Assembly: GCA_900318685.1 (NCBI GenBank)
Contig: ONLL01000012.1
Coordinates: forward strand, 23,433-87,432
Direction: 5' to 3'
DNA length: 64,000 nucleotides
Source of the DNA: an uncultured Prevotellaceae bacterium
Lineage (GTDB): Bacteria > Bacteroidota > Bacteroidia > Bacteroidales > Bacteroidaceae
Shown one piece after another: positions 1 through 64,000 of the stretch; the first letter of the stretch is position 1, and each line of letters starts with the position of its first letter. Below the pieces are notes generated by a model. That model saw nothing but the letters and a program-made list of their open reading frames with translations. It had not been told where the DNA came from and made no database searches. The translations under genes were made by a program, and so were the position numbers.

Positions 1-217
1 CCAGGGTCTTCAGACTGTCAAGGACATTCATCAGAGGCACATCGTCGCCGTCGGTGAACATGGCGATATCTGACAGCGAGGTGATACGGTCGGTGGCAAA
101 GGCAGGCATGCGCTTATGGCTTTCATCGAGCGACTCTACGATGAGGTTGCCCTTGCCACGTGAAATGAGTTTGTAAAGACCGGGTTTACCGGAAATTGCT
201 AGAATTGTCTGTTCCAT
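1..217 (-). CDS. DUF5606 family protein (C-terminus beyond window)
   Basis: Seventy-two residues from the ATG at 217 run off the left edge. The start (MEQTILAISGKPGLYKLISR) followed by a segment on a negotiated 'ESLDESHKRMPAFATDRI' theme matches the small cytoplasmic DUF5606 proteins of Bacteroidales. The biochemical role of the family is not established. The gene begins 3 bases after the coaE stop, so it is the last visible member of the leftward nusB-yajC-ybbR-coaE operon. Family assignment is from recognition of the N-terminus; the C-terminal half is not in view. Confidence 0.75.
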   Translation of the reverse strand, partial: MEQTILAISGKPGLYKLISRGKGNLIVESLDESHKRMPAFATDRITSLSDIAMFTDGDDVPLMNVLDSLKTL

Positions 218-220
218 GAT

Positions 221-799
221 TTACTGTTGTATGTTTGTAATGATTCTTTCTATTTGTGGTAGTAACGGCAGCAGACCGTCGTTCACGATCTCGTAGTCAG
301 CTAGGCTTCGTACCTGCTCTTGTGGCCATTGCCGCTCAATCCACTGCCGTGCTTTTAGCTCAGGGATGCCGTCGCGCAGCATGATGCGCTGCAGGCGTAC
401 GCCGTCAGGAGCTGTGACGACAATGACCTTGTCGACCAGTCGGTCGAACCCCGACTCATAGAGTATGGCGCACTCCATCCACTGCTTTCCACTCTGGATG
501 AAGTCGGTGGCCACGGCAGGATGAACGATGGCGTCGATGGCATGGGCATGATCGTCGGAACTGAGCAGGAACTGGGCCACGGCAGCTTTGTTGAGCTGGT
601 CGCCGATGTAAGTGTCGGGACCGATGAGTTGCGTCAGCTGTTGACGAAGATCGGGTGAGCATCGCATGAGGCGCTTGGCTGCTGCATCGCAGTCGTAGAC
701 ATCGATGCCCCGGCGCTGCAAGAGACGACACACGTAGCTCTTGCCGCTGCCTATGCCTCCTGTGATGGCTATGCGGGGTGGGGTGCTGTGGCTGCTCAT
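221..799 (-). CDS. coaE: Dephospho-CoA kinase
   Basis: Last step of coenzyme A synthesis: ATP-dependent phosphorylation of dephospho-CoA at the 3'-hydroxyl. The 192-residue product starts MSSHSTPPRIAITGGIGSGK; the P-loop GGIGSGKS sits about residues 13-20, followed by the YDCDAAAK and HPAV segments typical of CoaE. The length fits the family. The start at 799 is chosen because an upstream in-frame extension would run into the preceding gene and lacks CoaE character. The ATG overlaps the stop of the ybbR-like gene by 4 bases, which suggests translational coupling. Confidence 0.95.
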   Translation of the reverse strand: MSSHSTPPRIAITGGIGSGKSYVCRLLQRRGIDVYDCDAAAKRLMRCSPDLRQQLTQLIGPDTYIGDQLNKAAVAQFLLSSDDHAHAIDAIVHPAVATDFIQSGKQWMECAILYESGFDRLVDKVIVVTAPDGVRLQRIMLRDGIPELKARQWIERQWPQEQVRSLADYEIVNDGLLPLLPQIERIITNIQQ

Positions 800-1785
800 G
801 GCTGGTTGTCTGTCGCTACCTTCTCGATGAGGTAGTCCACCTGCTGGGTCTTCATCGTCACACGCTGGATGCCCTCGGGCTGCTTGCGCAGGTAGACGTT
901 GCATTGTGATGACGAGTCGCTGCTGATTTCGTTGTAGTCGGCCACAATGAGGAAGTCGGCAGCCGACATGTTCTGGTAGTTCTTCATGCCCGTGACGAAA
1001 CTCACTGAGAGCTTGGCAGGGAAGGTACGTAATCTTGTACCGGGAGGCATGTTCAAACCAACGACGGGGATGTTGTCGATGCTCACCTCAGTGAGCATGT
1101 CGGTTTGGAAGTTGATGGTCACTATGTCGGGAACGAGTTTCGCGCCTTCGATACGCTTCAAGCGCGCCTTCACAGTCAGTGAGTCGCGGAAGTCCTGATA
1201 CTGCAGTGCCTCGGTGAACACCTTCTCAATGCTGTCGAGCTTGTCCTCTGAGGCATAGACTGTGATACTGTCGGGCTGATAGGTCACGCTGGAGATGAAG
1301 TATAGCTGGTGGGGCTCCACCTTTCCCTGATAGGCAACGGGCACGGTCTTCTTCTCGCCGTTGTTGTAGTAGAACACCGTAGTCTCGGGCTTCACGCTGG
1401 CAGCCTTAGCCGATGCGGGCAGATGGGCATTGATGAGGCGCAGCATGTCGCTGGCAGGTACCGACCCAGTGCCGTCGGCATGGGCATAGCGGTTGAAGTC
1501 GATGTCGACGGGCAAGATGTCCTTCTTATATATATAAGTAATGAGGCTGATGCCTTTGTCGCGAACGTTGACGCGCAGGGTGTCGTTGTCGCCCGAGGTG
1601 ATAACCACGTTCTTGGGCACATTGACAATGCGCACCGGTATCTTCATCTCTTGCTCGAAGCTCTCGTTGAGCGTGGTGAGCAACCAGAAGATACCAGCGA
1701 CAAAAAGGAAGAACAGGAAAATCAGGAACTCCCTGTTGACCCATCCGAGCAGGTAGCGCCTGAGATTCTTGGTGACGTCGCCCAT
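796..1785 (-). CDS. YbbR-like (CdaR-type) domain protein
   Basis: 329-residue membrane-anchored protein. A short cytoplasmic N-terminus (WVNREFLIFLF) leads into one hydrophobic helix at about residues 19-37. An extracytoplasmic part follows, with repeated YbbR-like beta modules (for example 'IPVRIVNVPKNVV' and a later 'DNIPVVGLNMP'). In Firmicutes CdaR proteins of this family regulate the diadenylate cyclase CdaA. No cyclase gene lies next to it here, so that role is only a family-based possibility. It sits between yajC and coaE, an order common in Bacteroidales. Confidence 0.85.
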   Translation of the reverse strand: MGDVTKNLRRYLLGWVNREFLIFLFFLFVAGIFWLLTTLNESFEQEMKIPVRIVNVPKNVVITSGDNDTLRVNVRDKGISLITYIYKKDILPVDIDFNRYAHADGTGSVPASDMLRLINAHLPASAKAASVKPETTVFYYNNGEKKTVPVAYQGKVEPHQLYFISSVTYQPDSITVYASEDKLDSIEKVFTEALQYQDFRDSLTVKARLKRIEGAKLVPDIVTINFQTDMLTEVSIDNIPVVGLNMPPGTRLRTFPAKLSVSFVTGMKNYQNMSAADFLIVADYNEISSDSSSQCNVYLRKQPEGIQRVTMKTQQVDYLIEKVATDNQP

Positions 1786-1800
1786 CTGTGGTGGGGTGTG

Positions 1801-2115
1801 CTATTTCTGCATCATGTTGCTGTTGGCATCGCGGAAGACGGAGCCTTTGGCAACGGTGACGACGGTGTCCTTGGCTATCTTCACGTCGACAGTGTTGCGT
1901 GCCAGGTCGATGCTCTTCACCGTGCCGTAGATGCCACCGCCGGTGACGACGGGCGTACCCTCGGTGAGCTGGTTCTGGAAGTTGCGAATCTCCTTCTGCT
2001 GCTTCTGCTGCGGCCGGATCATGAAGAAGTACATGATGGCAAAGATGGCCACCATCATCAGCAGCATCATCATGCCGCCTCCGCCCTGCTGGGCCTGTAG
2101 TAAAATGGTTGTCAT
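1801..2115 (-). CDS. yajC: Preprotein translocase subunit YajC
   Basis: 104-residue accessory subunit of the SecDF-YajC membrane complex. A glycine/methionine-rich start (QQGGGGMMM) precedes a single membrane helix (about residues 16-33) ending in the YajC signature FFMIRPQQKQQKE. The cytoplasmic part carries the typical 'GTPVVTGGGIYGTV' segment. It lies 30 bases after nusB and 15 bases before the ybbR-like gene, in the same leftward operon. Confidence 0.95.
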   Translation of the reverse strand: MTTILLQAQQGGGGMMMLLMMVAIFAIMYFFMIRPQQKQQKEIRNFQNQLTEGTPVVTGGGIYGTVKSIDLARNTVDVKIAKDTVVTVAKGSVFRDANSNMMQK

Positions 2116-2145
2116 GGTTTTGTATTGTTTTTAATAAATGTTATG

Positions 2146-3102
2146 CTATGATTCCTGTTGGGGCCCACGTGTGGTGTCAAGCTGCTTCATCAGCCGGTGC
2201 TGACGGATGAGGTGACGTGCGATGGCGTCGAGCATGCCGTTGATATATCCTGAGCTGCGTGGCGTGGAGTAGACCTTTGCCAGCTCCACGAACTCGTTGA
2301 TGGTCACGGAGAGCGGGATGCTGGGGAAGGTGAGCATCTCGGCGATGGCTATCTGCATGATGATAACATCCATGTAGGCCAGTCGGGAGAAGTCCCAGTT
2401 GATCGATGCTTCGCTCATGTAGCGCTGATACTCGTCGGCATTGAGGATGGCAGCACGGAAAAGCTTGCGAGCATAGTCGCGTTCCTCTTCTGAGTCATAT
2501 TCAGGCAGCAACTCCTGGCGTGGTCCGTTCTTTTCGTCGAAGCGCTTGATGGTCTTAAGCACGAAGGTGTCGACCACCTCCTTGTCGTCGTTCCAGTAGA
2601 GGCTTTGCTCTTCGAGCAGTTGGTCGAGATCCTCGTTTTCCTGGATAAGGGTGCGATAGAGACGGCGCCACAACTCACGGTCGGTGGCATAGTCGTCGTC
2701 GTTGCCCGACATATAGTCCTTGTAAATCTGGGTCTGCTCGATTTGCTCCAGCAACTTACCCACAAACTCGGGATAGTCGGTCCAAGGGCGCTGCTGAGTC
2801 TCGATGAACTCCATCAGCTGACGGTTGCCCTCCAACTGGATGGCAAAGCGGTTGAAGGCGAACTTCTGCGATGGTTCGGGCCTGCCTTCGCGCAGTGCCT
2901 TGGCCTGTAGCACCTCCAGTCGTCTGCGCGACTCCCGTGTGATAGCCACGATGAGTGCCAGCAGTATGTTGTAGAGATCGTAAGCCTTCGACAGACTGAA
3001 AAACAATTCTTTCTCAGCCGTATCTATGTTCTTGTTACCGTTTTGATAATACGCGTAGGTTAACTGAACAATCTTTATTCTGATGATTTCTCTGTTGATC
3101 AT
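2146..3102 (-). CDS. nusB: Transcription antitermination factor NusB (long Bacteroidota form)
   Basis: RNA-binding factor of rRNA antitermination complexes. The product has 318 residues, about twice the E. coli length. The conserved NusB fold is in the C-terminal half, ending in 'MDVIIMQIAIAEML', 'SVTINEFVELAKVYS' and 'FINGMLDAIA'-like helices (here YINGMLDAIARHL). The N-terminal half begins MINREIIRIKIVQLTYAYYQ, the usual start of the Bacteroidota version. It is the first gene of the leftward operon, behind a promoter at 3129-3159. Confidence 0.93.
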   Translation of the reverse strand: MINREIIRIKIVQLTYAYYQNGNKNIDTAEKELFFSLSKAYDLYNILLALIVAITRESRRRLEVLQAKALREGRPEPSQKFAFNRFAIQLEGNRQLMEFIETQQRPWTDYPEFVGKLLEQIEQTQIYKDYMSGNDDDYATDRELWRRLYRTLIQENEDLDQLLEEQSLYWNDDKEVVDTFVLKTIKRFDEKNGPRQELLPEYDSEEERDYARKLFRAAILNADEYQRYMSEASINWDFSRLAYMDVIIMQIAIAEMLTFPSIPLSVTINEFVELAKVYSTPRSSGYINGMLDAIARHLIRQHRLMKQLDTTRGPQQES

Positions 3103-3128
3103 TTAGCACAAATATGATTTATCGACTG

Positions 3129-3159
3129 CAAAAGTAGGCATTTTTCTGCTATTATACAA
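3129..3159 (-). promoter_or_regulatory. Bacteroidota promoter of the nusB operon
   Basis: Read leftward: TTG at 3159-3157, 20 bp, then TACTTTTG (TAnnTTTG) at 3136-3129, about 27 bases before the nusB ATG. Confidence 0.75.
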
Positions 3160-3220
3160 GAAAAATGACGTTTTTTTGAAAATTTATCGTCAATCGTTTA
3201 TTATTTATCATTTTATTTTG

Positions 3221-3228
3221 TACCTTTG
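3221..3228 (+). promoter_or_regulatory. -7 element of the rplY promoter
   Basis: TACCTTTG matches TAnnTTTG and lies 83 bases before the rplY start. No good TTG is seen 20 bp upstream; the upstream stretch is very T-rich. Confidence 0.6.
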
Positions 3229-3311
3229 CACCCGCTTTTTTCGTGTGATGGCGAATTAAGTCGCAAACAAAACATTTTTAAAACAACTTAATTTAGAGTA
3301 ACACAACAGTT

Positions 3312-3911
3312 ATGAAAGTTATTGCAATCAATGGTCAGAAGCGCGAGACCACAGGCAAGAAAGCCTCGAAACTGATGCGCAAGGAGGGTCTGGTGCCCTG
3401 TAACATCTACGGTGAGGAAAAGGACGAGAAGGGTCTGCCCAAGGCTTTGTCGTTTGCTGTTCCTTTTACTGAGCTGCGTAAGGCTGTTTACACCCCCCAT
3501 GTCTATGTGCTGGCACTGAATATCGATGGTGAGGAGCACAAGGCTATCATCAAGGAATTGCAGTTCCACCCCGTCAACGACAGTCTGCTGCACGCTGACT
3601 TCTACGAGGTGAACGAGGATAAGGATATCACCGTGGGCATCCCCGTGAAGCTCAATGGTCTGGCACAGGGTGTGCGCGATGGTGGTAAGCTGAACCTCAG
3701 CATCCGCAAGATTGATGTCACCGCTCCTTATAAGAATATCCCCGAGTTGCTGGAGATCGACGTCACCAACCTTGGCCTGGGTAAGGCCATCAAGGTGGGC
3801 GAGCTGAAGTTTGAAGGCCTCACGCTGGCTACTCCCGCTCAGGTTGTTGTCTGCTCGGTGAAGGAGACACGTGCTTCGAAGTCGGCTGCCGCTGCTGCCG
3901 CTGCAGAGTAA
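3312..3911 (+). CDS. rplY: 50S ribosomal protein L25/general stress protein Ctc
   Basis: 5S rRNA-binding protein of the large subunit in its long, two-domain (TL5/Ctc) form, 199 residues. The N-terminal L25 domain begins with the canonical 'MKVIAINGQKRETTGKKASK' start and includes 'VPCNIYG'. The C-terminal beta domain holds 'DFYEVNEDKDITVGIPV'. The tail is an alanine run, AAAAAAAE, as in other Bacteroidota L25 proteins. It opens a rightward operon and is followed after 3 bases by pth, a common pairing. Confidence 0.95.
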   Translation: MKVIAINGQKRETTGKKASKLMRKEGLVPCNIYGEEKDEKGLPKALSFAVPFTELRKAVYTPHVYVLALNIDGEEHKAIIKELQFHPVNDSLLHADFYEVNEDKDITVGIPVKLNGLAQGVRDGGKLNLSIRKIDVTAPYKNIPELLEIDVTNLGLGKAIKVGELKFEGLTLATPAQVVVCSVKETRASKSAAAAAAAE

Positions 3912-3914
3912 TAG

Positions 3915-4505
3915 ATGGACAAGTATTTGATTGTAGGGTTGGGTAATCCGGGCGATGAATATGCCCAGACCCGCCACAATACAGGATTCATGGTGTTGGA
4001 TGCTTTTGCGAAAGCATCCAACGTCGTTTTCAGTGACCGCCGCTATGGTTTCGTGGCTGAGACCTCGTTGCGTGGCAGGAAGGTGTTTCTGTTGAAGCCC
4101 ACCACTTACATGAACCTCAGCGGCAATGCCGTGCGCTATTGGCTCAACCATGAGAACATCGAACAGAACCGGCTGCTAGTCATTAGTGATGATGTGGCGC
4201 TGCCTCTGGGTACCTTTCGTCTGAAGGCCTCCGGCTCTAATGGTGGTCACAACGGTCTGGGACATATCCAGCAGCTCATCGGTGAGCAGTATGCTCGCCT
4301 GAGAATGGGCATTGGTGCCGACTTCCCCCGTGGGTCGCAGATTGACTGGGTGCTGGGACGCTACAGCGACGAGGAGCTGCAGCTGCTGCAGCCCAGTATC
4401 GATTTGGCCGTGGACGTTGTGAAGAGCTTCGTCCTTGCCGGTATCGACATCACCATGAACCAATATAACAAACTGGGAAAGAAATGTCCGACGAAGCAAG
4501 AATAG
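3915..4505 (+). CDS. pth: Peptidyl-tRNA hydrolase
   Basis: Cleaves peptidyl-tRNA released from stalled ribosomes. The 196-residue product has the family start 'YLIVGLGNPGDEYAQTRHN' with the catalytic histidine in RHNTGF, then 'KPTTYMNLSG' and 'SNGGHNGLGHI' with the conserved Asn and His. It starts 3 bases after rplY, and its last 22 bases overlap the next gene in another frame, so the three genes are probably translationally linked. Confidence 0.96.
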   Translation: MDKYLIVGLGNPGDEYAQTRHNTGFMVLDAFAKASNVVFSDRRYGFVAETSLRGRKVFLLKPTTYMNLSGNAVRYWLNHENIEQNRLLVISDDVALPLGTFRLKASGSNGGHNGLGHIQQLIGEQYARLRMGIGADFPRGSQIDWVLGRYSDEELQLLQPSIDLAVDVVKSFVLAGIDITMNQYNKLGKKCPTKQE

Positions 4506-4897
4506 ACAAGTGGCTTTGGGCAGCCCGCATCTACAAGACCCGCACCATTGCCGCCGATGCCTGTAAAAACGGGCGCGTGGCTGTCAACGGTGTGAATGTG
4601 AAACCCTCACGAATGGTGAAGGCCGATGATGTGATCAGCGTGCGCAAGCCGCCGGTCACCTTTTCCTTTCGTATCATCAAGACCATCGAACAGCGGGTGG
4701 GGGCGAAATTGCTGCCAGAGATCTATGAGAACGTGACGCCTCAGGACCAGTATGACCTGCTGGAGATGAACCGCATCAGCGGTTTTGTCGACAGGGCTCG
4801 TGGCACGGGACGTCCCACGAAGAAAGACCGTAGGCAGATGGATGCCTTCATTGGCCCGTCGCTGGAAGGCTTTGATGATTTTGACTTTGAGGACTGA
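4484..4897 (+). CDS. hslR: S4-domain RNA-binding protein, Hsp15-like
   Basis: 137-residue S4 protein. The S4 fold fills residues 5-65 ('RIDKWLWAARIYKTRT', 'NGRVAVNGVNVKPSRMV'), and a basic tail carries 'GRPTKKDRRQMDAF'. Hsp15 of E. coli binds 50S subunits carrying nascent chains, which fits the preceding pth and rplY. The ATG lies inside the 3' end of pth (22-base overlap). Confidence 0.9.
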   Translation: MSDEARIDKWLWAARIYKTRTIAADACKNGRVAVNGVNVKPSRMVKADDVISVRKPPVTFSFRIIKTIEQRVGAKLLPEIYENVTPQDQYDLLEMNRISGFVDRARGTGRPTKKDRRQMDAFIGPSLEGFDDFDFED

Positions 4898-4918
4898 GAG
4901 TATTAGAAATAGAGAATT

Positions 4919-6067
4919 ATGAACAGATTATCATTGGGAATTATTCATGTGGCATGTAGCGCAGCACTGCTGACGCTCACTGTTTCGTGTCTGGAAGAGA
5001 AAGATCCCTACAATGCTGGATTCGTCTTCCGCAAGCCGACCTCCGTTTATAATATGTTGTACGCCAACAACCAGGTGGACACCATCTCGTTTATGAGCTA
5101 TGGCCGTTGGAGTGTCAACAGCAGTACTAATATGGGTGGCAATTGGTGCAACTTTGAGTATACCTCTGGTCATGGCAGCACACTCTACACCTTCCCCATC
5201 CATTTTCAGCAGAATAATACCGGTATGGGACGAGGGGTGCAGTTGAACTTTGCCGACACCGATCACCCTGGCGATGCCAGTGCCCTGGTGATCTTCTGGC
5301 AGTCGGCCACTCGTGGCGACGGCACCTTGGGCAATGCCCCCGACGTGAAGACCATCACTGGTAGCGACGGCTCGTACTTTGAGTTTACCTACGATGACCA
5401 GCATCGTCCGTTGTCGCTGCGCATCACCAAGGATGAGGCTTTGGTGCGAAGCCTCTCGCTGAGATACAACGATAACGACAGTACGCTCACCGTGCAGGAT
5501 ATGACAAAGACACTGACCGGCAGCTATTCCAAGGATTACCAGCCAGTCAGGCTCATTGGCAGCAGCGACACCGTTGGCTATTACTCACAGTACTACTCCA
5601 ATGGCATGCCTGTCTCTATGGTTTACGCTTTCAATTTGGAGCACCATACTTATAATGGCGACAACACTTATTATGCTTTCAAACTTGGTGGGCAAAGCCT
5701 CAGTGCCGACAGTTTGCATTGTGCCGATAGCCTGCGTATTGCAGTGACCACAAAGGAGACGACGCAGGTGACGAAGATGAAGCTGAACTACTCGAAGAAC
5801 GATAACCGTTGCCAGTCGGTCGATGTCAACCAGTTGGTGTTTGGCACTGAGCAGTGCGACCCCTATCAGCTGCTGTCGCTCTTCCGTGTTGCCCGCAATA
5901 CCAGCATCGTCAGTAGCATCGAGAGCGATAAGGGAAGATGTGACGTGGAGGTCAGTCTTAATGCTGACAAGAGTGTTGCCCAGCTCACGGTCAATCGCTC
6001 TGGATCCATACTAGGCAATGAGGTTTCTAGCCAAGATCCATCTGTCACCTATACCTTTGAATACTAG
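4919..6067 (+). CDS. Secreted lipoprotein, function unknown
   Basis: 382 residues with a type II signal peptide (hydrophobic core, lipobox LTVSC with Cys about residue 24). The mature part is beta-rich and aromatic, with no motif I recognise; one stretch resembles the DUF4595/RHS-like '[17 protein letters not shown]' strand pattern. It follows hslR by 21 bases and precedes queF by 4, so it is probably transcribed with them. Envelope location is supported by the lipobox; no function can be given. Confidence 0.75.
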
Positions 6068-6071
6068 CCAT

Positions 6072-6533
6072 ATGTCAAGAGAAAACGAGCATCTGCAGCT
6101 ATTGGGCCGAGAGACCCAATATGCCAACAATTATGACCCGTCGCTGCTGGAGACCTTCCAAAACCAGCATCCCGACAATGACTATTGGGTGCAGTTCAAC
6201 TGTCCTGAGTTCACCACGTTGTGTCCCATTACCGGACAGCCCGACTTTGCCGAGATAAAGATTCTCTACCTGCCCGGTGACCGCATGGTCGAGAGCAAGA
6301 GCCTGAAACTCTATCTCTTCTCCTTCCGTAATCATGGTGACTTCCACGAAGATTGTGTAAACGTTATCATGAAGGACCTTGTGCGCCTGATGGATCCCAA
6401 GTATATTGAGGTCATCGGATTCTTCCTGCCGCGTGGCGGCATCAGCATCTATCCTTATGCCAATTACGGACGCCCAGGCACGAAGTACGAAGAGATGGCA
6501 CATCAGCGACTCATGAATCATCAGCTGTTGTAG
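6072..6533 (+). CDS. queF: NADPH-dependent 7-cyano-7-deazaguanine reductase QueF
   Basis: Reduces preQ0 to preQ1 in queuosine biosynthesis. 153 residues, the short (YkvM-type, unimodular) form. Visible signatures are the catalytic cysteine in '[18 protein letters not shown]' and the QueF motif '[20 protein letters not shown]'. The ATG at 6072 is chosen because it begins the family's N-terminus ([12 protein letters not shown]) and lies just after the preceding stop. No queC, queD or queE is in the window. Confidence 0.96.
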
Positions 6534-6538
6534 CAAGG

Positions 6539-7240
6539 ATGAAGAGGGCTGTTGTCGTTGGAGCATCATCTGGCATAGGCCGCGAGGTGGCCATACTGCT
6601 CAGAGAACGGGGATGGACGGTGGGCGTGGCCGCCCGCCGAGAGGAGTTGCTGTCCGACTTTGAGCTGACAGCTCAGATTGATGTGACAGCAGCCGATGCC
6701 GGCCAGCGACTGCTGAATCTCGTCGAACGATTGGGAGGAATGGATCTTTATTTCCATGCTTCGGGGGTAGGTCACCAGAATCGTGAACTGCATGAAGAGA
6801 TCGAGATGCAGACCGTCGATACTAATGGCATGGGCTTCACCCGCATGGTGGGCACTGCCTATCGATATATGGCAGAGCATGACGGAGGGCATATCGCTGT
6901 CATCTCGAGCATTGCTGGCACCAAGGGCTTGGGGCCTGCTCCCAGCTATTCGGCTACAAAAGCTCTGCAGAATACCTACATCCAGGCTTTAGAGCAGCTG
7001 GCCAATGCCCGGCGGCTGAACATCCGCTTCTCTGACTTCAGGCCTGGCTTTGTTGCTACCGACCTTCTGAACGATGGTCATCGCTATCCTCTATTATTAG
7101 ATAAGGAACGGGTTGCACGAGATATGGTTCGTTCCATCGAATGCGGTCGCCACGTGCGAGTTATTGACTGGCGTTGGAGGGCTATCACCTGTTTATGGCG
7201 CTGCATACCCCGTTGTCTCTGGCGAAGAATGAAACTATAA
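6539..7240 (+). CDS. Short-chain dehydrogenase/reductase
   Basis: 233-residue Rossmann-fold oxidoreductase. The nucleotide-binding GxxxGxG is GASSGIG (about residues 8-14), a basic pair follows the second strand (AARREE), the catalytic Tyr and Lys are in YSATK, and the preceding serine is in ISSIAG. The C-terminus ends in a short hydrophobic/basic segment (WRAITCLWRCIPRC) that may associate with membrane. It starts 5 bases after queF; substrate cannot be inferred. Confidence 0.9.
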   Translation: MKRAVVVGASSGIGREVAILLRERGWTVGVAARREELLSDFELTAQIDVTAADAGQRLLNLVERLGGMDLYFHASGVGHQNRELHEEIEMQTVDTNGMGFTRMVGTAYRYMAEHDGGHIAVISSIAGTKGLGPAPSYSATKALQNTYIQALEQLANARRLNIRFSDFRPGFVATDLLNDGHRYPLLLDKERVARDMVRSIECGRHVRVIDWRWRAITCLWRCIPRCLWRRMKL

Positions 7241-7253
7241 TGATGATATGCAT

Positions 7254-7859
7254 ATGAAGAAATTTTATCTGATTGTCGTTGCTGTCTTTGCTTTTGGCTT
7301 GGCGACATCTTGCGGAAGCAAACAAACGAGCGGGGAGAAGAACGCAGACAATGACCTTGAGGAACAAGTCGATGACGAAGCTCAGGAGTCTGATAGTGAG
7401 ATGACTGCACCTGTTGAAAAATGGGATGAGGAATCCGTCATCATGAAGCTTCATCTGGTTTATGCCAATGTGAACACTGTGTTTTTGCTAAAGGAAGAAG
7501 GCAAGGAAGTGACCCGGGACCTTTGCGATGAGTTCTGTACGAAGCATTGGAATGAGGTGCTCACTCAGGTGAGGGCCTTGAACAGCAGTTTGAATGATCC
7601 TTCCGAAATGAGATTTGCCAATGAAAGGTTCTTCTGGAACTATTGGGGCGAAGGACAGGTTCAGCCCAAGGATATCAAGGTTGAACTGCTTACGAACGAT
7701 ATGGCCGAGGCTACTTTCAACCTGGCACATGGCGACGAGTGGATGCATACCAAGTTGTCGCTTGCCTATGAGAACCATCAGTGGCGTATCGACGACTGGC
7801 TCGAGGTAGGTGACAATGGCCAGAGCCTGTTGGAAGATATGAAAGAGTATGTAGAGTAG
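7254..7859 (+). CDS. Lipoprotein, DUF3828-like
   Basis: 201 residues from MKKFYLIVVAV; an ATG two codons upstream (7248) is possible. The lipobox is LATSCG, followed by an acidic linker (DNDLEEQVDDEAQESDSE). The C-terminal 130 residues ('LHLVYANVN', 'DLCDEFCTKHW', 'WRIDDWLEV') resemble small periplasmic DUF3828-type proteins. Function unknown. It sits between the SDR and cysE genes in the same direction with 7- and 11-base gaps. Confidence 0.65.
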   Translation: MKKFYLIVVAVFAFGLATSCGSKQTSGEKNADNDLEEQVDDEAQESDSEMTAPVEKWDEESVIMKLHLVYANVNTVFLLKEEGKEVTRDLCDEFCTKHWNEVLTQVRALNSSLNDPSEMRFANERFFWNYWGEGQVQPKDIKVELLTNDMAEATFNLAHGDEWMHTKLSLAYENHQWRIDDWLEVGDNGQSLLEDMKEYVE

Positions 7860-7870
7860 ATAGTACGTAT

Positions 7871-8779
7871 ATGGATCAGGGACGGATCAACGAGGTGCTG
7901 CTGCGCAACGTGGCACGGCTCTCGAAACTGGACGAGAAAGAGGAAGGGATGATGCCGACAGGATCGGCACCACTGCCTGACGTGGAGGAGGTGCGTCGCA
8001 TCGTGAGCTTGGCACAGCGCATCATTTTCACTGATTATTTCTATAAGCGCCAGCCGGAAGAACTCATTCGCCAACATTATATTGGTGTGAATATGGAGGA
8101 GTTCTATGGGTTGCTTCGTCGTCAGATAGCGCGTGCCCTCCAATTCTGTGAAGAGTGCAGCGAGGAAGATGTGCTACCCACTGCCGAGGAACTGTCATTG
8201 AAGCTCATCGACCATCTGCCCGAAGTGAAACGTCTGCTGTATACTGATGTGGAGGCTATGTTCCAGAACGACCCTGCTGCAAGGAACTATGGGGAGGTCA
8301 TCTATTGCTATCCCGTGGTGAGCACGATGACCCATTATCGGTTGGCGCATGTGCTTCATCAGATGCAGGTGCCTGTTATTCCTCGTATCATCACTGAACA
8401 AGCTCATTCGCGAACGGGTATTGATATCCATCCCGGCGCCACCATCGGCGAGTATTTTGCCATCGACCACGGCACAGGTGTAGTGATTGGCGAGACGACT
8501 ATCATTGGCAATCATGTGACTCTATATCAGGGCGTGACGCTAGGTGCCAAGAGTTTTAAATATGATGCTGATGGCAATATGCTCAACGTGCCTCGCCATC
8601 CCATCATCGAAGACAATGTGACCATCTATTCCAATGCCTCGATCCTGGGGCGCATCACCATTGGTCACGACTCGGTCATCGGAGGTAACATCTGGCTTAC
8701 ACACGACGTGCCGCCTCACTCACGCATATTGCAGAGTAAGGCGGTCGACGTGTCATTCCAAGGCGGATTGGGTATTTGA
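7871..8779 (+). CDS. cysE: Serine O-acetyltransferase (EpsC/CysE type)
   Basis: Makes O-acetylserine from serine and acetyl-CoA, the first step of cysteine synthesis. 302 residues: a helical N-terminal SAT domain and, from about residue 180, left-handed beta-helix hexapeptide repeats. Signatures are 'GIDIHPGATIGEYFAIDHG', 'GVVIGETTIIG', 'LYQGVTLGAKSF' and 'SVIGGNIWLTHDVP'. The His of IDHG and the preceding HSRTG are the expected active-site region. Last gene of the rightward run; converges on the gene at 8783. Confidence 0.95.
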   Translation: MDQGRINEVLLRNVARLSKLDEKEEGMMPTGSAPLPDVEEVRRIVSLAQRIIFTDYFYKRQPEELIRQHYIGVNMEEFYGLLRRQIARALQFCEECSEEDVLPTAEELSLKLIDHLPEVKRLLYTDVEAMFQNDPAARNYGEVIYCYPVVSTMTHYRLAHVLHQMQVPVIPRIITEQAHSRTGIDIHPGATIGEYFAIDHGTGVVIGETTIIGNHVTLYQGVTLGAKSFKYDADGNMLNVPRHPIIEDNVTIYSNASILGRITIGHDSVIGGNIWLTHDVPPHSRILQSKAVDVSFQGGLGI

Positions 8780-8782
8780 CTC

Positions 8783-9391
8783 TTATTTGGCGAAGGCACC
8801 GCTGGCGATGCTCTTCCCTTTGCTCACGGCGGCTATACTGTCGGCAGTTACGTTGGTGCTGTCAGCAGAGCGTGTGCGTGAGTAGTAATAATCGTCGTAA
8901 TAATAGTCGTCGTAGTAGCTACGGTAGGTGTCCCAGTAGCCAAAGTTCACATTCTCCAGCTTGAAGCGGATGTCACGACGCGTGCCATCATTGATGTAGC
9001 CGGCGAAGTAGTCACGGTAGAGTGAATAGTTGGTGATGTAGACGGGATACCACATGCTGTCGTCATAGAGTAGTGTGATGACCCCGTTGACAATCGACCA
9101 TGAGAACTCGCAGTAGGCATAGTCGTTGAACGGCGAGCGAGTGTCATAGTCCACCTCATATCCACGTCCGCTGGTGACACCATTGCCGTTGGCGCAGAAG
9201 CGGATGACGGTCTCATAGGTGTTGCCCGTCAGTCCCCAGCGGTCATAGTAGTAAGCGCCCAGATATCCCTGCCAGTCACCGGCGATGAGCACATCGGCTT
9301 CGTACTGGTCTTCAGTTTCACAACTTGTGAAGGTCGTGGTTGCCATGCTGAGCATCAGCACCATCATCAGGTAGGTATACATCTTTTTCAT
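8783..9391 (-). CDS. Secreted lipoprotein, paralogue of the adjacent gene
   Basis: 202 residues. The signal peptide ends in a TFTSCE lipobox. The core (about residues 35-150) reads 'GDWQGYLGAYYYDRWG', 'GRGYEVDYDTRSP' and 'VNGVITLLYDDS', and aligns throughout with the product at 9517-10185. The rest is very rich in Tyr and Asp (YYDDYYYDDYYYS), and the end SIASGAFAK is shared with the neighbour. Function unknown. A -7 element TATCTTTG at 9428-9421 precedes it. Confidence 0.8.
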   Translation of the reverse strand: MKKMYTYLMMVLMLSMATTTFTSCETEDQYEADVLIAGDWQGYLGAYYYDRWGLTGNTYETVIRFCANGNGVTSGRGYEVDYDTRSPFNDYAYCEFSWSIVNGVITLLYDDSMWYPVYITNYSLYRDYFAGYINDGTRRDIRFKLENVNFGYWDTYRSYYDDYYYDDYYYSRTRSADSTNVTADSIAAVSKGKSIASGAFAK

Positions 9392-9420
9392 AATCGTAGA
9401 GTATTTATTGTTTGATGGTG

Positions 9421-9428
9421 CAAAGATA
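9421..9428 (-). promoter_or_regulatory. -7 element upstream of the 8783-9391 lipoprotein
   Basis: TATCTTTG read leftward, 30 bases before the ATG; no well-placed TTG. Confidence 0.5.
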
Positions 9429-9451
9429 CTGCTTTTTGCGTATCAATAAAA

Positions 9452-9485
9452 AGGTTTCCCCCTAAAAGACATTAGGGGAAAACCT
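9452..9485 (-). terminator. Hairpin downstream of the 9517 lipoprotein
   Basis: Arms reading roughly AGGTTTCCCCCTAA and its near-complement pair over 13-14 bp around a loop of about 6, between the stop of one paralogue and the promoter of the other. It lacks a clean T-tract, so the terminator role is likely, not certain. Confidence 0.5.
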
Positions 9486-9516
9486 ATTCGTGATAGGGAA
9501 ATGCGTTGCAGCCCTA

Positions 9517-10185
9517 TTATCGTATTGACTCCTGGATGGCTTTGGCAAACTCTCCACTGGCTATGCTCACAGCCTCTGACTCGCCACTCTGTTGGCGGAC
9601 TATGTCGGTGCGATCGAGGAAGGGAACATCTTCGGTAGCACCGGTTTTTGTGCGTGAGTGGAAGTAGCGCGGATCGTCGAAGTCGCCATAGTTGCCGTAA
9701 CGGCCACTGCCGTTGCGATAGTAGTCCCAGTCATCGTAGGCTACGTTTTGGAACTCAAACTGTATGCGGCGGTTGGTGGGAGTGTATATCTTGCCGCGGA
9801 ACCAGCTGGTGCCCAGCGAATAGTCAATAATATAAATAGGTGTCCATACATCGTCGTCGTAGAGCAAGGTGATCTCACCATCGACGATGAACCACTTGAA
9901 CGATGAGCAGGCATAGTCGCGGTGGGGAGAGTTGACATTGTAGTTCAGCTCGTAGCCGCGTCCGCTGGTGTAGTAGGAGCCTCTCGACTCAAAGCGCATC
10001 ACGGTGGCATAGGTGCTACCGCTGATGCCCCAGCGGTCGCTATAGTAAGCGCCGATGTAGCCCTGCCAGTCGCCTTCGCGCAGTTTCTGGGCGATGTAGT
10101 CGTCTTCCTCTTCACAACTGGTGAAGGTGGTTGTTGCTGTGGCACACAAGGTGAGCGTCAACAGAAGGGAATAGATTTTTTTCAT
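9517..10185 (-). CDS. Secreted lipoprotein, paralogue of the adjacent gene
   Basis: 222 residues, lipobox TFTSCE, then the same domain as its neighbour ('GDWQGYIGAYYSDRWG', 'GRGYELNYNVNSP', 'VDGEITLLYDDD'). The two are clearly a tandem duplication that has diverged in the linker after the domain. The end (SIASGEFAKAIQ) matches the paralogue's last residues, so both termini are conserved. It follows the AmpG-like permease gene by 20 bases and may be read from its promoter. Function unknown. Confidence 0.8.
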   Translation of the reverse strand: MKKIYSLLLTLTLCATATTTFTSCEEEDDYIAQKLREGDWQGYIGAYYSDRWGISGSTYATVMRFESRGSYYTSGRGYELNYNVNSPHRDYACSSFKWFIVDGEITLLYDDDVWTPIYIIDYSLGTSWFRGKIYTPTNRRIQFEFQNVAYDDWDYYRNGSGRYGNYGDFDDPRYFHSRTKTGATEDVPFLDRTDIVRQQSGESEAVSIASGEFAKAIQESIR

Positions 10186-10205
10186 ATTCTCAAAGTTTAA
10201 TGGGG

Positions 10206-11495
10206 TTATTGATTGCTTTTCTTTCCAAACGAAGGGTCAATCTTGATGCAGGCTGCCACGAGGAACGTGACGCTGCATAGTGCCATCACGATGATGAAGA
10301 ATGTGCTGTAGCCGACCGAGTCCTTCAGGTATCCGGAGAACATGGCAGGCACCTGCAGACCGAGATAGCTGATACCAGTGCAGATGGCATAGTGCGAAGT
10401 CTTGAACTCGCCCATCGAGAAGTAGAGCATGTAGAGTGTCAGAGCCGTGAATCCCAGTCCATAGCCAAACTGCTCGATAAAGATGCAGGTGCTGATGAGC
10501 AGCATGTTGGATGGCATGCTGAGACTCATCCATACATAGACAATGTCGGGAAGGGTGATGGCGCACACCATGGGCCAGAGCCATCGCTTCAGCCCGTCGC
10601 GGCTGGCCAGCCATCCTCCGACGATACCACCTAGTAGCAGGCCGATGAGTCCTACGGTGCCATAGGATAAACCAAACTGTGCCAGCGTCAGCCCCAGTCC
10701 TCCGTCTTCTTGCGGACGTGTGAGGAAGGTCTTACTCATAGCATTGAGCAATGCTTCAGGGAATCTGTAGAACAGGATAAAGATAATGGCTGCCAGCATG
10801 GCACGCCAAGGCATCTTGTGTATGAAGGCAATCAGCATCTTCTTCAGTCCCTTGGCAATTTCGATAGCCGAAGTGTTGTGTCTGACGTCAGCATCAGCAT
10901 GTGGCATGATATACGAATGATACAGCCAGATGGCCAGGAACAATGCTGCAGTGGCATAGAACACAAGGCTCCACGCGAAAGCATTGCTGTCGGGGTAGAC
11001 TTTTTGTAGCAGTCCAGCCACAGGCACTAGCACGCCATTACCAAAGATGACTGCCAGACGGTAGAACGTGTTTCTGATGCCCACAAACCATGCTTGCTTG
11101 TGCTCGTCTAGCTCCAGCATATAATAGCCATCAGCAGCAATGTCGTGAGTTGCGCTCGAGAAGGCCATGAGGAAGAAGCAGAACATGGTGCCTTGGAACC
11201 AGAAGTCGGTGTTCAGTGTAAAGGCGATGCCGGCCAGTGACGAACCCAGCAGAAGCTGCGTCAGCAGCACCCACCAGCGCTTTGTCTTGTAGAGGTCAAC
11301 GAATGGGCTCCACAGAGGCTTGATAATCCATGGCAGCCCTAGCCATCCTGTATAGAGACCAATCTCTGTGTCTGTCAGCCCCATTTGCATATAGAGCACA
11401 ACTGCCACTGAGGTCACAATAACGTTGGGTAGGCCCTCGGCCATATAGAGCGTGGGTACCCAAACCCATGGATTGCGTGTTTTAACTTGTTTCAT
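10206..11495 (-). CDS. AmpG-like major facilitator permease
   Basis: 429 residues, about 12 predicted membrane helices. The start 'WVWVPTLYMAEGLPNVIV' and the 'HDIAADGYYMLELD' segment belong to the AmpG/PAT branch of the MFS, whose characterised members import anhydromuropeptides for cell-wall recycling. The actual substrate here is not shown. Context may fit: the next unit (12271-15933) encodes a SpoIID domain, which in known members acts on peptidoglycan glycan strands. Confidence 0.8.
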   Translation of the reverse strand: MKQVKTRNPWVWVPTLYMAEGLPNVIVTSVAVVLYMQMGLTDTEIGLYTGWLGLPWIIKPLWSPFVDLYKTKRWWVLLTQLLLGSSLAGIAFTLNTDFWFQGTMFCFFLMAFSSATHDIAADGYYMLELDEHKQAWFVGIRNTFYRLAVIFGNGVLVPVAGLLQKVYPDSNAFAWSLVFYATAALFLAIWLYHSYIMPHADADVRHNTSAIEIAKGLKKMLIAFIHKMPWRAMLAAIIFILFYRFPEALLNAMSKTFLTRPQEDGGLGLTLAQFGLSYGTVGLIGLLLGGIVGGWLASRDGLKRWLWPMVCAITLPDIVYVWMSLSMPSNMLLISTCIFIEQFGYGLGFTALTLYMLYFSMGEFKTSHYAICTGISYLGLQVPAMFSGYLKDSVGYSTFFIIVMALCSVTFLVAACIKIDPSFGKKSNQ

Positions 11496-11522
11496 TATTG
11501 CTTGTATTCAAAGAATAGTGTG

Positions 11523-11554
11523 CAAAGGTAAGCATAAAAAACGATACGAACAAA
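11523..11554 (-). promoter_or_regulatory. Promoter of the AmpG-like permease gene
   Basis: Leftward TTTG at 11554-11551, exactly 20 bp, then TACCTTTG at 11530-11523, 28 bases before the ATG. Confidence 0.75.
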
Positions 11555-11657
11555 TAAAAAGGGAGAAAATGATCGGAACATGGTCTCGCTGATGAAGACC
11601 TTGCCCGTAAGTCCGGATGGAACCAGGATGTCTTCAGACCTTGCCGTTCAGGCAGCA

Positions 11658-12257
11658 TTATTCCATGTAGTCCATTTTCACCACGATGACCCTGATGTTC
11701 TGGTCTTTCTTCTTGGTCAGCACCTTGGCAATGTGCCAGTCAGTAGGGAAGAAAATCACAAACTGACCTTGCTTGACGTTGAAGAAGTTGGTCTTCTCAG
11801 GGACATAGTTGTAGCGCATCACATCCTTTCGCTCGTCATATTCCTTCTTGATGGTACTCGACTCATGGTCGAGCAACGCAAAGCCCTCAGTGCCTTTCAC
11901 CACCAGTTGGAAGTCTATCTTCTTGCGATGGCTTTCTGTGTCGCGTTTGTCCAAGGGACCGTTCTCCGAGTCTTCCACGCTGGCTACGAGCGTCGAGTTG
12001 GGGATGGGATGCCGGCCGGCGGGAATGGCCAACAGGTCGGTGGACTTCAGCCAGTTGAAGAGCGTCTGCCACTGGGCTTCATTCTTGTGATACTGGACGT
12101 AGAACTGATCGACATCGAGTGTCTTGTGGGCTTTGGCAGTTGTGAAACCGCATCGCCACTCGCCTTGTTTCATCCACTGGCGAGCTTCCTTGGTCTGGGC
12201 TGTCATACTGACGGTAAAGGCCAGCATCAGCAGCACAACGGTGAATAATCTTTTCAT
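11658..12257 (-). CDS. Secreted YhcH/YjgK/YiaL (DUF386, NanQ-like) protein
   Basis: 199 residues from MKRLFTVVLLMLAF, with a signal peptide cut near SMTAQTKEA. The mature part is a YhcH/YjgK/YiaL cupin-type domain ('QFYVQYHKNEAQWQTLFNWL', 'VVKGTEGFALLDHES', 'GQFVIFFPTDWHIAKV'). E. coli NanQ of this family is a sugar anomerase. The secretion signal is unusual for a family mostly known as cytoplasmic. It begins 13 bases after the SpoIID fusion gene and is probably co-transcribed with it. Confidence 0.8.
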   Translation of the reverse strand: MKRLFTVVLLMLAFTVSMTAQTKEARQWMKQGEWRCGFTTAKAHKTLDVDQFYVQYHKNEAQWQTLFNWLKSTDLLAIPAGRHPIPNSTLVASVEDSENGPLDKRDTESHRKKIDFQLVVKGTEGFALLDHESSTIKKEYDERKDVMRYNYVPEKTNFFNVKQGQFVIFFPTDWHIAKVLTKKKDQNIRVIVVKMDYME

Positions 12258-12270
12258 AGTGAGATCGTTT

Positions 12271-15200
12271 TTAATATAGTTGTTTGATTTCTGCTCCTTG
12301 ATAATAGTATTGCAGGATATGGCGGTAGTCGTGGCCGTCTCGACCCATGACGGCTGCACCAATCTGGCAAAGGCCTACACCGTGACCCCAACCGTGACCT
12401 GTAAGCACGAAACTTCTGTCAGCGGTACGTGTTACATCGAAGGCAGAGCTGTAGAGATGGGTCTCACTGAGTGTTCGCCGAATCTCGAGTTCCTTACCAA
12501 TGATGAACGCCCCTTTCGTACCCACAATTTTCAGCCGCCAGATGCGTCCGCTCTTGCCGCGACTAAGGGGAACCAGATCGACTATATCGCCCAAATCCAT
12601 CTTCAGCTTCCTGCTGATGAGTTCAGTAAGCTGTGAAGGCGTATAGACAACTCGCCAGTCGTGGAAGTCAGTGGTTTCAAGGTCATAGTTGTTGAGAACT
12701 TGATGCAGCAAGTCGGCATCGTGGGTGTCGCAGTAAGGGCATTCCACGCTCTGCAGATAGGGCTTGGGAGTGTCTTCCCAGCAGTATTGGAATTCTTCTG
12801 TTCGACCTCCACAGCATTTCGAGAAACGCGCATCGCAGATGTGCCCATCGTAAGTGAGCACCTGACCGCGAGTAGCTCTGACAGCCTGAGCCACCACGGG
12901 CGAAGTAGCACGTGTGATGCCTTGATAGCGCTGGCAGTGGTCATCGGCACAGACATCGAACAGTGTATGCTCTTCGTGGTCGTACCAGCGTATCAACTCG
13001 TCTTCTTTCTTGATGAAGGAGAAGAAGCCGTCGGTACCGTTCTTGCCTTTTTCTTCTTTTCGCTCTTTCTGGCATAGAAGCCACGAGCGGGATATGACAG
13101 CATGAGCCTTGAGTAGCTCGAGTGATGAACTGGCACTCATCTCGCTGGAGATGACGCTTTCCAGATAGTCTTCAACAGGCAGCTCGTTGATGGCCAGCAC
13201 GCTGTCGGCCTCGATGAGCAGCCGCAATGCTCCGCGGAATGTCTGCCGCTCGCGACGCTCCCAGTGGAAACCATTGCCTATAGTCACATCGTTGAGGGTA
13301 AAGGAGGCATCAGGCTCCAGAGGTGTGAAGGTAAGCTGGCGATACTGCTGTCCGCGCCATGCCAGGCCTCCTTCTGCCAGTTCGACGCTCTGCATGCCCT
13401 GAATATTTTCGCCTTTGGCCTGATAGTTGCCGTTGAGGCAGAAATCGATACGCTGGGCACTGACAATGCCTACGGAGACAGTAGGGTTGGACGGCAACTG
13501 TGAGGGATTGGCATCGGTAGACATTAGGCTTGGCAGGAGCATCTGCAGCAGTTCGTCCTTGTCGATGGAGCATTCTTGCAGGATGGCTAAAGCCGTATCA
13601 GCATCCAGCTTGTGGAAATCTTCTGCTCGTGGGGTAATCATCAGTCCACTCATGTCGAGCGCACCTGGACTGATCATCAACTGTCTGTCGTCATTGCGAT
13701 AGTAGCAGTCTGGACGATGCTTCTTGCGTGGGAATACGACCGAAAGATAGTTCTCGCCGTCGTGCCAGGCCACAATGTTCATCATTGGCTCCTGTTCGTT
13801 CTTCTCACCTTGTGTGTCGAGGATTTCGTAGAGTCGTACAAAGAGTCGTTCACTGGCCTTGCGACCCTTCGAACGGATGAGCAGTGCACTGCAGGGATAG
13901 TCTTCTATCAGAGCGAGCTGAGCATCGGGAGCAGGCTGCAACAGTGTCTTTAGGTGAATCGACAGGCGCTGCCATTCACGTTGAAGTGGCAGCAGCCCGC
14001 TGGTGCCTGCCTGCAAATGTGCATGGTCGGGAGCAGATGCTCCACACTGTGGGCCATTGTAGAATACGGTCAGTTCAGGATGCTTGCTCAGCAGCAACAG
14101 CATCTGCCCATACATCGGACTGATGCGCTGTGGCTGATGGAGGCTAGTGGGCAGGGTGAAGTGCATGGGCAGGATGGGGTAGGGGTTGACCAACAATTCG
14201 TAGGCACCTTTCTCCAAGCTTATTGCCAACTGTCTTTGTGGGCGGTTCTCCTTACAAAGGAAACAGGGACGCTTGTCGAGAGCCGCCTTGTCGATGCTGG
14301 CTCCTGTAGAGCGTATGCGGGCAGGATTGAACTGTACTTTCAGTGTGAACTGTCCTGCTGACAGCTCTTTTGTCTCTATATCTGTCAGCTCACGATAGCG
14401 TTGCAAGGTCTCAGGCCACTCGCGCAGCTGACGGTCGAAGAACCGCTCCAGGGCAGAACTCTCCTCTTTCCGTTCTCCACGCTCCTCCTCGTTCATGCGC
14501 TGCCGGGCTTTGATCTCCATGGTTCGCAGGCTGTCCTTGTAGAGGTTGTTCTGGTTTACACGCTCCGTGCTGAGTGCTGCGTCGCTGTTGCCCTCCCATC
14601 TACGGCAGAGGTATAGCTCGTCGTAGATACGCCCGATGCGGTAGCGTCGTGAAAAAGCCAGTCCCATGGCATAGTCTTCGCCATAGGAGGTATTAGGCAG
14701 CTGCAGTTGTCGCAGTATCGGCGTGAAGAAAGCCCGCGGGGCACCAAGGCCATTGATGCGCAGGGCATTGTTAGGACCATTGCTGTCAGTCCACTCACGA
14801 TGGTCGATGAGTCCAGGAGGAAGTGTCTCTAGTTGGAAGTTGCAAATGCGGTAGCTGCCCACGATCATCGCTGCTTTCTGCTTCTTGAAGGCATCGACAA
14901 TGCGCTGCAGGGTCTTTTCTGAAGAATAGAGGTCGTCGCTGTCCAGTTGTACGGCAAAGCGTCCGCAGTGTGGGTCGTTGATGGCCATGTTCCAGCATCC
15001 GCCTATGCCCAGGTCTGTTCGTTGAGGCTGGAGGTGGATGAGGGCATTTTGTTTGTTGTCATGGCATGACAACATACTTGACAGGAGTGCCGTGGTGCCG
15101 TCGCTGGAGTGGTTGTCGACCACGATGACGTTGAACGGGAAGTTCGTCTTTTGTGCGAGGGCGCTCTCTACGGCATCCTGAATGGTGCGCACACGGTTGA

Positions 15201-15933
15201 AGACAGGGATGATGACGGAAGCCTCCACTGGGAAGGGCTGCTCGTCGAAGTCGATGTCTGCATAGGCTGCGGTGTCGATGAGTGCATGGATGGTGCTCAG
15301 GTGATTGGTGACTGCCTTTTCCATCTCTATCTGTACGTCGCGGTTGGCAGGATTCACATAGTCGAATTGCTTTACGCCTGAGGCTCTGTTGTCAGTCTCG
15401 ACCTCTGTGTAGAGGTATTCACTCAGGTGAAGCAAGTCGCCATGACGGCTCAGGAAGAGTCGCACGTCGTACAGACCGGCATATATATAAGATGTGTTGT
15501 CAGATACCGTTTCTGCCCATTGCTTTAGCAGACTGGTACGCAACAGAAGCAGCGAGCCGAAGTCAAAGTCATTGCGCACAGATCCCAGCTGATAGTCGAT
15601 GACGGGGTGACGCTCCTCCCTCCATTCTCCGCTCTCTGCTTTTCGTTCTCTTCTGTCGGCGTAGACCATGGCAGCCCCACTGTCATCGGCCGCACGGGCC
15701 ATACGTTCCAGTGCACCTTCGCCCAGCACCAGGTCAGTTGCTTTAGTCACCAGCACGGTATAATCGGCCTTGGCCTTTGTGGCAATTGTCTGCATCGTCT
15801 GGGTGGAAGGCAGGCTTTCGATATCTTCCACGAAAATAGCCCTCACTACGGGCAGACCCTTCACTTGCTCTGTGATTGATGCAACAGTATTCTCATCGCC
15901 TTTGGGCAGGAAAAAGTCAATCCTTCTATTCAT
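12271..15933 (-). CDS. Glycosyltransferase 2 / DUF4922 (HxHxQ) / SpoIID fusion protein
   Basis: 1220 residues from MNRRIDFF. About 1-210 is a degenerate GT-A-like region. About 235-475 is a family 2 glycosyltransferase with DSDD at 331-334 and GEDYA near 419. About 520-820 is DUF4922, with CxxC at 557-560 and the nucleotidyltransferase/phosphorylase motif HAHLQ at 637-641, as in Ap4A- and GDP-galactose-phosphorylase relatives. The C-terminal 400 residues are SpoIID ('[14 protein letters not shown]', 'GHGWGHGVG'). No signal peptide is seen although SpoIID domains normally act outside the membrane. The start at 15933 is preferred over 15954, which would overlap the promoter. Substrates are unknown. 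Confidence 0.8.
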
Positions 15934-15951
15934 TTTTTGAGTATTTTCCTG

Positions 15952-15959
15952 CAAAAGTA
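15952..15959 (-). promoter_or_regulatory. -7 element of the SpoIID-fusion promoter
   Basis: TACTTTTG leftward, 18 bases before the chosen ATG; it overlaps the alternative upstream start codon, which argues against that start. Confidence 0.6.
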
Positions 15960-15999
15960 ATCATTTTCTCATGAAATAAAGAATCTTTCGCAAACTTTG

Positions 16000-16031
16000 T
16001 TTGGAGGAATGGCGGGAAATGCTTAATTTTG
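16000..16031 (+). promoter_or_regulatory. Promoter of the kinase-nucleotidyltransferase-epimerase unit
   Basis: TTTG at 16000-16003, 20 bp, TAATTTTG at 16024-16031. The predicted start site falls within a few bases of the ATG at 16037, so the transcript may be leaderless. Confidence 0.7.
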
Positions 16032-16036
16032 CACAC

Positions 16037-17185
16037 ATGAACTATCAATATCATATCTTTTCTCCCTATCGGGTGTGCCCGTTGGGAGCACATGTCGACC
16101 ACCAGCATGGACTGGTGACGGGTTTTGCCATCGATAAGGGTGTAGACCTGTGGTTCAACACCCGTGAGGATGACTTGGTGAAATTAACGTCAAGAACGTT
16201 TGAAGGTGATGTGGAGTTTCATGTGAACGCCCCGTCACAAGTGAAAGAACGTCACTGGGGTGACTATGCCCGTGGAGCAAAGTACGCGCTGCGGAAGCGT
16301 TTTGCCCTCAGTCATGGCATCGAAGGCGTGATTCAAGGGTCGCTGCCCGTCGGTGGGCTGTCGAGCAGTGCCGCTGTGCTCGTGGCTTATGTCATGGCAC
16401 TTGCCAAGGCCAATGATATCATGCTGCAGCCTTTCGAGGTAGTGAAGATTGCTTCTGAGGCCGAACGTGAGTATATCGGTCTGAACAACGGCTTGCTGGA
16501 CCAGGCCTGCATCGCCCTGGGACGCAAGGACGGTCTGCTGTTCCTGGATTGCGACTCTAACGATTACCGCATCATCAAGCGCAACCCTGATATGCCACCG
16601 TTCGAGATAGGCATCTTCTTCTCCGGACTGACGCGTAGCCTGGTGAACAGCGACTATAACCTTCGCGTCTATGAGTGTAAGACGGCTGCATGGAACATGC
16701 TTGCCTATACCGACCAACCCCTGAAAACCTTCGACAAGACGTTCCTCAGGGATATTCCGAAGGCCACGTTCGAGAAGACTCGCATAGCCATGCCTGCCCG
16801 CTTTGCACGCAGGGCAGAGCACTTCTATAGCGAGTATCGGCGAGTGCGTCAGGGAGTGACGGCTTGGGAGACAGGTAATTTGAAGCTCTTTGGAAAGCTG
16901 TCATTCGACTCATGCGAGAGCAGCATTCACAATTATGAGTGTGGCAGTCCCGAGCTGATTGCTATCTATGAGGTGATGCGCCAGCTGCCAGGTGTATGGG
17001 GCGGACGCTTCTCTGGCGCTGGCTTCAAGGGCGCCTGCATTGCTCTTGTCGATCCTGCCTACAAAGAACAGATTCAGCAGCAGCTCACAGAGCGTTATCT
17101 CGAACAGTTCCCCGAGTATGAGAATACCTTCCAGGTGTTCTGGGTGAATCCTGATGACGGTGCCCGTTTTGTGGAGGGTCAATGA
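16037..17185 (+). CDS. GHMP sugar kinase, galacturonokinase-like
   Basis: 382 residues. The substrate motif SPYRVCPLGAHVDH (residues 9-22) replaces the galactokinase GRxNxIGEHxDY and matches plant galacturonokinase more closely. The ATP-binding GHMP motif is 'PVGGLSSSAAV' and the C-terminal motif 'FSGAGFKGACIAL'. Predicted reaction: phosphorylation of a hexose or hexuronic acid at C1. The start at 16037 follows the promoter directly; a longer reading from 16001 would include the promoter. It begins a three-gene unit with a nucleotidyltransferase and a 4-epimerase, which together would give a sugar to NDP-sugar salvage route. Substrate identity is inference. Confidence 0.8.
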   Translation: MNYQYHIFSPYRVCPLGAHVDHQHGLVTGFAIDKGVDLWFNTREDDLVKLTSRTFEGDVEFHVNAPSQVKERHWGDYARGAKYALRKRFALSHGIEGVIQGSLPVGGLSSSAAVLVAYVMALAKANDIMLQPFEVVKIASEAEREYIGLNNGLLDQACIALGRKDGLLFLDCDSNDYRIIKRNPDMPPFEIGIFFSGLTRSLVNSDYNLRVYECKTAAWNMLAYTDQPLKTFDKTFLRDIPKATFEKTRIAMPARFARRAEHFYSEYRRVRQGVTAWETGNLKLFGKLSFDSCESSIHNYECGSPELIAIYEVMRQLPGVWGGRFSGAGFKGACIALVDPAYKEQIQQQLTERYLEQFPEYENTFQVFWVNPDDGARFVEGQ

Positions 17186-17200
17186 TAAACTTATGAGTGT

Positions 17201-17965
17201 ATGAAGAATATCGTTATAGCCGCCGGCTACGCCACCCGTCTGGGCGAGCTGACCAAGAACTTCCCCAAGCCTCTGTTGAAGATAGGCTCATCTACCATCC
17301 TCGATCGCATGCTTGCTGACATCGACCGCATACCTGATATCGATGAGCACATCATTATCACCAACCATAAGTTTGCACCTATCTTCCAGCAATGGGCTCA
17401 GGCGAGTCATTATTCCAAGCCCATAACCGTCATCGATGATGGCACGGAGACCAACGACACCCGTTTGGGAGCTGTCTGCGACTTGCTGTTGGCCATCAAT
17501 GGCGAAGGTCAAATCATTGGCGGAGCATCTGGTAATCGCCAGTTAGATGATGACCTGCTTGTTGTGGCTGCTGATAATATCCTCTATTTCTCCTTCCAGG
17601 AGTTTGTCGATTTCTTCCACGAGAAGCACACCTCATGCATTATGTGCCATGAACAGCCCGATATAGAGAAGTTGCGCCGCACAGGCGTCATCGAGGTCGA
17701 TGCACAGATGCGTGTGCTCAACATGGAGGAGAAACCCCAGCAGCCTAAGTCGCACTGGGCTGTCCCACCTTTCTATATATATAGGAAGGAAGATCTCGAC
17801 CTTGTCCGCCATGCTGTAGAGAACGGCTGTGGCAAGGATGCCCCAGGCAATCTGGCTCATTACATGGCCCAGAAGACCATCCTCCATGCCTGGCCCATGA
17901 GTGCCGGCCGTTTCGACATTGGCTCCCTCGACACATATTACGAGGCCCAGAATCTTTTCTCCTAG
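17201..17965 (+). CDS. Sugar-1-phosphate nucleotidyltransferase
   Basis: 254 residues with the RmlA/MurU-type signature 'IVIAAGYATRLGELTKNFPKP' (residues 3-22, cut here to its start AAGYATRL), a conserved 'DNILYFSF' metal-binding aspartate and a late 'GRFDIGSLDTY' stretch. It would convert a sugar 1-phosphate and an NTP to an NDP-sugar. It lies 15 bases after the GHMP kinase, whose product is the obvious candidate substrate, and before the 4-epimerase gene. Confidence 0.85.
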   Translation: MKNIVIAAGYATRLGELTKNFPKPLLKIGSSTILDRMLADIDRIPDIDEHIIITNHKFAPIFQQWAQASHYSKPITVIDDGTETNDTRLGAVCDLLLAINGEGQIIGGASGNRQLDDDLLVVAADNILYFSFQEFVDFFHEKHTSCIMCHEQPDIEKLRRTGVIEVDAQMRVLNMEEKPQQPKSHWAVPPFYIYRKEDLDLVRHAVENGCGKDAPGNLAHYMAQKTILHAWPMSAGRFDIGSLDTYYEAQNLFS

Positions 17966-18020
17966 AATCTAGTGTTACTAGGATCACTAGGATGACTAGT
18001 ACTCCTAGAATCCCTAGAAA
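17958..18020 (+). repeat. CTAG-rich degenerate tandem repeat
   Basis: Between the nucleotidyltransferase stop and the epimerase start, units of the type 'CTAGGATsACTAG' recur; seven CTAG tetranucleotides fall in about 60 bases. Confidence 0.7.
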
Positions 18021-18036
18021 AAAAACAAAAAAAGAC

Positions 18037-19101
18037 ATGAACAAGATAACCTTAGAAAACAAAACCCTCTTCGTCACAGGTGCTGCCGGCTTCATCGGCT
18101 CCAACCTGGTGAAGCGCCTGCTCAGCGATACGAAGAGTGCACGCATCATCGGCATCGACAACATGAACGACTATTACGACGTGTCGCTCAAGGAGTATCG
18201 CCTGGAGCAGCTTCAGGACGAACGTTTCACCTTCATCCGTGGTGACATTGCCAACCGTGATCTCATCGATCGCATCTTCCAGGAGTATAAGCCTGCTGTC
18301 GTCGTTAATTTGGCAGCACAGGCAGGTGTGCGCTATAGCATCACCAATCCCGATGCCTATATCCAGTCTAACCTCATAGGTTTCTATAACATCCTTGAGG
18401 CCTGCCGCCACTCGTACGACGGAGGTGCTACGGGTGTTGAGCATCTGGTTTATGCCAGCTCCTCCAGTGTCTATGGCTCGAACAAAAAGGTGCCTTATAG
18501 CACTGATGACAAAGTCGATAACCCCGTGTCGCTCTATGCCGCCACGAAGAAGAGCAATGAGCTGCTGGCACATGCCTACTCCAAGCTCTACAACATCCCT
18601 TCCACGGGCTTGCGTTTCTTCACTGTCTATGGTCCTGCCGGAAGACCCGATATGGCCTATTTCGGCTTTACCAACAAGTTGCTGCGTGGTGAGACCATAC
18701 AGATATTCAACTATGGCAATTGTCTGCGTGACTTCACCTATGTCGACGACATCGTGGAGGGTGTGGTACGCATCATGCAGGGAGCTCCTGAGAAGCATCT
18801 TGGCGACGACGGACTGCCTTTGCCGCCATACGCTGTTTACAACATTGGCAACTCCAACCCTGAGAATCTGCTGGACTTCGTCGATATCCTGCAACAGGAA
18901 CTCATCCGTGCAGGTGTGCTGCCTGAGGATTATGACTTCGAGGCACACAAGCAGCTGGTGCCCATGCAGCCTGGCGATGTGCCTGTCACCTTTGCAGATA
19001 CCTCTGCTCTGGAGCGCGACTATGGTTTTAAGCCTTCTACCTCGCTGCGACAGGGACTGCGCAACTTTGCTGAGTGGTACAAGCAGTTCTATCAAGTTTA
19101 G
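18037..19101 (+). CDS. NAD-dependent nucleotide-sugar 4-epimerase (UDP-glucuronate epimerase-like)
   Basis: 354-residue extended SDR. NAD motif GAAGFIG at residues 11-17; 'DNMNDYYDVSLKEYRL' is characteristic of UDP-glucuronate 4-epimerases (CapI/LpsL group). The catalytic S(S)S and YAATK are present in 'YASSSSVYG' and 'VSLYAATKKSNE', and 'TVYGPAGRPDMA' follows. It would interconvert UDP-GlcA and UDP-GalA. The ATG at 18037 is chosen because the earlier in-frame codons lie in the CTAG repeat. Confidence 0.88.
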   Translation: MNKITLENKTLFVTGAAGFIGSNLVKRLLSDTKSARIIGIDNMNDYYDVSLKEYRLEQLQDERFTFIRGDIANRDLIDRIFQEYKPAVVVNLAAQAGVRYSITNPDAYIQSNLIGFYNILEACRHSYDGGATGVEHLVYASSSSVYGSNKKVPYSTDDKVDNPVSLYAATKKSNELLAHAYSKLYNIPSTGLRFFTVYGPAGRPDMAYFGFTNKLLRGETIQIFNYGNCLRDFTYVDDIVEGVVRIMQGAPEKHLGDDGLPLPPYAVYNIGNSNPENLLDFVDILQQELIRAGVLPEDYDFEAHKQLVPMQPGDVPVTFADTSALERDYGFKPSTSLRQGLRNFAEWYKQFYQV

Positions 19102-19110
19102 AGTTTATAG

Positions 19111-19959
19111 TTGAAAGTGGTGGAGATAACGAGTGCACAGAATCCGCGTATCAAGCATCTGCTGACATTGCAGCAGAAATCATCGCTGCGTCGCAGCGAG
19201 GGTCTGTTTGTAGTGGAGGGACGGCGCGAACTGGAACATTGCCTGACTGCAGGCTATGAAGTAGACAGCATTTTTTGTTGTCCTGAGCTTTTAGGAGAAA
19301 GTCCCCTCCCAGGTAGGACAGGGGGCAAAGCCAGCATCTTCTCCCTTCCCTCATCCCTCTACGAAAAAGTAGCTTATCGCGGCTCTACCGAGGGTATCAT
19401 CGCCGTCATAAAAGAGCGCAGACTCACCCTTGATAGCTTGTTGCAATCTAGCCGAACACTCCCCCCTCTCCAGTTGGAGAGGGGGCAAGGGGGTGAGGCC
19501 GCATCTCCTCTTTTCATCGTCCTTGAGAGCGTGGAGAAACCTGGCAATCTGGGTGCTGTGCTTCGTTCTGCCGATGCTGCCGGTGCTGATGGCGTCATCG
19601 TCTGCGATCCCCTCACCGACATCTATAATCCCAACCTGATCCGGTCGTCCATAGGCGCTGTCTTCACCGTGCCAACTGTGGCCTGCACCAGCGAGGAGTG
19701 CATCCTGTTTCTCAAGCAGCATGGCATCCGCATCCTCACTGCCCAACTGCAGGATTCCCGTCTTTATTATGATACCGACATGCGGCAGCCCACAGCCATC
19801 GTCATGGGAACAGAGTCAACAGGACTCACCCAGCAGTGGCGTGATGCTGCCGATGCCCATATCCGCATCCCTATGATGGGGCGACTCGACTCACTAAATG
19901 TTTCTGTCTCGGCAGCCATCCTCCTCTTCGAGGCTGTCCGTCAGCGGCAGAGTCCATAA
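19111..19959 (+). CDS. SpoU/TrmH-family RNA 2'-O-methyltransferase with repeat insertions
   Basis: 282 residues; an N-terminal substrate-binding domain ('NPRIKHLLTLQQKSSLRR', 'GLFVVEG') and a C-terminal knotted SpoU domain with motif 1 'EKPGNLGAVLRSADAAGADG', motif 2 'IVMGTESTGL' and motif 3 'IPMMGRLDSLNVSVSAA'. Two stretches, 'SPLPGRTGGKAS' and 'TLPPLQLERGQGGEAAS', are extra to the family and are encoded by GC-rich palindromic repeats (19302-19327, 19462-19485). The start is TTG at 19111 or GTG at 19117/19120. It ends 4 bases before the transporter gene. Confidence 0.88.
   Translation: MKVVEITSAQNPRIKHLLTLQQKSSLRRSEGLFVVEGRRELEHCLTAGYEVDSIFCCPELLGESPLPGRTGGKASIFSLPSSLYEKVAYRGSTEGIIAVIKERRLTLDSLLQSSRTLPPLQLERGQGGEAASPLFIVLESVEKPGNLGAVLRSADAAGADGVIVCDPLTDIYNPNLIRSSIGAVFTVPTVACTSEECILFLKQHGIRILTAQLQDSRLYYDTDMRQPTAIVMGTESTGLTQQWRDAADAHIRIPMMGRLDSLNVSVSAAILLFEAVRQRQSP
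19302..19327 (+). repeat. GC-rich palindromic repeat inside the SpoU methyltransferase gene
   Basis: CCCCTCCC...AGGGGG hairpin-type unit in frame, encoding SPLPGRTGG. Degenerate member of the family best seen at 43225-43286. Confidence 0.6.
19462..19485 (+). repeat. GC-rich palindromic repeat inside the SpoU methyltransferase gene
   Basis: Near-perfect palindrome: CCCCCTCTCC and GGAGAGGGGG around AGTT, read through in frame as PPLQLERG. Confidence 0.8.
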
Positions 19960-19963
19960 GCAT

Positions 19964-20866
19964 ATGATGGAAGGAAAGAACCGCTGGGTCTATCATGCCG
20001 TGGCCTTTCTAGTGGTGGCCATCTGGGGCTCCACCTTTGTGTTCACGAAGCTCTTGCTGCTCAGCGGTTTGTCGGCAGCCCAGATCTTCACTCTCCGTTT
20101 CATCATTGCCTATGTGCTGTTGCTGACTTTCTCGCTGACACAGAAGCCCTTCCGGCTGTTTGCAGCTTCACTGAAGGATGAACTCCTGATGGTGGCTCTG
20201 GGCATCAGTGGTGGCTCGCTCTATTTCCTGACCGAGAATTCTGCGATGATCTATACCACGACCACCAACACCTCACTCATCGTTTGTCTCTGCCCGCTGT
20301 TTGCTGCCCTGCTCATATCGATGTTCTACGAGTCCGAGCGTCTGCAGAGCATCCAGATCGCAGGGACATTGATGGCCGCCATAGGCGTGGTGGTAGTTGT
20401 GCTCAATGGTCATTTCGTGCTTCATCTCTCACCCCTGGGCGACACCTTGGCTTTTGCCGCCTGTTTGTGCTGGGCCGTCTATTCCTTATTGATGATTCCT
20501 GCAGGACAGCACTACGACACCGTTTTCATCACACGGAAGGTGTTCTTCTATGGGCTGCTGTCGATGATACCCTACTACCTGCTGCGCCCGGGATTCCCCT
20601 CGATGGACCTGGTCTTCAGGCCCGACATCCTTGCCAACCTGCTGTTCCTGGGCTGTGTGGCATCGATGCTGTGCTTTGTGGCCTGGAACTGGGTCATCAA
20701 GAAACTGGGAGCGCTGACAGTCACCAACTACGTTTATTTCAATCCTGTGACCACCGTGCTCTTCGCATGGCTGGTGCTCTCCGAGAAGATTACGATTTAT
20801 TTCATCTTGGGAACGGTGCTCATCCTCACAGGCATGTACTTGGCAGAAAAGAAGAAACATGGATAA
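19964..20866 (+). CDS. EamA (DMT superfamily) transporter
   Basis: 300 residues, ten hydrophobic helices arranged as two EamA repeats; the first begins 'AVAFLVVAIWGSTFVFTKLLL', the second near 'LAFAACLCWAVYSLL', and 'YVYFNPVTTVLFAWLVLSE' is the typical last segment. Inner-membrane transporter of unknown substrate. Start at 19964 (MMEGKNRW), just after the preceding stop. The last 8 bases overlap vsr. Confidence 0.9.
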   Translation: MMEGKNRWVYHAVAFLVVAIWGSTFVFTKLLLLSGLSAAQIFTLRFIIAYVLLLTFSLTQKPFRLFAASLKDELLMVALGISGGSLYFLTENSAMIYTTTTNTSLIVCLCPLFAALLISMFYESERLQSIQIAGTLMAAIGVVVVVLNGHFVLHLSPLGDTLAFAACLCWAVYSLLMIPAGQHYDTVFITRKVFFYGLLSMIPYYLLRPGFPSMDLVFRPDILANLLFLGCVASMLCFVAWNWVIKKLGALTVTNYVYFNPVTTVLFAWLVLSEKITIYFILGTVLILTGMYLAEKKKHG

Positions 20867-21389
20867 GATCTCGTCAGAACAGCGGCACAAGAACATGGCG
20901 GCCATCCATTCGAAGAATACCAAGCCCGAGATGGTGGTGCGCAAGTGGCTATGGGCGCATGGCTTCCGCTACAGGCTCAACTCACCTCGTCTGCCCGGAC
21001 ATCCCGATCTGGTGCTGCGCAAATATTGTACCTGTGTCTTCGTCAACGGATGTTTCTGGCACGGTCATCTCGTGAATGAGCGAGTGACGGATACGCAGTT
21101 GACCATTGAGAGCTCGGAGTGCTGCAAGATCCCCTCAACAAACAGGGCTTTCTGGGTGAAGAAGATCATGAGGAACAGGGAGCGCGACAAGCAGACGCAG
21201 CAACGGCTGGCGCAGATGGGATGGCACTGCATCACGGTGTGGGAATGCCAGCTGACGCCTAAGCGACGCGAACAGACCCTGCGCTCGCTGGCCTTCACCC
21301 TGAACAGCATTTTCATCGAGGATCATACCGTGCCTCCTGCCCTGAGGAAGCAAGCCAAGGAACAATGTGATGTGGCTGCCGAGGAATAG
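20859..21389 (+). CDS. vsr: Very short patch repair endonuclease Vsr
   Basis: 176 residues. Family signatures: 'RHKNMAAIHSKNTKPEMVVRK', 'LPGHPDLVL' with the catalytic aspartate, 'FVNGCFWHGH' with the zinc/active-site residues and 'W.C...VWECQL'. Vsr nicks 5' of T in T:G mismatches that arise from deamination of 5-methylcytosine. The usual neighbouring cytosine methyltransferase is absent from the window; vsr instead overlaps an EamA transporter gene. Confidence 0.92.
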   Translation: MDKISSEQRHKNMAAIHSKNTKPEMVVRKWLWAHGFRYRLNSPRLPGHPDLVLRKYCTCVFVNGCFWHGHLVNERVTDTQLTIESSECCKIPSTNRAFWVKKIMRNRERDKQTQQRLAQMGWHCITVWECQLTPKRREQTLRSLAFTLNSIFIEDHTVPPALRKQAKEQCDVAAEE

Positions 21390-21398
21390 AAAGAGGCC

Positions 21399-22181
21399 TT
21401 ATTGCATCTGCCACACCACGACGAGGTAGACGGTAAGCTCCGTCAGCAGGAACAGCGCTCCGCAGCAGTCGCCCGTATATCCTCGCAGACGACTCCAGAT
21501 GAGCCGGTAGAGGAAATACATCGACAGGCAGGGCAGGAAGATGACGAACGACCAGTCCACCACATCTCTCATATAATATAGATACAGCCCTATGGGCAGT
21601 AGTCCCTGAATGGCCAGCAGTATACCCGCCTGAGTATTCATGCGCCGATAGACGACATGTGCCTTCGAAGTGGCTTCCGTCCGTGCGTAGGGCAGCATCA
21701 TCACCACCTGTCCTGAGAGCATCTTTGCATAAGGGTCGGCAGCCATGACGGTGAGGGCGGCATAGAATGGCGGCATCGACAGCAGCAGCGTGAAGAGCAG
21801 GGCCATATAGATCACCAGCGACAGCACGCCGTAGGTGCCGATGTGCGAATCCTTCATGATGTCGAGGATGCGCTGACGGTCGCTGCCGCCGCCTCCGAAA
21901 CCGTCGACGAAATCGGCCAGGCCATCCTCATGCAAGGCACCTGTCAGCAGAAGTCGGGCAGCGATGGCCAGCAGTGCTGCTACGGGGTAGGGCAGCACCA
22001 GACTGCCGAAATAGAGCACCCCGCCCATGACGGCTCCTGTGAGCCATCCCGTCAGCGGCCACCATTCCACCACCGAGGCATAGCTCCCCTGTGCTGGCTG
22101 GTGCACCCGCCACAGCGGCAGACGTGTGAAAAACATATAAGCCGCCCAGATGCGGTCGTACCATTTAATATGATTATCCAT
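21399..22181 (-). CDS. cobS: Adenosylcobinamide-GDP ribazoletransferase
   Basis: 260-residue membrane enzyme joining adenosylcobinamide-GDP and alpha-ribazole (phosphate) to give cobalamin (phosphate). Typical 'FFTRLPLWRV' start, 'WWPLTGWLTG', the conserved 'ALHEDGLADFVDGFGGG' metal/substrate motif and 'RILDIMKDSHIGTYG'. The ATG at 22181 is used; an upstream TTG (22190) lies in the repeat. Last gene of the cobU-cobT-cobS operon. Confidence 0.94.
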   Translation of the reverse strand: MDNHIKWYDRIWAAYMFFTRLPLWRVHQPAQGSYASVVEWWPLTGWLTGAVMGGVLYFGSLVLPYPVAALLAIAARLLLTGALHEDGLADFVDGFGGGGSDRQRILDIMKDSHIGTYGVLSLVIYMALLFTLLLSMPPFYAALTVMAADPYAKMLSGQVVMMLPYARTEATSKAHVVYRRMNTQAGILLAIQGLLPIGLYLYYMRDVVDWSFVIFLPCLSMYFLYRLIWSRLRGYTGDCCGALFLLTELTVYLVVVWQMQ

Positions 22182-22182
22182 A

Positions 22183-22236
22183 AATCTCAAATCTCAATCC
22201 TCAAATCTCAAATCTCAAATCTCAACTCTCAAATCT
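22183..22236 (-). repeat. AATCTCAA-type short tandem repeat between cobT and cobS
   Basis: About seven units of the 7-8-base motif CTCAAAT/AATCTCAA fill the whole cobT-cobS gap. The same motif occurs in frame inside the gene at 39809-41491. Confidence 0.85.
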
Positions 22237-23281
22237 AAAAGTACTTCGTGATATTCGCATTGTCGAAGTTGTTCATCTCGTTGATCATCCTCACGGCAGA
22301 GTCGATGAGTGGATAGGCACAGAGTGCTCCTGTGCCTTCGCCCAGCCTAAGGCCCAGCTGTAGTAGCGGTTTCGCTCCGAGGTAGTCGAGCATCTTCCGA
22401 TGACCGCTCTCGTCGCCGCAGTGACAGAATATCATGTAGTCCTTGGCACTGGCGTTCAGCGCACAGGCTGCGAGCGCACAAGCCGTCATGATGAAGCCGT
22501 CGACCATCACCAGCATCCTGAGCTCAGCTGCCCTCAGCATCGCTCCGATGGCACTCACCATCTCGAAGCCGCCGAAATAGCGGATGAGGGAAGGAACGGA
22601 CCAAGGATGGAGGAGGAAACGGTCGATGCTCGTCTGCAGCACTTCCTGCTTATGGCGTATGCCGCTGTCATCCAGTCCGCTGCCAGCTCCGATGCAGTTG
22701 GTCAGGGGAATCTGGCAGAGCAGGCTCATCCAGATGCTCGATGGCGATGTGTTGCCGGCTCCCATCTCACCTATGCAGACGATGTTGCAGCCTTTCTTCT
22801 GGCAGCTGTCTACCAGACTGACACCCACCTCGATGGCCTGTTGCATCTCTTCCTCTGTCATTGCCGGCTCATGAAGGAAATTACGTGTGCCGAAGGCTAT
22901 CTTGCGGTTGATGATACCTGGCACGCTGGTCAGATCATGATCCACGCCCACGTCCACGATGCTCAGGTCGAAACCATGCTGTCGGCAGAACATGTTCACG
23001 CCTCCACCGCCACGGGTGAAGTTCACCATCTGCTGCCAGGTCACCTCACGGGGGGTGGCACTCACGCCTTCCTTTTCTATGCCGTGATCACCGCCCAGCA
23101 GCAAGTGGCAGGGGTGTGTCAGCCGAGGCTCCATCGTCTGCTGCACCAGACATACCTGCAAGGCCAGCTCTTCCAGCCGGCCCAGTGCTCCTTTCGGTTT
23201 GTTAAGGTTGTCAATCTTCCGCTGGATGGCTGCCTCCATCCGTCTGTCGACGGCTTCTATCTGAAATGTTCTCATAGTCAT
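22235..23281 (-). CDS. cobT: Nicotinate-nucleotide-dimethylbenzimidazole phosphoribosyltransferase
   Basis: 348 residues; activates 5,6-dimethylbenzimidazole to alpha-ribazole phosphate for the lower ligand of B12. Motifs: 'KPKGALGRLEELA'-like start (NKPKGALGRL), 'GDHGIEKEGVSATP', 'GEMGAGNTSPSSI', 'CIGAGSGLDD', 'DGFIMTACAL' and the catalytic glutamate region 'LGEGTGALCAYPL'. The ATG overlaps the cobU stop by 4 bases. Confidence 0.95.
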   Translation of the reverse strand: MTMRTFQIEAVDRRMEAAIQRKIDNLNKPKGALGRLEELALQVCLVQQTMEPRLTHPCHLLLGGDHGIEKEGVSATPREVTWQQMVNFTRGGGGVNMFCRQHGFDLSIVDVGVDHDLTSVPGIINRKIAFGTRNFLHEPAMTEEEMQQAIEVGVSLVDSCQKKGCNIVCIGEMGAGNTSPSSIWMSLLCQIPLTNCIGAGSGLDDSGIRHKQEVLQTSIDRFLLHPWSVPSLIRYFGGFEMVSAIGAMLRAAELRMLVMVDGFIMTACALAACALNASAKDYMIFCHCGDESGHRKMLDYLGAKPLLQLGLRLGEGTGALCAYPLIDSAVRMINEMNNFDNANITKYF

Positions 23282-23784
23282 TTGATCTTTACTGCGATGC
23301 CGCTCACCATCAGCAGCACCTCGTCAGCACGACGGGCCACATACTGATTCATCCACCCCTGCAGGTCGGTGAACTGCCGCTGTACGGCATCGGTGCTCAC
23401 GCCGCCACTGCCTATCTCGTTGGTCACAAAGATAAAAGTGGCATCCTGTGCCACCAGTCGGTCGAACTCGGCCTTCGCTTCTGCTAAAGCTTTCTCAGCA
23501 TCCTGAAGGTCGAAGAAGATATTGGTCAGCCATAGCGTGATACAGTCCACCAGCACCACCCGTCCTCTGAGGTCGTGACGGCTCAGCCGACGCTCCTCCT
23601 CGATGTTCGTCCATTGCGGACCGCGACGCTGCTGATGGCGCTCTACACGCTGCCGAAACTCCTCGTCCCATACATGCGCCGTAGCCAGATAAACAGGGCG
23701 GTCCGACAGGCTCAGTGCCAGTCGTTCCGCCTCCTCGCTCTTTCCTGAGCGCTGTCCGCCAGTGATCAGTATGACCCTACTCAT
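23278..23784 (-). CDS. cobU: Adenosylcobinamide kinase / adenosylcobinamide-phosphate guanylyltransferase
   Basis: 168 residues. Walker A in 'ITGGQRSGKS' (about 6-15), the guanylylated-histidine region 'RVERHQQRRG', 'VLVDCITLWLTN' and 'FVTNEIGSGGV'. Phosphorylates and GMP-charges adenosylcobinamide. Start at 23784 (MSRVILITGG). It overlaps the upstream thioredoxin-like gene by 8 bases and cobT by 4, so the four genes form one unit. Confidence 0.95.
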   Translation of the reverse strand: MSRVILITGGQRSGKSEEAERLALSLSDRPVYLATAHVWDEEFRQRVERHQQRRGPQWTNIEEERRLSRHDLRGRVVLVDCITLWLTNIFFDLQDAEKALAEAKAEFDRLVAQDATFIFVTNEIGSGGVSTDAVQRQFTDLQGWMNQYVARRADEVLLMVSGIAVKIK

Positions 23785-24571
23785 GCTGCTGCAAAGCATT
23801 CATGATCAGCTCCAGCGAGCCGTCCTTGATCAGCACACGCTTCTCGGCATCGAGCAGGTAGAGTGATGGCAGGGCAGGCAGGTAGTAGGCTTTCTCCACG
23901 TCGTCGTTGCCGTTCGTGTTCACATATACCACCGCCATAGCCTCGGCCGGCACCTTCGCGGTCTGGTCCTTGATCTGGGGCAGCATCTTCTCGCAGTGCT
24001 CGCAGTAGGGGTCGAAGAACACCAGCAGCGTCAGCGGACTCTTCACGTCATACATCCGTCGCGTCACATCGTCCTCGTCCTTATAAGCGAAGTCTGCGGC
24101 AATGGTGCCGGGCAGGTTCTTCGTCACCTGTTTGATGAGGAACGTTCGCTGTGGTGTCTGTGGCAGCACCCGCAGCAGATGGGCGTACACCACATCATTG
24201 CGCATGGGTGAGTTGGGATTGCCCAGGTAGTGGTCTATCAGGCTCTCAAAGTGCTTCAGTCGTGCTTCAGGTTTGCCGATGCTGTCGATGAACATCTTCG
24301 CACTCTTTGCTGCCAGCGATGAGTCACAGTATTGCAGCATGTTGATATAGTCCACGAAACCTTGTTCTTCTGTTGCACGGTTCACAACCGTCGTGTCGTT
24401 GAAGTCGAACATGCTCCAGTAGCGTTCCATCAGGTATTCCAGTCGTGCCTGCGGCTCTTGCAGCAGATCAGGTATGGCGGGGTAGGGGAACGGACTCTCC
24501 TGCCCCCAGCTGCTCACGGCTGCCATCAGCAGCATCAGCGCAACATATATTCTTCTTTCTATTCCTTTCAT
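23777..24571 (-). CDS. Secreted DUF5106/thioredoxin-like protein
   Basis: 264 residues: signal peptide cut near VSSWGQE; a helical DUF5106-type domain (about 25-140, 'RLEYLMERYW', 'FDFNDTT'); then a thioredoxin-like domain with the redox motif FFDPYCEHC and the cis-proline region 'LPALPSLYLLD'. Predicted periplasmic thiol protein. It leads the cobinamide-salvage operon and overlaps cobU by 8 bases; why it is coupled to B12 genes is not evident. Confidence 0.8.
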   Translation of the reverse strand: MKGIERRIYVALMLLMAAVSSWGQESPFPYPAIPDLLQEPQARLEYLMERYWSMFDFNDTTVVNRATEEQGFVDYINMLQYCDSSLAAKSAKMFIDSIGKPEARLKHFESLIDHYLGNPNSPMRNDVVYAHLLRVLPQTPQRTFLIKQVTKNLPGTIAADFAYKDEDDVTRRMYDVKSPLTLLVFFDPYCEHCEKMLPQIKDQTAKVPAEAMAVVYVNTNGNDDVEKAYYLPALPSLYLLDAEKRVLIKDGSLELIMNALQQHE

Positions 24572-24597
24572 GTTGAGGTCGTTTCTTTTTCAAAGGG

Positions 24598-24629
24598 CAA
24601 AGATAGTGCAAACTGAGCGAAAAACCAAA
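24598..24629 (-). promoter_or_regulatory. Promoter of the DUF5106-cobUTS operon
   Basis: Leftward TTTG at 24629-24626, 20 bp, TATCTTTG at 24605-24598; 26 bases before the ATG, too short for a cobalamin riboswitch in the leader. Confidence 0.75.
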
Positions 24630-24712
24630 TTTTTATTTGACTTTTTCCGAGGTGCCGCCTATCTTCGCCTTTTTTCAAAGGCAAAAATAGGCATTTTTCG
24701 TGATATGAACAA

Positions 24713-24836
24713 ATTTTGGAGCAGTAAATGCAGAGGAAAACTTGTTTTCACTCTGCTGCGTCGTGACAAAATTCGACGAAGTCAGATTTTGGAGCAGTAA
24801 ATGCAGAGGAAAGCTCTTTTTCACGCTACTGCGTCG
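24713..24836 (+). repeat. Two 51-bp direct repeats
   Basis: 24713-24763 and 24786-24836 share ATTTTGGAGCAGTAAATGCA and most of the following 31 bases (period 73). They fill the space between the divergent cob and luxS promoters; the 357-bp gap 24572-24928 holds these repeats and the two promoters, and no gene. Confidence 0.85.
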
Positions 24837-24855
24837 AGTTTTTCTTTCAGATAAG

Positions 24856-24887
24856 TTTGGCGGTTTTCTGGAAAAGCTGTAACTTTG
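24856..24887 (+). promoter_or_regulatory. Promoter of luxS
   Basis: TTTG at 24856-24859, 20 bp, TAACTTTG at 24880-24887; 41 bases before the ATG. Confidence 0.75.
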
Positions 24888-24928
24888 CAGCATAAAAGCA
24901 AGAAAAAAGAAATATAAGCAAAGAAAAA

Positions 24929-25423
24929 ATGGAAGTTATACAGAGTTTCACCATCGACCACACCCACCTGAAGCCGGGCATCTACGTCTCACGCGTAGAC
25001 AGAGGCTTCACCACCTTCGACCTGCGTATCACCGAACCCAACCAGGAACCAGCGATGGCACCTGCTGCCATTCACAGCCTCGAGCACCTGATGGCCACAT
25101 GGTTTCGCAATTCCGAGGCGAAGGACGACGTGGTCTATGTAGGTCCCATGGGTTGTCTCACGGGCATGTATATCATCATGACGGGAACATACACTGTCGA
25201 GGACATGCGTCGCCTGACCATCGAGTGCCTCCAGTGGATTCTCACACAGACCGAAGTGCCCGCCACGCGCCCTGAAGCTTGCGGCAACTATTTGCTTCAC
25301 GACCTGCCGATGTGCAAATGGGAGAGTGCCCGTTATCTCGATCGCTTGCAGCACGATTTCCACAGCGAATACACCAAGCTTCAGGTTACCCTCGACGACG
25401 GAAAGGTTTTTGCCGACGCATAA
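24929..25423 (+). CDS. luxS: S-ribosylhomocysteine lyase
   Basis: 164 residues. Cleaves S-ribosylhomocysteine to homocysteine and the AI-2 precursor DPD. Start 'SFTIDHTHLKPGIYVSR'; the metal ligands HxxEH are seen in HSLEH, with the third ligand cysteine and general base in 'YVGPMGCLTGMY'. Monocistronic: own promoter upstream, tandem repeats directly downstream. No pfs or metH is adjacent. Confidence 0.96.
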   Translation: MEVIQSFTIDHTHLKPGIYVSRVDRGFTTFDLRITEPNQEPAMAPAAIHSLEHLMATWFRNSEAKDDVVYVGPMGCLTGMYIIMTGTYTVEDMRRLTIECLQWILTQTEVPATRPEACGNYLLHDLPMCKWESARYLDRLQHDFHSEYTKLQVTLDDGKVFADA

Positions 25424-25428
25424 TACCG

Positions 25429-25604
25429 CTCGCTCGTTGCGGACGGTGCGCTCGCTCGTTACGGACGGTGCACTCGTAGGTTACGGACGGTGCACCCGTA
25501 GGTTACGGACGGTGCACCCGTAGGTTACGGACGGCGCACCCGTAGGTTACGGACGGCGCACCCGTAGGTTACGGACGGTGGACATGCTCGTTACGGACGG
25601 CGGA
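25429..25604 (+). repeat. 22-bp tandem repeat, eight units
   Basis: Eight head-to-tail 22-bp units sharing the core GTTACGGACGG; units 4-7 are nearly identical, the outer ones diverged. It begins 6 bases after the luxS stop and its last unit runs into the left inverted repeat at 25603. No spacers between units, so not a CRISPR array. Confidence 0.92.
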
Positions 25605-25710
25605 CACCCTAACACCCCACCTGATCTTCTGAAGTGCCTTTGCAGAAAGGATATTTGAAAGGTGGGGTGTTGGCCTGACATCCTACCAACACCCCACCAA
25701 CACCCTACCT
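25603..25710 (+). repeat. Left 108-bp inverted repeat of the VapE-like gene unit
   Basis: Pairs with 27144-27251 in inverted orientation: 99 of 108 positions match with no gaps. The outer 20 and inner 34 positions are identical. It contains four copies of CCAACACCCCACC or close variants (three +, one -). The ends 10 bases before the stop of the enclosed gene. Confidence 0.93.
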
Positions 25711-25719
25711 CCGAGGAAT

Positions 25720-26970
25720 CTAAGCAGCCACCAGGGGCACCAGCTTGTAATAAGTGATGCCACAATGGGTCACATGATCGAATCCCAGCTCCTTCATCTC
25801 CAGTCCCAGCTTCACCTTCATGCTGTGAGTGCTCTTCACCGAAGGATACTCACCTCGGATCAGGTCCAGCATCTGCGAGCTGTTCATCGACTTTCCTGAC
25901 TCACCCTCTATAGGTTTGCGGAAGCAAGCCGCGATCATCTCGGCGATGTCACACTGTGCCATGTAATCCAGGTTGAGCTCCTGGATGCGGGCCACCTCTG
26001 TCTGGTTAAACCAGTAGGGAGCATCCTTCACCCTCAGCTCGTAGAGCACCTGTGCATAGAGCTGCCCGTAGTCGATGTCGCCTGTGTTGTCGATGAGCAG
26101 ACCCTTTGGAATCTTCAGACAGATATAGCGACGACTGCCCGTAGCATCCGTCAGCGGATGAGGATTGTTGGTCGTAGCTACGAACGAGGCAAAACGCAGG
26201 CGGTCGTCCTGTGCACGTCCGAAGATAGGACGTCCGTTCACCTTGCTCTTCGATAGTGTCTGCTTCAGCGCAGCATGCTGGCTGGGACGGATGGCCTCCA
26301 GCTCGTCGAGGTTCACCAGCAGATTGTTGGTCAGGGCCATCTCTTTGTCGAACTTGTTCGACAGGTTCAGGTGGTCCAGATAGTAGCAGCGCAGCTCTGG
26401 AGGCAGCAGTCGGCGCACGAAGGTGGTCTTGCCACATCCTTGGTCGCCAATCAGCGTAGGCACACACTCATTGCTGTGCAGCAGGTCCATCTGCAGCCAG
26501 TGGGCCACTACAGAGCGCAGCCATATAGCCAGAAAGTTGTGCTGCTCCGTGCTGATGCCAGGCAGACGGCTGAAGAGACGGTTCATGTGATCCTGGCCGT
26601 CCCACTGGGGCAGGCCGTCGAGGAACGCACCGATAGGATTAAAGGCAGCCACTTCTTCCGACTGCACATACTCGATGATGGTTGCCTTCGGGTTGCCCTT
26701 CTCACAGATCTGTTCGCGCTTGGCGCGAAGGATGGTGCTGTTGAGAGCTTCCTGCGTCAGCGGACGGAAAGTAGGCTCTGCAGACGATTCTGAGAGCTTG
26801 GCAGAGGACTCGGGATCCTGTTCTGCCAGAGGCAGCACGGCGAACTCCACCTTACCGCTGAGGATGTTGCGGCGGAAGAGGTAGTTGTCGTGCAGGAATT
26901 GCTCGATAGCGAGCAGCGTTTGTTGCGAGGCTTTTTGAGCCTCATCACTCAAAGTGACGAAATTCTTCAT
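25720..26970 (-). CDS. VapE/VirE-like P-loop ATPase (DUF3874 type)
   Basis: 416 residues. N-terminal helical region with a short acidic/serine linker (about 50-70), then 'NPIGAFLDGLPQWDGQDHM', and an ATPase core with Walker A GDQGCGKTT (175-183), Walker B-like 'LLVNLDELEAI', sensor 'VATTNNPHPLTD' followed by the 'GSRRY' arginine finger. This is the phage/plasmid primase-helicase type known as virulence-associated protein E; a C-terminal winged-helix-like segment follows. It is alone, without the usual phage neighbours, and lies precisely between 108-bp inverted repeats. Activity is inferred from family only. Confidence 0.85.
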   Translation of the reverse strand: MKNFVTLSDEAQKASQQTLLAIEQFLHDNYLFRRNILSGKVEFAVLPLAEQDPESSAKLSESSAEPTFRPLTQEALNSTILRAKREQICEKGNPKATIIEYVQSEEVAAFNPIGAFLDGLPQWDGQDHMNRLFSRLPGISTEQHNFLAIWLRSVVAHWLQMDLLHSNECVPTLIGDQGCGKTTFVRRLLPPELRCYYLDHLNLSNKFDKEMALTNNLLVNLDELEAIRPSQHAALKQTLSKSKVNGRPIFGRAQDDRLRFASFVATTNNPHPLTDATGSRRYICLKIPKGLLIDNTGDIDYGQLYAQVLYELRVKDAPYWFNQTEVARIQELNLDYMAQCDIAEMIAACFRKPIEGESGKSMNSSQMLDLIRGEYPSVKSTHSMKVKLGLEMKELGFDHVTHCGITYYKLVPLVAA

Positions 26971-27043
26971 AGATTTTTAGTCCTTTTCTTTATTTAGTTA
27001 AGTGTCATGAGGTCTTGTGTCTCTCAAGGCGTTTTTCACAGTG

Positions 27044-27074
27044 CAAAGGTACAAAATTTCCTTTGCGATTACAA
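27044..27074 (-). promoter_or_regulatory. Promoter of the VapE-like gene
   Basis: Leftward TTG at 27074-27072, 20 bp, TACCTTTG at 27051-27044. It lies inside the inverted-repeat pair, so the gene carries its own promoter within the unit, with a leader of about 70 bases. Confidence 0.75.
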
Positions 27075-27143
27075 TACTTTTGCCCCTTAAAAAATGTTAA
27101 TGATGCGGACGGCTGAGATTTGCCCCCGTCACTCTGGCTTCAA

Positions 27144-27251
27144 AGGTAGGGTGTTGGTGGGGTGTTGGTAGGATGTCGAGCCAACACCCCACCTGTCAAA
27201 TCTCCTTTCTGCAAAGACGTTTCAGCAGATTAGGTGGGGTGTTAGGGTGTC
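27144..27251 (-). repeat. Right 108-bp inverted repeat of the VapE-like gene unit
   Basis: Inverted partner of 25603-25710 (9 mismatches, no gaps). No obvious target-site duplication outside either repeat. Confidence 0.93.
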
Positions 27252-27282
27252 TTGCTTATCTGTTCTTGCACGATAAAGCGCA

Positions 27283-27308
27283 ATTATCCTTTTTGGATAA
27301 TCTTTTTT
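27283..27308 (+). terminator. Terminator-like hairpin
   Basis: ATTATCC and GGATAAT pair around TTTTT, followed by a run of six T on the + strand. No intact + strand gene ends here. Confidence 0.4.
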
Positions 27309-27340
27309 GGATAATTCCTTGCATGTTCCGTTAATTGACG

Positions 27341-27445
27341 ATAAGACAGCGTGATTTACTGGTGGACAAACAGCTGCTCACTCATCAACAAGGCGTCTAC
27401 GAGGTATATGATAAGTTTATGGGCGAATGGCTTAGAAATAATTAG
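27341..27445 (+). pseudogene. 3' remnant of a Bacteroidota AAA-type ATPase gene
   Basis: An open stretch of 34 codons ending in TAG reads 'RDLLVDKQLLTHQQGVYEVY' then 'DKFMGEWLRNN'. This is the winged-helix C-terminus seen in many Bacteroidales ATP-binding proteins of the archaeal-type ATPase group (ending in '.V.YDxFFxxWLR'). An in-frame TAA lies just upstream and nothing of the ATPase core remains. It begins 90 bases beyond the right inverted repeat. Confidence 0.55.
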
Positions 27446-27592
27446 TTAGCAAATCGTAAGTATATCAGTTAGCAGTCGAGAGTATAGTAGTTAGGTGACA
27501 TAAGTATAGTAATTATGGTACCTAACAGGCATTCAACCTATGGCAGGGTTAAAGTAAAAACCATTCACCTTTTTCTAGGGTAGAACAATGAA

Positions 27593-27752
27593 ATGGTTAC
27601 GGTTACACTTGTAACCATGTAACCGCAGAAGGCTGTGGGTATAGTCGCTTGCGTTATAAAGCGATGTGTATTAGTATGTTAACGCTATTTTTATTGTGGT
27701 TTCATAACCCTAGTGGTTACATGGTTACAACTGTAACCATGTAACCACTAGG
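27593..27752 (+). repeat. Pair of GGTTAC palindromes
   Basis: An imperfect palindrome near 27594-27625 (GGTTACGGTTACA/TGTAACCATGTAACC) and a perfect one at 27709-27752 with 21-bp arms containing GTGGTTACATGGTTAC and a 2-base loop share the same core. The second lies 21 bases beyond the stop of the fimbrial gene at 27773 and could terminate it. The gap 26971-27772 otherwise holds the VapE promoter, the right inverted repeat and the ATPase remnant. Confidence 0.8.
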
Positions 27753-27772
27753 CTGATCTAATACTACTTGTA

Positions 27773-30451
27773 TTAGTCTCCTAATGAAGTAGGCTTTGTT
27801 TCGCTGAAGTTCAGGACAAGATTTATATAACCACCATTCTCGCCACCGTTTTGCACCCAATTTTGACAAATTGCACCAACAGTGAGCACTGCATATTTCT
27901 TTGGCCCTTCGTGTGTACGGTTATTGTACTCTTCGATGGTAGCGTCGTAGTTAGGCTGTGTAGAACCGTAATTGTAATAGGTGGTGAATACAAACTGGGT
28001 TGATTCAGTGAACTGCTGCACACGTCCGCCGTATGTGGCGTCTATCTCAAAATCTTCTGTGGTACCAGCATTGTTACCATTTCCTCCATTAATTCGCCCT
28101 GAACCGCTATCTATACCGTCCAAGTGAAAGTCGGGCCATTCATAGTTGTTGGCATGCGCCCAGTAATAGGTGTCGCCACTACGCTCGATAGCCCAGTTGT
28201 TCAGCACGTTTGTGTCAGTGATGCGGAAACTGCCTTTGGGAATCAACAGCACATGACGTTTCTTGGGGTTGGGAATGGTGATGGTCTGTGTATTACCGTT
28301 ATACGTGGCCGTGATGGTGAAACTTACGTCATCACTGAAACTCAGGGTCTTCATCGTCACCTCATGAGTGCCAGCGCTTCGGTCGGCGTTGGTAATGGTG
28401 TGCGTTGCAGTCTGGGTACCATCATTGAGTGTGATGCTTAAATTACCATTATTGACTCGATTGTCCAATGTATATTTCAGCGTCAAGCTATGCCCAGCGC
28501 CATAATACTCCGTGCCGACAATATTGACATTGGTGATGACACCTGCTGTGCCTGTCACCAGCGTTGCCTCTCCTTGGTTGAAGTAGGTGTTGTTGACGTG
28601 CACTGTCGTTCCGCTTTGCAATGCATTTGTCATGAAATAGCAGTCTATGCGGCGCATCGGCTGGGTAATGGTTTGTCCTCCGATGTTGACTGTTGTTTCC
28701 TCAATGGGCAATTGTTCATAGTCCACCTTGCGAATCTCCTTCAGGAAAGAATACGTGCCATCATGGTTCACGACCACAGGCATATCGGTGTTAGCCTGAG
28801 GATAGAGGGTGTTGTTCTGTGAATCGATATAGAAACTGAGCGGGAACATGGAAGCCGAAGGCTCCAATCCTGTTGGGATATAGACACTTACTTTCACAGG
28901 GCAATTATAGGTCTGTGGTACCGGGTTTGGTGTGAGTGTCACTTTCATGGTGTAAGGTCTGCGAAGCGTCAGCTTTATCTTCCGCATCAATTTAGTATCG
29001 TTGTCAATCAATATCAACTCCTCTATCAAAGGTATAGCTTGATTGGCTGGATTATTCGGAGTCAATGTCAGTATCTGCCAGTCGCCGTCAGTCCCTGTTT
29101 TCTGAGGTGCCGATGCCAACACATGGCCTGTACCTGTACAACCTGACGAAATAATGGAGATACGGTTGTTGACAGTGCTCATATTTTCCAGATCCACAAA
29201 TCTGTATTTCAGCTGATAGGCGTTGTTATGCACCATGACGAGATCCATATTGTCGACATACAACTGGTATTCACCATTTGACACATTGGTAAGGCTGCTG
29301 ACGAGGGTAGAACCAGAGATGTTATTACAAGCAGGGCGCTGCATAGCGTCTTCTTCTGTCTCATAGCCACTACCTATTAGCCTTTTAATTTGAACCTTAT
29401 ACTTGAAGTTGCGAAGGACATGATAATAGTGCGTAACATGATTGTCATCCTCGTAGGTTAAGTCCACCTTGTAGTAGGTGTCGTTGGCATCATCACCAAA
29501 CTTGCCCTTAATAATCATCGACATCGTGCTGAGTTCGTCACGGTCGTTGTTGAACTCGTAGGTGTAAATAGCATTTCCAAAGGATACATAATTCTGCTCC
29601 TCACTGTGCTCTACACCGTAGGGATCGTTGCCCTTATAGCCCTGGGCGAGGATATTGGCGTACGACTTGCACGTGGCACTCCGTTTTTCACCGTCATAAT
29701 AGTTGGCAAAGGTATTCTGAGTGATACGCGGTGCCACACTGCCTCGGTCGGGCATGTTGGTCAGCGCAAATCCCGTGACGGTAAAGTTTGTGACTGTTGA
29801 AGCCAATTCCAGTTCTACCATGGCATAGTTACGTACCAGAGGCACCTCTACCAACTCATCGGGAGCCTTGATGACCTTCGGCGTAGTGGTTGCGTCAAGC
29901 ATCTGACTGGTGTAGTTCCCGTCGCCGTCCAATTCTATCTTGATGGGTACACTGGGTATCCGCTGCCAATAGACATCTTTGTTGCCCGTGACCTCCAAAC
30001 TACCGATAATTTGTCCTTCCTGTCCAAAGGGCAGGGTGCTGAGGTCGTAGTTGGCGATGAGGTGGATAATCACATTCTGATCAGTGGTATTGAGTGTCAC
30101 ATCGAAATAGGTGAGGCGATGGGGATCATCGTCATCATCTGGCAGAAAATGACCTTGCGCGTTCGTCTTTACGGGCATTGCTTCGGCCACCTGCTTCAGA
30201 TAGTGATCTTGTGTGAATACGGCAACCCACAGTGACGTGATGGTTGGTGCCGCACCGTTATCCATAGCACGGGTGGCCATGCCTGTCTCAGGCATGGCGA
30301 TACTCATGCGGAGCGTCACCGGCTCGCCAGTCTGTGGCTGGCTGCCGCTTCGTTCTGTCGTCAGCTCTTCGCTGCAGCTTGCTGTCAGCATCATCAGGAG
30401 CATCATCAACACCCCTGACATATTATGCCATATCTTATGTAATATCTTCAT
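27773..30451 (-). CDS. Large fimbrial lipoprotein (DUF4906-like)
   Basis: 892 residues. Lipobox LTASCS with Cys26, then a strand segment leading to the processing-type motif MATRA (Arg61). The remainder is a string of beta domains with no recognised enzyme motif, such as 'VIIHLIANYDLSTLPFG' typical of fimbrillin N-terminal domains and repeated Ig-like pieces. Domain composition resembles DUF4906 proteins found at the end of Bacteroidales fimbrial operons, probably tip or accessory adhesins. Last gene of the seven-gene locus, 17 bases after 30469-33099. Confidence 0.7.
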   Translation of the reverse strand: MKILHKIWHNMSGVLMMLLMMLTASCSEELTTERSGSQPQTGEPVTLRMSIAMPETGMATRAMDNGAAPTITSLWVAVFTQDHYLKQVAEAMPVKTNAQGHFLPDDDDDPHRLTYFDVTLNTTDQNVIIHLIANYDLSTLPFGQEGQIIGSLEVTGNKDVYWQRIPSVPIKIELDGDGNYTSQMLDATTTPKVIKAPDELVEVPLVRNYAMVELELASTVTNFTVTGFALTNMPDRGSVAPRITQNTFANYYDGEKRSATCKSYANILAQGYKGNDPYGVEHSEEQNYVSFGNAIYTYEFNNDRDELSTMSMIIKGKFGDDANDTYYKVDLTYEDDNHVTHYYHVLRNFKYKVQIKRLIGSGYETEEDAMQRPACNNISGSTLVSSLTNVSNGEYQLYVDNMDLVMVHNNAYQLKYRFVDLENMSTVNNRISIISSGCTGTGHVLASAPQKTGTDGDWQILTLTPNNPANQAIPLIEELILIDNDTKLMRKIKLTLRRPYTMKVTLTPNPVPQTYNCPVKVSVYIPTGLEPSASMFPLSFYIDSQNNTLYPQANTDMPVVVNHDGTYSFLKEIRKVDYEQLPIEETTVNIGGQTITQPMRRIDCYFMTNALQSGTTVHVNNTYFNQGEATLVTGTAGVITNVNIVGTEYYGAGHSLTLKYTLDNRVNNGNLSITLNDGTQTATHTITNADRSAGTHEVTMKTLSFSDDVSFTITATYNGNTQTITIPNPKKRHVLLIPKGSFRITDTNVLNNWAIERSGDTYYWAHANNYEWPDFHLDGIDSGSGRINGGNGNNAGTTEDFEIDATYGGRVQQFTESTQFVFTTYYNYGSTQPNYDATIEEYNNRTHEGPKKYAVLTVGAICQNWVQNGGENGGYINLVLNFSETKPTSLGD

Positions 30452-30468
30452 AATCTTAAATTATCAAG

Positions 30469-33099
30469 TTAGTAGTCTTCATCGCCCCAGGTGTATTGTG
30501 TCCTGTCGCATTTGTCATCTTCGTCACGTCCCCAGAACCATGTGTCATAGACACAACGGACAGCTGTATTTGAAGTGCTATTATATACTCTTGCTGTTCC
30601 TTTACCTGCATTTACCATGATTTGGCCATTTGCACTCCAATAGGGTGCATCTCGATCGCTTCCAGTAACCGTCCCGTCATTATTGGTAGTTACATAGCCA
30701 AAAAGATGAGGTATGATTCCCCATGCAGAAAGTTGCACAATGTACATGACCTCTGCTTGCGTAGGAAGTCTCCAACGTCCAGCTGGATAACCGTCCTCCT
30801 GATAAGAAGCACAACGTTTGCGTGCTGCTTCTTTACTAATGTCACTTGTTACACCATAGGAAGATGCAATCATAAACTCAGGAGCAATCATATTCTCTGT
30901 ACGTTCTGTTTCATCTGTGGGATGATAGTACATCAGAGTGTTGGAATAAGAAGGTACTGTCGTATAATATGCGTATATGTAATAATATGCATAATAGTAT
31001 CGATAGCTGCCATTATTTCTTACTCTCCACCAATAAATGGGATCATTATCACCATCTAAAGTGACATAGGCATTAGCTTCCGAAGTATGTTGACTCCAAT
31101 CAACACCACTTGGGATATTATTCGTATTAGTAATATAGTCGGATTGTCTATATCCTCCATGTTCCTGATACTCTTGATATGTTCCATAATGCCCTGCAAC
31201 TGTCTGAGTAGTTGTACCTTCTGTATATCTCCCCCAAGACTCGGCAACGTCTAAATCGGTGGTAGTTGTCGTATACGACCAGTTATAAGTATTACTTTGT
31301 TCGTACCCAATTGTCGCATTAGTCAGGTTATTATTAATGTAAGATGTTCTTGGGTCTCCAATGACATATTCATTAGAAGTCAAAGCTGTCGCTTTGATAA
31401 TGTATCGGTTCGGATTCTTATTACCAGCATTACTGCTTATACCATTTTGACCACCATAAGATCCTTGCCCATTATTAACCCACATATAGCCTCTTTGATC
31501 ATTGTAGTTATTCGTCTGGCCATTCAAATAGCGAATATAGTTATAATTCATCTCTGCTTCAGCATAGATCATCGGCTCCTGATAGACTACGATATGTTCT
31601 TTGTACCTTGTAGTGGCAAGTTCTTCGTCATAATGGTAAACATCGAACTCCATCTTATACTGAGTATAGTCACCGTCTTCGTTCATGCTGTTGTTCAACT
31701 CATGTTCCACGGTGATAATGCCTGTTGGATTCTCCTTTGTCGGATTGGTTATGACCACACGGAATTTGCCAGGATCCAAGTCTTCCCATTGAGCAGTAGT
31801 AGCATGCAGGTCACGATGCTGCAGGGTCTTGTTAGCATAATAGATATTATGGCTGCTGGAGAAATAGACCGATGTAGCGATGATGTTCTCCATGTTTAGT
31901 TCGGTTTCGTCCACAACGAGGTATCTCACCTGCGTGAGGTCGGCGAGAATAGTTTCGTTCGTTCCCCACGGCAGAATGACATAGCTGCATGTCATCTTAA
32001 CGGGTTCTTCCTCCACCAAGCTGCCTATAACACCAACTTTAAGTGAAATCTTGTAGTAAGTGTTGCGAATCAATGCTTCGTCCTCGTCATTGATAGGTAT
32101 TTCGTAATAAGTGGGCTGGAAAGAACTACCTGCCTGATTGGTGTTTTTCCAGTATACGGTCAGCAGCAACGATGTACGGTAAGATTGTGCGGTTGTCCAG
32201 TTGTGGGCATAGCTATAGAAAGGTACATCAGTGGAATAATGCCCTGTTGTGGAAACTGCCGTGTTTTCCGTCGCCGGGATCATTCTGATGTCCTTCAAGG
32301 TATAGTCGCCTGTAACATTTGTGGTCGTTGGGGCATCGACATAGCCCTTGGTCTGTCCATGACGGATGCTAACAACAATATGTTCCGTTTCTGAATTCCA
32401 TATATTACCATTGGCATCAGTGAACGTGGGGCTCACGCCAGTTAGTTCCAACGTAATCTTAGAGGCAGCACGGTAGACATTGACATTACCCTGAATAGTG
32501 CGCTTGTCACTTGACAGTGTGACGCGATTTCCTTCGTTATCGTCAGAAAGCCCGCTCATGACAAATTCGGTCGGGATAGCACTTATCTGTACATTATTGG
32601 GATTAGTCTGCCCGAATACAGGGTTCGATAGTTCTATCTGCTTTAACGAGGCAAGGTCGGTATTATCACCGATGGTGACGTTTGTGGGCAGGTTGACAAT
32701 GGCATAGACCTCACAAGACTGAGTTTCCGTTGCCGTGTCGTAGTTAGGGAAGATGTTCCTGAGAACATTGATTCCGACTTTTGATGTCAACGTAGCAATA
32801 TGAGTCTGATTATCCACAGACATACCGTTGCCAACAGTGTATTTCACATGATGCACGGCATTGGAGGCGGTTCCCCCTATTGGGTAGAAAAACAGGTCAA
32901 CACTTCTGATCACGTTTTCGTTGAACCGGCCTAGGCCGTCGGAGGTGGCGCGTGTGGGCATACCTAAGTCAGGCAAGGTCAGCGTCAATGTGGTAGCGGA
33001 GCCTAGGTCATCGTCCCAGAGGTCGTCGCTGACCATACAGGAGGAGAATGCCGCTATCGTGGCAATAGTGAAACCTAAATATGACAAATATTTCTTCAT
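30469..33099 (-). CDS. Fimbrial tip-type lipoprotein with C-terminal lectin-like (DUF1566/FISUMP) domain
   Basis: 876 residues. Lipobox FSSCM (Cys21) and the motif MPTRA (Arg50). The N-terminal half is fimbrillin-like ('VYAIVNLPTNV', 'YRAASKITLELTGV'). A Tyr/Asn-rich middle leads to a C-terminal domain with 'RWRLPTQAEVMYI', 'APYWSANGQ' and 'TAVRCVYD', a C-type-lectin-like fold seen in DUF1566 and Fibrobacter paralogous-domain proteins. A ligand-binding C-terminus on a fimbrillin body suggests a tip adhesin; this is inference. Confidence 0.72.
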   Translation of the reverse strand: MKKYLSYLGFTIATIAAFSSCMVSDDLWDDDLGSATTLTLTLPDLGMPTRATSDGLGRFNENVIRSVDLFFYPIGGTASNAVHHVKYTVGNGMSVDNQTHIATLTSKVGINVLRNIFPNYDTATETQSCEVYAIVNLPTNVTIGDNTDLASLKQIELSNPVFGQTNPNNVQISAIPTEFVMSGLSDDNEGNRVTLSSDKRTIQGNVNVYRAASKITLELTGVSPTFTDANGNIWNSETEHIVVSIRHGQTKGYVDAPTTTNVTGDYTLKDIRMIPATENTAVSTTGHYSTDVPFYSYAHNWTTAQSYRTSLLLTVYWKNTNQAGSSFQPTYYEIPINDEDEALIRNTYYKISLKVGVIGSLVEEEPVKMTCSYVILPWGTNETILADLTQVRYLVVDETELNMENIIATSVYFSSSHNIYYANKTLQHRDLHATTAQWEDLDPGKFRVVITNPTKENPTGIITVEHELNNSMNEDGDYTQYKMEFDVYHYDEELATTRYKEHIVVYQEPMIYAEAEMNYNYIRYLNGQTNNYNDQRGYMWVNNGQGSYGGQNGISSNAGNKNPNRYIIKATALTSNEYVIGDPRTSYINNNLTNATIGYEQSNTYNWSYTTTTTDLDVAESWGRYTEGTTTQTVAGHYGTYQEYQEHGGYRQSDYITNTNNIPSGVDWSQHTSEANAYVTLDGDNDPIYWWRVRNNGSYRYYYAYYYIYAYYTTVPSYSNTLMYYHPTDETERTENMIAPEFMIASSYGVTSDISKEAARKRCASYQEDGYPAGRWRLPTQAEVMYIVQLSAWGIIPHLFGYVTTNNDGTVTGSDRDAPYWSANGQIMVNAGKGTARVYNSTSNTAVRCVYDTWFWGRDEDDKCDRTQYTWGDEDY

Positions 33100-33143
33100 G
33101 ATGCTTATGATGCTAATGAATATCTTGATTCGAAAATATAGTC

Positions 33144-34805
33144 TTAGTTGGCCACCTGAACGATCTTATAGATACTTAATGTCGACAAGGGAATGTTCTT
33201 TCCTTCTCCCTGACGTACGGTTAGGGTGAGAATAGCCGATGAGCTTTCAGAGGGTGTGTCTGTTGCAGCTTTTATTTTCAGGGTAGTCGGTCCTGTACCG
33301 ATTGTGCCCGTGAAAGTGTCGGACAGCGAATTGTCGGCATGCACAAACTTAAAAGCTTGCGGATTGCCCGTCAGCGAGGTGAAATTTGCAATCCATGAGA
33401 AGCCTTGTGGGCTGGTTATCTCGAAGGAGTATTCAGCCGCAGTACCTGCTCGGAGGGTTATCGTACGGATACCGCCTTCCTCTTCTTCGACAGACGGATA
33501 GGACATCGTCTGGTCGTAAGTATTGTCCGTCCATTTGGGAACGCCCCTTATGATTGGCGTCTGGCTATATTCGATAGTCGACTCCTTCAGTTCCCAGGGC
33601 ATGACGGTGACAGTGAGGTTCAGCTGGCCACGGTCGAAATAACCGTATACAACATAGTAGTGGTTACGGGTGAAGTCATTTTCATTAGCCATCTCGAAAG
33701 TGGCTTCACGATCGGTGGTTTCATCAGGTAGACGGTAAGAAACCGTGCCCGTAATTTTCTTGTCACTCTCACGGAAATAGGTAAGGCCGTAGGTCTGGGC
33801 AGCTGTAAGTGTCTCACCGGAGAGTTTGTTCGTCAAGGCAGCATCGAGGCGATTGATATAGGCTTGGCCCGTCTCGGCACCGTTGGCTCCAAAAATATAT
33901 GACTTGGGATTGTTATCTTCAAAGATGGATGCTTGAGGAAGGGATGTCGTATAGTTGAAAGCATTCTCATATGTGATACCCGAGGGCAAATTCGGTGTGC
34001 GTTCAAGGGTGCTGCCTTCTAAGGGTGTATGAGCAGGGAAGGCATACTCGGCAGACAGGATGGTTTCTGCGTCAAAAGTGATACCCGTGACAGATATACC
34101 AATATATCCTGTGAGACGGGCAAAAACGAAGCGAATCTTAGAAACAGCACGTTTTAGGGCCAAGGAAACGCCAGTAGAATTAATACTGATAGAAGAGCCC
34201 GAAACAGAGTAGATGTTCTGGTCGAGGACATATTCCGAAAGGGGCAGACCGCCGTCGGGCACAGCATGTGTGGGCGTGGTGACGCCAAAGTCATCAGTTG
34301 TAACTGTCTCTCCATCCAAGATTTTGCCAAACTGTATGGCAAGGAGGTCGGAGCGTTTGATGGCTTTCTTGTCGGTAATGGCGCTGAGTAGCTGGTCGCC
34401 TACCTTGGCAGTCGGGATGGCCCCCACGTTGGCAATGACGAAGACATCAATGTTCTTCGTATTGAGAATGGTGGTCACAGGAAGCTGCACCTGCACAGTG
34501 TATTTGCCACTAGCATCGGGTGTGGCTGTTGACAGGTCAACGGGCTTGAATGCAACTGCCAATCCATCGTTACCGCTAGCATTCTCGTAGATCCAGATAT
34601 AGGTCATGTGCAACTTGTTCTCGTCAGTGGTGCCAGGAATCGTGCCGACATCAGCTCGGGTCGTGACCTTGGATTCGGGAACATAGATGTTGATGTCGAC
34701 GCTGGTTGTAGGTTCGGCCTCGGCATCTTCCTCCTTACACGAGGTAAGCATGATACCCGAAAGCATCATAACTGGGAGGAATATGTATCTTACAAAGTTT
34801 CTCAT
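33144..34805 (-). CDS. Fimbrillin-family lipoprotein with C-terminal Ig-like domain
   Basis: 553 residues. Lipobox MLTSCK (Cys23), motif VTTRA (Arg50), then a FimA/Mfa-type N-terminal domain ('NIDVFVIANVG', 'SLALKRAVSKIRFVFARL') and further beta domains; the last about 100 residues form an Ig-like module ('TITLRAGTAAEYSFEIT') absent from the other pilins. Its ATG overlaps the upstream stop by one base (TGATG), so translation is coupled. Confidence 0.75.
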   Translation of the reverse strand: MRNFVRYIFLPVMMLSGIMLTSCKEEDAEAEPTTSVDINIYVPESKVTTRADVGTIPGTTDENKLHMTYIWIYENASGNDGLAVAFKPVDLSTATPDASGKYTVQVQLPVTTILNTKNIDVFVIANVGAIPTAKVGDQLLSAITDKKAIKRSDLLAIQFGKILDGETVTTDDFGVTTPTHAVPDGGLPLSEYVLDQNIYSVSGSSISINSTGVSLALKRAVSKIRFVFARLTGYIGISVTGITFDAETILSAEYAFPAHTPLEGSTLERTPNLPSGITYENAFNYTTSLPQASIFEDNNPKSYIFGANGAETGQAYINRLDAALTNKLSGETLTAAQTYGLTYFRESDKKITGTVSYRLPDETTDREATFEMANENDFTRNHYYVVYGYFDRGQLNLTVTVMPWELKESTIEYSQTPIIRGVPKWTDNTYDQTMSYPSVEEEEGGIRTITLRAGTAAEYSFEITSPQGFSWIANFTSLTGNPQAFKFVHADNSLSDTFTGTIGTGPTTLKIKAATDTPSESSSAILTLTVRQGEGKNIPLSTLSIYKIVQVAN

Positions 34806-36523
34806 CAGAACAATTCAGTGGTTGAGGGTGTGGGAACAATCCAGGGAAGTATGGTTAGTCCAATCTTAACATTGGTGTCGCGCAAATCGGGGATGACATT
34901 ATAAGCATTCTCCAGAGAGCTGACCTCACAGCTCAGCTTGGTCACACAGTCTTGCAAGAATGTTTTCTGCCCGATCTTTTCGCTCATATCTATCTTGCCG
35001 GCCAGATAGAACTTGGCACCATTGGGAATCATATTGCCGTTGACGCCGTAGAACTCTTTGCCGCTGTCGTTTCGGAACTCAATGGCGAAGGGTACGAAGA
35101 GATTGTTCGTCGATGCTTCTTCGCACTCAAAGAGCAGCGTGTGAATGGCCGCAGACTCTGAGCTAGTAAGGGCAATGCCGGTGGGCATGGCGCTGTCATA
35201 GACGACATAGTTGTCGCTGCTGGCATTGGGATGGAACTCAAAGTCGACAGACTTCTGTCCTCCGATGAGGATGCCAGTAATAGGGAAGGTCGTAGCAGCG
35301 AGTGTGAAAGATGTGCCATTTTTGTCCTTGAGACTTGCAGCAGTGGCCTTAACCGTGGCTTCCAATCGGGCAACGGCATAGTTCAACTGGTCTTTCATCG
35401 CTACGGACTTGGTGCGGAACATGACCACGCCCGGCTGTGTGCTGTAGTAGTTAAGGATGTCAGTCCATCCCACGTTGTCGGCATAATGTTCCTTTTCTTC
35501 CTCATTGGAGGTGTAAATCACGCTGTTATTGCGATAAACGAGAGGCAGAGGATGGACGAAGTGATTCATCTGCGTGACCAGCAAGGTGGTCTCATCGTTC
35601 TGCAACATGCCGAGATTATAGTTCGTGGCATTGGTCTCAAACTTGTTCTCTGAGCTATTCCACAGGACCGCAGCAGCACCATCGGGCAAGCCCATCTCGG
35701 AGGGGAAGTTGGAGAGTCTATCAGCAAGTGTGGATGTCATAGCAAGGCCCGTTCCTTCGATGGTGGCCTGTGCTGTGATAGCAGATTTAACGGCCGTAGC
35801 TACGGCATCGGTCTTATCTGCAAAATAGGAGTATAATCCAGCAACGGTGGCAGCAACATCGGTGCTGGCTGCTGCATGAAGGCCTAGGAAGGCATTGCGA
35901 ACATCGGCATATTCGGCACTGGCAGCCCAACCAGTAGCATTGGCGATACTTGTCAGATAGTTGGCGATGGAGGCCGCCTTAGCTACCTGGGCGCTGGTTG
36001 CACTCTCTGTGAACGCTACGGGGTCGAAATTGAGAGAGGCTGGCGTGGGAGCTGCATTGACGGCGAAGCTCGCTTCATCCATACCCTTGATCTTACCGTT
36101 TGTCTGTTCGGATGCCATGGCATAGGTGAGATAAGATGCTGTGCCCATAATCTTGGTGAAGGGAATATATAGCTTATGACGACTGGTCGATGTCTTATAG
36201 ACATTCTGAGCCGTCCCATCAGTCGTGCTGATACCGTTGAGCAGCCATTCTTCATCTGTGTCAATACGCCTGTCGGTACTTTTAATGACTCCTTGTACAG
36301 CGAAAGGAATAGCATAGACAGCATCCACGCCAACAAAGCTGCCGTTTGTTGCCTGTGTCTCTTCAGCGGTCATACGTGTGGCATGGGTGCCATCATCGAA
36401 AGTCATGGCTACCCTGATGGTAGGCTCGTAGCCGAGGGAGCTCTCGTCGTAATAATCCTTGCACCCCGCCACCACGATTGGCAGTAGGAGTGATATACTC
36501 AATATGGAACGTACGTTGTACAT
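34805..36523 (-). CDS. Mfa1-like fimbrillin lipoprotein
   Basis: 572 residues. Lipobox VVAGCK (Cys21), motif ATRM (Arg50). It aligns along its length with the product at 37821-39542, including 'MNHFVHPLPLVY', 'LNYAVARLEATV', 'ITGILIGGQKSVDFEF', 'FYGVNGNMIPNGAKFYLAG' and the end 'AYNVIPDLRDTNVKIGL'. An alanine-rich helical insertion (about 190-270) is shared by both. Probably a second structural or accessory shaft subunit. Confidence 0.8.
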   Translation of the reverse strand: MYNVRSILSISLLLPIVVAGCKDYYDESSLGYEPTIRVAMTFDDGTHATRMTAEETQATNGSFVGVDAVYAIPFAVQGVIKSTDRRIDTDEEWLLNGISTTDGTAQNVYKTSTSRHKLYIPFTKIMGTASYLTYAMASEQTNGKIKGMDEASFAVNAAPTPASLNFDPVAFTESATSAQVAKAASIANYLTSIANATGWAASAEYADVRNAFLGLHAAASTDVAATVAGLYSYFADKTDAVATAVKSAITAQATIEGTGLAMTSTLADRLSNFPSEMGLPDGAAAVLWNSSENKFETNATNYNLGMLQNDETTLLVTQMNHFVHPLPLVYRNNSVIYTSNEEEKEHYADNVGWTDILNYYSTQPGVVMFRTKSVAMKDQLNYAVARLEATVKATAASLKDKNGTSFTLAATTFPITGILIGGQKSVDFEFHPNASSDNYVVYDSAMPTGIALTSSESAAIHTLLFECEEASTNNLFVPFAIEFRNDSGKEFYGVNGNMIPNGAKFYLAGKIDMSEKIGQKTFLQDCVTKLSCEVSSLENAYNVIPDLRDTNVKIGLTILPWIVPTPSTTELF

Positions 36524-36543
36524 CTTTATAAATGTATATTAGT

Positions 36544-37692
36544 TCAATATTTCCTCACACCAAAAGGTATGTCGGGGAATTCGTTGCCTGGCTTCCAGTC
36601 AAGGTCTACGTTAACGCCTACCTCAGCATCATAGAGGCGGATGCCGCCATTGTCATCGATATAACCACGGAGCACTTTCAGCTGTCCGGCACGTAGCGGG
36701 TGACGGATGGTGAGTGTAGTCTTGGTGACGTCACCTTCTTCGATATTGACACCTGAGACGGTGCCATCGGCCATAGTGACGTAGCATTCGTACTGCCAGA
36801 GGTCTTCACCGCAGTCATAATAGATGAAGGGAGCATCGGTGTCGATGCGGGAGCGGGTGCTATTGACCATTGACCATTCATCATTGACCGTTGTTTGGCG
36901 GGAGAGGGTGTTGGGTTCTTTGGAGGGATAGCTGACGCCACAGAAGGCGAGCCAGCGGGTAGTATCGGGCATGGCCACGCTCTCGGAGCGGACCAAGGGG
37001 GAGTTGTCGTATCGGTAGGTGCTGTCGGCCACTGAGAATGAGGTGGCGAAGCCGGTGGTGTAAACCTTAATGTCGGTGTACTTGCATGTGCGCGGGTCGA
37101 GCACGATGGCTGCTGCGCTGTTGGCCATATAGAGGGGCATGTGGTAAGCGTATGTGCCCCAAGTCATGTTGGGGAAAGAACGGCGGCCGGTGAAGATGCC
37201 GGATGTTTGCGAAGCAATGGCTTCGCTAGAGGTGAGAGGTGAGAGGTGAGAGGTGAGAGCTGTTGTTGCAAGGGTGTTGTCGCCTTCCAGGGTGACGACG
37301 TTGTTGTTCTGGATGTTGGCGATGGCGAGGTGCTCGTAGTCCTCGATCTCGAGGGTCATGTTTACACGTTTGGTCGAGGCATTGTTCATGTCCTCGGTCT
37401 GCTGATACTGGCGGGTGCCATTGAGATAGAACGACAGGTTGAGGTCGCGTCCCTGGTCGGAGAACACGCCGCTGAGGTGCTGACGCAGGGCATCGGCAAT
37501 GCCGGGGCGGTCGCCAAGCACGCGTGCCAGCTCTTGGTCTTCGTTGGTTACCAAGCGCAGCTCATACTCGGCCTGCAGATCGATGAAGCAGTCGTCGAGG
37601 TTGTCGTCGATGCTGCTACACGATGTGGGCAGCAGTGCCATTGTCAGCAGGCTGCAGGCGCAAAGGGCGTTAATCTTCCTGTACGTTTTCAT
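36544..37692 (-). CDS. FimB/Mfa2-family fimbrial anchor lipoprotein
   Basis: 382 residues from MKTYRKINALC; lipobox LPTSCS. 'DLQAEYELRLVTNEDQ', 'LNLSFYLNGTRQ' and 'NMTLEIEDYEHLAIANI' are typical of FimB/Mfa2 proteins, which cap the fibre base and hold it in the outer membrane. Unlike its neighbours it has no T-R-[A/M] site after the lipobox, as expected for an anchor that keeps its lipid. Two micro-repeats interrupt the coding sequence (37229-37259 and about 36864-36896). Confidence 0.85.
   Translation of the reverse strand: MKTYRKINALCACSLLTMALLPTSCSSIDDNLDDCFIDLQAEYELRLVTNEDQELARVLGDRPGIADALRQHLSGVFSDQGRDLNLSFYLNGTRQYQQTEDMNNASTKRVNMTLEIEDYEHLAIANIQNNNVVTLEGDNTLATTALTSHLSPLTSSEAIASQTSGIFTGRRSFPNMTWGTYAYHMPLYMANSAAAIVLDPRTCKYTDIKVYTTGFATSFSVADSTYRYDNSPLVRSESVAMPDTTRWLAFCGVSYPSKEPNTLSRQTTVNDEWSMVNSTRSRIDTDAPFIYYDCGEDLWQYECYVTMADGTVSGVNIEEGDVTKTTLTIRHPLRAGQLKVLRGYIDDNGGIRLYDAEVGVNVDLDWKPGNEFPDIPFGVRKY
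37229..37259 (-). repeat. GAGGTGA micro-repeat inside the Mfa2-like gene
   Basis: About four copies of GAGGTGA in frame, encoding 'LTSHLSPLTSS'. Confidence 0.8.
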
Positions 37693-37747
37693 CTTTGTTT
37701 CTTTTCGTTTTGGACTTAGGTGTCCAGCCATTTGTTTTTTATAAAGG

Positions 37748-37801
37748 TAGGGACGCGCCGTGCCTTCTGCGCACTTGCGGCGCTGACACGCCGCGTCCCT
37801 A
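37748..37801 (-). repeat. Intergenic inverted repeat between the pilin and anchor genes
   Basis: 15-bp arms TAGGGACGCGsCGTG with one mismatch at 37748-37762 and 37787-37801, loop rich in GC. It is in the Mfa1-Mfa2 gap and may form an mRNA hairpin protecting or attenuating the operon transcript. Confidence 0.75.
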
Positions 37802-37820
37802 TACATAATGTGGTTGATAA

Positions 37821-39542
37821 TTACTCGCCGAGGACAACACCGTTGAACTCGAGACCAGCTCGCCACTCGAGGTCAACACCGAGACCGAGCTCGAGCTCCG
37901 GAGTGCGGAGGTCAGGAATAGTGTTGTAAGCGTTCGTCAGAGACGTAGCACCAATCTTGAAGGTAACGATGGTGGTGTAGTCTTGCTTGAAGACAACGTC
38001 GATGTTCTTGGTGTTAGCCTCACTAACCTTCAGCGTACCGAGGAGGTAGAACTTAGCACCAGCGGGGATGAGCTGATCGTTGTAGCCATAGAACTCAATA
38101 GGATTGTTGTCGGCGTCCTTGAGGTTGTTAACCAACTCAACAAGCACCTTAACTTCCGTTGCTTTGGTCTCACCAACGAGGGTGTAGTTCCAATCGGTAG
38201 CTGTCCCGCTTTTTGCTGTTACATTTGAGCCAGTCTGAACCGCATCGTAAACGACAAACTCAGAAGTACCTATGGGCAGGAAGGCCCAGTCGAGGTTCTT
38301 TTGACCACCGACGAGAATGGCGGTGACATCGAATTGAGCTGCGGAAGCAGCGACAACATCAACCAACGTAGGAGTAGTACCACCGGGAACACCATCGTTT
38401 GCCTTAAGCGTGGGAGCAGTACCAGTGCCAGCGTCAACGATAACACGTGACTTCAGCTGAGCAACAGCGAACTGAATCTCGTCGTCGAGAACGATAGCGC
38501 GGGTAGCGGAGGTGACAGCTGTACCTGCGTCATACAGAGCAACAACGTCTGCCCATTCGGCCTTACTGTCGTAGTTCGGCTCCTGCTTCTCGGGATCAAC
38601 ATGAATCGGAGTGTTCACGGTGTACCAGAGCTCTGCGGGCTTCACATAAGTGTTCAGCTCGGGCTGACCAAGACCATTGACGTTGGTGGCAGCAAATGCC
38701 CACACGTGATCTGTGCACTTTACACCAACAGCACCGTCGGGAAGATTGAGGCCAGCGGGGAATGTGTCAGTGAAAGCAGCGCAAGCAGTCTGAATAGCAT
38801 TGGTACCAGGAATGGTTGTCAGAGTAGCCTTCAAATCAGCCAACAAAGCGTTAACGGAAGCAGCAGAACCAGCCAAGTTGGTCTCAAAAGCAGCGCAAAG
38901 GTCGGTCAGGATGCTTTTAGTCGTACCTTCAGCAGTAGTAATAGCAGTTGCGAAAGCACTGGAAACACCATTGAGAGCGTCAAGAACAGCCTTACCAGTA
39001 GCAGCATTTGCACCGAGGGTTGCAACAGTCTTGTCAGTCACAGGAACCAGATCGAACTTAGCAGCAGCTTGAATAGCTGCAGTACCAGCAGCGGTAGGCA
39101 GGGTGGCCGTGAGCTCGCCTTCACCGTTAGAACCGGTGCGCTTGCCATAGAACAAGAAATGGTTGACACCAACGGGAACGGTCACATCGTTGTAAACCTT
39201 ACCATTGAAATTGTTAGCATTGCCATTTGAAGTCCACTCGGTAATAGCTGCCAGAGAGATGGGGCTAAGAGCTAGAACATCCGTACCAGCAACATCGCCA
39301 CTCTTTGCAAAGGGGAGCAGGACAATGCTCTCAATACCACTGAAGTCAGTAACCTCAGTCTCACCAGCCTCACCGGCTGTCATACGAGTACCCATCTTGC
39401 TGTTGGGGATGTTGAAGGTGAAGGTAGTCTTCACAGACTCACCGGTAAGCTGAGGGGTTACAACGTCGTCTTCCGACGAGCAAGCACCGAATGTGAGTGC
39501 GAGGGCACCCATCATTCCAAGAAAAAATAACTTTTTCATCAT
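37821..39542 (-). CDS. Major fimbrial subunit, Mfa1 family
   Basis: 573 residues, lipobox FGACSS (Cys21), motif GTRM (Arg53). N-terminal 'NHFLFYGKRTG' domain, alanine-rich middle, then 'LNTYVKPAELWYTVNTPI', 'FAVAQLKSRVIV', 'ILVGGQKNLDWAFLPIG', 'FYGYNDQLIPAGAKFYLLG'. The C-terminal 'NAYNTIPDLRTPELELGLGV' would be the donor-strand region. Its place just before the FimB/Mfa2 anchor, and its composition, make it the likely main shaft pilin. Paralogue of 34805-36523. Confidence 0.83.
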   Translation of the reverse strand: MMKKLFFLGMMGALALTFGACSSEDDVVTPQLTGESVKTTFTFNIPNSKMGTRMTAGEAGETEVTDFSGIESIVLLPFAKSGDVAGTDVLALSPISLAAITEWTSNGNANNFNGKVYNDVTVPVGVNHFLFYGKRTGSNGEGELTATLPTAAGTAAIQAAAKFDLVPVTDKTVATLGANAATGKAVLDALNGVSSAFATAITTAEGTTKSILTDLCAAFETNLAGSAASVNALLADLKATLTTIPGTNAIQTACAAFTDTFPAGLNLPDGAVGVKCTDHVWAFAATNVNGLGQPELNTYVKPAELWYTVNTPIHVDPEKQEPNYDSKAEWADVVALYDAGTAVTSATRAIVLDDEIQFAVAQLKSRVIVDAGTGTAPTLKANDGVPGGTTPTLVDVVAASAAQFDVTAILVGGQKNLDWAFLPIGTSEFVVYDAVQTGSNVTAKSGTATDWNYTLVGETKATEVKVLVELVNNLKDADNNPIEFYGYNDQLIPAGAKFYLLGTLKVSEANTKNIDVVFKQDYTTIVTFKIGATSLTNAYNTIPDLRTPELELGLGVDLEWRAGLEFNGVVLGE

Positions 39543-39611
39543 TTGTTTGAAATGTTTAAAAAGTGAGTTAATAAAATTAATGAATTAATAAAATGTTGTT
39601 GTCTATCTTGT

Positions 39612-39629
39612 GCGGATGTCTGCATCCGC
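39612..39629. other. Small hairpin upstream of the major pilin gene
   Basis: GCGGATG and CATCCGC pair around TCTG. The 266-bp gap 39543-39808 also has TTGTCT micro-repeats (near 39780-39806) and no recognisable TAnnTTTG. Confidence 0.4.
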
Positions 39630-39808
39630 TGTCTGTCTTGTTTGTGTCTGTATTTCTTTTGCCTTTTCTTGCGATTTAAGTTTGACGTGGTTCTGTTCTC
39701 GTTGAAGTTGAGGAGGCCCCGGAGGGGCGGAGTTCGTCAAGAATTAGAGAATTTGAGAATTATTTCTTGCCTTGATATCTTGTTGTCTATGTTGTCTAAG
39801 TTGTCTTA

Positions 39809-41491
39809 TTATCTTGAAGCCCGCGACTGAATGAGCTGGTTGTACTTCTCGTACTCCGTCTGGTAGGTGCGGAGGGCATCGAGGTAGCGCTGCAGCTGCT
39901 CGGCATTGCGCTGTGCATCGGCATTACCCTTGGCAGCGGCACGACGGAAGTAGTCGAGAGCCTGCTCACGCTGTCCGGTCTGGAAGAGGGTGACGCCGAG
40001 GGCGTTCCATGAACGCTCGTCCGCGCGTACATTATTTAATATAGGCAGGGCCTCCTCCCAGTGCTGCTGCTGCATCAGGCGCACGGCACGGTTGATAGCG
40101 TCGGCATTGGCATCGGGCACGCGGTCGAAGTAGATGCGTAGGTAACCGGAGTTACGCTGGTCGGGCAGGAGCTCGTTCTTGATGTAGTCGTAGGTCTTGC
40201 CTCCGTTCAGACGGCGTATCTTCTGCTCGCGGCGGTTCAGGTCCTGCTCGGTGTCCATGATGGTGAGAACCTCCTTGAGAGTTGAGATTTGAGGTTTGAG
40301 ATTTGAGGTTTGGGCGTTGTCGCCTTCAGCGACGACGTCGTTAATCTGGTCGCGGAGCTCAGCCCATGCCTCGCCGCCGCCGTTGAGCTCGAAGAGCTGG
40401 TCGGTGGTGCCGGGCACTCGGTCCTTGATATAGTCGCGCAGAGCCTGTGCACGTCCGTTGCCGAGGTCCTCGTTGTGAGGAACGGTACCCTCGATACTGG
40501 CCAGACCGATGATCTGGATGAGGCGGACGTTAGACATCGAGTCGGCCATGATCTGGCGGGTGATGTCGACGATGCGGTCGAGGATGGGGGCGTTGTCGCG
40601 GAAGTCGTAGAGCAGGGTGGTCTTGTCGAGGGGGAAGTGCACCCAGAGCATACCCTTCTCTTTACGCAGCACGCGCGTGCGATCGTAGGGACGGTAGTTG
40701 GCATACTCCTCGAGGACGGGGTTCTTCGAGGCCAGGATATCGCTGACGGTGGCCGGCGGCAGGATGCCGAAGGCGAGGCCGGGGATGACAGGAGGCGTGG
40801 GCTCGACAGGACGCTCGAGCTGCACTTGATGGACGGTCTTCGGGTTGAGCACGATATTGAGCGCGAGCTTCGGCACGAGGAATGGTCCGTCGTACTCGCC
40901 GATTTTCTTGCCGCACTTGCCGCAGTTGTACTTGTCGCCCCAGGCATAGCCCACGTCGATGCCTGCCTCTGCCTCGAGGCGGAACAGGCGGCTCAGACGC
41001 CATGAGCGTCCGTAGCTGGCACCGATGGCGACGAGGTCACCTTCCTTGCGAGCATGACGTACTGACGGATAAAGACCGAAGGGGAAGTGGACGTTGGACA
41101 CATTGTAATGACTGTACATCATGTTGATGCCCCAGAACCACGACTTGTCGGCATAGACGGAGTCGCTCCAGTGGCGCAGCTCGGGCATGATGAGGAAGTG
41201 ACGCCACTTCTTCTCCTTCATGTCGTCGGTGGGCCAGGGACGGTAGCCGGCGGTGAAGCCGATGGTCCATACGCTGTCGAGCCGGTAGTCGAAGCCGATG
41301 TTGGGTGTGAGCGCTGCGTCGTAGAGCAGGTTGTTGCGCACGGCCCATGGCTTGACTTTGGAGTAGGTGACTGTGTCGTAGCGGACACTATTCTGTTGGC
41401 CGTAAGCCACAAGACTTATGGTCAACAGCAAAACAGTTACAAGGTGTCTCGCGACAGTTCTTGTACCAGGAAGAGCGTTCTTTCTAATCAC
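39809..41491 (-). CDS. DUF3575 barrel / OmpA-like / TPR protein of the fimbrial locus
   Basis: 560 residues with a signal peptide (cut near VAYGQQN). DUF3575 domain about 40-240 ('WAVRNNLLYDAALTPNIG', 'YNCGKCGKKIGEY'), usually an outer-membrane barrel. Then an OmpA-like domain ('WVHFPLDKTTLLYDFRDN', 'IQIIGLASIEGT', 'NGRAQALRDYI') and a C-terminal TPR-like segment ('RSWNALGVTLFQTGQREQALDYF'). DUF3575 genes open many Bacteroidales fimbrial operons. A repeat at 40275-40312 encodes the extra 'TSNLKPQISTLK' inside the OmpA part. Confidence 0.82.
   Translation of the reverse strand: MIRKNALPGTRTVARHLVTVLLLTISLVAYGQQNSVRYDTVTYSKVKPWAVRNNLLYDAALTPNIGFDYRLDSVWTIGFTAGYRPWPTDDMKEKKWRHFLIMPELRHWSDSVYADKSWFWGINMMYSHYNVSNVHFPFGLYPSVRHARKEGDLVAIGASYGRSWRLSRLFRLEAEAGIDVGYAWGDKYNCGKCGKKIGEYDGPFLVPKLALNIVLNPKTVHQVQLERPVEPTPPVIPGLAFGILPPATVSDILASKNPVLEEYANYRPYDRTRVLRKEKGMLWVHFPLDKTTLLYDFRDNAPILDRIVDITRQIMADSMSNVRLIQIIGLASIEGTVPHNEDLGNGRAQALRDYIKDRVPGTTDQLFELNGGGEAWAELRDQINDVVAEGDNAQTSNLKPQISTLKEVLTIMDTEQDLNRREQKIRRLNGGKTYDYIKNELLPDQRNSGYLRIYFDRVPDANADAINRAVRLMQQQHWEEALPILNNVRADERSWNALGVTLFQTGQREQALDYFRRAAAKGNADAQRNAEQLQRYLDALRTYQTEYEKYNQLIQSRASR
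40275..40312 (-). repeat. In-frame TCAAATCTCAA-type micro-repeat
   Basis: Same motif family as the cobT-cobS gap (22183-22236), here read as SNLKPQISTLK within the OmpA-like domain. Confidence 0.82.
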
Positions 41492-41533
41492 TTTTTCTAT
41501 ATTCTACTTTGTTCGTGTACATATTAAATCGTG

Positions 41534-41541
41534 CAAAGTTA
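41534..41541 (-). promoter_or_regulatory. -7 element of the fimbrial locus
   Basis: TAACTTTG leftward, 43 bases before the DUF3575 gene ATG; no TTG at the expected upstream distance. Confidence 0.55.
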
Positions 41542-41661
41542 TGAATTTTTTCCGATATAATATGTTGAAAAAGGGGAAAAACGCTTAAAACGGGAGATAT
41601 TTTTAACTTTCGTTCGCAATTTCGAGGGTTGTAAAAGGCATTTGGGGGGCTTAATGTTGCA

Positions 41662-42582
41662 TTAGCGCCTCTGGAACCAGTCGTCGATGTCTTCCTCGGC
41701 CTCTACCTCATCTTCGACGTCATCAGGGAGCATGTGGAAGAAGTTGATGCCTGATCGCTGCTCTACCTCGTCGACGGTGCAGCGCTGCTGTCGCCAGGGC
41801 TGGTTGGAGCCGTCGTTGCGGAAGATGAATCCTATGGCAAGAGGGGTGGGGTGGGCGCGATAAACGACTTTGAAAAATCCTGACGGAACGCTGATTTTGT
41901 TACGACCTATAGTACGCTGGTTCTCGGCATCCTCGAAGAGGGGTCCGCAGACGATGGTGATCTCTCCGAAACGGCGTGCCCATGAGCGGCACTGCATCTC
42001 CAGGTCGTTCCAGTCCTCCTTGTTCAGCCCGTGATTTTGCGGACAGATGTTTGTCAGGAGGAAAGTCTCGGTCATGGCCTTCTCGTCCCACTTGTTGTCG
42101 CCTGCCGGACACATGTGGCCGCGGTCGTAGCGGGAGTTGTAAAAATCTTGAAAAGTGGCGCGTGGCGTCGGCACGTCGAAATCTTCCTCGAAGCGCTCGT
42201 TTTCGCGCAGGTTCTGTCCGTAGGTGTGATCCTTGGTCAGCGTCCAAGCCACCCAGTTGGGGGTGCGCGTGTTTTTGTTGTAGGAGGTGATGTAGGAGGT
42301 ACGGGTGAGCATGATCTCCGACGTTCCTCTGGGCACGCGCTGCTTTAGGAGGTCGAGAGAAAGTCTCCCACTATCACCCTCCGATTGGGGATGCCTCCCC
42401 CTATCCCCCTCCCGAAGAGGGGGGACTGTGTTTTGGGACTGCTGGGTGTTTTGTGACTGACTGGCACGTTCGGTCACATTGGTCTGGCGGAATGTGGCTG
42501 GCTGTCGGTCGGTGGTCTTTGACTGTTTGCAGGCGGTCAGTGCAAGGCAGAGGACAGCTGTCCATGTGAAGATCTTCTTCAT
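41662..42582 (-). CDS. Secreted DNA/RNA non-specific endonuclease (lipoprotein)
   Basis: 306 residues from MKKIFTWTAV; lipobox LTACK. The catalytic ββα-Me motif is 'YDRGHMCPAGDNKW' with His in DRGHM; 'NICPQNHGLN' carries the metal-binding asparagine. The Q/S/N-rich linker before the nuclease contains 'VPPLREGDRG', encoded by a GC-rich palindromic repeat (42405-42424). Likely periplasmic or surface nuclease for nutrient nucleic acid. Confidence 0.9.
   Translation of the reverse strand: MKKIFTWTAVLCLALTACKQSKTTDRQPATFRQTNVTERASQSQNTQQSQNTVPPLREGDRGRHPQSEGDSGRLSLDLLKQRVPRGTSEIMLTRTSYITSYNKNTRTPNWVAWTLTKDHTYGQNLRENERFEEDFDVPTPRATFQDFYNSRYDRGHMCPAGDNKWDEKAMTETFLLTNICPQNHGLNKEDWNDLEMQCRSWARRFGEITIVCGPLFEDAENQRTIGRNKISVPSGFFKVVYRAHPTPLAIGFIFRNDGSNQPWRQQRCTVDEVEQRSGINFFHMLPDDVEDEVEAEEDIDDWFQRR
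42405..42424 (-). repeat. GC-rich palindromic repeat inside the nuclease gene
   Basis: CCCCCTCCCGAAGAGGGGGG hairpin-type unit, in frame in the linker of the nuclease. Confidence 0.75.
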
Positions 42583-42621
42583 TGCTCGTTTGGAAAATAA
42601 GTTGTCGTCGATATTGAGCTG

Positions 42622-42653
42622 CAAAGTTAATGATATCATCTCTGATATCAAAA
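42622..42653 (-). promoter_or_regulatory. Promoter of the nuclease gene
   Basis: Leftward TTTTG at 42653-42649, 19 bp, TAACTTTG at 42629-42622. Confidence 0.65.
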
Positions 42654-42758
42654 GGTTTGGGCTGAAAATATCCTCGGTGTTGATATTATTTAACGTATTG
42701 GTGTCTCGCTGATTACCTCTACTGCAAAGCCGGATTTCCTGAAAAAAAGTTAAGCGGA

Positions 42759-42799
42759 AGCAAATTCTTCACTCTTCACTCTTCACTTTTCACTTTTTT
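42759..42799 (+). repeat. GCAAATTCTTCACTCTTCAC repeat, single arm
   Basis: Same sequence as the right arm of the inverted repeat at 44701-44804, located just upstream of the nif3-like promoter. Confidence 0.8.
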
Positions 42800-42803
42800 G
42801 TCG

Positions 42804-42811
42804 TACCTTTG
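42804..42811 (+). promoter_or_regulatory. -7 element of the nif3-like gene
   Basis: TACCTTTG, 33 bases before the GTG start. A 7-codon reading frame (MIKRTEA, 42824-42847) lies between and its TGA overlaps the GTG. Confidence 0.6.
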
Positions 42812-42843
42812 CAGTTCAAACAGATGATTAAGCGTACAGAAGC

Positions 42844-43698
42844 GTGAAAATAAAGCAAGTGCTGGAGGCCCTTGAACGATTCGCGCCCCTGCCGCTGCAG
42901 GAGAGCTGGGATAATGCTGGTCTGCAGATAGGATTGACAGAGGCGGAGGTTTCAGGGGCATTATTGTGTCTAGACGTCACTGAGGCGGTGGTCGACGAGG
43001 CCATCCGTCGCGGGTGTAACCTGATAGTGAGTCACCATCCGCTGCTCTTCCGAGGGCTGAAGCAGGTGGCTGACATGAATGATGTTCAGCGGACGGTGCG
43101 ACGGGCCATCAAGGAGGATATCTGCGTGGTGTCGATGCACACGAACCTGGATAATGCCCAAGATGGTGTGAACTTTAAGATTGCGGAAAAGTTAGGGCAA
43201 CCCTGCCCTCAAACCCCTCCCCCTGCCCCTCCCCGAGTGGAGAGGGGAGAGACCCCACCCCCAACCCCTCCCCGAAAGGAGAGGGGAGTTGTTGGGATGG
43301 GCGACGAGGAGAAACCTGGACAGTGGGTGATGCTGACGCTGGAGGCACCGATGGAGTCACGGACGTTTGTGGAGTATGTGAAGGATCGAATGGAGGCTCA
43401 GTGTGCGATGTGCAACGAGTTGCTGCATAGGCCGATACAAAAGGTGGCTATCTGTGGCGGGGCAGGAGACTTCCTGCTCGATGATGTCATTGCGGCTGGT
43501 GCCGATGCGTTCGTGACAGGTGAGATGCACTACCATCAGTACTTCGGCCATGAGCAGGAGATACAGATATGTGTCATCGGCCACTATGAGAGCGAGCACT
43601 TCACGACGGAGGTGCTGCGCGATGTCATTGAGAGGGACTGCCCGGGCGTGCGCTGCTGCATCGCTGAGACGAATACTAATCCGATAAGGTATTATTAA
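42844..43698 (+). CDS. Nif3-like dinuclear metal-centre protein with repeat insertion
   Basis: 284 residues, GTG start. Metal-binding motifs 'IVSHHPLLF' and 'MHTNLDNAQDGVN' in the first half; 'CGGAGDFLLDDVIAAGADAFVTGEMHYH' (split: CGGAGD, TGEMHYH) and 'IGHYESEHF' in the second complete the two-metal site. About 40 residues rich in Pro and Arg/Glu (PPPAPPRVERG, PPPTPPRKERG) separate the halves where relatives have a different, shorter segment; they are encoded by two GC-rich palindromes. Molecular role of the family is unsettled. Followed by the zinc-ribbon gene. Confidence 0.9.
   Translation: MKIKQVLEALERFAPLPLQESWDNAGLQIGLTEAEVSGALLCLDVTEAVVDEAIRRGCNLIVSHHPLLFRGLKQVADMNDVQRTVRRAIKEDICVVSMHTNLDNAQDGVNFKIAEKLGQPCPQTPPPAPPRVERGETPPPTPPRKERGVVGMGDEEKPGQWVMLTLEAPMESRTFVEYVKDRMEAQCAMCNELLHRPIQKVAICGGAGDFLLDDVIAAGADAFVTGEMHYHQYFGHEQEIQICVIGHYESEHFTTEVLRDVIERDCPGVRCCIAETNTNPIRYY
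43225..43286 (+). repeat. Two GC-rich palindromic repeats inside the nif3-like gene
   Basis: Units at 43225-43247 and 43265-43286 of the form CCCCTCCCCGArwGGAGAGGGG, in frame. They encode APPRVERG and TPPRKERG. Confidence 0.9.
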
Positions 43699-43699
43699 A

Positions 43700-43793
43700 A
43701 CCCCTCCCCTGGCCCCTCCCCGAAGGAGAGGGGAAGATGCCTCCCTCGGAAGCTCCAAATGGAAGGCCCCCCGGCCCCTCCAGAGGAGGGGAG
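43700..43793 (+). repeat. GC-rich palindromic repeat element between nif3-like and zinc-ribbon genes
   Basis: Contains units at 43713-43733 (CCCCTCCCCGAAGGAGAGGG) and 43775-43791, the same family as inside the upstream gene. Confidence 0.85.
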
Positions 43794-43846
43794 ATTAAAT
43801 AGTAAATACATTAATATAGTAAATAGTCAAATTGTAAATTACACTT

Positions 43847-44698
43847 ATGGCAAAGAAAGATCCTACAGATTTGTCGGTAGAGGAGAAACTGAAGACCCTC
43901 TTCCAGTTGCAGACCGCCCTGTCGTCGATTGACGAGAAGAGAGCCCTGCGTGGTGAGTTGCCTCTGGAGGTAGAAGACCTGGAGGCCGAGATTGAAGGTC
44001 TGACTACGCGTATCGAGCGTATCAAGGCCGAGATAGACGAGTTCGATCGCGCCATCTCGCAGAAGCGTGGCGAGATCATCGAGTCGCAGAACCTGGTGGA
44101 GCGTTACAAGCAGCAGCTGAACGACGTTCGCAACAACCGTGAGTATGACACGCTGTCGAAGGAGATCGAGTTTCAGTCGCTGGAGATCGAGCTCTGCAAC
44201 AAAAAGATCGGTGAGGCCCAGCGCCGCATCGAGGAGAAGAATGTGGAGCTGGATAGCGCCGCTGCCGTGCTTGAGGAGAAACAGGGTGACCTCGACGTGA
44301 AGAAGAGCGAGCTGGACGAGATCATGGATGAGACACGCGTGGAGGAAGAGAGACTGCGCGAGAAAGCCCATGAGCTGGAGGCTAAGATCGAGCCTCGCCT
44401 GCTGACTTCGTTTAAGCGTATCCGCAAGAATGCCCGTAATGGTCTGGGCATCGTCTATGTGCAGCGTGATGCCTGCGGTGGCTGCTTTAATAAGATTCCG
44501 CCTCAGCGTCAGCTCGACATCAAGATGCACAAGAAGATCATCGTCTGCGAATATTGCGGTCGTATCCTCATCGATCCGGAGCTTGCCGGCGTGAAGCTCG
44601 ACAAGGTTGGCAACGTCGAGAAGAAGACCCGCAAGCGTTCCACTACTCGCAAGAGTGCCTCTTCGAAGAAGGTCACCGACGCCAATGACATGGCGTAA
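43847..44698 (+). CDS. Coiled-coil zinc-ribbon protein (C4-type, CT398/DUF164-like)
   Basis: 283 residues: a long coiled coil (about 10-185, heptads such as 'LEAEIEGLTTRIERIKAEID'), then a C-terminal zinc ribbon with CGGC and CEYCG cysteine pairs (CGGCF, VCEYCGRIL). A Lys/Arg/Ser-rich tail (KKTRKRSTTRKSASSKK) follows. Pairing with a Nif3-like gene is widespread in bacteria; members bind nucleic acid or act as regulators in a few species. Function here unknown. Confidence 0.88.
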   Translation: MAKKDPTDLSVEEKLKTLFQLQTALSSIDEKRALRGELPLEVEDLEAEIEGLTTRIERIKAEIDEFDRAISQKRGEIIESQNLVERYKQQLNDVRNNREYDTLSKEIEFQSLEIELCNKKIGEAQRRIEEKNVELDSAAAVLEEKQGDLDVKKSELDEIMDETRVEEERLREKAHELEAKIEPRLLTSFKRIRKNARNGLGIVYVQRDACGGCFNKIPPQRQLDIKMHKKIIVCEYCGRILIDPELAGVKLDKVGNVEKKTRKRSTTRKSASSKKVTDANDMA

Positions 44699-44700
44699 AA

Positions 44701-44804
44701 AGTGAAGAATGAAGAGTGAAGAGTGAAGAATTTGCTGCCGCAACAGGCTATGCGAAAACCAACGCGGTAGCAAATTCTTCACTCTTCATTCTTCACTCTT
44801 CACT
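44701..44804. repeat. Inverted repeat of GTGAAGAATGAAGAG units
   Basis: Arms of about 36 bp (44701-44736 and 44769-44804) built of AGTGAAGA units and ending in GAATTTGCT, loop about 32 bases. It spans the convergent gene ends and supplies the last codons of the HsdR_N gene. A strong hairpin; may serve as bidirectional terminator. Confidence 0.85.
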
Positions 44805-45244
44805 TCATCATAGTTGGGGATGTCGGGGAGGAATGTGTAGGTGCCTCGGTCATAGTCCATGCGGCAGCAGAAATGCTGTAGTCCGTTGGAGACGATGAGG
44901 TAGTCGACATGAAGCAGCATGTTGTAGACCGTGATCTGGTCGAAGACACGCTGGGTGATGCTGACATCAGGAGCCTTGTACTCGATGATCATCCTTGGCT
45001 GCAACACATTATTATATAATAAGGTGTCGCATCGCATACGCTTCTCGCCCATGCGCAGTTCATGCTCATTGGCGAGAAGTCCTTTTGGATACCCTTTGTG
45101 CTCTACCAGATAGTGCACAAAGTGCTGGCGAACCCATTCCTCGGGCGTCAACGCGACATAGCGGTGGCGGAGGAAATCGAAAATCTCACGCTTTCCATCC
45201 TTCTCGCGCAATTTTATTTCGTAGGAAGGTAGGTTTATTTCCAT
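44786..45244 (-). CDS. HsdR_N (type I restriction R-subunit N-terminal) domain protein
   Basis: 152 residues, whole protein is the PD-(D/E)xK-type HsdR_N domain: 'LTPEEWVRQHFVHYLVEHKGYP', 'RCDTLLYNN', 'MIIEYKAP' with the E-x-K, and 'QITVYNMLLHVDYLIVSNG'. No helicase or specificity subunit is nearby; such stand-alone copies commonly neighbour holA in Bacteroidales. The last residues (DEVKSEE) come from the inverted repeat 44701-44804, suggesting the original stop was displaced. Confidence 0.88.
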   Translation of the reverse strand: MEINLPSYEIKLREKDGKREIFDFLRHRYVALTPEEWVRQHFVHYLVEHKGYPKGLLANEHELRMGEKRMRCDTLLYNNVLQPRMIIEYKAPDVSITQRVFDQITVYNMLLHVDYLIVSNGLQHFCCRMDYDRGTYTFLPDIPNYDEVKSEE

Positions 45245-45252
45245 TTTTTTTG

Positions 45253-45274
45253 TAATTTTGCAGCAGCAAAGTTA
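45253..45274. promoter_or_regulatory. Face-to-face -7 elements for holA and the HsdR_N gene
   Basis: Rightward TAATTTTG at 45253-45260 and leftward TAACTTTG at 45274-45267 are 6 bp apart, each lying in the other's initially transcribed region. Confidence 0.65.
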
Positions 45275-45296
45275 CAAAAAAAATGCGAATCAGCAA

Positions 45297-46325
45297 ATGG
45301 CAGAGACAAAAAATGTGAGCTACGACAGCATAATGCGTGATTTGAAGGCCCGAAAGTACGTACCAGTGTACTATCTGATGGGCGACGAGTCGTACTATAT
45401 TGACAAGGTGTGCGACTATATCGCAGAGAACGTGCTGGCTCCTGAGGAGCGTGACTTCAACCAGACCGTGTTCTTCGGCTCGGATGTCACGGCATCGCAG
45501 GTGGCTGATGCCGCCCGCCGCTATCCCATGATGGCTGAACGGCAGGTGGTCATCGTGAAGGAAGCGCAGAACATCAAGAACACCGATGCCTTGGAGAAGT
45601 ATATGAAGCAGCCGCTGGCGAGCACCATCCTGGTGATCTGTCACAAGAACGGCAAGGTGGACGGCAGAAAACGGGAATATGTGAAAGCCATCCAGCAGGC
45701 AGGAATCCTCTTTGAGAGCTCAAAGCTGAAGGACTACCAACTGCCAGCGTTCATTGAGGGTTACCTGCGACAGCGTGAGGTGAGCATCGACCAGAAGTCG
45801 ACACAGCTTATCGCTGATGCCATCGGGGCAGACCTGAACCGACTGACGAGTGAGTTGGACAAGGTGCTCATCTCGTTGCCCGCCAATGACCGGCGAGTGA
45901 CACCACAAGTGGTGGAGGACCAGATAGGGGTGAGCAAGGACTTCAATGGTTTCGAGCTGAAGGACGCCATCGTAAATCGCAACATTTTCAAAGCAAATCA
46001 AATAATCAATTATTTTGACAAGAATCCGAAGGCAGGAAGCATCTATGCGTTTCTCCCGTTGCTCTTCAGTTATTTCCAGAACTTAATGATCGCCTATTAT
46101 GCTCCTCAGCGCAACAGTGAGGAGGCACTGGCGGAGTGGTTGGAGCTACGATCAAAGTGGGGTGCCAAGGACTATATGAAAGGCATGCGAAACTACAGTG
46201 GAAAGAAAGTGATGCAGATTATTGGCAAACTACGCGAGATTGATGCGAAAAGTAAGGGTCTGGACAACCCCAACACCCCGCCTGGAGAGCTGATGAAGGA
46301 ATTAATTTTCTACATTTTACACTAA
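45297..46325 (+). CDS. holA: DNA polymerase III delta subunit
   Basis: 342 residues. Clamp-loader delta subunit that opens the beta clamp. Family segments: 'VPVYYLMGDESYYIDKVCDY' (start of domain I), 'ERDFNQTVFFGSDV', 'FVEGYLRQRE'-type (here FIEGYLRQRE), 'ADAIGADLNRLTSELDKVLI' and 'FELKDAIVNRNIFKANQII'. The ATG at 45297 gives the normal N-terminus; an upstream TTG overlaps the promoter. A terminator follows. Confidence 0.94.
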   Translation: MAETKNVSYDSIMRDLKARKYVPVYYLMGDESYYIDKVCDYIAENVLAPEERDFNQTVFFGSDVTASQVADAARRYPMMAERQVVIVKEAQNIKNTDALEKYMKQPLASTILVICHKNGKVDGRKREYVKAIQQAGILFESSKLKDYQLPAFIEGYLRQREVSIDQKSTQLIADAIGADLNRLTSELDKVLISLPANDRRVTPQVVEDQIGVSKDFNGFELKDAIVNRNIFKANQIINYFDKNPKAGSIYAFLPLLFSYFQNLMIAYYAPQRNSEEALAEWLELRSKWGAKDYMKGMRNYSGKKVMQIIGKLREIDAKSKGLDNPNTPPGELMKELIFYILH

Positions 46326-46361
46326 AAGAGACTCGAAAAACGACTTTTCTGTTCTAGAAGG

Positions 46362-46387
46362 AGCACTCGCAGAGGGTGCTTTTTTTG
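46362..46387 (+). terminator. Rho-independent terminator of holA
   Basis: AGCACTC and GGGTGCT pair around GCAGA, followed by seven T. Confidence 0.88.
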
Positions 46388-46389
46388 TG

Positions 46390-47021
46390 GCTAAAAGCCT
46401 ATAAAATCAGGGCTTTCGGAAGAAATAACCCCTCTCAAAACTCGAAAATTTTGAGCCAGCAGGATTGTCGTCCAGAATTTTTTAAATATGGCGATTTTGC
46501 GTTCTTTGGGGGCTTCACGATTTAGAGTTAGCCTTCTTTAACGTTTTGATTTGTTAAGTTTAAACTCTTAAATCGCGGAGTGTGCATTTGAAAAGGTTTA
46601 AACAATATGGACGATTTATGAATGTAAACATGCGTAATGGAGGTTTAAAAGTTTGAATATCTATTCTTAAAAGATAGATTCGTAAATTTAAATTTATAAT
46701 TATGCATCGGCATTACTGACATTATAACTAGTTGAAACTCATGAAACTAATTCGATTTTGGTATAAAATACATGAATAGATCTTATATTGTAGGACTTTA
46801 ATTTGTGCATATTCGCGGAAATTCAGCATATTTAGCAAAAATAGCTATTTATAAGCCAGTTAATTATGTATTCAGGGCTGAATAATGAATTAGAAACCTT
46901 AAATTGCTCGTATTTTAAATATGTAAACCAGAAGCGATAGGCCTATACATAACATGTTTTACTTTACAAATTTAAAATAGCAAACTTTAACTTCGTTTTT
47001 GCAAATTTTCCTTTGAATATG
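46390..47021. other. AT-rich gene-free interval
   Basis: About 630 bases clearly more AT-rich than the flanks, no credible open frame on either strand. TTTAAA-type words recur (GTTTAAAC, AATTTAAATTTATA). I see no tRNA, riboswitch or repeat unit that can be named. Confidence 0.6.
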
Positions 47022-47052
47022 TTGCGCATGTCATTTTTTTGTTTTACCTTTG
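47022..47052 (+). promoter_or_regulatory. Promoter of the XRE regulator
   Basis: TTG at 47022-47024, 20 bp, TACCTTTG at 47045-47052; 52 bases before the ATG. Confidence 0.7.
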
Positions 47053-47103
47053 TAAACTGAAACGAAAACCCCTCTTTTGGGGCTAAAATGAATGTAACAA
47101 GCA

Positions 47104-47589
47104 ATGAAGGACAGAATCAGACAGATCATGGAGTCGCAGCACATGAGCCAACAAGTGTTTGCTGAGTTCATCGGCACCACTCCCGCAACCCTTAGTGGTA
47201 TCTTCAATGACCGTACCAGGCCGACTATTAACATCGTTGAATCCATCAAAAAGAAAATTCCTGACATCAGTACCGACTGGCTACTTTTTGGTAAAGGCGA
47301 GATGTATCAACGCTCCGTTGACAATGCTAGTGTTGTGCCTTCTCCCGCAGAGACAGCCTCTGGCCCGATTCGAGCCACCGAGTCGATGATCGACTTCGGA
47401 CAAGGTGCCTCTACTATCCCCTCTTCTGCCCCTCAGAAGCAACCTTATTATAATAGTGTAAGACAGACACCACAGAGTTTCCCTCGTGAAGAGATAAAAT
47501 TTGTTGACAAACCAAAACGGCATGTTACTGAGATAAGAGTTTACTATGACGACCAGACTTGGGAGAGTTTTGTGCCATCGAAAAAATAG
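47104..47589 (+). CDS. XRE-family helix-turn-helix regulator
   Basis: 161 residues. HTH in the first 60: 'SQQVFAEFIGTTPATLSGIF' and 'RPTINIVESIKKKIPDISTDW', followed by 'LLFGKGEMY', a signature of a common Bacteroidales group. The rest is Ser/Pro/Gln-rich and probably disordered, ending in a short 'VTEIRVYYDDQTWESFVPSKK' beta segment. Targets unknown; it follows the AT-rich interval. Confidence 0.88.
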   Translation: MKDRIRQIMESQHMSQQVFAEFIGTTPATLSGIFNDRTRPTINIVESIKKKIPDISTDWLLFGKGEMYQRSVDNASVVPSPAETASGPIRATESMIDFGQGASTIPSSAPQKQPYYNSVRQTPQSFPREEIKFVDKPKRHVTEIRVYYDDQTWESFVPSKK

Positions 47590-47594
47590 CTTTT

Positions 47595-47673
47595 GACGGA
47601 TGTACGGTCTTTAGACGAATGGACGAAAGAACGATTTTAGACGAATGGACGGATGTACGGTCTTTAGACGAAA
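47595..47673 (+). repeat. 25-bp direct repeat with GACGAA/GACGGA units
   Basis: GACGGATGTACGGTCTTTAG plus ACGAA occurs at 47595-47619 and again at 47649-47673, with further GACGAATGGAC units between, just after the XRE gene. Confidence 0.85.
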
Positions 47674-47716
47674 GAACGGATTTTTAAGACAACATAGATA
47701 ACTTAGGCAAATATCT

Positions 47717-47748
47717 TTTGGTTTTTCGCTTGACTTTTTGTAACTTTG
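47717..47748 (+). promoter_or_regulatory. Promoter of pyrK-pyrD
   Basis: TTTG at 47717-47720, 20 bp, TAACTTTG at 47741-47748. Confidence 0.75.
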
Positions 47749-47781
47749 CAACCAGAATGAATTAGGAACAAAAAAGGGAAT

Positions 47782-48555
47782 ATGCGAAAATTTGTACTTG
47801 ATTTGAAGGTCAATTCGGTGCAGTGGGTGCATGAGCGGTATGTGCTTATAAAGCTTACAGACCATGATCCATTGCCATCGATGCTTCCGGGACAGTTTGT
47901 AGAGGTGCTTGTAGATGGTTCTTCTACTACTTTTCTTCGTCGTCCAATCTCCATTCATTTTGTTGACCGGGAGAGAAACGAGTTATGGCTATTGGTGGCT
48001 ATCGTTGGTGATGGCACCCGTCAGTTGTCCAAACTGCGTAGCGGTGACCGCTTAAACTGTGTGCTGCCATTGGGTAATGGCTTCAGTCTTCCTCAAAAGG
48101 AGAGCAATGTGCTCCTTGTGGGAGGCGGTGTCGGCGTGGCTCCTCTGCTCTATAAGGGCAAGATGCTGAAGGATGCCGGTATAGAGCCAACCTTTTTGCT
48201 GGGTGCCCGTAGTGGAAAAGACCTGTTGATGCTTGATGAATTCCAGAAATATGGTCGTGTCTTTGTGACAACAGAGGACGGATCGGAAGGTGAGAAAGGT
48301 TTCGTGACAGGTCATTCTATTTTAAATAATGAGTCGTTCGACCTGATTCAAAGCTGTGGTCCCACGCCGATGATGAAAGCAGTGGCACGTTATGCCAGCG
48401 ACCGTCAGATAACGTGTGAGGTGTCGTTGGAGAACCTGATGGCATGCGGGTTGGGAGCCTGCCTCTGTTGTGTGGAGAAGACCACCGATGGCAATGTCTG
48501 TGTGTGTAAAGAAGGCCCGGTATTCAATATCAAGCGATTATTATGGCAAAGCTAG
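47782..48555 (+). CDS. pyrK: Dihydroorotate dehydrogenase electron-transfer subunit
   Basis: 257 residues; FAD/[2Fe-2S] subunit passing electrons from PyrD to NAD+. FAD-binding 'FLRRPISIH', NAD-binding '[14 protein letters not shown]', and a C-terminal iron-sulfur motif 'CGLGACLCC' plus a later cysteine in VCVCKEG. Overlaps pyrD by 13 bases, the normal PyrK-PyrDB pair of pyrimidine synthesis. Confidence 0.95.
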
Positions 48556-49451
48556 AAGTAAATATAGGAGCCCTGCGGCTGAAGAATCCTGTGATGACAG
48601 CCTCTGGCACGTTTGGCTATGGTTTGGAGTTTCAGGACCTGGTGCCCCTTGATGGTATTGGCGGCATCATCGTGAAAGGTACGACACTGAAGCCTCGTCA
48701 AGGCAATGATTATCCTCGTATGGCCGAGACTCCGATGGGGATGCTCAACTGTGTCGGCCTGCAAAATAAAGGAGTGGATTATTTCTGTGAGACCATCTAT
48801 CCGCAGCTGAAGGACATCGATACGGCGTGGATAGTTAACGTGAGCGGATCTTCTCCTGATGACTATGCCGAGTGCGCTGCCCGTGTGGATGCTTTAGAGA
48901 AGGTGCCGGCTATCGAGCTTAACATCTCATGTCCGAATGTGAAGGATGGCGGCATGGCTTTTGGCGTGACCTGTGCTGGAGCGGAGAGCGTGGTCAGGGC
49001 CGTCCGTGAGCGCTATCATAAGACGCTTATTGTCAAGTTGTCACCTAACGTGACGGATATCGCTGAAATCGCGCGTGCCGTGGAGGCTGCCGGTGCCGAT
49101 GCTGTGTCGCTTATCAATACCCTGATGGGTACTGCTGTTGACATTGAGCGTCGTAGGCGTGTGCTCAGTATAGGCACTGGCGGACTGAGCGGTCCTTGTG
49201 TGAAGCCCGTTGCCCTGCGCATGGTACTTCAGGTGGCGAAGGCTGTCCGTGTGCCTATTGTCGGACTGGGGGGCATCATGAATGCTAAGGATGCCTTGGA
49301 GTTTCTGATGTGTGGTGCCACTGCCATTGAGATTGGTACTGCTAACTTCATTGATCCTGCTGTGACTATCAAGGTGCGTGATGGTATCAACGACTGGCTG
49401 GATGCGCATGGTTGTAAGTCAGTGGAGGAGATCATCGGCGTTATTGACTAA
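48543..49451 (+). CDS. pyrD: Dihydroorotate dehydrogenase, class 1B catalytic subunit
   Basis: 302 residues, FMN-binding TIM barrel. '[15 protein letters not shown]' start, '[15 protein letters not shown]', catalytic-cysteine loop '[13 protein letters not shown]', '[10 protein letters not shown]', and phosphate-binding '[17 protein letters not shown]'. Partner of the overlapping pyrK. Oxidises dihydroorotate to orotate. Confidence 0.96.
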
Positions 49452-49464
49452 CCTTGGTTGTGGG

Positions 49465-49483
49465 GTTGCTGTAAAACAGCAAC
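49465..49483. terminator. Hairpin between convergent pyrD and the isomerase-like gene
   Basis: GTTGCTG and CAGCAAC around TAAAA; no T-tract, so a weak candidate. Confidence 0.4.
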
Positions 49484-49513
49484 ATACTGGACGGTGACTG
49501 GGGGCTGCAGCTT

Positions 49514-50635
49514 TTATTTGAGGATTTCCTCCAGGGGGTCTTGGTGATGGCCGGGAAGGATGATGTGGTGATTGCCTATGGGGTTGTTGAGGAAATAGGC
49601 GGTCTGGCTCTTGTCGTTTAGGCGGATGACCAATTGGGTGCGGCAGAGGTCGGGCTGTGCCTGATTTCTTACTAGCTCTCCTTCGGCAATAAAATGCCGT
49701 GACAGGTCGCCTGATACCTTGAACACCGTCACAGGCCCTTCTTTCATATATCCTCTAACTCCAGTGCCGATGCCCGACTCAAAGTGTGTGTCCAACTCAT
49801 AGCTTTCGACCATGTCGAGTGGAATGGTGCAGTGGGCTACGAGCATCTCACCCGTTTCGGGATTGATGGTGGCAGGGTTCGCCTGAAAGCCTGACACACC
49901 CAGTAGCGCCCGCACGATAGCCATCGAGAGCATAGCCGGCACGTCGCCCTCACATCCTGCTACATATCCCTCGGCGTTGAGCCTTGCCAGCGGCAGGCAT
50001 CCAGTGTCATGAAGTTTGGTCAGCAGGTCGAAGCACCGCAAGGTGAAACCCTGCAGCTGGTGCTTTTCGATGACGGTCTTCAGTGCTGCGTAGATGTCCT
50101 TGTCTTCAGGCATGGCATCATAGACCGCCTGGATAGGTATTTCTACCAGTTGTATTCCCAGATAGTCTTTCACCCGTTGCGGGTCGGCATGGCTGGAGAT
50201 GAGCCAGTCGGACGGTTGCCCGATGACACCCAGCCTGCTGCCTTTCAGTCGATTTTTGGCCTGTGCTGCGTTCTCCAGCACTTGCAATCGTCGTGTGATG
50301 TATTGCGGACTTCCGTGAATGATCTCCCCAGGGATATGCTGCTGTCGCAGGAATGACAGAATCTCCATCGAGGCAGCCAGAGAGTTGCTCTTGCCAGATG
50401 AAAGGAGGTAGAAAGGCCTGTCTGTTTTTTCCAGCAGCTCCGGTAGAAGCCGCTGGAAAATGCCTTCCGTACCGCCTGTACGGACAAAGATAACGTCGAG
50501 AGGATGACTGCCATAGTCGGCATAGTCGTTCCCCTGGAGCTCATAGCCCATGTGGAGGCTATCGAGAAACTCTCTGGTTACCCTGGAGACAGCCTGCTCG
50601 TTGTGCAGTTCAGATGTGAGCGTGTAGATGGTCAT
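49514..50635 (-). CDS. L-fucose isomerase-like protein
   Basis: 373 residues. N-terminal Rossmann-like half ('VIFVRTGGTEGIFQRLLPEL', 'GRPFYLLSSGKSNSLAASMEIL'-type) and a C-terminal half with 'GYVAGCEGDVPAMLSMAI' and 'VAHCTIPLDMV', as in the FucI/AraA-like superfamily. Substrate unknown; the protein is shorter than true fucose isomerases. One base separates it from the upstream Na+ symporter gene, so the two presumably handle the same compound. Confidence 0.7.
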   Translation of the reverse strand: MTIYTLTSELHNEQAVSRVTREFLDSLHMGYELQGNDYADYGSHPLDVIFVRTGGTEGIFQRLLPELLEKTDRPFYLLSSGKSNSLAASMEILSFLRQQHIPGEIIHGSPQYITRRLQVLENAAQAKNRLKGSRLGVIGQPSDWLISSHADPQRVKDYLGIQLVEIPIQAVYDAMPEDKDIYAALKTVIEKHQLQGFTLRCFDLLTKLHDTGCLPLARLNAEGYVAGCEGDVPAMLSMAIVRALLGVSGFQANPATINPETGEMLVAHCTIPLDMVESYELDTHFESGIGTGVRGYMKEGPVTVFKVSGDLSRHFIAEGELVRNQAQPDLCRTQLVIRLNDKSQTAYFLNNPIGNHHIILPGHHQDPLEEILK

Positions 50636-50636
50636 G

Positions 50637-52169
50637 TTATTTATAGCATGCGAACATATTGTCAACAGCAGCCTTTGGCAACTTCGGCGTGAGCAGGCTC
50701 ACCAACCATACCACTGGGAATCCTCCCAGCATGGCGATGGCTCCACAGTTGATGGGATTGATGGGGTTGCCCAGTATCATGTTCACTACCGTGAGTCCCA
50801 CGCCCCAGATGAAGCATGCCCAGACGCTGATCCGTGTGACGCCGCGCCAGTAGAGTCCCATCATGAAAGGAGCGAGGAAGGCGCCTGCTAATGCTCCCCA
50901 TGAGATGCCCATGAGCTGAGCGATGAATGTCGGCGGATTAAGGGCGATGAGCAACGAGATAGCTATGAAGAACATGATGAGCACGCGCATCACCACTACC
51001 TTACGTCGTTCGATCTTCTCTGCCACGATATCATCGATTGTTCCTTCCTCCACCTCGCCAGGCAGCGACTTCTTGTCGCGATAGATGAGGTCGAGCGTCA
51101 TCGTCGAGCTGCTGGTCAGCACGAGCGATGCCAGGGTCGACATTGATGCTGAGAGCACGAGCAGCACAACGAGTGCGATGAGCACGTCGGGCAGGGTGAC
51201 GAGCATGGCGGGAACGATGCTGTCGAAGGCAATCTTTCCGTTGGCGACGATGGGATCATACAGACGTCCGAAGCCTCCAAGGAAGTAGCAGCCACCAGCC
51301 ACGATAAAGGCGAAGATGGTAGAGATGATGGTGCCTCGCTTGATGGCGCTCTCGTCAGTGATAGAGTAGAACTTACCCACCATCTGCGGCAGTCCCCAGG
51401 TGCCCAGCGAGGTGAGGATGACCACGCCTAGCAGTCCCCAAGGATCAGGTCCGAAGAGCGAGGCAAAGACACCCGGAGCAGCGACGGCAGAACCGTCACC
51501 AGCGCTGTCGGCGGGGATGGAAGCCAGCTTGGTGATGGCTTCTGTGAGTCCTCCCTGTGATGCCAGTACTGCTGCTATGACTGCGAGAATGCCGAAGAGC
51601 ATGATGATGCCCTGTATGAAGTCGTTCATGGCCGTAGCCTTGTAGCCTCCGAGGATGACATAGACGGCGGTGAGGATGGCCATGATGATGACACAATACT
51701 CATAGGGGATGCCGAATCCCATCTCGAACAGAGTGGAGATGCCTTTATAGACGCCAGCCGTATAAGGGATGAGGAATACGAAGGCGATGACCGATGCCGT
51801 CACACGCAGTCCCTGATCCTGGAAACGGGTGCCAAAGAAGTCGGGCATCGTGCGGCTCTCGATGTGCTGTGTCATCAGCTTGGTGCGTCGTCCTAGGATG
51901 ATCCATGCCAATAGCGATCCGATGACGGCATTGCCTATGCCTATCCATGTGGAGCTGAGTCCGTATCTCCATCCGAACTGTCCGGCATAGCCCACGAAGA
52001 CCACTGCCGAGAAATAGCTGGTGCCATAGGCGAAGGCTGTGAGCCAAGGCCCCACGGCGCGTCCGCCGAGCACGAAACCGTCGACACTGCTGGCCTGTTT
52101 ACGGGTGTATACACCTACTCCAATCATCACGGCCAGGAAGATGATGGTCAATAGTACTTTAATAATCAT
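50637..52169 (-). CDS. Sodium:solute symporter (SSS family)
   Basis: 510 residues, about 13 membrane helices. PutP-like N-terminus 'SSVDGFVLGGRAVGPWLTAFAYGTSYFSAVVFVG' (key part FVLGGRAVGPW), Na+-site 'SASMSTLASLVLTSSSTMTLDL'. The substrate class (proline, sugar or carboxylate) cannot be read from sequence alone. Linked to an isomerase-like gene downstream and a porin upstream. Confidence 0.9.
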   Translation of the reverse strand: MIIKVLLTIIFLAVMIGVGVYTRKQASSVDGFVLGGRAVGPWLTAFAYGTSYFSAVVFVGYAGQFGWRYGLSSTWIGIGNAVIGSLLAWIILGRRTKLMTQHIESRTMPDFFGTRFQDQGLRVTASVIAFVFLIPYTAGVYKGISTLFEMGFGIPYEYCVIIMAILTAVYVILGGYKATAMNDFIQGIIMLFGILAVIAAVLASQGGLTEAITKLASIPADSAGDGSAVAAPGVFASLFGPDPWGLLGVVILTSLGTWGLPQMVGKFYSITDESAIKRGTIISTIFAFIVAGGCYFLGGFGRLYDPIVANGKIAFDSIVPAMLVTLPDVLIALVVLLVLSASMSTLASLVLTSSSTMTLDLIYRDKKSLPGEVEEGTIDDIVAEKIERRKVVVMRVLIMFFIAISLLIALNPPTFIAQLMGISWGALAGAFLAPFMMGLYWRGVTRISVWACFIWGVGLTVVNMILGNPINPINCGAIAMLGGFPVVWLVSLLTPKLPKAAVDNMFACYK

Positions 52170-52183
52170 AAGCCCACCCCCAT

Positions 52184-52302
52184 CCCCTCCCCAAGGGAGG
52201 GGCGTTTGATTACATCAGGGGTCTCCATTTTTTAAGTATTAAACAATTATCTCGAAATCATTGCCACCCAGTCCATTTATGAGCCCCTCTCTTTAGGAGG
52301 GG
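52184..52302 (-). repeat. GC-rich palindromic repeats between porin and symporter genes
   Basis: CCCCTCCCCAAGGGAGGGG at 52184-52202 and CCCCTCTCTTTAGGAGGGG at 52284-52302, same family as 43225-43286, both outside coding sequence here. Confidence 0.85.
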
Positions 52303-52314
52303 TTGGGGTGGGTT

Positions 52315-53397
52315 CTAAAATGCCACCTGCACCTGTGCCTGCAGCCAGTTGTAGTCTTTTGAACTGATGTTCTCGCCGCAGAGACAGCGGGTGTACTGCA
52401 ACTGCAGGCGACACTTCTTGAAGAACCAATACTGTACGCCGAGCGTCAGGTTGGTCTGGTCCCAGCCGTCAACAGTGGTGTTGCGGTCGTAGGTCTCGCC
52501 GCTGGCTACGATGTCGAGGGCATCGACCACGGGGATGCATGTTGTGACATATCCGCCACGTGAGCCCACATCGCCATCCTGTCCGCCCAACCATTCAGCA
52601 CGGATGCTGGCAGGACGAGCCTCCTTGTATTTGGCAGGAGAGTAGGCCTGAGTCTTATACTCGATACCTGCGCTATAGCGGTTTCGCTTGTAGTTGTCGC
52701 CCACGTTGATGGCAGGGTTCCAGGCAGCCTTGCCCACGGCGCAGCCTGTGCCTAGATAGCCGGAGCCCACGAGCCGCAGCCCGTCGACGGGCTTCACCTC
52801 CAGCTTGGCGATGAAGTCCTTCTGGTTGTTCTGGTCCTTGCGGTTGATGCCCTGTCCGCTCATCAGAGCCAGTTCATAGTGTACCTTATTATTCAGTATA
52901 TCGCCATAGGCCATCAGACCCATGTCGCGGCCATAGTTCACGCCGTTCAGCGGGTCGGGACCTTCGCCTGCCAGGTAGAGCACGGCCTGCGAATAGACGT
53001 CGATGAGCTCGAGCATAGTAGGCGAGAGCGGGTTCTCCATCGAGTAGGAGTGCTTGAACTGTCCCAGACGGACGCTCAGAGCCTTGTCGTTGCTGATGCG
53101 GAAGTCGGTGTAGTACTCTTGCACCACGCTTGAGAAGTCGTGCATGAACATGAACGACCAGCGGTCGGTGATGCGGGCTTTCGCCCAGAGTAAGGTGCGC
53201 TTGAGGTTGTACGAATTAGTTTTTGTGCCGTTCGGGTCTTGATAGCTCCAGCCCCCCTGGGCGTAGCCGTTGAAGGTGATGCGGCTGGTGAAGTCCTTCA
53301 TCCAGTCGGGTTCGTTACTTTGCCCCATCGCGGCAACGCTGCTCAGCACTGCCAGCGCCACTGCCAGTGTTCGAAATTTGCAAGTCTTTTGTTTCAT
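52315..53397 (-). CDS. Outer-membrane porin (OprO/OprP-like)
   Basis: 360 residues from MKQKTCKFRTLAVAL; signal peptide cut near AAMGQSN. Strand pattern 'ITFNGYAQGGWSYQ', 'LLWAKARITDRWSFMFMHDF', 'VRLGQFKHSYSMENPLSP' matches phosphate-selective porin O/P family members, ending in Phe (VQVAF) as outer-membrane barrels do. It is upstream of the symporter and isomerase genes in the same direction and may be the outer-membrane entry of that uptake route. Confidence 0.8.
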   Translation of the reverse strand: MKQKTCKFRTLAVALAVLSSVAAMGQSNEPDWMKDFTSRITFNGYAQGGWSYQDPNGTKTNSYNLKRTLLWAKARITDRWSFMFMHDFSSVVQEYYTDFRISNDKALSVRLGQFKHSYSMENPLSPTMLELIDVYSQAVLYLAGEGPDPLNGVNYGRDMGLMAYGDILNNKVHYELALMSGQGINRKDQNNQKDFIAKLEVKPVDGLRLVGSGYLGTGCAVGKAAWNPAINVGDNYKRNRYSAGIEYKTQAYSPAKYKEARPASIRAEWLGGQDGDVGSRGGYVTTCIPVVDALDIVASGETYDRNTTVDGWDQTNLTLGVQYWFFKKCRLQLQYTRCLCGENISSKDYNWLQAQVQVAF

Positions 53398-53436
53398 TTT
53401 GTCATTGTTTTGAATGGAAAATTGTTCTTGCGGCGG

Positions 53437-53467
53437 CAAAGGTACTAATAAATGAGCAAAATGCAAA
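53437..53467 (-). promoter_or_regulatory. Promoter of the porin gene
   Basis: Leftward TTTG at 53467-53464, 19 bp, TACCTTTG at 53444-53437. Confidence 0.7.
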
Positions 53468-53641
53468 GAAAAACGGGACTTTTCTTACCGCTTTGGCTGA
53501 AAAAGGTGATATGAGACAATGCTTTTGCAGGACTCCTGGAAGATGCAGGAATAGCAAAGAAGGCGTTCTTGCTGATGCTACTCACGATGTTTCATCATCA
53601 TAGTGCCATACTTTGGTGTCGAAAGTCTGCGACTTGATAAA

Positions 53642-53726
53642 GTAAAACAACTTGTTTTACCTTCGCTAGAGGCTGACTTTGGTCACCAAAGTAGGCCACT
53701 TTGACAGGTAAAACAAGTTGTTTTAC
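53642..53726. repeat. Three palindromes in the porin-lipoprotein gap
   Basis: GTAAAACAACTTGTTTTAC at 53642-53660 and its centre-swapped copy at 53708-53726 flank ACTTTGGTCACCAAAGT at 53676-53692. The 394-bp gap 53398-53791 holds these and the porin promoter; no gene seen. Confidence 0.85.
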
Positions 53727-53791
53727 TTTTGCCCGTCGGTCACGAACGACTCGCAGATGCTTAGCACGGAGGCATTAGTAGCACAGTGAGC

Positions 53792-55975
53792 TTATTCTTC
53801 GACGTACTTGAACCATAGGGAGATTGTTATGCTGCTGCTTTCATCCATATGATCACCGTTTTGCACGAAGCTATCCTCGCCGTCAATATACTGGCCAAGC
53901 GACCATCGATTGAAATAGCATGTTGAGGGGTGCAAGTCTGCTTCGCCAAGAAACCAGTTGGCACTATAATATATGCTTAACCCCCACGGCTCATTCCAAT
54001 CTGTCTGTGGAAGCTTCTGGCTGGTGGCAAAAGCCATGTCTTGGGTCTGTTTCAGCAGAAAATAAGTATCTGCCCACTGTCCATAGAAATAGTAGCCGAA
54101 AGGACCGCTCCAGTTGTTGGTGTTTCTCGTCCAAGACAAATTGGTCAGCGATGCTTTGTTTTGCAGCATGAGATTAACATCGTCAATGTCGAATTCGCAA
54201 TGAGTAACATCAGTGTATTTCTCTTCCTTAAATTCATAGTTCAAGTCGAAGTGCAGTCCTTTGCCCTTGGGAGTCATTGTGACAATATTGTCGCCTTCCT
54301 CAAAATGCAATTCTCCCATGCTGGTAGCCCAGTCAACTTGACTGACAAAGGAGATGTCCATGGTAACCATGCCTCCCACAAATTCATAGCCGCTCGTCTT
54401 CAGGGCGTCTATATCTTCTTCGAGTTTCTTTTTCAGGTAGCCTTCTTTAACCAACCATTCGTAGAACTCCTTTAGGTTTCTGCCTTTTTGGTTCTTGTCG
54501 TACAGTTCAATATATTTAAGGACGATTCTTGCTAGTTCATCATTTATGTATTTCTTCTCATCTCCCTCGTTCTGAAACGGGAGGAGGTCGATACGCACTT
54601 CCTTCCGGAATTTTTCCGTCAGAATATATAGGAGCCAGAGCCTCGCCTCGTAGTCACAATCATCAAAGTAATTATCATGATCCTCAAGCAGGCCTTTTTT
54701 TCTCCAAGCTCTTATCATATCGGCCATTTCTTCCTTTTTCTCGTCAATCGCTTTCTGCTTTTTGGCACGCCTTTCAAACAAATCTTTTATCTCATCCAGC
54801 TCCATGCCATATGCGTATACGGGGGAATTCAATTTATATTTTTGAACAATAGAGCCCCAGTCGACTTGTCCTCCGTGTTCCATGTACTGTTGTGCAAATT
54901 CGTTGTACATATTCTTGATTCTATCGTCATTATAGAACTTTATCAGCTTCCTGATGACTGCAGCTTCTGCCTCCACAAGCTTCACATAGGGACAAATACT
55001 TCTGGCATAGTCCTCCATCTTGCCTGTTGCAAATTTTTTTGCATAAGTCAATGCCATGTCATAGGAACTTGTGGCCTCGCCAAGATTGCTGGCTATCTTT
55101 TCCACGTTCTCCTTTGTCATGTATTTCTCAAGACATTCCACTACTTTCTTGTTGTCGGGATTTTTCTTCAGTTTGCCAATCAGAATGGCCAATGCTTTGG
55201 TTTGCATTTCCTCTGTCACTTTTTTACTGATGTCGTTTGCCGCTTTATCACCCAACGTACCTTCTTCGTATGCCTCAACATACTCCATGGTTCCCTTGAC
55301 GATATCATTGCTTTCTATGACCTGCTTTAAAACATCGTCCAGCAGGTCGTCCTCGTTACCATCCAACACATTATTGACGGCATCCTCCAATTCCCTCTTC
55401 AGTTCTTTGGCTCTGTCTTTTCGCGAATCAGCCACATAGTTGTCGATGGCATATCCCTCAATAAACAATTGCTCCAATTTCTCCTTGCTCCTTTCTGCGG
55501 CTCCTATGGAGAAATGATGGGTTTTGAATTGTACATAACCTTTCTGCAAGGCTGCATAATCGGGAAAGAGGTACTCCGTTCCTTCATCGCCGATGAGCAC
55601 GCCCACCAGTTCACCGTACTGCTCCTTGGGGAAGTCATCGGGTATCTTGAAGCTGACCGTAGCATAATCGTCGAGCACCACATGGGTGTTGCCATCCTGG
55701 GTCACATTGACAGGTGTGCCGACGAAGTTATGCCCTTGTGCTTTGAGCTTGTTTACTTCCGCATCGGACAGCGCCTCATATTTCACGCCGGTTACTCCCT
55801 TGGGGAATGATATGGTTACACCGCTGGGCAATTCTGTCTTGTCGTTTTCATTGCCATTGACCTCAGGGACTTCGTCGATTTCGTTTTCCTTATTGTCTTC
55901 GCTACATGAGACCCAAGCAAGGCTGAGGGCAGCCATCAAGGCAAAAAGCCAAATAGTTTTCTTTCTCTTTGTCAT
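53792..55975 (-). CDS. Large secreted lipoprotein, module 1
   Basis: 727 residues from MTKRKKTIWLFALMA; lipobox WVSCS, acidic/Asn linker. A beta domain (about 35-145, 'SGVTISFPKGVTGVKYEALS', 'YATVSFKIPDDFPKEQYGEL') is followed by about 350 residues of charged helices and a C-terminal beta domain (from about 540). The latter seems to share a pattern with the C-terminus of 60176-62689 (a strand, then 'TNLSWTR' here and 'TNLTWKR' there). Function unknown. Transcribed from its own promoter just after the TM-AraC regulator gene. Confidence 0.7.
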   Translation of the reverse strand: MTKRKKTIWLFALMAALSLAWVSCSEDNKENEIDEVPEVNGNENDKTELPSGVTISFPKGVTGVKYEALSDAEVNKLKAQGHNFVGTPVNVTQDGNTHVVLDDYATVSFKIPDDFPKEQYGELVGVLIGDEGTEYLFPDYAALQKGYVQFKTHHFSIGAAERSKEKLEQLFIEGYAIDNYVADSRKDRAKELKRELEDAVNNVLDGNEDDLLDDVLKQVIESNDIVKGTMEYVEAYEEGTLGDKAANDISKKVTEEMQTKALAILIGKLKKNPDNKKVVECLEKYMTKENVEKIASNLGEATSSYDMALTYAKKFATGKMEDYARSICPYVKLVEAEAAVIRKLIKFYNDDRIKNMYNEFAQQYMEHGGQVDWGSIVQKYKLNSPVYAYGMELDEIKDLFERRAKKQKAIDEKKEEMADMIRAWRKKGLLEDHDNYFDDCDYEARLWLLYILTEKFRKEVRIDLLPFQNEGDEKKYINDELARIVLKYIELYDKNQKGRNLKEFYEWLVKEGYLKKKLEEDIDALKTSGYEFVGGMVTMDISFVSQVDWATSMGELHFEEGDNIVTMTPKGKGLHFDLNYEFKEEKYTDVTHCEFDIDDVNLMLQNKASLTNLSWTRNTNNWSGPFGYYFYGQWADTYFLLKQTQDMAFATSQKLPQTDWNEPWGLSIYYSANWFLGEADLHPSTCYFNRWSLGQYIDGEDSFVQNGDHMDESSSITISLWFKYVEE

Positions 55976-56006
55976 AATAAGATTGGTTTTGATGAATATT
56001 TTTGTG

Positions 56007-56014
56007 CAAAGATA
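56007..56014 (-). promoter_or_regulatory. -7 element of the module 1 lipoprotein gene
   Basis: TATCTTTG leftward, 31 bases before the ATG. No TTG at 20 bp; that position is taken by the repeat at 56034-56044, suggesting an activator-dependent promoter. Confidence 0.6.
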
Positions 56015-56033
56015 CAGCAAAACATCCAAAAAG

Positions 56034-56065
56034 GACTTGCAAATCGTACTTTTCGACTTGCAAAT
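56034..56065 (-). promoter_or_regulatory. Candidate AraC-type operator: direct repeat, 21-bp period
   Basis: GACTTGCAAAT at 56034-56044 and 56055-56065, exactly two helical turns apart, between the regulator stop and the lipoprotein promoter. Confidence 0.65.
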
Positions 56066-56074
56066 GATGATTCG

Positions 56075-57775
56075 TCAGTCGTTTTTGGCCTTCCAGTCGC
56101 TGGGAGTCATGCCTGTGATGGCCTTGAACGCACGGAAGAAGGAGGATTCGGTGGTGAAGCCCGACTGCATCCATGCCTCTGCTACCTTCATGTCAGGGTG
56201 TTGACGCATCAGACGCTTGGCATGCTCCACGCGGTATTTGCCTATGAACTGTGAGAAGGAGCAGCCCAGCTGGCTGTTGATGCAGGCTGAGATGATGTTG
56301 CGGTTCGTTCCAAGACGATTGGCCAGGTCATTCAGTTTCAGATGGCTGTCAAGATAGGGCTGCTCTTGCTCCATCAGCTGACAGATGCTGCGCATGAGTT
56401 CTTCGCCGTCATTCGTTGACTCTATGGCTTCTGGAGCATCGGCTATGACAGTCTCGCTTGCGGTCATCCGCTTCTTCCGCATCATAACAAGTGCTGCCGC
56501 CAGGGCTGCCAATACTGCTATGAGCACTATCCATGGCCAGGCTGCCGCTTCCTCCTTTTGCTGGTCGCGCTGGCCGACAGGCAAAAGATACACCGTAGCC
56601 AAAGGCGAGAAGTTGTCGTTGTCCAGCTGTCCGCCGTTTGATTTGTTGTAGTTATAACCACCCATCATCATCAGGTCGCCATCGTCAGTAAGCACAATCA
56701 TAGGAAATCCCGCATCGGGTAGGGGATCTGTATAGTAAAGCGTCAGTGGAGCGGGGGTCTTGTCATATTCCACGCACAGCACGTAGGATCGCCCTTTCAG
56801 GTCGCTCCCATGGATATATCCCCTATGGGCTTTCCTGTCGGCTATGAGAGGAGAATAATATAATATGGAGTCGGAGGGTGATACACCTGTCAGCGGTACG
56901 GGGCAAGTGGTAGGCAGAATTGTGAAGGTGGTGTCGCGCACTAGCATAAATGCCATCTCGCGTCCCAGATAATTCCAATCGGGAGGATTGCTGTCGCTCC
57001 AATCCTGCACGTTGATGAGATAGGTGTAGTCGCCTTTCGTCTCGTCGCCGATGAAGCTGAGGTCGTTGCAGAAAGGTGCTTCGAAGGTCAGCGGCTGCCA
57101 CTTTTTTAATAAAGGTACGCGCAAGGGATCACCCTTCAGCCGCTCAACGCTGTCACTGCAAAGAGGCTCGTGGTACGGACTTTCATTCCCCAGGATGAGG
57201 ACATTGCCGTCAGAGGTGCGGAGCAGATAGGGCACGGCATGCGCCTTGCTGACATCCTTGACGGGAGAGAAAGTCCTGTCGCCGTCGAACATCTCTATGC
57301 CATCATCGCCATACCAGTTGCCTGTGACGACCACCCGTCCGCTGTCCAGCTCTGCTCCAGAGGCAAATGTGCGCTTCATGCTCAGAATGCTGAACCCCCG
57401 GAAAGTATGTGTCTCAGGGTCGTATTCCTCCACAGGAAAGCTTCGTCCTACTCCCATCGGCTCTTCATGTCCTCCTCCCAAGAGCACTTTCCCTGAACGG
57501 AGCACCACGCAGAGGCCGTTGTCGTGAGGATAGGCCATCTGCATCAGATGCCACTCGCCGTCCTTGAAGTACTCAGCGGTCTGCGTGGGAATGAAGTTCG
57601 TGGTATGTCCGCCAAATATCGTCGCCTCTCCATTCAGGCAGACGGCAGAATGACTGTTGCGGGGGATGTTCAGGTCGGACAGCCTCTCCGCTTCGATTCT
57701 GACGAGAGGGCAATTATCCGCCAGAATGGTCAGCGGCAACAGTAGAAGGAATAGTATTTGGCAGAACCTATTCAT
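56075..57775 (-). CDS. Membrane one-component regulator: kelch propeller - TM - AraC, module 1
   Basis: 566 residues. Signal sequence 1-19; periplasmic kelch-type beta-propeller about 30-405 ('IPRNSHSAVCLNGEATIFGG', 'GKVLLGGGHEE', 'DGDLMMMGGYNYN'); one TM helix at 413-432; basic stop-transfer RKKR; cytoplasmic AraC domain about 475-566 ('LANRLGTNRNIISACI', 'SGFTTESSFFRAFKAITGMTP'). There is no kinase or receiver, so it differs from the hybrid two-component systems of Bacteroides. Paralogue of the gene at 62845. Probable activator of the downstream lipoprotein gene. Confidence 0.88.
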   Translation of the reverse strand: MNRFCQILFLLLLPLTILADNCPLVRIEAERLSDLNIPRNSHSAVCLNGEATIFGGHTTNFIPTQTAEYFKDGEWHLMQMAYPHDNGLCVVLRSGKVLLGGGHEEPMGVGRSFPVEEYDPETHTFRGFSILSMKRTFASGAELDSGRVVVTGNWYGDDGIEMFDGDRTFSPVKDVSKAHAVPYLLRTSDGNVLILGNESPYHEPLCSDSVERLKGDPLRVPLLKKWQPLTFEAPFCNDLSFIGDETKGDYTYLINVQDWSDSNPPDWNYLGREMAFMLVRDTTFTILPTTCPVPLTGVSPSDSILYYSPLIADRKAHRGYIHGSDLKGRSYVLCVEYDKTPAPLTLYYTDPLPDAGFPMIVLTDDGDLMMMGGYNYNKSNGGQLDNDNFSPLATVYLLPVGQRDQQKEEAAAWPWIVLIAVLAALAAALVMMRKKRMTASETVIADAPEAIESTNDGEELMRSICQLMEQEQPYLDSHLKLNDLANRLGTNRNIISACINSQLGCSFSQFIGKYRVEHAKRLMRQHPDMKVAEAWMQSGFTTESSFFRAFKAITGMTPSDWKAKND

Positions 57776-57778
57776 TTC

Positions 57779-58435
57779 TTAGCTTTTCCGGGCGTTGGGG
57801 CAGTGCTGGCAGAGGAAGTCATAGACGAAGTCGAAATCCTCGTCGGCCACGAAAACCATATTGCGGCTGAAGCGTTCTCTCACTTTGATCAGGTGCCGCC
57901 GGCGGCAGGGTATGATACGCCGCACGCTGCTGAAGCTGCAGGACAGCGATGTGCGGTTGGCAACCAGTATGCCCATCCCCGCCATGCCAAGCTTGCCGCC
58001 TGCAGCTCCTGCCAGCGCCGTCAGTTTACCGATGGCACGGGCCTTGCCCTCGGTGCCGGGCAGTTGCTTGTGCACCACCTCCTTCTCGTCCATGATGAAG
58101 AGGATGCTGTATTTCCAGCCATAGTACCAGGAAACGAAGAAATAGGCCACACAGCCCAGCACCAGGAAAACTCCCATGAGCACCAAGAAGCCACGTGTGA
58201 TGTCCCACAATTCGGATAGGCGAAAGTGGCTCTCGCAGCCTCCTAACAATAATACGAACAACCACACTATGCCGAAGCTGATGCCCAGCACCCAGAACAC
58301 TTCAAACAGGACGCTTGGGTTCTTAAGCATAGGCATGTCATACACCCAGCGGTACTTGCCGTCGGGGCAGAGCACGGGGCGCGTGGAGCTGATGTTGTTG
58401 TAATTCTGACTTGTTTTCTTTCGTTGTTTAGCCAT
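57779..58435 (-). CDS. Two-TM membrane protein with PH-like domain
   Basis: 218 residues from MAKQRKKTSQ (an ATG two codons upstream is possible). Two membrane helices (about 48-68 and 86-108), then 'YSILFIMDEKEVVHKQL' and 'VRRIIPCRRRHLIKVRE', a beta-rich part reminiscent of bacterial PH domains. Function unknown. Only 3 bases separate it from the regulator gene, so the two are transcribed together from the promoter at 58457-58488. Confidence 0.7.
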   Translation of the reverse strand: MAKQRKKTSQNYNNISSTRPVLCPDGKYRWVYDMPMLKNPSVLFEVFWVLGISFGIVWLFVLLLGGCESHFRLSELWDITRGFLVLMGVFLVLGCVAYFFVSWYYGWKYSILFIMDEKEVVHKQLPGTEGKARAIGKLTALAGAAGGKLGMAGMGILVANRTSLSCSFSSVRRIIPCRRRHLIKVRERFSRNMVFVADEDFDFVYDFLCQHCPNARKS

Positions 58436-58456
58436 GATCATTTGGTAATAGTGGTG

Positions 58457-58488
58457 CAAAGGTACAAAAAAGCGGGCGAACCGCCAAA
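58457..58488 (-). promoter_or_regulatory. Promoter of the TM protein-regulator operon
   Basis: Leftward TTTG at 58488-58485, 20 bp, TACCTTTG at 58464-58457. The upstream element sits in the loop of the terminator at 58472-58500. Confidence 0.75.
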
Positions 58489-58505
58489 CGATTCGCCCGC
58501 TTTTT
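58472..58505 (-). terminator. Terminator of the 58575-60071 isomerase-like gene
   Basis: GCGGGCGAA pairs with TTCGCCCGC around 11 bases, with T-tracts on both sides, so it can act in both directions. Confidence 0.85.
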
Positions 58506-58574
58506 ATGAAATCAGGAACTTGGTTCTCAGATTCTTCTTACCTCTATGGGGCATCAGCGTCCGCAGGAAAACGG

Positions 58575-60071
58575 CTATGCGAACGGATTCTCCGTAGGAT
58601 AGTAGTCGCCCTTCGGGAAGTTGTAGTCAATCTCGTCGACGGGAATACCCATGTATTTGAGCACCTCCCACAGGTACTTACCTGCATGCTCGAACATCAC
58701 GGCGGCGTGGTGCGGATAGTGCTTCTCGATGAGGACATGACGGTAGAAGCGGCTCATGTTCTTGATGCCGAAAGTACCGATGCTGCCGAAGGAACGGGTG
58801 GCAACGGGCAGAATCTCGCCCTGTGCGATGTAAGCACGCAGCTTTGTGTCGGCGGTGGACTGCAGGCGGTAGACTGTGGCCTTGCCGGGCTTCAGGTCAC
58901 CCTCAAGCGTGCCGTTGGTCACCTCTACAGGCAGGGCGCGGGCCATGATGCGCTGGAAGCACATCTGGCAGTTGCATATCTTGCTGGAAGCAGTGTTGCC
59001 ACAGTGGAAGCCCATGAAGATTTCCTTCTCGGTGTACTCGTCGCACTCAAACTTCTTGCCCTTGATGCTCTCTTCGAACATGTCGCGGGGCACGCTGTTG
59101 TTGATGTCGAGCAGGGTCACGGCATCCTGAGTGATGCAAGTACCGATGAATTCAGACAGAGCACCATAGATGTCAACCTCGCAAGCCACGGGGATGCCAC
59201 GACCAGTGAGACGGCTGTTCACGTAGCAGGGCACGAAGCCGAACATCGTCTGGAAGGCGGGCCAGCACTTATTGGCCATAGCCACAAACTGGCGGCTACC
59301 CTTGTGAGCTTCAATCCAGTCGGTCAGTGTCAGCTCATACTGGGCGAGCTTCGGTAGCACAGAAGGAATCTTGTTGCCAGTGCCCAGCTCCTGAACCATA
59401 TCTTTCACCACCTCGTCGATGCGCGGGTCGCCCTGGTGCTTCTGGAAAGCCTCGAGCAGGTCGAGCTCGGAGTTCTCCTCAATCTCCACATCGAGGTCAT
59501 AGAGAGCACGGATAGGAGCGTTGCAGGCGAGGAAGTTGTTGGGACGGGGGCCGAAGCTGATAATCTTCAGGTTCTGCAGGCCGACGATGGCACGTGCTAT
59601 GGGCACGAACTCATGGATCATCTCAGCGCACTGGTCAGCATCGCCAACGGGCTCTTCAGGTATGTAAGCACGGGTCTTGCGCAGCGACAGAGCCTGGCTG
59701 GCGTTCAGCATGCCGCAGTAGGCATCGCCTCGGCCGTCGATAAGGTCGTTCTGGGTCTCCTCGGCAGCGGCGCAGAACATAGTAGGTCCCTGGAACCAGT
59801 CGGCAATCATGGTCTCGGAGATTTCTGGTCCGAAGTTGCCGAGATAGACGCACAGGGCATTGCAGCCGGCCTTCTTCACATCCTCCAGTGCCTGCTGGGC
59901 GTGGATCTCGCTCTCAACGATGCAGATGGGACACTCGTAGATGTCGGCAGCGCCGAACTTCTCTACATACTTTGCAATCACGGCCTTGCGGCGGTTGACA
60001 GCCAATGACTCGGGGAAACAGTCGCGGCTTACTGCCACGATACCAATCTTAATTACAGGTACATTTTTCAT
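58575..60071 (-). CDS. L-fucose/L-arabinose isomerase-family protein
   Basis: 498 residues. N-terminal 'PVIKIGIVAVSRDCFPESLA', middle 'IDGRGDAYCGMLNASQALSLRK'-type segment and 'IISFGPRPNNFLACNAP'. The C-terminal half has the metal-ligand region 'VACEVDIYGALSEFIG' (Glu and Asp) and 'GFHCGNT'. An unusual cysteine cluster CNCQMCFQ follows. Conserved metal-site residues suggest an active aldose-ketose isomerase; substrate unknown. Own promoter and terminator; not linked to transport genes. Confidence 0.82.
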   Translation of the reverse strand: MKNVPVIKIGIVAVSRDCFPESLAVNRRKAVIAKYVEKFGAADIYECPICIVESEIHAQQALEDVKKAGCNALCVYLGNFGPEISETMIADWFQGPTMFCAAAEETQNDLIDGRGDAYCGMLNASQALSLRKTRAYIPEEPVGDADQCAEMIHEFVPIARAIVGLQNLKIISFGPRPNNFLACNAPIRALYDLDVEIEENSELDLLEAFQKHQGDPRIDEVVKDMVQELGTGNKIPSVLPKLAQYELTLTDWIEAHKGSRQFVAMANKCWPAFQTMFGFVPCYVNSRLTGRGIPVACEVDIYGALSEFIGTCITQDAVTLLDINNSVPRDMFEESIKGKKFECDEYTEKEIFMGFHCGNTASSKICNCQMCFQRIMARALPVEVTNGTLEGDLKPGKATVYRLQSTADTKLRAYIAQGEILPVATRSFGSIGTFGIKNMSRFYRHVLIEKHYPHHAAVMFEHAGKYLWEVLKYMGIPVDEIDYNFPKGDYYPTENPFA

Positions 60072-60113
60072 ACTGATATAGTACTTTTTGTCGTTATAGG
60101 TTTATTCAGCTTG

Positions 60114-60145
60114 CAAATATACACCTTTTTCCCCATTCTTGCAAA
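60114..60145 (-). promoter_or_regulatory. Promoter of the 58575-60071 isomerase-like gene
   Basis: Leftward TTTG at 60145-60142, 20 bp, TATATTTG at 60121-60114. Confidence 0.75.
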
Positions 60146-60175
60146 TATTATCTTTGTTTTTTTTCTTTTTTCTTT

Positions 60176-62689
60176 CTACTTAACAGACTTAAAATCGATT
60201 TCTAGGTATGCAAAGTTCTCGCCATCATTGAGGTATTCAAAAAGAGATTGATGATATCCTCCCCACCCGTCGTTTGAGTATTGCTCACAGTTGTACCCTG
60301 ATATACCCATACCGTCGGCAACTTTTCCATCAAACACCAATTCACTCAATGTCGTGAGGTCAGAAGCGTTTTTTAAACGCACTTTGCTGATTGGAATATT
60401 CGTGTAAGATACACTGATGTTGTAATTGTCATATCCAAATACAGATTTGGGGAGATACACCCTTTTCCATGTAAGGTTTGTAACACGGGCTTCCTTACAG
60501 TCACCCTTTATGTCTGTGACATCGAAAGAAATGATATGATGGTCACCAAGATTTTCATAATCAATATCCGCATGCAATGAAGAACCTGAGAAACTGCAAG
60601 AAATGCATTCTGCATTAAACCTACTTTCAGTAAAGCCTCCTGCAGCATCGGACGTTAATTGACCTGTTATTTCAGTCGTACCCCAGTAATGATGATAGAC
60701 TGTAACGTTAGTCTTTATTCTCGTTTTGAAGGCTATTGAACTGATCTCAACTTGAGAAATCTGTTGACTACCAGCTTTCTGTGTCACTTGGATGGCTAGC
60801 AGTTCGATGTCTTCTGCCGTAGGCTCCTTGGTATTTGTTGCAAAGGCATAGATGGTGCCGGAGCGCTCTTTACCGGTTGTGTTGGCAGAGGCTTTCACGG
60901 TGAACGTATCATCTGAGCCATTCATAATGGTAACCCAGTCTCCGCAGTCATCAACAATGCCACCACAGTATAAATAGGTCTTCTTGTTGACCTTTACCTT
61001 CTGCTCGCCACCATCGGCCTCAAAGGTCAGCGAGGTTTTGTCGGCCTCAATCTTTGGACGTTCTTCCTGCTGTTTGTTTCCCTCCTGAATGACAGTAACG
61101 GTTGTACTTTCGTCAGCTTCCTTGCCCTTTATCGACACTTGGGCCAGGAATGAGTAAGAGCGCGGTTGTTCGCTGTCGTTGGGCTTCACGGTGATGGTCA
61201 GAATGTTCTTATTTCGGCTCACACTGATCCAATCGGGTAGAGGTTTGGTATAGCGGTAGCGGTAGAAAGTGCAATTACTGATTATTTCTACTTTTTCGAC
61301 ACCGCCTTTTGCACCTATTAATACCTTTTCAGGTGATAGCTTGATAGTGGCTTTTGATTCTTGTGGGTGCGATTCTACTACCACTTTACCAGGCTTCTGT
61401 TTGCCCACTTTTTGGGTCACGCGCTCACCTTTGTTGGTAATTGTGGTGATGATCTTGTCGCCTGGGGTGGTTGCTACACGGGTGTTGCCGTCCTTACCTG
61501 GGAAGCCAATAGTGGTGCTGCCTGTTTTCGCATCCTCAATAACAGTGACAATTACGCCCTGCGGTGTTGTCTTCTGAATCTCATAGAGGTTAATACCCAG
61601 CCCCTCTGCAATCTCCTCATCGGCCTGTTCCAAGGCGTGGTTGGTGACATAGCTATTGATTTCGCCTGCCAGTTTCTCCAGTTCATCGGACGAGGGCGCT
61701 CCTTCGAAAAGATCTCCAGTCTTTTCGCTTACATACTTAGTGCCAAGTGAGGCGGCAAAGCGCTTCAGGTCGGCAGTGGTAGCCTTGCCTTCCTTGATTT
61801 TTTTTGCCAGTTTGATGGTCTCTTCGGAAATATCATTGATGTCCACCATCTTACTGACATAGCCTCCCGTTACCTCGTCAATTACCGATACATAGAAAGA
61901 ACCCGCATTGATGGCCACCGGCTTGATCGCCTCATGATGTTCCTTCCATCGTGGGTGTCCGTTTTTGTCGTATAGCTCATCCCATGTGTCAAAATATTTG
62001 CCCAATGCTTCTCCATCTGCAACACTTTCGAGCCATGTTTCATGAATGAACGAACTTTGTTCCATGTAGTCGCCTGCTGCGAAATCGATATACCAGTTTC
62101 TCGGGTCTACATGTCCATGCTTGCAGGAAGCTGGTAATGCGTCGAAAAGCTGCTGTAGTCTTTTCTCGTCGCGCGTAGCCTTCATCGTATTCAGAATTGT
62201 CAGCATGCGGTAGTGCGTGTCCTTCTGCACGTTGGTAATATCGTTGCACCATTGGAAGAACTCCAGTCCTAAACGGGTAACGGTGGGTTTAGTCAGTATG
62301 CCGTCCTCTTCCAGTCGGTTTAGTGCTTCCTGATAGTGGTCTGCATTTTGCAGCAAGTCGGCCACATAACTGAAGAACTTAGCACCTTTGGTGTGTTCGC
62401 CTGCGCCACCAAGAAGCTCACCCTGCCAATTGTCACTCATCATTTTGGTGTACTCCAAGCGCATGCCTTCCATCTTCAGTGACACCTCTATAAGGGCGTC
62501 GATGTCGCTCATGACGAAGTCCTTGGCCGTCACGGTAGAAGAACTTGGCGCTTCGCTGAATGTATCTTCCGTAAGATTAGAGATATCTCCACCGCCACTT
62601 TCTTCCTCGTCATCTGTCTCTCCGCAGGCTCCCATTATCAGAGCCAGTGCTGGCACAAATAGCCAGCCGAAAATGAATTTCTTTGTCAT
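60176..62689 (-). CDS. Large secreted lipoprotein with two BACON-type domains, module 2
   Basis: 837 residues, lipobox MGACGE, acidic/Gly linker. About 50-400 is helical ('WYIDFAAGDYMEQSSF', 'VTNHALEQADEEIAEGLGI'). Two BACON/Ig-like domains follow: about 450-540 ('IKLSPEKVLIGAKGGVEKV' ... 'VTVIQEG') and 555-650 ('EADKTSLTFEADGGEQKV' ... 'VTQKAG'). A C-terminal beta domain ends the protein and resembles that of 53792-55975. BACON domains often bind glycans or mucin, inferred only. Downstream of the second TM-AraC regulator. Confidence 0.78.
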   Translation of the reverse strand: MTKKFIFGWLFVPALALIMGACGETDDEEESGGGDISNLTEDTFSEAPSSSTVTAKDFVMSDIDALIEVSLKMEGMRLEYTKMMSDNWQGELLGGAGEHTKGAKFFSYVADLLQNADHYQEALNRLEEDGILTKPTVTRLGLEFFQWCNDITNVQKDTHYRMLTILNTMKATRDEKRLQQLFDALPASCKHGHVDPRNWYIDFAAGDYMEQSSFIHETWLESVADGEALGKYFDTWDELYDKNGHPRWKEHHEAIKPVAINAGSFYVSVIDEVTGGYVSKMVDINDISEETIKLAKKIKEGKATTADLKRFAASLGTKYVSEKTGDLFEGAPSSDELEKLAGEINSYVTNHALEQADEEIAEGLGINLYEIQKTTPQGVIVTVIEDAKTGSTTIGFPGKDGNTRVATTPGDKIITTITNKGERVTQKVGKQKPGKVVVESHPQESKATIKLSPEKVLIGAKGGVEKVEIISNCTFYRYRYTKPLPDWISVSRNKNILTITVKPNDSEQPRSYSFLAQVSIKGKEADESTTVTVIQEGNKQQEERPKIEADKTSLTFEADGGEQKVKVNKKTYLYCGGIVDDCGDWVTIMNGSDDTFTVKASANTTGKERSGTIYAFATNTKEPTAEDIELLAIQVTQKAGSQQISQVEISSIAFKTRIKTNVTVYHHYWGTTEITGQLTSDAAGGFTESRFNAECISCSFSGSSLHADIDYENLGDHHIISFDVTDIKGDCKEARVTNLTWKRVYLPKSVFGYDNYNISVSYTNIPISKVRLKNASDLTTLSELVFDGKVADGMGISGYNCEQYSNDGWGGYHQSLFEYLNDGENFAYLEIDFKSVK

Positions 62690-62716
62690 AGCTTATAATT
62701 TTAAATTATATGAGCA

Positions 62717-62747
62717 CAAAGGTAGACTTTTTCCCAAAATCAGCCAA
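62717..62747 (-). promoter_or_regulatory. Promoter of the module 2 lipoprotein gene
   Basis: Leftward TTG at 62747-62745, 20 bp, TACCTTTG at 62724-62717; 28 bases before the ATG. Confidence 0.7.
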
Positions 62748-62763
62748 GCTTAGTGCTAAAAAA

Positions 62764-62811
62764 CGACTCCCATTCCGCGAAATGGGAGTCGACGGTGCGG
62801 AATGGGAGTCG
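62764..62811 (-). promoter_or_regulatory. Candidate AraC-type operator: direct repeats, 20-bp period
   Basis: Leftward CGACTCCCATTCCGC at 62811-62797 and CGACTCCCATTTCGC at 62791-62777, followed by an inverted copy at 62776-62764. It lies between the regulator stop and the lipoprotein promoter, as in module 1, but with another sequence. Confidence 0.65.
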
Positions 62812-62824
62812 CTTTTTGTGGTGT

Positions 62825-62845
62825 GACAGGCGGCGGGTGCCTGTC
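62825..62845 (-). terminator. Hairpin at the end of the module 2 regulator gene
   Basis: GACAGGC and GCCTGTC around 7 bases, directly at the stop codon; no T-tract. Confidence 0.35.
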
Positions 62846-64000
62846 TAATTCTGCTCGGTATACTGTGCCAGCCACTCTCTGGGCGAGAGACCTGTTACGG
62901 CCTTGAAGGTGCGGAAGAAAGTGGTCTCGCTGGTGAAGCCCGCCTGGCTGCTGACGAAGGCAATCTTCATGTCGGGCTGTTCGCGGAGCAGCTGCTGTGC
63001 GTGGCGTACGCGATATTCACCAGTCAGCTGGGCGAAGGTGGTGCCCCGCTGCTGGGCGAGGACATTGGTAACGGTGCTGACGCTGATGTTCAGGCTCGTT
63101 GCCACATCCGTGAGGCGCAGGCGGCTCTGCAGATAGTGCTGGTCTTGCTCCAAGAACTGACAGATGCGCTGCATCAGTTCCTCATCGCTTGGGGTGGCAG
63201 GTGCCTGACTGTCGGGCAGACTCTCTGCAATGGGCTTGTGGCGCTTTCTATTAACAATAATGTACGCGAGAGCGGAGAGAAGTGCTACTGCCACGATGCC
63301 CCACAGCCATGCATACGAACGGCTCTCTGCTAAAATGGGTGCCTCGTTATTGACATGCACCAGCCAGACAGTGGCAAGAGGGTCAAAGTTGTCGTGTCTT
63401 TGGTTGACACCACCGGTAATGAGCAGGTTGCCGTCTGGAGTTAATACAGGAATGGTGCATCCCATATCGGGCATAGGATCTGTATAGAAGAGCTTCAGTT
63501 TTGCATGCCACGCCTTCTCTTCTGTAGCGCTGCTGCTCTTTGGCATCTGGGCATAGTCGATACTGAGGAAGTAGTAGCGGTCACGTATGTCGCGGCCAAC
63601 GACGTAGGCACGTTGTGCCTGACGGTCAACAATAGCAGGCGAGTCGTAGAGGATACTGTCGCCAAAGGGAGCCATCGGTATCACGCAATCGGTGGGCAGC
63701 AGCGTGAACACAGTGTCGCGCACCAGAGAGATGGCCAGCTGTCTGTCTGAGTTCACGACGGGCAACAGGTAGGAGTAGTCCCCCTTTTGCTCATCGCCAA
63801 TAAAGCTGACGTCGCTGCTGAAAGAACGTTCAAAAGGCATGGGCTGCCACTCATCCAGCAGCGGAACACTGAACGGAGTGCCCTTCATGCGGTCGACAGT
63901 TGAGCTGCCCACAGGCTGGTAGCGGGTGTCGTGAGCCCCCAAGATGATGACATCGCCATCAGATGTGCGGAAGATATAGGGGCACATGCGTTCCACGGCC
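62845..64000 (-). CDS. Membrane one-component regulator: kelch propeller - TM - AraC, module 2 (5' end beyond window)
   Basis: 385 residues are visible; by alignment with 56075-57775 about 200 N-terminal residues lie outside. The propeller part shares 'RTSDGDVIILG', 'VPLLDEWQPMPFE' and 'DVSFIGDEQKGDYSYLL' with the paralogue. The TM helix is 'WLWGIVAVALLSALAYIIV' and the cytoplasmic AraC domain contains 'VATSLNISVSTVTNVLAQQ' and 'AGFTSETTFFRTFKAVTGLSP'. The DNA-contacting helices differ from the paralogue, in line with the different operator sequence downstream. Confidence 0.87.
   Translation of the reverse strand, partial: AVERMCPYIFRTSDGDVIILGAHDTRYQPVGSSTVDRMKGTPFSVPLLDEWQPMPFERSFSSDVSFIGDEQKGDYSYLLPVVNSDRQLAISLVRDTVFTLLPTDCVIPMAPFGDSILYDSPAIVDRQAQRAYVVGRDIRDRYYFLSIDYAQMPKSSSATEEKAWHAKLKLFYTDPMPDMGCTIPVLTPDGNLLITGGVNQRHDNFDPLATVWLVHVNNEAPILAESRSYAWLWGIVAVALLSALAYIIVNRKRHKPIAESLPDSQAPATPSDEELMQRICQFLEQDQHYLQSRLRLTDVATSLNISVSTVTNVLAQQRGTTFAQLTGEYRVRHAQQLLREQPDMKIAFVSSQAGFTSETTFFRTFKAVTGLSPREWLAQYTEQN

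Follow-up and report, generated by a model that had tools for sequence, protein, structure and literature searches.

The KR proteins described here are probably one-component membrane switches with exchangeable operator-cargo units, and sequence comparison indicates that such a switch very probably controls the adjoining gene for a secreted or surface protein, here called the cargo. On this reading, a cargo can be replaced by a different protein while the switch and its predicted binding site on the DNA remain. The two loci lie in the window, the whole stretch of 64,000 nucleotides analysed from an uncultured Prevotellaceae bacterium (Table 1). The architecture, the predicted topology, the neighbour association, the operator geometry, the co-variation and the cargo exchange were all seen in the sequence.

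Table 1. Features of the two KR loci of the window and the putative KR3 half-site
Feature	Position	Strand	Remarks
KR1	56075..57775	-	566 aa: signal peptide, predicted kelch-like propeller, single TM helix, AraC domain
KR1 predicted operator, inverted arm A'	56070..56080	-	Overlaps last sense codon and stop of KR1
KR1 predicted operator, distal direct half-site	56055..56064	-	TTTGCAAGTC
KR1 predicted operator, promoter-proximal direct half-site	56034..56043	-	TTTGCAAGTC; 21 bp from the distal one
KR1 cargo gene, predicted -7 promoter element	56007..56014	-	TATCTTTG
KR1 cargo, lipoprotein 1	53792..55975	-	727 aa, without Pfam match
KR2, C-terminal part	62845..64000	-	Cut by contig end
KR2 predicted operator, R type	62781..62810	-	GACTCCCATT twice, 20 bp apart
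KR2 predicted operator, inverted partner	62765..62774	-	AATGGGAGTC; hairpin, then T run (terminator-like)
KR2 cargo gene, predicted -7 element	62717..62724	-	TACCTTTG
KR2 cargo, lipoprotein 2	60176..62689	-	837 aa, BACON domain(s)
KR3 putative half-site			TTTGAGAGT

Architecture and topology of the KR regulators

The preliminary description of this DNA reported two paralogous proteins with propeller, TM helix and AraC domain, each followed by a lipoprotein gene on the same strand, and this arrangement was confirmed for KR1 and KR2. The N-terminal part of KR2 was located at L024:6782-7464, at the end of contig C48, with an exact overlap of 99 bases; the joined protein has 579 aa and the same domain build as KR1. 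A third regulator, KR3, is encoded elsewhere in the host genome. The AraC-type double-HTH domain of the AraC/XylS regulators (AraC/HTH_18) is present in KR1 (E 3.8e-19) and KR2 (E 4.4e-17). In the KR1 propeller, Kelch_6 and Kelch_2 were matched in Pfam, both below the cut-off, and the in-window part of KR2 gave no Pfam kelch match. A profile built from 73 relatives matched solved kelch propellers, including Keap1, at approximately 1e-7, with these matches restricted to profile positions of about 44-190, mainly the N-terminal half of the propeller.

Kinase and receiver domains were not found in KR1 or in the in-window part of KR2, and neither of these sequences shows the combination of histidine kinase and receiver in one chain that characterizes a hybrid two-component system (HTCS). 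DNA-binding domain and TM helix are instead held within one KR protein, as in one-component transmembrane transcription regulators (TTR). The proposal of a kinase-free, single-pass regulator linked to a secreted product is supported. The TM helix of KR1 comprises residues 414-432. With a threshold of 1.7, a hydrophobic stretch past residue 150 was detected in all 88 regulators, the stricter threshold of 1.9 missing it in 2 of 85. As the count of K and R in the regulator set is 0.8 before the helix vs 4.1 after it, the positive-inside rule predicts a periplasmic propeller and a cytoplasmic AraC domain.

The two window cargos

Lipoproteins 1 and 2 share no homology (their best BLASTP match, within the signal region, has E 0.004), and KR1 and KR2 fall into different supported clades; therefore, of the duplicated module initially described, the paralogous regulators stand, and only the regulator can be called duplicated. 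The start of lipoprotein 1 was placed at ATG 55975 because the predicted -7 element sits between this codon and TTG 56029. In lipoprotein 1, SED comes directly after the lipid-site cysteine (C-S-E-D), fitting the surface-export motif CS(D/E)2, which was described for surface-exported lipoproteins (LES) in Bacteroides as Cys followed by S(D/E)2 (PMC6222051), while lipoprotein 2 continues after the lipid site as C-G-E-T-D-D, only similar to this motif. The T9SS sorting domain Por_Secre_tail is absent from both. A resemblance of the lipoprotein 1 N-terminus to Mfa1-type fimbrial subunits (NCBIfam) reached 20.4 bits against a cut-off of 130 and was not used.

Distribution and association with secreted neighbours

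The KR family is carried by Prevotella-like bacteria, many from the rumen; of 399 genomes sampled from the host's family, 33 contain the propeller. A class-wide search matched 2 of 395 genomes besides the window's own; by eye, both matching genes have neither TM helix nor AraC domain. None of 173 matching plasmid records covers 80% of KR1; the 10 of the 173 that were listed align with the AraC domain or with part of a propeller. No description of a kelch-AraC membrane switch family was found in a literature search limited to openly licensed papers, most of them judged by title and opening lines of the abstract; these papers were off topic, dealing mostly with Keap1 or being reviews on the gut and on ferroptosis.

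The preliminary description named the lack of a consistent neighbour among homologues as a refutation, and the proposed link to a secreted product withstood this check. The next gene was called secreted for 53 of 63 non-redundant KR relatives vs 178 of 634 other genes in the same, not fully independent, loci, and ten of the 63 regulators have no secreted next gene. For the few propeller-less AraC genes in these loci, the next gene was also called secreted in three of four cases, a number too small as a control. The calls were made by a home-made signal-peptide rule that had been tuned on genes of the window and that erred in both directions: the evident signal of the L129 cargo was missed, and a lipobox was called in a TM protein (57779-58441). 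These genomes encode many secreted proteins, and with so high a background chance pairing might be considered; it is contradicted both by the difference in counts and by the operator, and its probability is negligible.

A predicted operator between regulator and cargo

The gap between regulator and cargo contains half-sites TTTGNNAGTC at 21 bp, mostly ending 19-20 bp ahead of a Bacteroidetes -7 promoter element (consensus TAnnTTTG; PMC7366714), and an inverted copy, which together form a predicted operator. Only gaps with the start of a called secreted gene 20-420 bp downstream were included, which gave 70 gaps, 58 of them non-redundant. Half-site pairs scoring at least 14, with spacings of 20-22 allowed, were found in 46 of the 58 vs 0.38 in shuffles, the other 12 having no pair at this score. 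With spacings of 16-26 allowed, 49 of the 70 gaps had their best triple at spacing 21. In the F-type gaps that have a -7 element, 46 in number, the spacing is 21 in 41, the -7 distance 19-20 in 44, and an inverted arm is present in 43 (start distance 15-17). In R-type gaps, the pair lies 56-57 bp before the -7 element in 7 of 13 assigned. Within the window, the F pattern matched solely the KR1 proximal half-site with its -7 element, and the R pattern solely the KR2 operator.

Across genomes, F-operators gave 31 matches in 19 of the 33 propeller-positive genomes and 14 matches in 13 of 366 negative ones, the gap matches being partly circular because the pattern was derived from gap sequences; without them, 12 matches in the 33 positive genomes compare with 14 in the 366 negative. 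The R-type pattern matched 11 times in 9 of the 33 positive genomes and not at all in 20 negative ones, and its reversed control matched 7 times, so that this pattern alone is weak evidence. Some KR genes, and some secreted genes at distant sites, are likewise preceded by a predicted operator, and some loci contain more than one operator-bearing target. In the 79 loci, a called secreted ORF lies no more than 320 bp from each of the eight distal operators; 4 of 11 operator matches away from KR genes do not precede a called secreted gene. A search allowing one mismatch and omitting the promoter element was uninformative (80 matches vs 107 in the reversed control); many of its matches were TTGAGAG-type heptamer repeats, as were 8 of its 9 zero-mismatch rows, the ninth being the KR1 gap.

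The inverted arms fold strongly in some loci (-18.8 kcal/mol, z -5.1, for KR2; -14.0, z -6.7, for L083), and a T run follows the hairpin in 28 of 46 F-type gaps, so the hairpin could be a plain terminator. The gap element might then be an RNA device, a terminator or attenuator of the KR transcript, with KR acting elsewhere. However, a hairpin needs neither a third direct copy at 21 bp nor a fixed -7 distance, the KR1 hairpin is weak (-6.8, z -1.5) with no T run directly after it, and positions 52000-64000 gave no Rfam match at gathering scores. The occurrence of operators before distant genes and before KR itself, and half-site letters that track recognition-helix columns, also argue against an RNA device, which we regard as very improbable.

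Half-site code and recognition helices

In the putative KR binding site, the half-sites of a locus co-vary: the NN letters of the two half-site copies are identical in 71 of 110 cases vs 35.8 in shuffles (never more than 54 in 5000 shuffles). Among 130 columns tested, 544 and 492 were best linked to NN, and both lie, by position, in recognition helices. C at the second N accompanies Arg544 in 6 of 7 cases vs 3 of 26 others, and in 8 of 8 vs 6 of 32 with R-type sites added, a link that is based on only three independent pairs and, once corrected for the tree, is not significant. The co-varying operator supports a regulatory link between KR and its neighbour.

As for the sign of this control, the promoter-proximal half-site occupies the position expected of a -33 element, where a bound regulator could block the promoter, and KR might repress its cargo. 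A forward direct repeat beside the promoter is, however, typical of AraC-type class II activators. HTCS that share the repeat period of the KR operator were linked to induced gene loci (PMC3878776). Repression is therefore considered rather unlikely, and activation is preferred.

Variety and exchange of cargos

Although a secreted neighbour is the rule, the lipoprotein initially taken as the constant partner is not: cargos also include BspA-like LRR proteins, T9SS-tailed proteins, C10 proteases and propellers. Por_Secre_tail was found in 12 of 58 scanned cargos, both window lipoproteins being among the 58, and the host genome has 13 T9SS sorting-domain matches, 12 above the cut-off. As for the SusC/SusD polysaccharide locus that neighbours an HTCS, no Sus family appeared among the 25 of 32 Pfam families listed for the 58 cargos. 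The cargo set was made of 54 cargos minus the incomplete L056, plus the L129 cargo.

Cargos could not be aligned (no alignment over 60% of the shorter one) in 20 of 35 regulator pairs of at least 80% identity, the regulators of these 20 being 82-99% identical, and at 70-80% regulator identity the cargo was still alignable in 13 of 21 pairs; cargo turnover shows no smooth rise with regulator distance. Of the 16 swapped pairs in which the upstream gene could be compared, 11 have it unchanged. For this swap set, 18 of 21 pairs were kept after the three L119/L120/L123 rows were dropped as tandem regulators, and the two KR2 pairs counted among the 35 close pairs were left out. By title, the literature search gave nothing on point on cassette exchange in rumen Prevotella.

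These exchanges bear on the earlier suggestion that the propeller may sense the lipoprotein itself; KR would then give feedback on secretion or assembly of its own cargo. Regulator and cargo adjoin, and relatives of the sensor propeller occur in cargos L124, L125 and L129 and in a divergent operator-bearing neighbour at L073, so that a common partner or ligand is possible. Nevertheless, non-aligning cargos stand beside regulators up to 99% identical, and the N-terminal propeller half is strongly conserved among regulators with differing cargo. Sensing of the lipoprotein itself is thus disfavoured, and cargo sensing appears improbable.

Proposed mechanism and comparison with known systems

Based on the reading of KR as an activating membrane switch, the predicted periplasmic, kelch-like propeller would sense an extracytoplasmic signal, probably common to the whole KR family, and the single helix would pass it directly to the cytoplasmic AraC domain. 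This domain is predicted to bind the dedicated operator, with two half-sites 21 bp apart at the promoter and an inverted copy, and bound KR would switch on the secreted or surface protein. Operator-cargo units may be gained, lost and swapped beside a more stable regulator, while co-evolved half-site specificity would keep KR paralogues apart.

Escherichia coli AraC at araI1-araI2 likewise uses a pair of direct half-sites spaced by 21 bp, of which the proximal one overlaps the -35 region; it is, however, a soluble regulator with a cytoplasmic sugar-binding domain and no membrane step, whereas KR spans the membrane. TTR of the ToxR/CadC kind share with KR a DNA-binding domain and a TM helix in one chain without phosphorelay, but their DNA-binding domain is N-terminal, whereas KR has its sensor N-terminal and its AraC domain C-terminal. 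Bacteroidia have been described as rich in TTR (PMC10269533), and the words AraC and kelch are absent from the main text of that report. Bacteroides HTCS resemble KR in their periplasmic sensor, membrane passage, C-terminal AraC domain and mostly local targets, as well as in direct-repeat operators of 20-21 bp period (16+5, 12+9 and 14+6 bp for AraC-type HTCS motifs; PMC3878776). In contrast, KR has no histidine kinase or receiver, a kelch-like propeller replaces the COG3292 sensor, and the neighbouring target is an exchangeable secreted or surface protein of varying family. In polymorphic toxin systems, diversity also arises via recombination with stand-alone coding cassettes (PMC3482391), but in KR loci whole cargo genes differ, not C-terminal domains, and toxicity is not suggested.

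A broader proposal, which we hold to be evenly balanced, is a sense-and-display platform, in which operator-promoter-cargo cassettes would be interchangeable and KR regulators would be the fixed points at which they dock. Unrelated secreted and surface proteins would be swapped and multiplied by recombination in the operator region that the cassettes share, with the signal remaining the same, and several platforms per genome would be insulated by diverging half-site codes. If true, these loci would represent a kinase-free membrane switch family with a readable DNA code, and would account for an exchange of LRR proteins, proteases, lipoproteins and other surface proteins without regulatory rewiring. 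Further, the function of a membrane-tied AraC domain would become testable, and naturally insulated sensor-operator pairs may become available for synthetic circuits in Bacteroidales.

Results

The host genome encodes three regulators, KR1, KR2 and KR3, in which a kelch-motif propeller is followed by a transmembrane (TM) helix and an AraC domain. The window covers the end of contig C41 in the 3.96 Mb draft genome and stops at a contig break within KR2; as C41 and C48 share an exact 99-base overlap at KR2, the two contigs are probably adjacent in the genome. Joined across the overlap, KR2 has 579 aa and the same build as KR1. The Pfam kelch motifs of the propeller scored below the cut-offs, and a profile of 73 relatives matched kelch propellers of known structure, at about 1e-7 for Keap1 and down to about 1e-12 for designed kelch proteins, over roughly positions 44–190, the N-terminal half of the propeller, while its C-terminus matched AraC domains, one from a hybrid two-component protein among them. 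No kinase or receiver domain was found by Pfam in KR1 or in the window part of KR2.

A hydrophobic stretch after residue 150 was present in 88 of 88 regulators, and a stricter hydrophobicity threshold missed the helix in 2 of 85. Lysine plus arginine averaged 4.1 in the 12 residues after the stretch versus 0.8 in the 12 before it; the positive-inside rule therefore predicts a periplasmic propeller and a cytoplasmic AraC domain. Among the neighboring genes, a GH97 glycosidase-like gene was seen by eye directly upstream of KR2, and a same-strand gene that ends 3 bases ahead of the KR1 start, and whose product had no Pfam match, may be co-transcribed with KR1.

Coordinates of the regulators and of associated features
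Feature	Location	Strand	Description
KR1	window 56075-57775	minus	566 aa: signal peptide, propeller with kelch motifs, TM helix at residues 414-432, AraC domain
KR2, part in window	window 62845-64000	minus	runs off contig end
KR2, N-terminal part	L024:6782-7464		end of contig C48
KR3	L023:7325-8968		contig C60
Gene before KR1	window 57779-58441	minus	220 aa, two predicted TM helices
L-fucose isomerase-like gene	window 58575-60071		Fucose_iso_C; between the two modules
Heptamer array	window 22182-22240		largely in intergenic gap
Heptamer array	window 40275-40312		inside an ORF
22-bp tandem repeat array	window 25429-25607		GTTACGGACGGCGCACACGTAG type; beside gene 25720-26970
Genes with a relative of the sensor propeller	L124:2150-5704; L125:11706-15500; L129:6150-7478; L073:8008-9741		cargos or operator-bearing neighbors

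With the propeller as the only criterion, matches at E 1e-20 were found in 33 of 399 genomes from the host's family. Across the class (395 genomes sampled, cut-off 1e-10), matches came only from the window's own genome and two others, and the genes matched in these two appeared by eye to be secreted-protein-like and without an AraC domain. When 84,980 species genomes were scanned with a pattern-based search, 179 relatives were returned. We retained the best 80, which correspond to 79 loci with the titles Prevotella, Prevotellaceae, Bacteroidaceae, Bacteroidales or Bacteroidetes. A ruminant host or a compartment of the gut is named in at least 19 of the titles, and many of the remaining ones carry RUG names, which denote the rumen. 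These loci contained 92 propeller genes, comprising 85 full regulators (propeller, AraC domain, more than 450 aa), two genes cut by contig ends, four without AraC and one short fragment with AraC.

The regulators are typically followed by a gene for a secreted or surface protein, here called the cargo. Among 67 regulators non-redundant at 90% identity, 63 had a scorable non-regulator next gene, which lay on the same strand, started within 450 bp and had a called signal peptide in 53 cases; by the same rule, 178 of the 634 other genes in these loci qualified. A looser rule gave 54 of 64; of its ten exceptions, L073 and L097 have a divergent secreted gene carrying its own operator, the evident signal peptide of the L129 cargo was missed by the calling rule, and seven are unaccounted for, including L107_10, with just 419 bases of contig remaining. 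In a Pfam scan of 58 cargos (54 from other loci, the two window lipoproteins and two KR3-linked genes), LRR_5 (BspA-like) was found in 16, Por_Secre_tail in 12, BACON in 5, and Peptidase_C10 and Kelch_6 in 2 each. Single linkage produced 14 clusters, the biggest with 32 members chained together, and strict grouping of 57 labelled cargos produced 25 families. Compared with each other, the two window lipoproteins showed no homology. After cleavage, the KR1 cargo (lipoprotein 1) begins with C-S-E-D, which fits the surface-export motif CS(D/E)2 (PMC6222051), and the KR2 cargo (lipoprotein 2) begins with C-G-E-T-D-D. Some cargos or operator-bearing neighbors contain a relative of the sensor propeller (24–31% identity among the matches listed), and in L119, L120 and L123 a single small secreted-protein gene is preceded by two different tandem regulators, both gaps containing operator-like repeats.

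Regulator and cargo are separated by a gap that contains a putative operator. Seventy gaps had a called secreted gene 20–420 bp downstream; in 46 of the 58 non-redundant ones, we found a half-site pair resembling TTTGNNAGTC, 20–22 bp apart with a score of at least 14 (40 forward, as at KR1, and 6 reverse), against an expectation of 0.38 from 50 dinucleotide shuffles. When spacings of 16–26 were allowed, the best triple had a spacing of 21 in 49 of the 70 gaps. In a tally of the 46 forward-type gaps that also had a -7-like element 10–32 bp downstream, the half-site spacing was 21 in 41, 20 in 4 and 22 in 1, and the distance to the -7 element was 19 or 20 in 44. Since the Bacteroides sigma-ABfr consensus combines a -7 TAnnTTTG with TTTG near -33 (PMC7366714), the proximal forward half-site lies approximately at the -33 position. 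Reverse orientation was assigned to thirteen gaps, KR2 and KR3 among them, and in seven of these the pair ended 56–57 bp before the -7 element. An upstream inverted copy with a start distance of 15–17 occurred in 43 of the 46 forward-type gaps, an arm of comparable quality being present in 19% of shuffles; this arm, with a hairpin energy of -18.8 kcal/mol at KR2 and a weak one at KR1, may also end the regulator transcript. In the whole window, the forward pattern matched once, in the KR1 gap, and the reverse pattern once, in the KR2 gap. Dispersed heptamer arrays of the TTGAGAG/TTGAGAT type recur throughout the genome.

Across genomes, the promoter-anchored forward pattern gave 31 matches in 19 of the 33 propeller-positive genomes and 14 in 13 of the 366 negative ones, and a reversed-pattern control gave 22 in all 399. 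Because the pattern was derived from the regulator-cargo gaps, which hold 19 of the 31 matches, the fair comparison is 12 matches in the 33 positive genomes versus 14 in the 366 negative genomes. A 53-genome set yielded 32 matches, of which 19 lay in gaps and 2 right before a regulator; of the remaining 11, one came from a propeller-negative genome and 7 had a called secreted gene downstream. Within the 79 loci, a called secreted ORF lay within 320 bp of 8 of 8 distal operators, a signal-bearing ORF being preferred where several were open; the other operators were in gaps (49) or before a regulator gene (5, four of these in close relatives), and the reversed sequences of these loci gave no operator match. 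The host genome has a second operator of the KR3 type, with TGAGAGT repeated at 21 bp, upstream of another secreted gene at L023:13339.

The two variable letters of the half-site (NN) agreed between its two copies at 71 of 110 positions versus 35.8 after shuffling (maximum 54 in 5000), and KR1, KR2 and KR3 have three different half-sites within one genome. When 130 alignment columns were tested over 33 forward-type loci with distinct AraC domains, NN was best predicted by column 544 (0 of 1000 shuffles as good), followed by column 492 (2 of 1000), both within recognition helices as assigned by position in the HTH motifs. Of the 7 loci with C at the second N, 6 have Arg544, compared with 3 of 26 others (Fisher p 0.0005); with reverse-type sites added, the counts are 8 of 8 and 6 of 32. 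As the tree holds only 3 independent pairs, this association is suggestive only.

Closely related regulators can precede different cargos. KR2, with its 837-aa lipoprotein cargo, is 85–87% identical to the regulators of L071, whose cargo is a 163-aa secreted protein, and L068, whose cargo is a 679-aa lipoprotein of the KR1 cargo family. About 3 kb further on in L071 lies a stretch resembling the KR2-type gap, with 88% identity to L068 over 52 bases and 80% identity to the window over 105 bases; the lipoprotein gene behind it is 94% identical to that of L068. The match between L071 and the window resumes, at 90%, just before the KR2 cargo ends and continues onwards; the L-fucose isomerase-like gene falls in this stretch.

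Among 35 regulator pairs at least 80% identical, 15 had cargos that could be aligned over 60% of the shorter protein and 20 did not, although the pairs are not independent and partial kinship (e.g., L107/L118) was scored as not aligned. The cargo was not alignable in 5 of 13 pairs at least 95% identical and was alignable in 13 of 21 pairs 70–80% identical. In 14 of 18 such swaps, homology ended 70–125 bases past the regulator stop codon; the end points of the others were -6 (two swaps), 184 and 214 (one each). Homology ended ahead of the called cargo start in 14 of the 18 and, in L077, L093 and L107, within a few bases past the -7 element. The upstream neighbor of the regulator was unchanged in 11 of the 16 swapped pairs in which it could be compared, versus 8 of 12 pairs with retained cargo.

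Discussion

Transmembrane one-component regulators are a known kind in which Bacteroidia are rich (PMC10269533); the words AraC and kelch are absent from the main text of that paper. Searches of openly licensed papers returned none whose title or abstract beginning deals with the KR family, its operator or the exchange of cargo.

These observations are most simply explained by a one-component membrane switch: the periplasmic propeller would signal through the helix to the AraC domain, and this domain would act on the direct-repeat operator at the promoter of the gene for a secreted protein. For AraC-type hybrid two-component systems (HTCS) of Bacteroides thetaiotaomicron, repeats of 16+5, 12+9 and 14+6 bp were inferred (PMC3878776), a period close to the one seen here. 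Based on the site position and the HTCS analogy, activation of the cargo gene is tentatively favored over repression. The most conserved part of the propeller is its N-terminal half, where 57 of 155 columns reach at least 90%, while the cargo varies, and this favors a common ligand or partner of the propeller rather than the sensing of each cargo.
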